From positions 1 through 17,060 of the forward strand of contig WRCL01000004.1 in NCBI GenBank assembly GCA_009783975.1: a DNA stretch of 17,060 nucleotides. The letters run 5' to 3'. Both the position numbers and the translations under genes were made by a program. The notes under the pieces were generated by a model. It saw only the letters and a program-made list of their open reading frames with translations. It searched no databases and was not told the origin of the DNA. Source of the stretch: Micrococcales bacterium. Lineage in GTDB: Bacteria; Actinomycetota; Actinomycetes; Actinomycetales; Cellulomonadaceae. Shown here piece after piece: positions 1 through 17,060 of the stretch (positions are counted from its first letter, which is position 1; each line of letters begins with the position of its first letter).

Positions 1-10
1 GCCCATGTTA

Positions 11-54
11 GGCCGTGTCACGCACGTGCGTGTGCGGTCTGCGCACACACGGCC
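11..54. other. Inverted repeat upstream of the first peptidase gene
   Basis: GGCCGTGT (11-18) pairs perfectly with ACACGGCC (47-54). The enclosed bases contain a 14-bp perfect palindrome, CACGCACGTGCGTG (19-32), and an alternative stem GTGTGCG (30-36)/CGCACAC (42-48). It lies about 50 bases before the -10-like box of the peptidase gene. It could be a terminator of a gene to the left of the window or an operator. No T-tract follows, so the role is open. Confidence 0.35.
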
Positions 55-101
55 ACGCAGTCCGGGTGCCAGACCCGACCCATTGCCGGGTGGCGAAAAG
101 C

Positions 102-107
102 TACCCT
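102..107 (+). promoter_or_regulatory. Putative -10 box, leaderless start of peptidase 1
   Basis: The hexamer TACCCT ends 7 nt before the ATG at 115. It sits in a block, GGCGAAAAGCTAC (92-104) then TTGTC (107-111), that recurs at the same spacing before the next gene (1530-1542 and 1545-1549). No Shine-Dalgarno lies between the box and the ATG. A leaderless transcript is inferred; no convincing -35 was found. Confidence 0.5.
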
Positions 108-114
108 TGTCTCC

Positions 115-1515
115 ATGAGCCAGCCGGGTCCATGGGGTCACGCCCCGCAGCAACGTGCACCTGCGGGGTATCCGGCCGGGTGGCAGCAGGGCCGCCCGGG
201 CTGGCAGGCCCCGGCGTACGGGCAGCCACCGTCGTACCCACCGCAGGGCGCCCCGCGGCCGCCGTCGTACCCGCCCCCGTCGTACCCACCACGCCAGGCC
301 CCCCAACCTGCGCCGCAGCCACCGTCGTACGCACCGCAGCGTGCCCCCCAGCCGGCTGCACCACCCCAGCCGCCGCCGCGCCCGCCCCAGCAGCAGCGCC
401 CACCCCAGCCTCCTGCGGCCCAGCGCCCACCCCAGCCGCCTGCGCAGCACCGTGCGCCGGCGCCACGGCCTCCGCACCCTGGGTCGTACCCGCAGCAACG
501 CGCACCCCAGCCGTACGGGCCCTACCCCCAGTACCCGTACCTGCCCCCTGGCCGACCTGCGAAGAAGAAGAGCTCGTGGCTGCCGACGGTGATCGGTCTG
601 GCCGCGGTGCTCTTCATCGTCGGGCCTCTGGTCGTGCTCGTCGTCACTGCAGCCACACGTCCTGACGTGACGACCAACCCCAGACCGCCGGCGTCGAGCG
701 CGTCGGACGGGCCGACGGGGTCCACCAGTCCGACCAGCTATTCCACGTACTCAGGAACCCCCGACCCGTTCCCCGACGACCCCCCTGTGCCGACGACCTA
801 CGCCCAGGTGCACCAGATCCTCGAGTCGAGCCCGCTGTACTCCCAGCGCCTGGCAGCGACCCAGTGCCAGATCCCTGACGTCGACCTCGCCAGCGCGTCG
901 ACCCGCGAGATCGAGACCCACCTGAACAAGTACGTCAGCTGCCTCATGGCCGCGTGGGACACCCCGGTGCGCAGCGCAGGGTTCTCCCTGCCGCACCCGT
1001 CGGTGACGGTCTACACCACCGAGGTGACCTCCCCGTGCGGCGACCTGCCGATGCAGAACGCCATCTACTGCTCGGCCGACCAGCAGATCTACTACGCCAA
1101 AGACCTCGCGTCGGTCTTTCCACGCAACCACTCCCTGCGTCTGGTCGGCGAAGCGGTCATCGCGCACGAGTTCGCCCACGCGGTGCAGTACCGCACGATG
1201 ATCTTGATGAGCGCTGCCGCCCTGGAGGCGATCGCCACCACCGAACCTGAAGAGTTCGACCTCAGCCGGCGCCTGGAGATGCAGGCTGACTGTTTTGCCG
1301 GGGTCTTCCTCAACTCGATCTCCGACTCGGCGGGTCTGAGCACCGCGGACCGCCAGCGCGTCCTCGACCTGTTCACAACCCTGGGCGGGACCGTCCCGTA
1401 CGACGACGACCACGGGACCGGTGCGAACCGCGCGTACTGGACCAGCCAGGGCCTGGGCTCGCTGCGCCTGCAGACCTGCACGACCTTCACCGCCCCCGCC
1501 GACCGTGTGAGCTGA
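115..1515 (+). CDS. Membrane-anchored neutral zinc metallopeptidase with Pro/Gln-rich tail (paralogue 1)
   Basis: This 466-aa protein has three parts. Residues 1-148 form a low-complexity Pro/Gln/Tyr tail with repeated PPSYPP and RAPQP units. A basic KKK (150-152) is followed by one hydrophobic membrane segment at about 155-178. The remainder is a domain resembling the YpfJ-type putative neutral zinc metallopeptidases (PF04228). Zinc-site residues are visible: HEFAH at 351-355 and the glutamate of EMQADCFAG at about 388. Several cysteines in the C-terminal domain suggest an exported, disulfide-bonded domain, with the proline tail in the cytoplasm. The ATG start is supported by the MSQPGPW beginning shared with the downstream paralogue and by the -10-like box just before it. 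The substrate is unknown. The next gene starts 36 bases after the stop. Confidence 0.85.
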   Translation: MSQPGPWGHAPQQRAPAGYPAGWQQGRPGWQAPAYGQPPSYPPQGAPRPPSYPPPSYPPRQAPQPAPQPPSYAPQRAPQPAAPPQPPPRPPQQQRPPQPPAAQRPPQPPAQHRAPAPRPPHPGSYPQQRAPQPYGPYPQYPYLPPGRPAKKKSSWLPTVIGLAAVLFIVGPLVVLVVTAATRPDVTTNPRPPASSASDGPTGSTSPTSYSTYSGTPDPFPDDPPVPTTYAQVHQILESSPLYSQRLAATQCQIPDVDLASASTREIETHLNKYVSCLMAAWDTPVRSAGFSLPHPSVTVYTTEVTSPCGDLPMQNAIYCSADQQIYYAKDLASVFPRNHSLRLVGEAVIAHEFAHAVQYRTMILMSAAALEAIATTEPEEFDLSRRLEMQADCFAGVFLNSISDSAGLSTADRQRVLDLFTTLGGTVPYDDDHGTGANRAYWTSQGLGSLRLQTCTTFTAPADRVS

Positions 1516-1539
1516 GCCCCGACCCGAGCGGCGAAAAGC

Positions 1540-1545
1540 TACGAT
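1540..1545 (+). promoter_or_regulatory. Putative -10 box, leaderless start of peptidase 2
   Basis: TACGAT ends 6 nt before the GTG at 1552, within the same GGCGAAAAGCTAC-plus-TTGTC block found before paralogue 1. There is no Shine-Dalgarno. This copy is closer to the TANNNT consensus than the first one, so paralogue 2 may have its own promoter in the 36-bp gap. Confidence 0.55.
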
Positions 1546-1551
1546 TGTCCG

Positions 1552-2646
1552 GTGAGCCAGCCCGGCCCGTGGCCACCCCAGCGCCCCGGCGTGCCTCCGC
1601 AGCGTCGTGGGTACCCCGGCGCGTGGCAGGCCCAGGCACGGCCTGGCTGGCCGCCCCAGCACGGTCCACGGCGACCCGGACCGCACCCGCAGTACCCACC
1701 CCAGCAGTACCCGCCACGCCATCGCCAGCACTACGGCGCTGCGCCGCCCTACCCCGGACCTGCCCGGCCTGCGCAGCCGCGCCCGCCGAAGAGGTCACGG
1801 GCGGGGCTGGGGGTGCTCATCACGGTCGTCGTGCTGGTCATGCTCGTCGTGCCTGCGGTCGTGCTCGTCGTCGGCGCTGGGCACCTTCCCACCCGGACAG
1901 CGAGCAGCCCGGCGCGACAGTCGTCCGCGCCGAGCGTCCCGGTGACCCGTGACGAGGCACGCGCCGTGCTGGAGTCCAACGGCCTGTACTCCCAGCACCT
2001 GTCACCAACCACGTGCCACGTCGACGACACCGACTACGCCAGCGCCTCGACCAGCCAGGACGAGGAACGTATGGCGAGCTTCGTCCAGTGCCTGCTCGAC
2101 GCGTGGACCGGTCCTGTCGCCGCTGCTGGGTTCTCGCTGCCACGCCCGCAGGTGACGGTCTACCCCCGTGCGGCGTCGGGCCCGTGCGGCGACCTTCGCG
2201 GTGGTGTGAGCTACTGCCGGGCCGACAAGGCGATCTACTACTCGGGCACCTACCTGCAGGCTCGTCCGCAGGCTCTGGTCGTCGAGTCCGCGCTGGCCCA
2301 CGAGTTCGCCCACCTCGTCCAAGAGCAGGTCCAGATCTTGTGGAGCCATGGCATGGTCGCAGGCGGCGAGGATGAGGCCGGCGGCCGGGACCTGCACCGG
2401 CGCAAGGAGCTGCAGGCGGACTGCATGGCCGGGGCCGTCCTCAACTCTGTCTCCCAGTCACTGGGGCTGACGACCGCTGACCGCGAACGCGTCGTCGAGT
2501 TCTTCGCAGAGGTCGCGGACGCCACCGCCTACGAGGGAAACCATGGGACGGCCGTCAACCGCGCGTACTGGGCTGGGGCGGGTCTGGCGACGACGTCCGC
2601 CGGGACGTGCAACACCTTTGCCGCCCCCGCCGACCGTGTCAGCTGA
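1552..2646 (+). CDS. Membrane-anchored neutral zinc metallopeptidase with Pro-rich tail (paralogue 2)
   Basis: This 364-aa protein (GTG start) is a paralogue of the preceding gene. It shares the N-terminus MSQPGPW, the C-terminus APADRVS and the catalytic-domain layout, but its proline-rich tail is only about 80 residues long. A basic KRSR (80-83) precedes a single membrane segment at about 85-110. The PF04228-like domain carries HEFAH at 250-254 and a third-ligand glutamate in KELQADCMAG at about 286, so the zinc site looks intact. The cysteine pattern matches paralogue 1. Topology is probably N-in/C-out. The tandem arrangement with duplicated upstream blocks indicates a local gene duplication in which the tails diverged much more than the enzyme domains. 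The substrate cannot be told from sequence. Confidence 0.85.
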   Translation: MSQPGPWPPQRPGVPPQRRGYPGAWQAQARPGWPPQHGPRRPGPHPQYPPQQYPPRHRQHYGAAPPYPGPARPAQPRPPKRSRAGLGVLITVVVLVMLVVPAVVLVVGAGHLPTRTASSPARQSSAPSVPVTRDEARAVLESNGLYSQHLSPTTCHVDDTDYASASTSQDEERMASFVQCLLDAWTGPVAAAGFSLPRPQVTVYPRAASGPCGDLRGGVSYCRADKAIYYSGTYLQARPQALVVESALAHEFAHLVQEQVQILWSHGMVAGGEDEAGGRDLHRRKELQADCMAGAVLNSVSQSLGLTTADRERVVEFFAEVADATAYEGNHGTAVNRAYWAGAGLATTSAGTCNTFAAPADRVS

Positions 2647-2784
2647 GGCCGGTCGCACAACCTGCCTGGGGCGGGTACGCTGACCGGCCATGCGCACTGG
2701 TCGCAGGCGGTCTTGGTGGCGCACTGCAGCGGCGGCGGCGACCCACGTGCTGGACGGGTCCTCGCCGCTGTGGGTGCGGCACGC

Positions 2785-2790
2785 AACAAT
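2785..2790 (+). promoter_or_regulatory. Putative -10 box for glgX (start-deciding)
   Basis: AACAAT matches TATAAT at four of six positions and ends 7 nt before the GTG at 2798. This is the same geometry as at the two peptidase genes and glgE. An alternative TACGCT at 2676-2681, 8 nt before the ATG at 2690, would give a 36-residue N-terminal extension. No Shine-Dalgarno supports either start. Confidence 0.35.
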
Positions 2791-2797
2791 GGGTGCC

Positions 2798-4981
2798 GTG
2801 AACCGACCGACGTCTCCGCCCCGCCTGGGCCTGCAGCCGGTGCGCGGCGGTGTCGATGCTGCCGTCCTCGCCCCGCACGCGACGGCTGTGGACCTGTGCC
2901 TGTTCGACGAGACCGGGTCACCGGCGTCAGAGCAGCGGGTACCGATGGACGGTCCGCGCCACGGGGTGTTCACCGCGCACGTGCCGGGGGCCGGTGCCGG
3001 GCTGCGTTACGGGTTTCGCGCCCACGGTCCGTGGGAACCTCTGCACGGGTTGCGGTACAACCCTGCCAAGCTGCTCGTCGACCCGTACGCCCGGGGCCTT
3101 GTCGGCGAGCTGGGGTACGGTCCGGCGACGTACGGGCACACCGTCGACAGCCTGTTGCGCGGTGACGCCTGCGGTCCGCCAGACCCGCGCGACTCAGCCG
3201 ACCAGGTGCCGCACGGTGTCGTCGTCGACACTGCCGCGCTGGACGGCCCCGACCCGGCGACGAACCGTCCGTGGACGCCGTGGGCCCGCACCGTGGTGTA
3301 CGAGGCGCACGTGGTCGGTCTGACCCGCCTGGCCTCGTTCGTCCCAGCCGAGCTGCGCGGCACGTACGCCGGCCTGGCCCACCCGCAGGTCGTCGAGCAC
3401 CTGCTACGCCTGGGCGTCACTGCGGTCGAGCTGCTGCCGATCCACGCCGCGACGTCCGAACCGCTGCTCGTCGGCCGTGGCCTGACCAACTACTGGGGGT
3501 ACAACACGCTGGGCTTCTTCGCCCCCCACGCCCCGTACGCGACGGCCGCTGCACGCGCTGGCGGTCCCGCCGCTGTGCTCGCCGAGGTGCGCACGATGGT
3601 CCACACCTTGCACGAGGCAGGTCTGGAGGTCGTGCTCGACGTCGTGTACAACCACACCGCCGAAGGCGGGCCGGCCGGCCAGCACCTGTCGTGGCGGGGC
3701 TTGGACAACGCGTTGTACTACGCCTACGACTGCAACGTCCCAGCGATGTACGCCGACGTCACCGGCACCGGCAACGCCTTGGACTTCCGCCGGGCAGAGG
3801 TCGTGCGCCTGACGCTGGACTCGCTGCGCTACTGGGCTGACGTCGTGGGCGTCGACGGGTTCCGGTTCGACCTGGCTGTGACCTTGGGGCGGGGGGTCGA
3901 CGGGTTCACCGCTGACCACCCCACGTTGGTCGGGGCTGCGACCGACCCGTCGCTGCACGGTCTGAAGCTCATCGCCGAACCGTGGGACGTGGGCCCTGGT
4001 GGGTGGCGGACCGGCGAGTTCGGCCTGCCGTTCGCCGAGTGGAACGACCGGTTCCGCGACTCGGTGCGCTCGTTCTGGCTCGCCGACCCTGCCCGCGCCG
4101 CCCACGGGCTGCCTGGGCACCGTGTGCGTGAGCTGGCCACACGCCTGGCCGGGTCGGTGGACCTGTTCGGCGCGGGCAACCCCCCGCTCGTACGTGGACC
4201 AGAGGCGTCGGTGAACTACGTCACTGCGCACGACGGTTTCACCCTTGCCGACCTCGCGGCGTACGACCACAAGCACAACGAGGACAACGGCGAGGACAAC
4301 CGCGACGGGGCCAGCGAGAACAAGTCGTGGAACCACGGGGTCGAAGGCCCGGTGCTGCCTGATTCTCCCGCCGCTGAGATCGCCCCGTTGCGGCGCCGGT
4401 CGGTGCGCAACCTGTTCGCCACCCTCGTGCTGTCCGCCGGCACCCCGATGATCGTCGCCGGCGACGAGATGAGCCGCACCCAGCAGGGCAACAACAACGC
4501 GTACTGCCAGGACTCGCCGATCTCCTGGGTCGACTGGGACCTGGCGCCGTGGCAGTCAGACATGCTCGCCACAGCCACGCACCTGCTCGCCTTGCGCCGC
4601 GACCACCCGGCGCTGCGCACCGAACGTTTCTACACCGGGGCTCCCCTGGCCTCAGGCCTGCCTGACCTGGCGTGGTACGACCCGGCGGGGGTGCTGTTCG
4701 ACCACGCCCGTTGGCACGACCCTGCTCTGCGCACCTTCCAGATGGTGCGGACCGCAGGGTCGGCGCGCGACGTGGTCCTCGTGGTGTTCAACGGGGCGTT
4801 GGACCCCCAGGACGTCGTCCTGGCCAACACAGACGGCGACCCGTGGCTGGCTGTGTGGGACTCAGTCTGGGAGCACCCCGACGACCAACGCGACGTCGCC
4901 GCGGCAGGCCCGGGGCACCTGCCGGGTGGGGCCAAGGTCACCATGGAGCCCTTGTCGATGCGCGTGTACGTGACACGTTGA
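2798..4981 (+). CDS. glgX: Glycogen debranching enzyme GlgX (GH13, isoamylase type)
   Basis: It hydrolyses alpha-1,6 branches of glycogen or maltodextrin in the cytoplasm. From the GTG it is 727 aa, normal for GlgX. An N-terminal CBM48-like region is followed by the GH13 barrel. Expected landmarks are present: NYWGYNTLGFF, the nucleophile Asp358 in GFRFDLAV, acid/base Glu394 in LIAEPWD, transition-state stabiliser Asp479 in TAHDGF, then EDNRDG, NHGVEGP and GDEMSRTQQGNNNAYCQD. The reading frame is open back to an ATG at 2690, but those 36 residues are basic and tryptophan-rich and look nothing like a GlgX N-terminus; an ATG at 2789 is also possible. The N-terminal motif LGLQPVRGG differs from the usual PLGA form. 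glgE follows 44 bases later, suggesting coordinated alpha-glucan turnover. Confidence 0.93.
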   Translation: MNRPTSPPRLGLQPVRGGVDAAVLAPHATAVDLCLFDETGSPASEQRVPMDGPRHGVFTAHVPGAGAGLRYGFRAHGPWEPLHGLRYNPAKLLVDPYARGLVGELGYGPATYGHTVDSLLRGDACGPPDPRDSADQVPHGVVVDTAALDGPDPATNRPWTPWARTVVYEAHVVGLTRLASFVPAELRGTYAGLAHPQVVEHLLRLGVTAVELLPIHAATSEPLLVGRGLTNYWGYNTLGFFAPHAPYATAAARAGGPAAVLAEVRTMVHTLHEAGLEVVLDVVYNHTAEGGPAGQHLSWRGLDNALYYAYDCNVPAMYADVTGTGNALDFRRAEVVRLTLDSLRYWADVVGVDGFRFDLAVTLGRGVDGFTADHPTLVGAATDPSLHGLKLIAEPWDVGPGGWRTGEFGLPFAEWNDRFRDSVRSFWLADPARAAHGLPGHRVRELATRLAGSVDLFGAGNPPLVRGPEASVNYVTAHDGFTLADLAAYDHKHNEDNGEDNRDGASENKSWNHGVEGPVLPDSPAAEIAPLRRRSVRNLFATLVLSAGTPMIVAGDEMSRTQQGNNNAYCQDSPISWVDWDLAPWQSDMLATATHLLALRRDHPALRTERFYTGAPLASGLPDLAWYDPAGVLFDHARWHDPALRTFQMVRTAGSARDVVLVVFNGALDPQDVVLANTDGDPWLAVWDSVWEHPDDQRDVAAAGPGHLPGGAKVTMEPLSMRVYVTR

Positions 4982-5013
4982 CGTCCAGTGTCCCGCTGGG
5001 GCCAAAATCGGGC

Positions 5014-5019
5014 TAGTTT
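5014..5019 (+). promoter_or_regulatory. Putative -10 box, leaderless start of glgE
   Basis: TAGTTT lies 6 nt before the GTG at 5026. The 44-bp gap after glgX contains no Shine-Dalgarno, so glgE-treS may have its own leaderless promoter besides any read-through from glgX. Confidence 0.5.
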
Positions 5020-5025
5020 CGTCTT

Positions 5026-7131
5026 GTGAGCACCAACTCTCAGCCACCGGCTCCGCGCGCCCGACGTGCCCCGTCACCTGACTCCCCCGTCGGCCGCATC
5101 CCTGTGGTCGACGTGCAACCTGTGAGCGAGGCCGGCCGCTTCCCGGCCAAGTCCACGGTGGGCGAGGTGTTCCCCGTGCGGGCCACCGTGTTCCGCGAGG
5201 GCCACGACGCGTACAGCGCCGAAGCGGTGCTGGTTCGGCCCGACGGCACCGAGGCGTCGCGTACCCGTATGCACGAGGTCGGGATCGGCCTGGACCACTA
5301 CGAGGCGTTGGTGCGTGCCGATGCGACCGGGGCATGGACGTTCCGCGTCGAGAGCTGGTCAGACCCGTGGGCGACATGGGTCCACGACGCGGGGATCAAG
5401 ATCCCCGCCGGTATCGACGTCGACCTCATGTGCCTGGAAGGGGCGGCGGTGCTCGAACGGGCCGCGGCCCAACGTGGGGTGGACCCGCCAGACCGCTCAG
5501 CCCGTGCTGTGCTGCGCGAGGGCGCCCGGGCCCTGACCGACGACGGCTCTTCGCGGACGACCGCTGCCGTGCCCGCCACAGCCCCGCCGACGGTGGTGTG
5601 GCTCAGCGCAGCCGACCGGTTCGCCGCGCTCATGTCCGGACCGGTGCCGCAGGTGATGCGGCGCTACCCGCTGCGCGACCGGCGCACCTTGTCCCCCGAC
5701 TACCCGCTGCGGGTCGAACGCCCCCTGGCCCTGGCCGGGGCGTGGTACGAGATGTTCCCGCGTTCTGCTGGCGCCCACGTCGACCCTGCGACAGGCCAGT
5801 GGGTCTCTGGGACGTTGCGCACAGCGGCAGATGAGCTCCCGCGGATCGCCGCGATGGGGTTCGACGTGGTCTACCTCACCCCTGTGCACCCGATCGGCAC
5901 GACGTTCCGCAAAGGCCGCAACAACACCCTGGAAGCCAAACCTGGTGACCCCGGTTCCCCGTACGCGATCGGTTCGCCTGATGGCGGGCACGACGCGGTC
6001 GAACCGTCGCTGGGCACGTTCGACGACTTCGACGCGTTCGTCGCGCGGGCCCGTGAGCTGGGGATGGAAGTCGCGCTCGACCTGGCGTTGCAGTGCTCGC
6101 CGGACCACCCGTGGGTCGCCGCGCACCCCCAGTGGTTCGCCCACCGCGCTGACGGGTCGATCGCCTACGCGGAGAACCCGCCAAAGAAGTACCAGGACAT
6201 CTACCCGTTGTACTTCGACGCCGACCCCAAAGGCCTGCGCTGCGAGATCCGCCGCGTCATCGACGTGTGGATCGAGCACGGTGTCACCGCGTTCCGCGTG
6301 GACAACCCGCACACCAAACCGTTGCCGTTCTGGCAGCGGCTGCTGGCCGACCTGCACCACGACCACCCCGACGTGCTGTTCTTGTCCGAGGCGTTCACCC
6401 GTCCAGCGATGATGCTCACCTTGGCCAAGTGCGGGTTCCACCAGTCGTACACATATTTCGCCTGGCGCAACACCAAACCCGAGGTCGAAGAATACCTTGC
6501 GACTGTCGGCTCGGACCAGGCCGCGTGGATGCGGCCCAGCTTCTGGCCGACGACGCACGACATCTTGACCCCATACATGCAGCACGGCGGCGTCGGTGCG
6601 TTCGCGGTCCGTGCGGTGCTCGCCGCGATGGGTTCACCGACGTGGGGGATCTACTCAGGATACGAGCTCGTCGAGAACGTCCCGCGGCCCGGGTACGAAG
6701 AACAGGTCGACAACGAGAAGTACGAGTACAAACCCCGTGACTGGTCCGAGGGCGACCAGTACGGGATCGCGCTGCTCCTGGGGCGCCTGAACGAGATCCG
6801 CCGTGCCCACCCTGCCTTGCGCCAGCTGCGCAACGTGCGGGTGCACAGCACCGACAACGACGCCATGGTGTGCTTCTCGCGGCACCTGGCCCCTGAGCAC
6901 TCGTCGACCGGGCTGCGTGACGTCGTCGTCGCCGTGGTCAACCTCGACCCGTTCCACACCCAAGAAGGGTGGGTCCACCTGGACCTGGCCGCCCTTGGCC
7001 TGCCGACCGACCGCGGGTTGACCGTCGTCGACGAGCTCACTGGTGAGTCCCACGAGTGGTGGTGCGACAACTACGTGCGGCTGGCCCCTGAGTCCAGCTG
7101 TGCGCACATCATGACGGTGAGCGCCCCGTGA
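5026..7131 (+). CDS. glgE: Alpha-1,4-glucan:maltose-1-phosphate maltosyltransferase GlgE
   Basis: GlgE transfers maltosyl units from alpha-maltose 1-phosphate to the non-reducing end of alpha-1,4-glucan. It is the elongating step of the actinobacterial TreS-Mak-GlgE-GlgB route. The 701-aa protein has a DUF3416-like N-terminal beta domain (about 25-130), a helical insertion, and the GH13_3 catalytic barrel. Active-site residues are in place: nucleophile Asp426 in FRVDNPHTKP, Glu455 in LSEAFTRP and Asp512 in the TTHDIL motif. Other matches are YLTPVHPIG, GRNN near 301 and the C-terminal WGIYSGYELVEN. The GTG start fits the -10 box just upstream and the usual family length. Its last codons overlap the treS start by GTGA, implying translational coupling. 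The first 25 residues are low-complexity and probably disordered. Confidence 0.96.
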   Translation: MSTNSQPPAPRARRAPSPDSPVGRIPVVDVQPVSEAGRFPAKSTVGEVFPVRATVFREGHDAYSAEAVLVRPDGTEASRTRMHEVGIGLDHYEALVRADATGAWTFRVESWSDPWATWVHDAGIKIPAGIDVDLMCLEGAAVLERAAAQRGVDPPDRSARAVLREGARALTDDGSSRTTAAVPATAPPTVVWLSAADRFAALMSGPVPQVMRRYPLRDRRTLSPDYPLRVERPLALAGAWYEMFPRSAGAHVDPATGQWVSGTLRTAADELPRIAAMGFDVVYLTPVHPIGTTFRKGRNNTLEAKPGDPGSPYAIGSPDGGHDAVEPSLGTFDDFDAFVARARELGMEVALDLALQCSPDHPWVAAHPQWFAHRADGSIAYAENPPKKYQDIYPLYFDADPKGLRCEIRRVIDVWIEHGVTAFRVDNPHTKPLPFWQRLLADLHHDHPDVLFLSEAFTRPAMMLTLAKCGFHQSYTYFAWRNTKPEVEEYLATVGSDQAAWMRPSFWPTTHDILTPYMQHGGVGAFAVRAVLAAMGSPTWGIYSGYELVENVPRPGYEEQVDNEKYEYKPRDWSEGDQYGIALLLGRLNEIRRAHPALRQLRNVRVHSTDNDAMVCFSRHLAPEHSSTGLRDVVVAVVNLDPFHTQEGWVHLDLAALGLPTDRGLTVVDELTGESHEWWCDNYVRLAPESSCAHIMTVSAP

Positions 7132-8927
7132 GCCCACCGGTCGGCCGCTGGTCGGCGGCACCAGTACGTGTCGTCCAGCCCCCGCCGCGGACCCCCGCGC
7201 TGGGTTTGACCGCGCTGCCCCCGCGCCGCCAGCCCCGTGTGGACCCAGTGTCGGTCGGGGGGCTGACCGACGACCCCCAGTGGTACCGGCGGGCGGTGTT
7301 CTACGAGGTCATGCTGCGGTCGTTCTCCGACTCTGGCGGCGACGGGGTTGGGGACCTGCGTGGGCTCGTCGCCCGCCTGGACTACCTGCAGTGGCTGGGG
7401 GTCGACTGCCTGTGGCTGCCACCGTTCTATCCCTCGCCGATGCGCGACGGCGGGTACGACGTGTCGGACTTCACCGCGGTCGCCGCGCAGTACGGCACGA
7501 TGTCGGACTTCGCCTCGCTCATCGAGCAGGCGCACCGCCGCGGGATCCGCGTCGTGGTCGACATGGTCATGAACCACACCTCAGACGTCCACCCATGGTT
7601 CCAGTCGTCGCGGTCAGACCCCGACGGGCCGTACGGGGATTTTTACGTGTGGTCGCAGGAGAACACCCGGTACCCCGACGCCCGGATCATCTTCGTCGAC
7701 ACCGAGACGTCGAACTGGACGCTGGACCCTGTGCGCCGGGAGTATTTTTGGCACCGTTTCTTCAGCCACCAGCCTGACCTCAACTACGAGAACCCCAAAG
7801 TCCGCCACGCGATGCTCGACGCCGCCCGGTTCTGGTTGAACCTCGGCGTGGACGGTTTCCGTCTCGACGCCGTCCCGTACCTGTTCGAGGCTGAGGGCAC
7901 CAACTGCGAGAACCTGCCCAAGACCCACGAGTTCTTGCGCACGATGCGGCGGATGGTCGACGACGAGTACCCAGGCCGGATCTTGCTCGCCGAGGCGAAC
8001 CAGTGGCCTGAGGACGTCGTGCACTACTTCGGCACGGACAAAGAACCCGAGTGCCACATGTGCTTCCACTTCCCGGTGATGCCACGGATCTTCTACGCCC
8101 TGCGCGACCAACGCGCGAACGCGATCATCGACATCCTCGAAGACACCCCGCCCATCCCCGCGGCGGGCCAGTGGTCGACGTTCTTGCGCAACCACGACGA
8201 GCTGACGTTGGAGATGGTCTCCACCGAGGAGCGCGCCTCGATGTACGGGTGGTACGCCACCGACTCGCGGATGCGCGCCAACGTCGGGATCCGCCGGCGC
8301 CTGGCCCCCTTGCTGGAGAACAACCGCAAGGAGATCGAGCTCGCGCACGCCCTGCTGCTGTCGCTGCCCGGCTCACCGTGCCTGTACTACGGCGACGAGA
8401 TCGGTATGGGCGACAACATCTGGTTGCCTGACCGCGACGCCGTGCGCACCCCCATGCAGTGGACCCCCGACCGCAACTCCGGGTTCTCCACCGCCGACCC
8501 TGGCCAGCTCAACCTGCCGCTCGTGCAGTCGCTGGTCTACCACTACGGCAACGTCAACGTCGAAGCCCAGCTCGCCCAACCCGCGTCGTTGCTGCACTGG
8601 GTGCACGGCATGCTCGCCGTGCGCCGGTGCCACCCAAGCCTGGGCGCAGGCACCTTCGAGGTGCTCGGGTGCGACAACGACGCTGTGCTCGGGTTCTTGC
8701 GCGCCAAACCCGCCGACCGCACCACCGCGGCCGACATGGTCCTCGTCGTGGCGAACCTCGCCGCCACAGCCCGCTCGGCGACGATCACCCTGCCCGAGTC
8801 AGTCCCCCCAGGCCGGGTGCTACGCGACGTGTTCGGCGGCGCGACGCTCGGCACCGTCAGCCCCGACGGCACAGTCCTGATCACCTTGGGCTCGCGAGAG
8901 TTCTTCTGGATCGAGATCACCCAATAA
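7128..8927 (+). CDS. treS: Trehalose synthase / maltose alpha-D-glucosyltransferase TreS
   Basis: TreS reversibly isomerises trehalose and maltose, and so feeds maltose to maltokinase for GlgE. The 599-aa length matches mycobacterial TreS, and long blocks agree with it, such as HAxFYEV-like, YLQWLGVDCLWLPPFYPSP, NCENLP, FHFPVMPRIF, NVGIRRRLAPLL and TPMQWTPDRNSGFS. The GH13_16 catalytic residues are Asp247 (GFRLDAVPYLF), Glu289 (LLAEANQWPE) and Asp357 (LRNHDELTLE). The GTG start overlaps the glgE stop by four bases. The first 50 residues are proline-rich and not part of the conserved domain. No maltokinase domain is fused and none follows. The next genes are convergent, so treS is the last gene of this plus-strand unit. 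Confidence 0.97.
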   Translation: MSPPVGRWSAAPVRVVQPPPRTPALGLTALPPRRQPRVDPVSVGGLTDDPQWYRRAVFYEVMLRSFSDSGGDGVGDLRGLVARLDYLQWLGVDCLWLPPFYPSPMRDGGYDVSDFTAVAAQYGTMSDFASLIEQAHRRGIRVVVDMVMNHTSDVHPWFQSSRSDPDGPYGDFYVWSQENTRYPDARIIFVDTETSNWTLDPVRREYFWHRFFSHQPDLNYENPKVRHAMLDAARFWLNLGVDGFRLDAVPYLFEAEGTNCENLPKTHEFLRTMRRMVDDEYPGRILLAEANQWPEDVVHYFGTDKEPECHMCFHFPVMPRIFYALRDQRANAIIDILEDTPPIPAAGQWSTFLRNHDELTLEMVSTEERASMYGWYATDSRMRANVGIRRRLAPLLENNRKEIELAHALLLSLPGSPCLYYGDEIGMGDNIWLPDRDAVRTPMQWTPDRNSGFSTADPGQLNLPLVQSLVYHYGNVNVEAQLAQPASLLHWVHGMLAVRRCHPSLGAGTFEVLGCDNDAVLGFLRAKPADRTTAADMVLVVANLAATARSATITLPESVPPGRVLRDVFGGATLGTVSPDGTVLITLGSREFFWIEITQ

Positions 8928-9009
8928 CGTCGTCCGCCCCTCGTGTGGGCGCGGCGATCCACCCCAGTCTCGGCATAGCCCCCACTCTTTCGTAGTCCCC
9001 ACCCAGACT

Positions 9010-9097
9010 GAGTTCGTGGGTTTGATGACGAGTTCGATGATTAGATCATCGAACTCGTCATCTAGCCCACGAACTCGTCATGCAACCATCGAACTCG
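9010..9097. repeat. Long palindrome built from a 20-bp periodic motif; possible bidirectional terminator or REP-like element
   Basis: An 18-bp arm GATGACGAGTTCGATGAT (9024-9041) is followed by the 3-nt loop TAG and its exact complement (9045-9062). The hairpin extends outward through an 11-bp perfect arm GAGTTCGTGGG (9010-9020)/CCCACGAACTC (9066-9076), with a 3x3 internal loop between the arms. The core word GAGTTCG occurs at 9010 and 9030. Its complement CGAACTC occurs at 9050, 9070 and 9090, an exact 20-base step throughout. Its place between convergent genes suits termination from both sides, but there is no T-tract. A dispersed palindromic repeat is the alternative. Confidence 0.75.
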
Positions 9098-9295
9098 CCC
9101 ACCCGATTCTTCAGACACGGTCCGGGCACCAGGGCCCGTCCTCCATCTTCCCGTATTTCTTCCTCGCCGAGCGCCGAGCACGACGTGAAGCCAGCCGTCC
9201 GCAAGCCCAGCCCGGTCACCGAGCTCGTCAAGATCCGCACTAACCTCGCCGCGGAGATGCGCACCTGACAACACCCGTCCCCCGTTCACATGGGT

Positions 9296-9437
9296 CCAAG
9301 ATGCAGCGTCGCGGCTGGCCGACTTTGAATCGCTTCTCGCCCTGCATGCAAGACGATTAGTTATCATCCTGACCATCCATAGTTCCGCTGGGGCCAAGAC
9401 GCAGCGTCGTGACTGGCCGACTTTGAATCACTTCTCG
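9296..9437. repeat. 44-bp direct repeat pair (9296-9339 and 9394-9437)
   Basis: The two copies begin CCAAGA(T/C)GCAGCGTCG and end in CACTTCTCG or CGCTTCTCG. They match at 40 of 44 positions, with all differences transitions, and start 98 bases apart. The second copy includes the stop and last codons of the 67-aa gene on the minus strand. Between them lies the 45-bp rhs/immunity junction remnant, so the arrangement is repeat, remnant, repeat. Confidence 0.8.
9343..9387 (-). repeat. Remnant copy of the rhs-toxin stop / immunity start junction
   Basis: These 45 bases match 11211-11255 at 43 positions in the same orientation. Read on the minus strand they keep the last rhs codons (NYGWSG, TGA), the overlapping immunity ATG and its first codons (MITNRLA). 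Homology to the toxin does not continue before it, nor to the immunity gene after it. It is therefore a scar of a former toxin-immunity junction, or a short homology used for cassette exchange, rather than a gene. Confidence 0.8.
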
Positions 9438-9631
9438 TCCTTCAGGTGCATCACTGCATCTGCGACATCAGCGCGTACCCTCACTCGGAGTATGTCACCC
9501 GTTTCGGTGCGAATCATGTCGAGAAGCACCAAGTCCGGATCAGCAAGGAACGGGTTGTGTTCCAGATATTCCTCGAGACGACGGCGGACCAATTCTATCG
9601 GCCCGCCTTCGACGAGAGTGACCCACGTCAT
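9428..9631 (-). CDS. Small hypothetical protein, 67 aa, possible immunity or accessory gene
   Basis: I do not recognise a family. The 67-aa product begins MTWVTLVEGGPIELV and is rich in acidic and branched residues. It has a helical-looking start (ELVRRRLEEYLE) and a strand-like end (DILRVRVRADV). A GGAGG Shine-Dalgarno lies 11 nt before the ATG, stronger than anything at the metabolic genes, and codon use looks protein-coding. It follows the 224-aa putative immunity gene by about 93 bases on the same strand. Its final codons lie inside the 44-bp direct repeat. An 86-aa open frame on the opposite strand overlaps it but has no start signal. It may be a second immunity protein or the surviving end of a lost cassette. 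Confidence 0.6.
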   Translation of the reverse strand: MTWVTLVEGGPIELVRRRLEEYLEHNPFLADPDLVLLDMIRTETGDILRVRVRADVADAVMHLKDEK

Positions 9632-9724
9632 CGGAAAAAATACCTCCGTGAGATTTCTGGCCCGGGTCGCCGCACTTTCTCCAGTAATATGTCCGTACCG
9701 AATTGATTCGCGCAGGTGGTTGAG

Positions 9725-10399
9725 TTACTGTCCCACCCCCCAGCTCAAGTAGGCAGATCCATATATGCTCGCGAAGTCTTCTTCCCAGTCGGGCCACTCT
9801 AGCATTCGTGTGGCAGACCATTCTGGTTCCACGCCGAGAGGCACTCCGAGCGCACGTAGGTACGCGTACATCATGTCGGCAGTGAAACGGGTGGAGCGAA
9901 CCCTCCTCTTGTAGGCCTCCAAGTCTTCAAAGTCGAACGGGGTGCCGTAGGTCTCGAATACCCATCTGCCCCCGTCGTTCGCGGCTGCTATCGACCGTTC
10001 ATACCCAAGGATCTCGTCACCCGCGGGTCCGAACACCTCGAGGACCCGCGCAGGATACTGGACGTTGTCGCCTGTGCAGAGGGCCCGCAGAGCCCGGATG
10101 CCAAGCCCTCTCGCTGCATGGCTCGGTAAGATTCCGACGTCGCTGCCACCTGGGCCGTTGCTCATCAGCACGGTCCACCCACCGATCGGGACGAAAGCAT
10201 ACCGGAACAGCGCCGGCGTCGGCACGAGGGCAGATAGAGCGTCTTCGGGACCCGACCAGCGAGGACGGACCTCAATCCAATGCTCCTCTTCCATCGCGGC
10301 AAATCCGGGATAAATCCAATCGACCAGCTTTTGCGTGTCGTAGGCGAAGTAGCCGACTGTCTCGGTGGTTTTTCCTCCGTGCGAAGAGGGAAGCATCAT
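9725..10399 (-). CDS. Putative immunity protein for the orphan toxin, 224 aa
   Basis: No named family is recognised. The 224-aa protein has no signal peptide or membrane segment and is rich in Trp, Tyr and acidic residues (PRWSGPEDAL, WEEDFASIYG), as cytosolic immunity proteins often are. It starts at an ATG overlapping the stop of the toxin fragment by ATGA, with AAGGA about 8 nt upstream, so the two are co-translated. A segment PALFRYAFVPIGGWTVLMSN followed by PSHAARGLGIRALRA looks like a conserved core. Base composition is visibly lower in G+C than the metabolic genes, supporting transfer as part of a toxin/immunity cassette. The immunity role is inferred from position and overlap only. 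Confidence 0.65.
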   Translation of the reverse strand: MMLPSSHGGKTTETVGYFAYDTQKLVDWIYPGFAAMEEEHWIEVRPRWSGPEDALSALVPTPALFRYAFVPIGGWTVLMSNGPGGSDVGILPSHAARGLGIRALRALCTGDNVQYPARVLEVFGPAGDEILGYERSIAAANDGGRWVFETYGTPFDFEDLEAYKRRVRSTRFTADMMYAYLRALGVPLGVEPEWSATRMLEWPDWEEDFASIYGSAYLSWGVGQ

Positions 10400-10752
10400 G
10401 GCACAATCCTTAAGACGAAGACAGCGTTTGGGTCATTCGCGAGAATCCGTGCCTCGTGTTCGGCTCCACGAGGATTACCAACACCTTCATATTCGACATA
10501 GTGTCGCTTTCTGTTGAGCGTGTACTGCAGGTCGGGACGATTTATTCCTACCCGCTGCCCTGCGGCATTCACTTGCTGCTGATTCACCCGGAAGTCTTTC
10601 GCGCGAAAGAGTGACCGGATCTCCGCTTTGACTGCTGCGTTGTGCGATGGCCGACCGATCGACCGCGTCAGCGAGAGTGTCCCTGGTGCTACTGGGCTGA
10701 CCTCCATCCTCCTCTGACTGACGTGGTCGCAAATTTCGTGCAGCACGCACAT
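10396..10752 (-). CDS. Orphan Rhs-type toxin C-terminal module (putative nuclease), lacking its Rhs delivery part
   Basis: The open frame gives 118 aa. The last 60 residues (QRVGINRPDLQYTL, HYVEYEG, EHEARILANDPNAV) resemble the C-terminal nuclease domains of actinobacterial and Bacillus Rhs/CDI toxins. Asp74, Glu87 and His99 are candidate catalytic residues, perhaps of a PD-(D/E)xK-like fold; this is an inference. No YD repeats, signal peptide or DPxGL boundary precede it. The start is doubtful: the ATG at 10752 has only a weak GGTGGA upstream, and the ATG at 10707 directly abuts AGGAGG. The frame continues back, through WNGG, to the TAG of the preceding immunity gene. The stop overlaps the next gene by ATGA. 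It fits an orphan module awaiting recombination into an rhs gene, or a decayed one. Confidence 0.6.
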   Translation of the reverse strand: MCVLHEICDHVSQRRMEVSPVAPGTLSLTRSIGRPSHNAAVKAEIRSLFRAKDFRVNQQQVNAAGQRVGINRPDLQYTLNRKRHYVEYEGVGNPRGAEHEARILANDPNAVFVLRIVP

Positions 10753-10764
10753 TCCACCATTCCA

Positions 10765-11235
10765 CTAGTCGCCCGGACCAAGAAGCGCACTCGGCAGAAC
10801 ATGGCTCGCGTTCCGAATCTCTATCCCAATAATGTTGCTACCGTCGGAGAAGTCGACCGTGGCAGAAAATTGCTCTGGCGCGATCTCTGCCGCCACTCTG
10901 CGAATTACAGCGCACGGTGACGAGCAGGTGAGTACCCGGGCGACATCGGACACGTCGTCGTACGCACAGTCGAGGAAACGGGGCACCGCTTGTCTCGGTG
11001 ACTCTTGCTCAGAAGTGTCATTCAGAATTTCTTGAGGAAGGACCTTGCTCGCACCGAGCACCTCGATGCCCATGAGACGCCCCTCGTCTCCAAAACTCAC
11101 GACAATGGCGGCCATGTCAAGTCGAACGCCCAGGAAGGCGCCCCGCGCCTCCGAACTGCAGGCAGGGTCACCGAAGTAGATATATGACGCGTCTGCTACG
11201 CTGTCGTGCGTGTATGCAAGGCGATTAGTTATCAT
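10765..11235 (-). CDS. Tandem DUF2283-domain protein, putative immunity to the Rhs toxin
   Basis: From the ATG at 11235 the product is 156 aa. Two similar halves are visible. The first runs from YTHDSVADASYIYF to GRLMGIEVLGASKVLP, the second from CAYDDVSDVARVL to SNIIGIEIRNASHVLP. Both show the DUF2283 pattern: an aspartate-rich start (Y/A-D-x-V-x-D), then a strand and GIE(V/I)..AS.VLP. DUF2283 proteins occur as partners of small DUF4258-type toxins, and the rhs gene upstream ends in such a domain, so this is the likely immunity protein. Its start overlaps the rhs stop by ATGA. An ATG three codons earlier (11244) would give a 13-base overlap. GGATGG lies 5 nt before the chosen start. Doubling of the domain is unusual. 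Confidence 0.75.
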   Translation of the reverse strand: MITNRLAYTHDSVADASYIYFGDPACSSEARGAFLGVRLDMAAIVVSFGDEGRLMGIEVLGASKVLPQEILNDTSEQESPRQAVPRFLDCAYDDVSDVARVLTCSSPCAVIRRVAAEIAPEQFSATVDFSDGSNIIGIEIRNASHVLPSALLGPGD

Positions 11236-11255
11236 CCTGACCATCCATAGTTCCG
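11211..11255 (-). repeat. Intact rhs stop / immunity start junction, duplicated at 9343-9387
   Basis: This is the functional copy of the 45-bp direct repeat. It holds the rhs stop (11232-11234), the overlapping immunity start and the next codons. The partner copy is 1868 bases away in the same orientation, with 2 mismatches. Together they bracket the DUF2283 gene, the orphan toxin, its immunity gene and the 67-aa gene. Confidence 0.8.
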
Positions 11256-14200
11256 TGCCAATCCCGCTAACTCTTCAGCCGTCATGCCTCGGTGGGCTGT
11301 CACGATCTCGTGTTCAAGGTTTTCGACGATATAGTTATACTTCCCTTTTCCGGCACTCGTGACATATGCCATGGCACCGTCCATCTGTTCATAACTCCTT
11401 CCACTGCCACGCATCAATGCCACGTCAACGTCGTCGAAACCCGCTTCAGCCATACGCTTCTCGCCGTGAGCGGTCATCCGGCCGGTGTACGGACTGCGTC
11501 CGATCGATCCTTGTTCAGAATTAATTGTCCGACTGGCTCGCGCCCGAGCCACCAGGCTGTGTTCGTTCTTTGCGGCATTTCGGACAGTGGTATTCGCGAC
11601 TGCGTCCGAACTGGCTCTCGTGGTGGATCTGGCGAATGCGGAAGCACCCATTCGTGACGAGCTTGTTGCGCCCCGGGCTGCGCTGCCGCCCGGGATAACG
11701 AGGGAAGCAGCAGTGCCGGCATGCCCACCCCAGGTATAGGCGCCTGAACAGTAGTTGACGACGTCGTCGATGAGGAACAACTGCCGGATGGCCTTAGTGC
11801 CATCCATGGTCATGGCATCACCGAAGCCGGCTGAGGCATTACTGACGGTGCGCACTGTGTCCCAGAACCGTTTTTCCCAGTCCAGGCCGAGGGGGTCGGT
11901 GTTCTGCAGTGGGTTGCCGCCTGCGTACCCGTATGGGTCGCCGGTGACTTCGGCCAGGGGGTCGACTGACACGAACTGGGCGGTGGCTGGGTCGTAGTAC
12001 CGGTTGCGCAGGTACTGCAGGCCGGTGGGGTCGGTGTACTGCCCGGCGTACCCGAACCTGGTCACACTGGTGCACGGGTCGGTGGTGACCGGTTGGGGCT
12101 GGCCGTAGGGGTCGTAGTCGGCGTCGCACACCACGTGCGCGCCTGGCCCGGTGGCGGTGCGCACCGACCCGACCAGGTCGGTGTGCAGGTAGACCACCTC
12201 ACCGTTGGTCCCGACCTGGGCCAGGGGGGTGTCGCCCAGGCCGTAGACGTAGGTGTGCTCGGCGTCGGCCAGCACGGTGGGCACGGCCCGGGTGGTGTCC
12301 CACACGTACTGCTCAGACGTGGTGGTCCCACCTGTGGTGGTGGTCGCCGAGGTGCGCAGCCCGGTCGCGTCGTAGGTGTACGCGGTGGCGCTGGTCGCGT
12401 CGGTGTGTGTGACCAGGTGCCCGGCGAGGTCCCACCCCAGGGTCTGCGTGGTCGTGCCCGTGCCGGTGGTCGTGGTGGCGGTGGTGCGGTTGCCGTTGGT
12501 GTCGTACCCGAAGGTGGTCGTGCCCGTGCCGGGTTTGGCCACCGCGGCCAGGCGCCCTGCGGTGTCGTAGGACAACGACCGGCCGTCAGCGGTGCCGGTC
12601 ACCAGCCCGGCGGTGTCCCAGCCGAACGTGCCCGCACCGGTCCCCGTGACGGTCTCCAGCCGGCCCAGCGGGTCGAAGGTGAGCTGGGAGGTGGTCGACG
12701 CGGGGTTCGGTGGTGACCTGCCGGTCGGGGACCGCACCGAGGTGCTGGTGGCGACCTGCCCGGCGTCGTCGAAGGTGTACGCCAAAGCCAGCAAGGCGGT
12801 CCCGTCAGGCTGCGTGGTGGTCACCGCGGTGTTCTGCCCAGCCGTGTCGTAGTCCCAGCCGGTGCTCACACCGTTGGGGTAGGTCACCGAGGCGACCTGG
12901 CCGTCGACGGTCCAGGTGTGGTGGTACTGGCCACCGGTCCAGTCGGTGACCTTGACCAGCTGGTCGGCGGCGTCCCAGGTGTAGGTGACCTGCTTCCCGT
13001 CGGGGTACCCGATGGTCGTGGGGCGCCCAGCGGTGTCGTAGCCGTACATCACCGTGCCTGTGGGCCGGGTGATCGAGGCGACCAGGCCTGTGGGGGTCCA
13101 CGTGTACGACGTGCCGTCGGAGACCTGCTGGACCTGCCCGGCCGCATCGTAGGTCCACGTCACGTCCGGTGTGGTGTCAGAGTAGGTGGTGCTGGTGCGC
13201 CGCCCAGCGTTGTCGTACCCGTAGGTCGCGGTGCCCCCAGAAGGCAAGGTGGTCGCGGTCAGCTGGCCGGCGGCGTCCCAGGTGTAGGCGGTGGCCCGCC
13301 CGGCCGGGTCGGTGACCAGGGTGGGACGGCCTGCGTTGTCGTAGGCGTACGTGGTCGTGCCCGACGGGTCGGCGTGGGCGGTGGTCCGCCCAACCGCGTC
13401 GTAGGCCCAGGTCAGCACCGAACCGTCGGGGCGGGTCACTGACGTGGCACGCCCGGCCCCGTCGTAGGCCATCGTCACTGTGCGGTCCAGCGGGTCGTGC
13501 ACCGTGACCGCCCGCCCGGCAGCGTCGTAGGACGTGGTCCACACTGCCCCGAGCGGGTCGCTCACCACGGTCGCCTGGCCGGCAGCGTCGTAGGTGTAGC
13601 CCCAGGTCGCACCTGAGGGGTAGGTCACGGCGGTGACCTGGCTCGCCGCGTCGTAGGTGGTGGTCGTCACCTGGCCCAGCGGGTCGGTGACGGCCGTGGG
13701 GCGGCCGGCAGCGTCGTAGGCGTACCCGGTGACCGCACCGGTCGGGTCTGTGACCTGGACCACCCGGCCGGCGAGGTCGTACCCGGTCGAGGTCACCGCG
13801 TTGGCTGGGTCGGTCGCCGAGACCAGCTGCCCGGCCGCGTCGTACACCGCGGTGCTGGTGCGGCCCAGCGGGTCGGTGACGGTCGTGGGCCGTCCCGCGG
13901 CGTCGTACCCGACGGTGGTGACCGCACCGGTGGGGTCGGTGACCGACGTCACCCGGCCCGCCTGGTCATAGCCGACCGCGGTGGTCTTGCCCACCGCGTC
14001 GGTGGTTGAGGTCATCTGGCCGGCCAGGTCCCACGCTGCGGTGACCACGGCACCGGCCGGGTCGGTCGTGGAGGTGCGGTATCCGCGGGCGTCGTAGGTG
14101 TACGACGTCACCAGGCCCAGCGGGTCGCTGACTGATGCGACCGTCCCGTCGGGGTTGACCACGGCCGTGGTCTGGGCACCGGTCGGGCTGGTCGCACCAG

Positions 14201-17060
14201 TGGGGTTGCCCCGCTGGTCGAACGTGAACGTCCACGTCGCACCCGTCGGGTCGGTCGCCGAGGTCATGGAGCCCAGCCCATCGTAGGTCCAGGTGGTCAC
14301 CCGGCCCAGCGGGTCGGTCGTGGAGGTGCGGTTCCCCGCGGCGTCGTAGGTGTGCGTGGTCACCTGGCGCAACGGGTCGGTGACGAGCACCGGCTGGTTC
14401 GTCGGCCCGTACACCAGGACCGTCGTCGCAGCCGCCGCGGTGCCATACCCCACCGTCTGCAGCACCAGGCGCCCGTCAACGTACTGCTCGCGGGTCACGT
14501 TCCCGGCCGGGTCGGTCACCAGCACCCCACCAAGGACGTATGCGAAGGTCGTGGTCCGGCCCAACGGGTCGCTCTGGGACGTCACCCGGCCCGAAGAGTC
14601 GTAGACGTTCGTCGTGACCCCACCAGTGGCGCTGGTCATCGAGGTCACCTTGTGCGCGGTGTACCCGTACCCCAGGTGCGTGCCGTCGGCCTGCGTCACG
14701 TCGACCAGGTCACCAGACGGCGAGTACGAGTACGACACGGTCCGCCCCGCCAGGTCGGCGACCTGCGCGACCCGGTCCCCCGACCAGGTCACCACCAGTG
14801 ACCTGCCCACGTCGTCGCTGACCTGCACCAGGTGCCCGCCCGGGTCGTACGACAGGCCGACCCCGTTGCCGTTGAGGTCTTCCACCCGCACCAAAACACC
14901 AGCCGTGTCGAACACGAACACCTGCCTGGCGCCACGCACGAACCGGTACGACCCGTCACCGGCCCGCTCCAAGGTCGCCAGCACCCGCAAAGGCGCGGCG
15001 AACCCGCCCAGCCCGTCAGCAGCGAACCGGACCCTGGACCCGTTCTCCTGGACCACGTCCACCCACGGCGAGGCAAGGCCCGCACCACCAGAACCGACCA
15101 GCCGCATCGTGTACGGGCTGGACCACCCGAACCCCAGGCCGGTGTCGTCGCTGGCGACCTGCGACCCATACGTGCGCGCCCACACCAGGCCCGGGCCCAG
15201 GCCCGGGACCTCAAGGTCCACCATGTGCTCGAAGAACTCACCGGTCGCAGTGTTCACCGGGTCCCCGTGGCACGTCTGGGCGCACGCCTGCGACGGGTTC
15301 GACCCACCCGCGGTCTCGCCCGGCAACCCCGGGCCACCAGTGTTCGGAGCCGAGAACCCATTCGAGATCGCCTGGATGTCGTCACGTCCGAAGTTCATCG
15401 CGACATACGCCACATATACGCGCACAGCACCTGACGCGACATTGACCGTCACGGTGCACGTCTTGTCGTCCGCCGACCACACCCCTCCGTAGTCGTTGCC
15501 CACCTGGCAATACCCGACCAAAGAGTCGGCGGTCACCTCACGAACCACCAGCATGTAGTCCGCCTGCTTAATGTTCTGGTTGACCGCGGCGGTGAGCGTG
15601 ATCGTGTCTCCTGCGCTGGTCAACGACGCCGACGACATCAAGGTCACCGTCCACGGCGCCCGCTGCAAGGTCACGCCGTTGCTGGCTGCCTGCGTGTCGG
15701 CAAGGGTCCAGTCCGCCACCACGTACGCCTGGTACGTGTAGGGGCCACCGGTGGCGAAAGACACCTGGACCGTGCACGTCAAGTCCGTGGGCGACCACGG
15801 GGCACTGTCGCTGGCCGCCCGGCAGTGCCCCCGGTTCGTGCCAGCGTCGTCGCGGAACAAGACCATGTACCCCGACTTCATGATGTCCTGGTTCACCGTC
15901 GCAGTCAGCGCGACTTTCTCGCCAGCGTCGAACACCGTGCGGTCTGCCGACAACGACACCGTCCACGCCATCCGCTGCACGACCACGTCGTTGCTCAGGG
16001 CCTGCACGTCTGCCAGCGACGTGCCCGCCGCCACGTACGCCCGGTACGTGTGGGGCCCCCCGGTGGGGAACGAGACCTGGACCGTGCAGGTCTTGGCCCC
16101 CGCCGACCACGTCGCGTTGCTGTCGGTGCCGGCATGGCAGTACCCGACCGTGCCACCAGTGGTCACATCCTTGACGACCACCTGGTACGACGAGGCCTTG
16201 ACGTCCTGGTTCACCGTGACCGTCAACGTGCTCTTCTGCCCAGCGGCGAACTCTGCAGAGTCCGACACCAGCGCCGCCGCCCAAGCCATCCGTTGCAGGA
16301 CCACCTCGTTGCTCGTGGCCTGCAGGTCGGTCCCAGCGTTGTCGCCAGCCACGTACGCCTGGTACGTGTGCGGACCACCAGTGGCGAACGAGGTCGTCAC
16401 CGTGCACGTGCGGTCCACCACCGACCACACCGCGACGCTGCTGTTCGACCCGCAGTACCCCAACACACCACCAGTGGTGACGTCCCTCACCACCAGGCGG
16501 TACGACGAGGCCTTGACGTCCTGGTTCGCCGTCGCGGTCAACGTCACCTTCTCACCAACGACGAAGGTCACCTTGTCCGCCGCCAGCGTCACCGTCCACG
16601 CCGCCCGCTCGAGCACCACCTCGTTGGAGGTCGCCTGCAGGTTGTTCCCGGTGTTGTCGGTCGCCACATACGCCTGGTACGTGTGCGCACCACCAGTGGC
16701 GAACGAGGTCGTCACCGTGCACGTGCCGTCCACCACCGACCACACCGCGACGCTGCTGCTCGACCCGCAGTACCCCAGCACCCCACCAGTGGTGACGTCC
16801 TTGACCACCAGCCGGTACGACGAGGCCTTGACGTCCTGGTTCGGCGTCGCGGTCAACGTCACCTTCTCACCAACAGCGAAAGCCAGCTTGTCCGCCGACA
16901 GCGCCACCGTCCACGCCGCCCGCTCGACCACCACCTCGTTGCTGCTCGCCTGCAGGTCGTTCAGCGACGTGTCAGCCGCGACGTACGCCTGGTACGTGTG
17001 CGCCCCACCAGTGGCAAACGACGTCTTCAACGTGCACGTCCCGTCGGGCCCTGACCACAC
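11232..17060 (-). CDS. Rhs/YD-repeat polymorphic toxin, partial (N-terminus beyond window)
   Basis: A surface or secreted effector whose C-terminus is probably delivered to neighbouring cells. 1942 residues are visible (numbered from the right edge); the start, any signal peptide and the promoter lie outside the window. Order: tail of one repeat (1-48); five Ig-like repeats of about 105 aa (49-573), four typical and the last more divergent; a short Gly/Pro linker; a DUF6531-like segment from GDPVNTATGEFF (about 599); many ~21-aa YD repeats of the form DPLGRTTxxxYDAAGR (about 760-1600); an Rhs core with DLVGSVR, YDPYGQP and QYLRNRYYDPATAQFVSVDP, ending in DPLGL (1722-1726); and a 216-aa variable C-terminus. 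No frameshift was seen. The core has much higher G+C than the C-terminus. No PAAR or type VI features are visible, so Sec export with a WapA-like mode is likely. Confidence 0.92.
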   Translation of the reverse strand: MWSGPDGTCTLKTSFATGGAHTYQAYVAADTSLNDLQASSNEVVVERAAWTVALSADKLAFAVGEKVTLTATPNQDVKASSYRLVVKDVTTGGVLGYCGSSSSVAVWSVVDGTCTVTTSFATGGAHTYQAYVATDNTGNNLQATSNEVVLERAAWTVTLAADKVTFVVGEKVTLTATANQDVKASSYRLVVRDVTTGGVLGYCGSNSSVAVWSVVDRTCTVTTSFATGGPHTYQAYVAGDNAGTDLQATSNEVVLQRMAWAAALVSDSAEFAAGQKSTLTVTVNQDVKASSYQVVVKDVTTGGTVGYCHAGTDSNATWSAGAKTCTVQVSFPTGGPHTYRAYVAAGTSLADVQALSNDVVVQRMAWTVSLSADRTVFDAGEKVALTATVNQDIMKSGYMVLFRDDAGTNRGHCRAASDSAPWSPTDLTCTVQVSFATGGPYTYQAYVVADWTLADTQAASNGVTLQRAPWTVTLMSSASLTSAGDTITLTAAVNQNIKQADYMLVVREVTADSLVGYCQVGNDYGGVWSADDKTCTVTVNVASGAVRVYVAYVAMNFGRDDIQAISNGFSAPNTGGPGLPGETAGGSNPSQACAQTCHGDPVNTATGEFFEHMVDLEVPGLGPGLVWARTYGSQVASDDTGLGFGWSSPYTMRLVGSGGAGLASPWVDVVQENGSRVRFAADGLGGFAAPLRVLATLERAGDGSYRFVRGARQVFVFDTAGVLVRVEDLNGNGVGLSYDPGGHLVQVSDDVGRSLVVTWSGDRVAQVADLAGRTVSYSYSPSGDLVDVTQADGTHLGYGYTAHKVTSMTSATGGVTTNVYDSSGRVTSQSDPLGRTTTFAYVLGGVLVTDPAGNVTREQYVDGRLVLQTVGYGTAAAATTVLVYGPTNQPVLVTDPLRQVTTHTYDAAGNRTSTTDPLGRVTTWTYDGLGSMTSATDPTGATWTFTFDQRGNPTGATSPTGAQTTAVVNPDGTVASVSDPLGLVTSYTYDARGYRTSTTDPAGAVVTAAWDLAGQMTSTTDAVGKTTAVGYDQAGRVTSVTDPTGAVTTVGYDAAGRPTTVTDPLGRTSTAVYDAAGQLVSATDPANAVTSTGYDLAGRVVQVTDPTGAVTGYAYDAAGRPTAVTDPLGQVTTTTYDAASQVTAVTYPSGATWGYTYDAAGQATVVSDPLGAVWTTSYDAAGRAVTVHDPLDRTVTMAYDGAGRATSVTRPDGSVLTWAYDAVGRTTAHADPSGTTTYAYDNAGRPTLVTDPAGRATAYTWDAAGQLTATTLPSGGTATYGYDNAGRRTSTTYSDTTPDVTWTYDAAGQVQQVSDGTSYTWTPTGLVASITRPTGTVMYGYDTAGRPTTIGYPDGKQVTYTWDAADQLVKVTDWTGGQYHHTWTVDGQVASVTYPNGVSTGWDYDTAGQNTAVTTTQPDGTALLALAYTFDDAGQVATSTSVRSPTGRSPPNPASTTSQLTFDPLGRLETVTGTGAGTFGWDTAGLVTGTADGRSLSYDTAGRLAAVAKPGTGTTTFGYDTNGNRTTATTTTGTGTTTQTLGWDLAGHLVTHTDATSATAYTYDATGLRTSATTTTGGTTTSEQYVWDTTRAVPTVLADAEHTYVYGLGDTPLAQVGTNGEVVYLHTDLVGSVRTATGPGAHVVCDADYDPYGQPQPVTTDPCTSVTRFGYAGQYTDPTGLQYLRNRYYDPATAQFVSVDPLAEVTGDPYGYAGGNPLQNTDPLGLDWEKRFWDTVRTVSNASAGFGDAMTMDGTKAIRQLFLIDDVVNYCSGAYTWGGHAGTAASLVIPGGSAARGATSSSRMGASAFARSTTRASSDAVANTTVRNAAKNEHSLVARARASRTINSEQGSIGRSPYTGRMTAHGEKRMAEAGFDDVDVALMRGSGRSYEQMDGAMAYVTSAGKGKYNYIVENLEHEIVTAHRGMTAEELAGLARNYGWSG
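11235..11882 (-). other. Variable C-terminal toxin region of the Rhs protein (pre-toxin linker plus DUF4258/BECR-like domain)
   Basis: After DPLGL comes a linker like the pre-toxin segments of Rhs proteins (FGDAMTMDGTKAIRQLF, IDDVVNYCSGAY, then a Gly/Ala hydrophobic stretch). It is followed by an Ala/Ser/Arg-rich spacer and a final domain of about 81 residues (1862-1942, bases 11477-11235). That domain starts MTAHGEKRMAEAGFDDVDV and later has YNYIVENLEHEIVTAHRGM. The H..xRM..xGxxxxDV beginning and late strand pattern resemble DUF4258, a member of the barnase/EndoU/colicin/RelE (BECR) RNases. His1865, Arg1869 and His1923 are candidate active-site residues. G+C content is clearly lower than in the YD repeats. 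The RNase activity is inferred. Confidence 0.6.
15340..17060 (-). repeat. Tandem ~315-bp (105-aa) Ig-like repeats
   Basis: Successive units begin near 16916, 16601, 16286, 15971 and 15653; a further unit is cut by the window edge. Spacing measured on the recurring ACGTCCTGG word is 315, 315, 318 and 312 bases. Each unit has (A/P)WTV, GEKVTLTA, a NQD-type turn, one Cys in GYC and one in TCTV (probably a disulfide), and ends TYQAYVA....LQA.SN. The two units nearest the edge are about 85% identical in protein and very close in DNA, so duplication is recent. They probably form a stalk displaying the Rhs barrel. Confidence 0.85.

Follow-up and report, generated by a model that had tools for sequence, protein, structure and literature searches.

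In the available portion of PMC11980606, DUF4258 appears among the BECR toxin families without a known activity, and in that of PMC11630599 as a CdiA type, CDI toxin class 8, with its activity given as 'tRNase (?)'; warheads of this family are therefore already known. The Pfam description of DUF2283 (PF10049) is 'unknown function'; the word DUF2283 is absent from the literature searched, which lay outside subscription papers and in which the identifier PF10049 does occur in 1 paper, and from the first 300,000 characters of Zhang 2012 (PMC3482391). Using sequence comparison and structure prediction, we analyzed a stretch of 17,060 bp (the window), which is a whole contig from a genome that is 68% complete, and conclude that it very probably encodes a polymorphic-toxin effector/immunity cassette, in which an Rhs-borne, DUF4258-like predicted BECR RNase is paired with a tandem DUF2283 immunity protein.

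The carrier, identified from the ORF list and Pfam, is an Rhs protein (11232..17060, minus strand) with 1942 aa in the window and its stop codon at 11232-11234; its ORF runs from the contig end at 17060, which cuts off the N-terminus and with it any export signal located there, to 11232. It matches Pfam RHS_repeat over 26 stretches (6.7e-129) and DUF6531 at residues 599-679 (9.3e-19), repeated domains can be seen by eye on its N-terminal side, and its core ends in DPLGL at residue 1722 (window 11897). Between the core end and the toxin domain lies a linker (11490..11897, minus strand) for which Pfam and NCBIfam searches, given 11235-11885, returned no family match. The combination of an RHS-repeat core and a predicted toxin domain at the C-terminus marks the protein as an Rhs polymorphic toxin. 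We found 0 promoter-like sites in 8900-11400, compared to 1.2 in shuffled sequences. The plus strand (115-8927) carries an ordinary set of genes, two tandem Zn_peptidase genes followed by glycogen-debranching-like, GlgE and alpha-amylase/maltogenic-amylase (TreS-like) genes, and an inverted repeat with 32-nt arms, 94% complementary and spaced by 3 nt (9010-9076), lies between this sugar-gene cluster and the cassette remains.

The last 85 residues of the Rhs protein (11235..11489, minus strand) form a DUF4258-like domain that profiles and a structure model identify as a predicted BECR fold and a predicted RNase. A sequence-only reading had assigned this end to DUF4258 and the BECR RNases from an H..xRM..G....DV pattern, and the pattern is indeed present (HGEKRMAEAGFDDVDV, Rhs residues 1865-1880). 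The conserved pair, H8 and R12 when counted within these 85 residues, gives the H...R signature of DUF4258, and across the 12 rows of alignment A4 the H is invariant and the R is kept in at least 90%. An HMM of 16 other DUF2283-paired toxins, picked by eye from DUF2283 loci (no training set included the window), scored the domain at 17.7 bits, a value reached by 0 of 3000 shuffles. A smaller profile built from four paired toxins (G522, G331, G604 and G078) did not find the domain, with 14 of 3000 shuffles scoring as well, and Pfam DUF4258 (PF14076) gave no match at E<=1 or E<=10, in a search whose filters drop most matches above 0.1. Because it has no Pfam DUF4258 match, the domain is not filed as a member of that family and is best named DUF4258-like. 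NCBIfam gave no match above cut-off, and PDB sequence searches found no relative.

In the structure model, which was built on alignment A4 and hence on rows that include DUF4258-like toxins, the predicted fold has the N-terminal helical segment followed by a four-stranded meander by which BECR is defined in the available portion of PMC3482391, and the domain closes with an additional helix bearing NYGW. By itself, Foldseek gave no significant match to the model among solved structures (best BrnT, E 0.33), and all VIA-align Z values were below 8. Searches of a protein database with the Rhs C-terminus and the partner as queries returned the window's own proteins only, making both near-orphans at that search sensitivity; a search with the end of the Parafrankia carrier described below returned nothing.

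The partner gene (10765..11244, minus strand) lies directly downstream of the toxin and encodes 159 aa with two DUF2283 copies, as established by its ORF, Pfam and a comparison of its halves. Its ATG (11244-11242) overlaps the toxin end, and a second in-frame ATG (11235-11233) overlaps the toxin stop as ATGA. The gene lies where an Rhs system would have its cognate immunity gene, and its linkage to such toxins is conserved, making it a candidate for that role. The entire partner matches Pfam DUF2283 (PF10049) in two stretches (5.6e-10, 39.7 bits, over the cut-off of 23), and its halves align to each other with a score of 68, compared to 23.6 +/- 4.4 for shuffles (0 of 2000 as good), bearing out the earlier proposal of two DUF2283-like halves in the gene overlapping the Rhs stop. 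Copy 1 (11005..11220, minus strand; about residues 9-80) exceeds the cut-off of 23 by itself (1.2e-6, 29.0 bits). Copy 2 (10780..10983, minus strand; about residues 88-155) alone falls below it (0.04, 14.5 bits), and scores 18.8 bits on an HMM of 17 DUF2283 partners. This copy is degenerate: the N-terminal DUF2283 motif is gone and the C-terminal part is kept (VDFSDGSNIIGIEI.NASHVLPSALL). A weak similarity of half 2 to GTNG_1019 (E 0.37) was discarded as chance. A profile search among solved structures found no DUF2283 relative, and the structure model of the partner was poor (pLDDT 61).

The toxin-then-DUF2283 order recurs across genomes. In a Pfam-only survey of 394 genomes of the class, DUF4258 gave 18 matches at E<=1e-3, and in 10 cases a DUF2283 match on the same strand followed downstream within 170 bp (G250, G318, G549, G610, G298, G567, G245, G554, G415 and G522; downstream genes were examined for these ten only, and the G549 toxin match has an internal stop). 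We also surveyed 48 DUF2283 loci, comprising all 20 matches of one DUF2283 search and 28 of the 41 rows of another (of the remaining rows, 2 had been counted before and 11 lacked a locus), using HMMs from which each locus's own toxin was excluded, with a named near relative also or instead excluded for ten loci and some similar toxins staying in. At 15 bits, a DUF4258-like toxin lay upstream in 20 of the 48 loci, including the window (16.0 bits), and downstream or antisense in none (0/48 each). The other 28 had no such toxin upstream at this threshold, indicating that DUF2283 is not tied to DUF4258-like toxins alone; four of them appeared related by eye, G495 and G558 belonging to the window's sub-group and G103 and G206 being remnants. 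Two matches were discarded, one because it lay antisense inside another ORF (the G209 toxin match, in a frame that by eye we take to be metallo-beta-lactamase-like) and one because it lay inside what by eye is an unrelated 596-residue frame (the G142 partner match). DUF2283 and DUF4258 each also gave matches in Corynebacterium glutamicum, the control genome, which might thus offer a convenient pair for laboratory work.

Small stand-alone adjacent pairs occur in G061, G250, G318, G554, G610 and others, in agreement with the earlier suggestion that the two families are partners in stand-alone modules, and the pairing extends to large carriers. Over the Pfam cut-off, RHS is found in the carriers of G078, which by eye has a signal-peptide-like start, and G298, and PT-HINT in those of G298 and G522; below the cut-off, WXG100-like matches occur in G351 and G534, and the G331 carrier was recognized by eye only. 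In G610, a DUF2283 fused to HTH_17 (L062 1138-1650, minus strand) follows a stand-alone DUF4258 toxin and, judged from its sequence, looks like a self-regulating antitoxin.

The nearest relatives of the window's toxin domain are found in Nostoc, the Frankia group and G390, and together they form a sub-group. The Rhs/HINT toxin of the Nostoc sp. N6 plasmid pNPM1 (WP_258169882.1), whose carrier has RHS and PT-HINT, ends in a homologous domain (34% over 87 columns, E 2e-15), but unlike in the window the gene downstream shows no DUF2283. The next gene is likewise not DUF2283 in G390, and these other partners are what would be expected where immunity genes are exchanged. In Parafrankia (L074 313-9348) and Frankia (L075 553-7428), the carrier of the related toxin end is an acidic repeat protein, accompanied by a DUF2283 gene, and these units lie between a HerA-like ATPase ORF (Pfam was run for L074 only) and an ORF of 633-679 aa. 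The Parafrankia/Frankia unit is possibly an intracellular conflict system instead of a secreted weapon.

Rhs cassettes are known to turn over, and the window contains what may be traces of this process. The toxin-stop/immunity-start junction (11211..11255) recurs away from the pair as a 45-nt direct repeat with 96% identity (9343..9387), which may be the footprint of an earlier cassette. Next to the partner, a 118-aa ORF (10396..10752, minus strand) and a 224-aa ORF (9725..10399, minus strand), whose ATG overlaps the stop of the first, have no Pfam or NCBIfam match; the first could be a carrier-less toxin tail, an orphan cassette of another type, and the second its putative partner. In G073, of the same genus (L019 10168-15053), a decayed array of this toxin and immunity gene retains one toxin end that still overlaps an immunity start. 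The L019 array is followed by an ORF read by eye as XerD-like. The junction repeat, the orphan tail and the G073 pieces fit such cassette turnover. The same broken pieces in G073 and the footprint in the window would also suit an inert cassette, relict or silent in the way of the neighboring orphan pieces, but both ORFs of the pair are open and overlapping and the toxin has kept its connection to the Rhs core, and we regard inertness as improbable. Even less probable, in our judgment, is that the C-terminal domain is something other than a nuclease, its H..RM pattern being convergent and its fold match reflecting a common arrangement; against this stand the profile matches, the relatives that occupy the same warhead position, and a fold list whose top entries agree with one another.

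Why the partner is doubled is a separate question. Among the 48 DUF2283 loci, a doubled protein was detected at only 2, namely the window and G298; in the latter it sits behind a 2393-aa protein with an RHS repeat, PT-HINT and a DUF4258 end. The two second copies show no particular similarity to each other (z 3.8): that of the window is nearest its own copy 1 (z 9.8), followed by the G522 single domain (9.0), while for that of G298 the lone DUF2283 domain of G078 (z 11.2) comes closer than copy 1 of the same protein (z 8.6). These z scores rest on short stretches and are modest evidence; the low score between the second copies and their differing nearest relatives do not indicate a shared origin of the two doublings, each of which may, from sequence, reflect either a duplication or the joining of two paralogues. 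The suggestion of the sequence-only reading that a single polypeptide provides the two halves of a dimeric antitoxin found no support here, with copy 2 degenerate, no solved relative and a partner model of pLDDT 61. In this view DUF2283 antitoxins would act as dimers and copy 2 would be a pseudo-subunit whose fusion fixes the dimer. It draws on the second doubled partner behind another Rhs-HINT toxin (G298) and on the C-terminal G(I/L)E region kept in both second copies; the lack of a solved relative or confident DUF2283 model and the rarity of the doubled protein among the surveyed loci weigh against it, and we consider it rather unlikely. The partner could instead be a small polyimmunity protein, each copy fitting a different toxin variant and the second kept against a past or foreign one, an explanation we hold to be unlikely, slightly more so than the pseudo-subunit. 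Tandem-domain polyimmunity proteins have been described (available portion of Zhang 2012, PMC3482391), leftovers in the window and G073 are read as other cassettes, and the two copies have diverged; in G298, moreover, copy 2 is closer to the single domain of another locus, G078, than to its own copy 1. However, according to the same portion of that source such proteins usually occur in operons without toxin genes, whereas here a toxin is directly upstream, and the loss of the N-terminal motif from copy 2 fits decay equally well.

Under the effector/immunity explanation that we prefer, the Rhs shell would deliver the toxin domain into a neighboring cell, where the 85-residue domain would probably cut tRNA or mRNA of the competitor, and the DUF2283 protein would bind the toxin directly and so protect the producer and its kin. 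Copy 1, like the single-domain partners, presumably carries most of the binding, and copy 2 may have diverged into an accessory that enlarges the interface or clasps it. We further propose, tentatively and with less than even confidence, that DUF2283 is a general, hitherto unrecognized antitoxin/immunity family for DUF4258-like BECR RNases that moves freely between stand-alone modules and secreted Rhs/HINT/WXG100-type weapons, and that tandem fusion arose at least twice to give a pseudo-dimeric or bivalent inhibitor. The pairing offers an uncharacterized family, DUF2283, a partner and hence a likely function, and it connects one inhibitor family, in stand-alone and carrier-borne systems alike, with BECR toxins of unknown target. 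If the proposal is true, one inhibitor fold could be compared inside its own cell and in kin protection, and the doubled partner would be a simple test case for why immunity domains duplicate.

Among known systems, the tRNase domains of colicin E5 and colicin D, together with BrnT, share only 4-17% identity with the window domain, and their immunity proteins are presumably unrelated to the window partner. DUF4258 (PF14076)/CDI class 8 toxins, as far as the available portions of the sources describe them, resemble the window domain in the H...RM helix start, the predicted BECR-type topology and the C-terminal warhead position. Compared to these toxins, the window domain falls below Pfam recognition, has the extra NYGW helix, is borne on an Rhs carrier in an actinobacterium-class genome and is paired with DUF2283. 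That partner matches DUF2283 (PF10049) but is duplicated, and like the polyimmunity proteins in the available portion of PMC3482391 it has more than one putative immunity domain per chain; unlike them, it holds the same domain in two copies and immediately follows a lone toxin gene.
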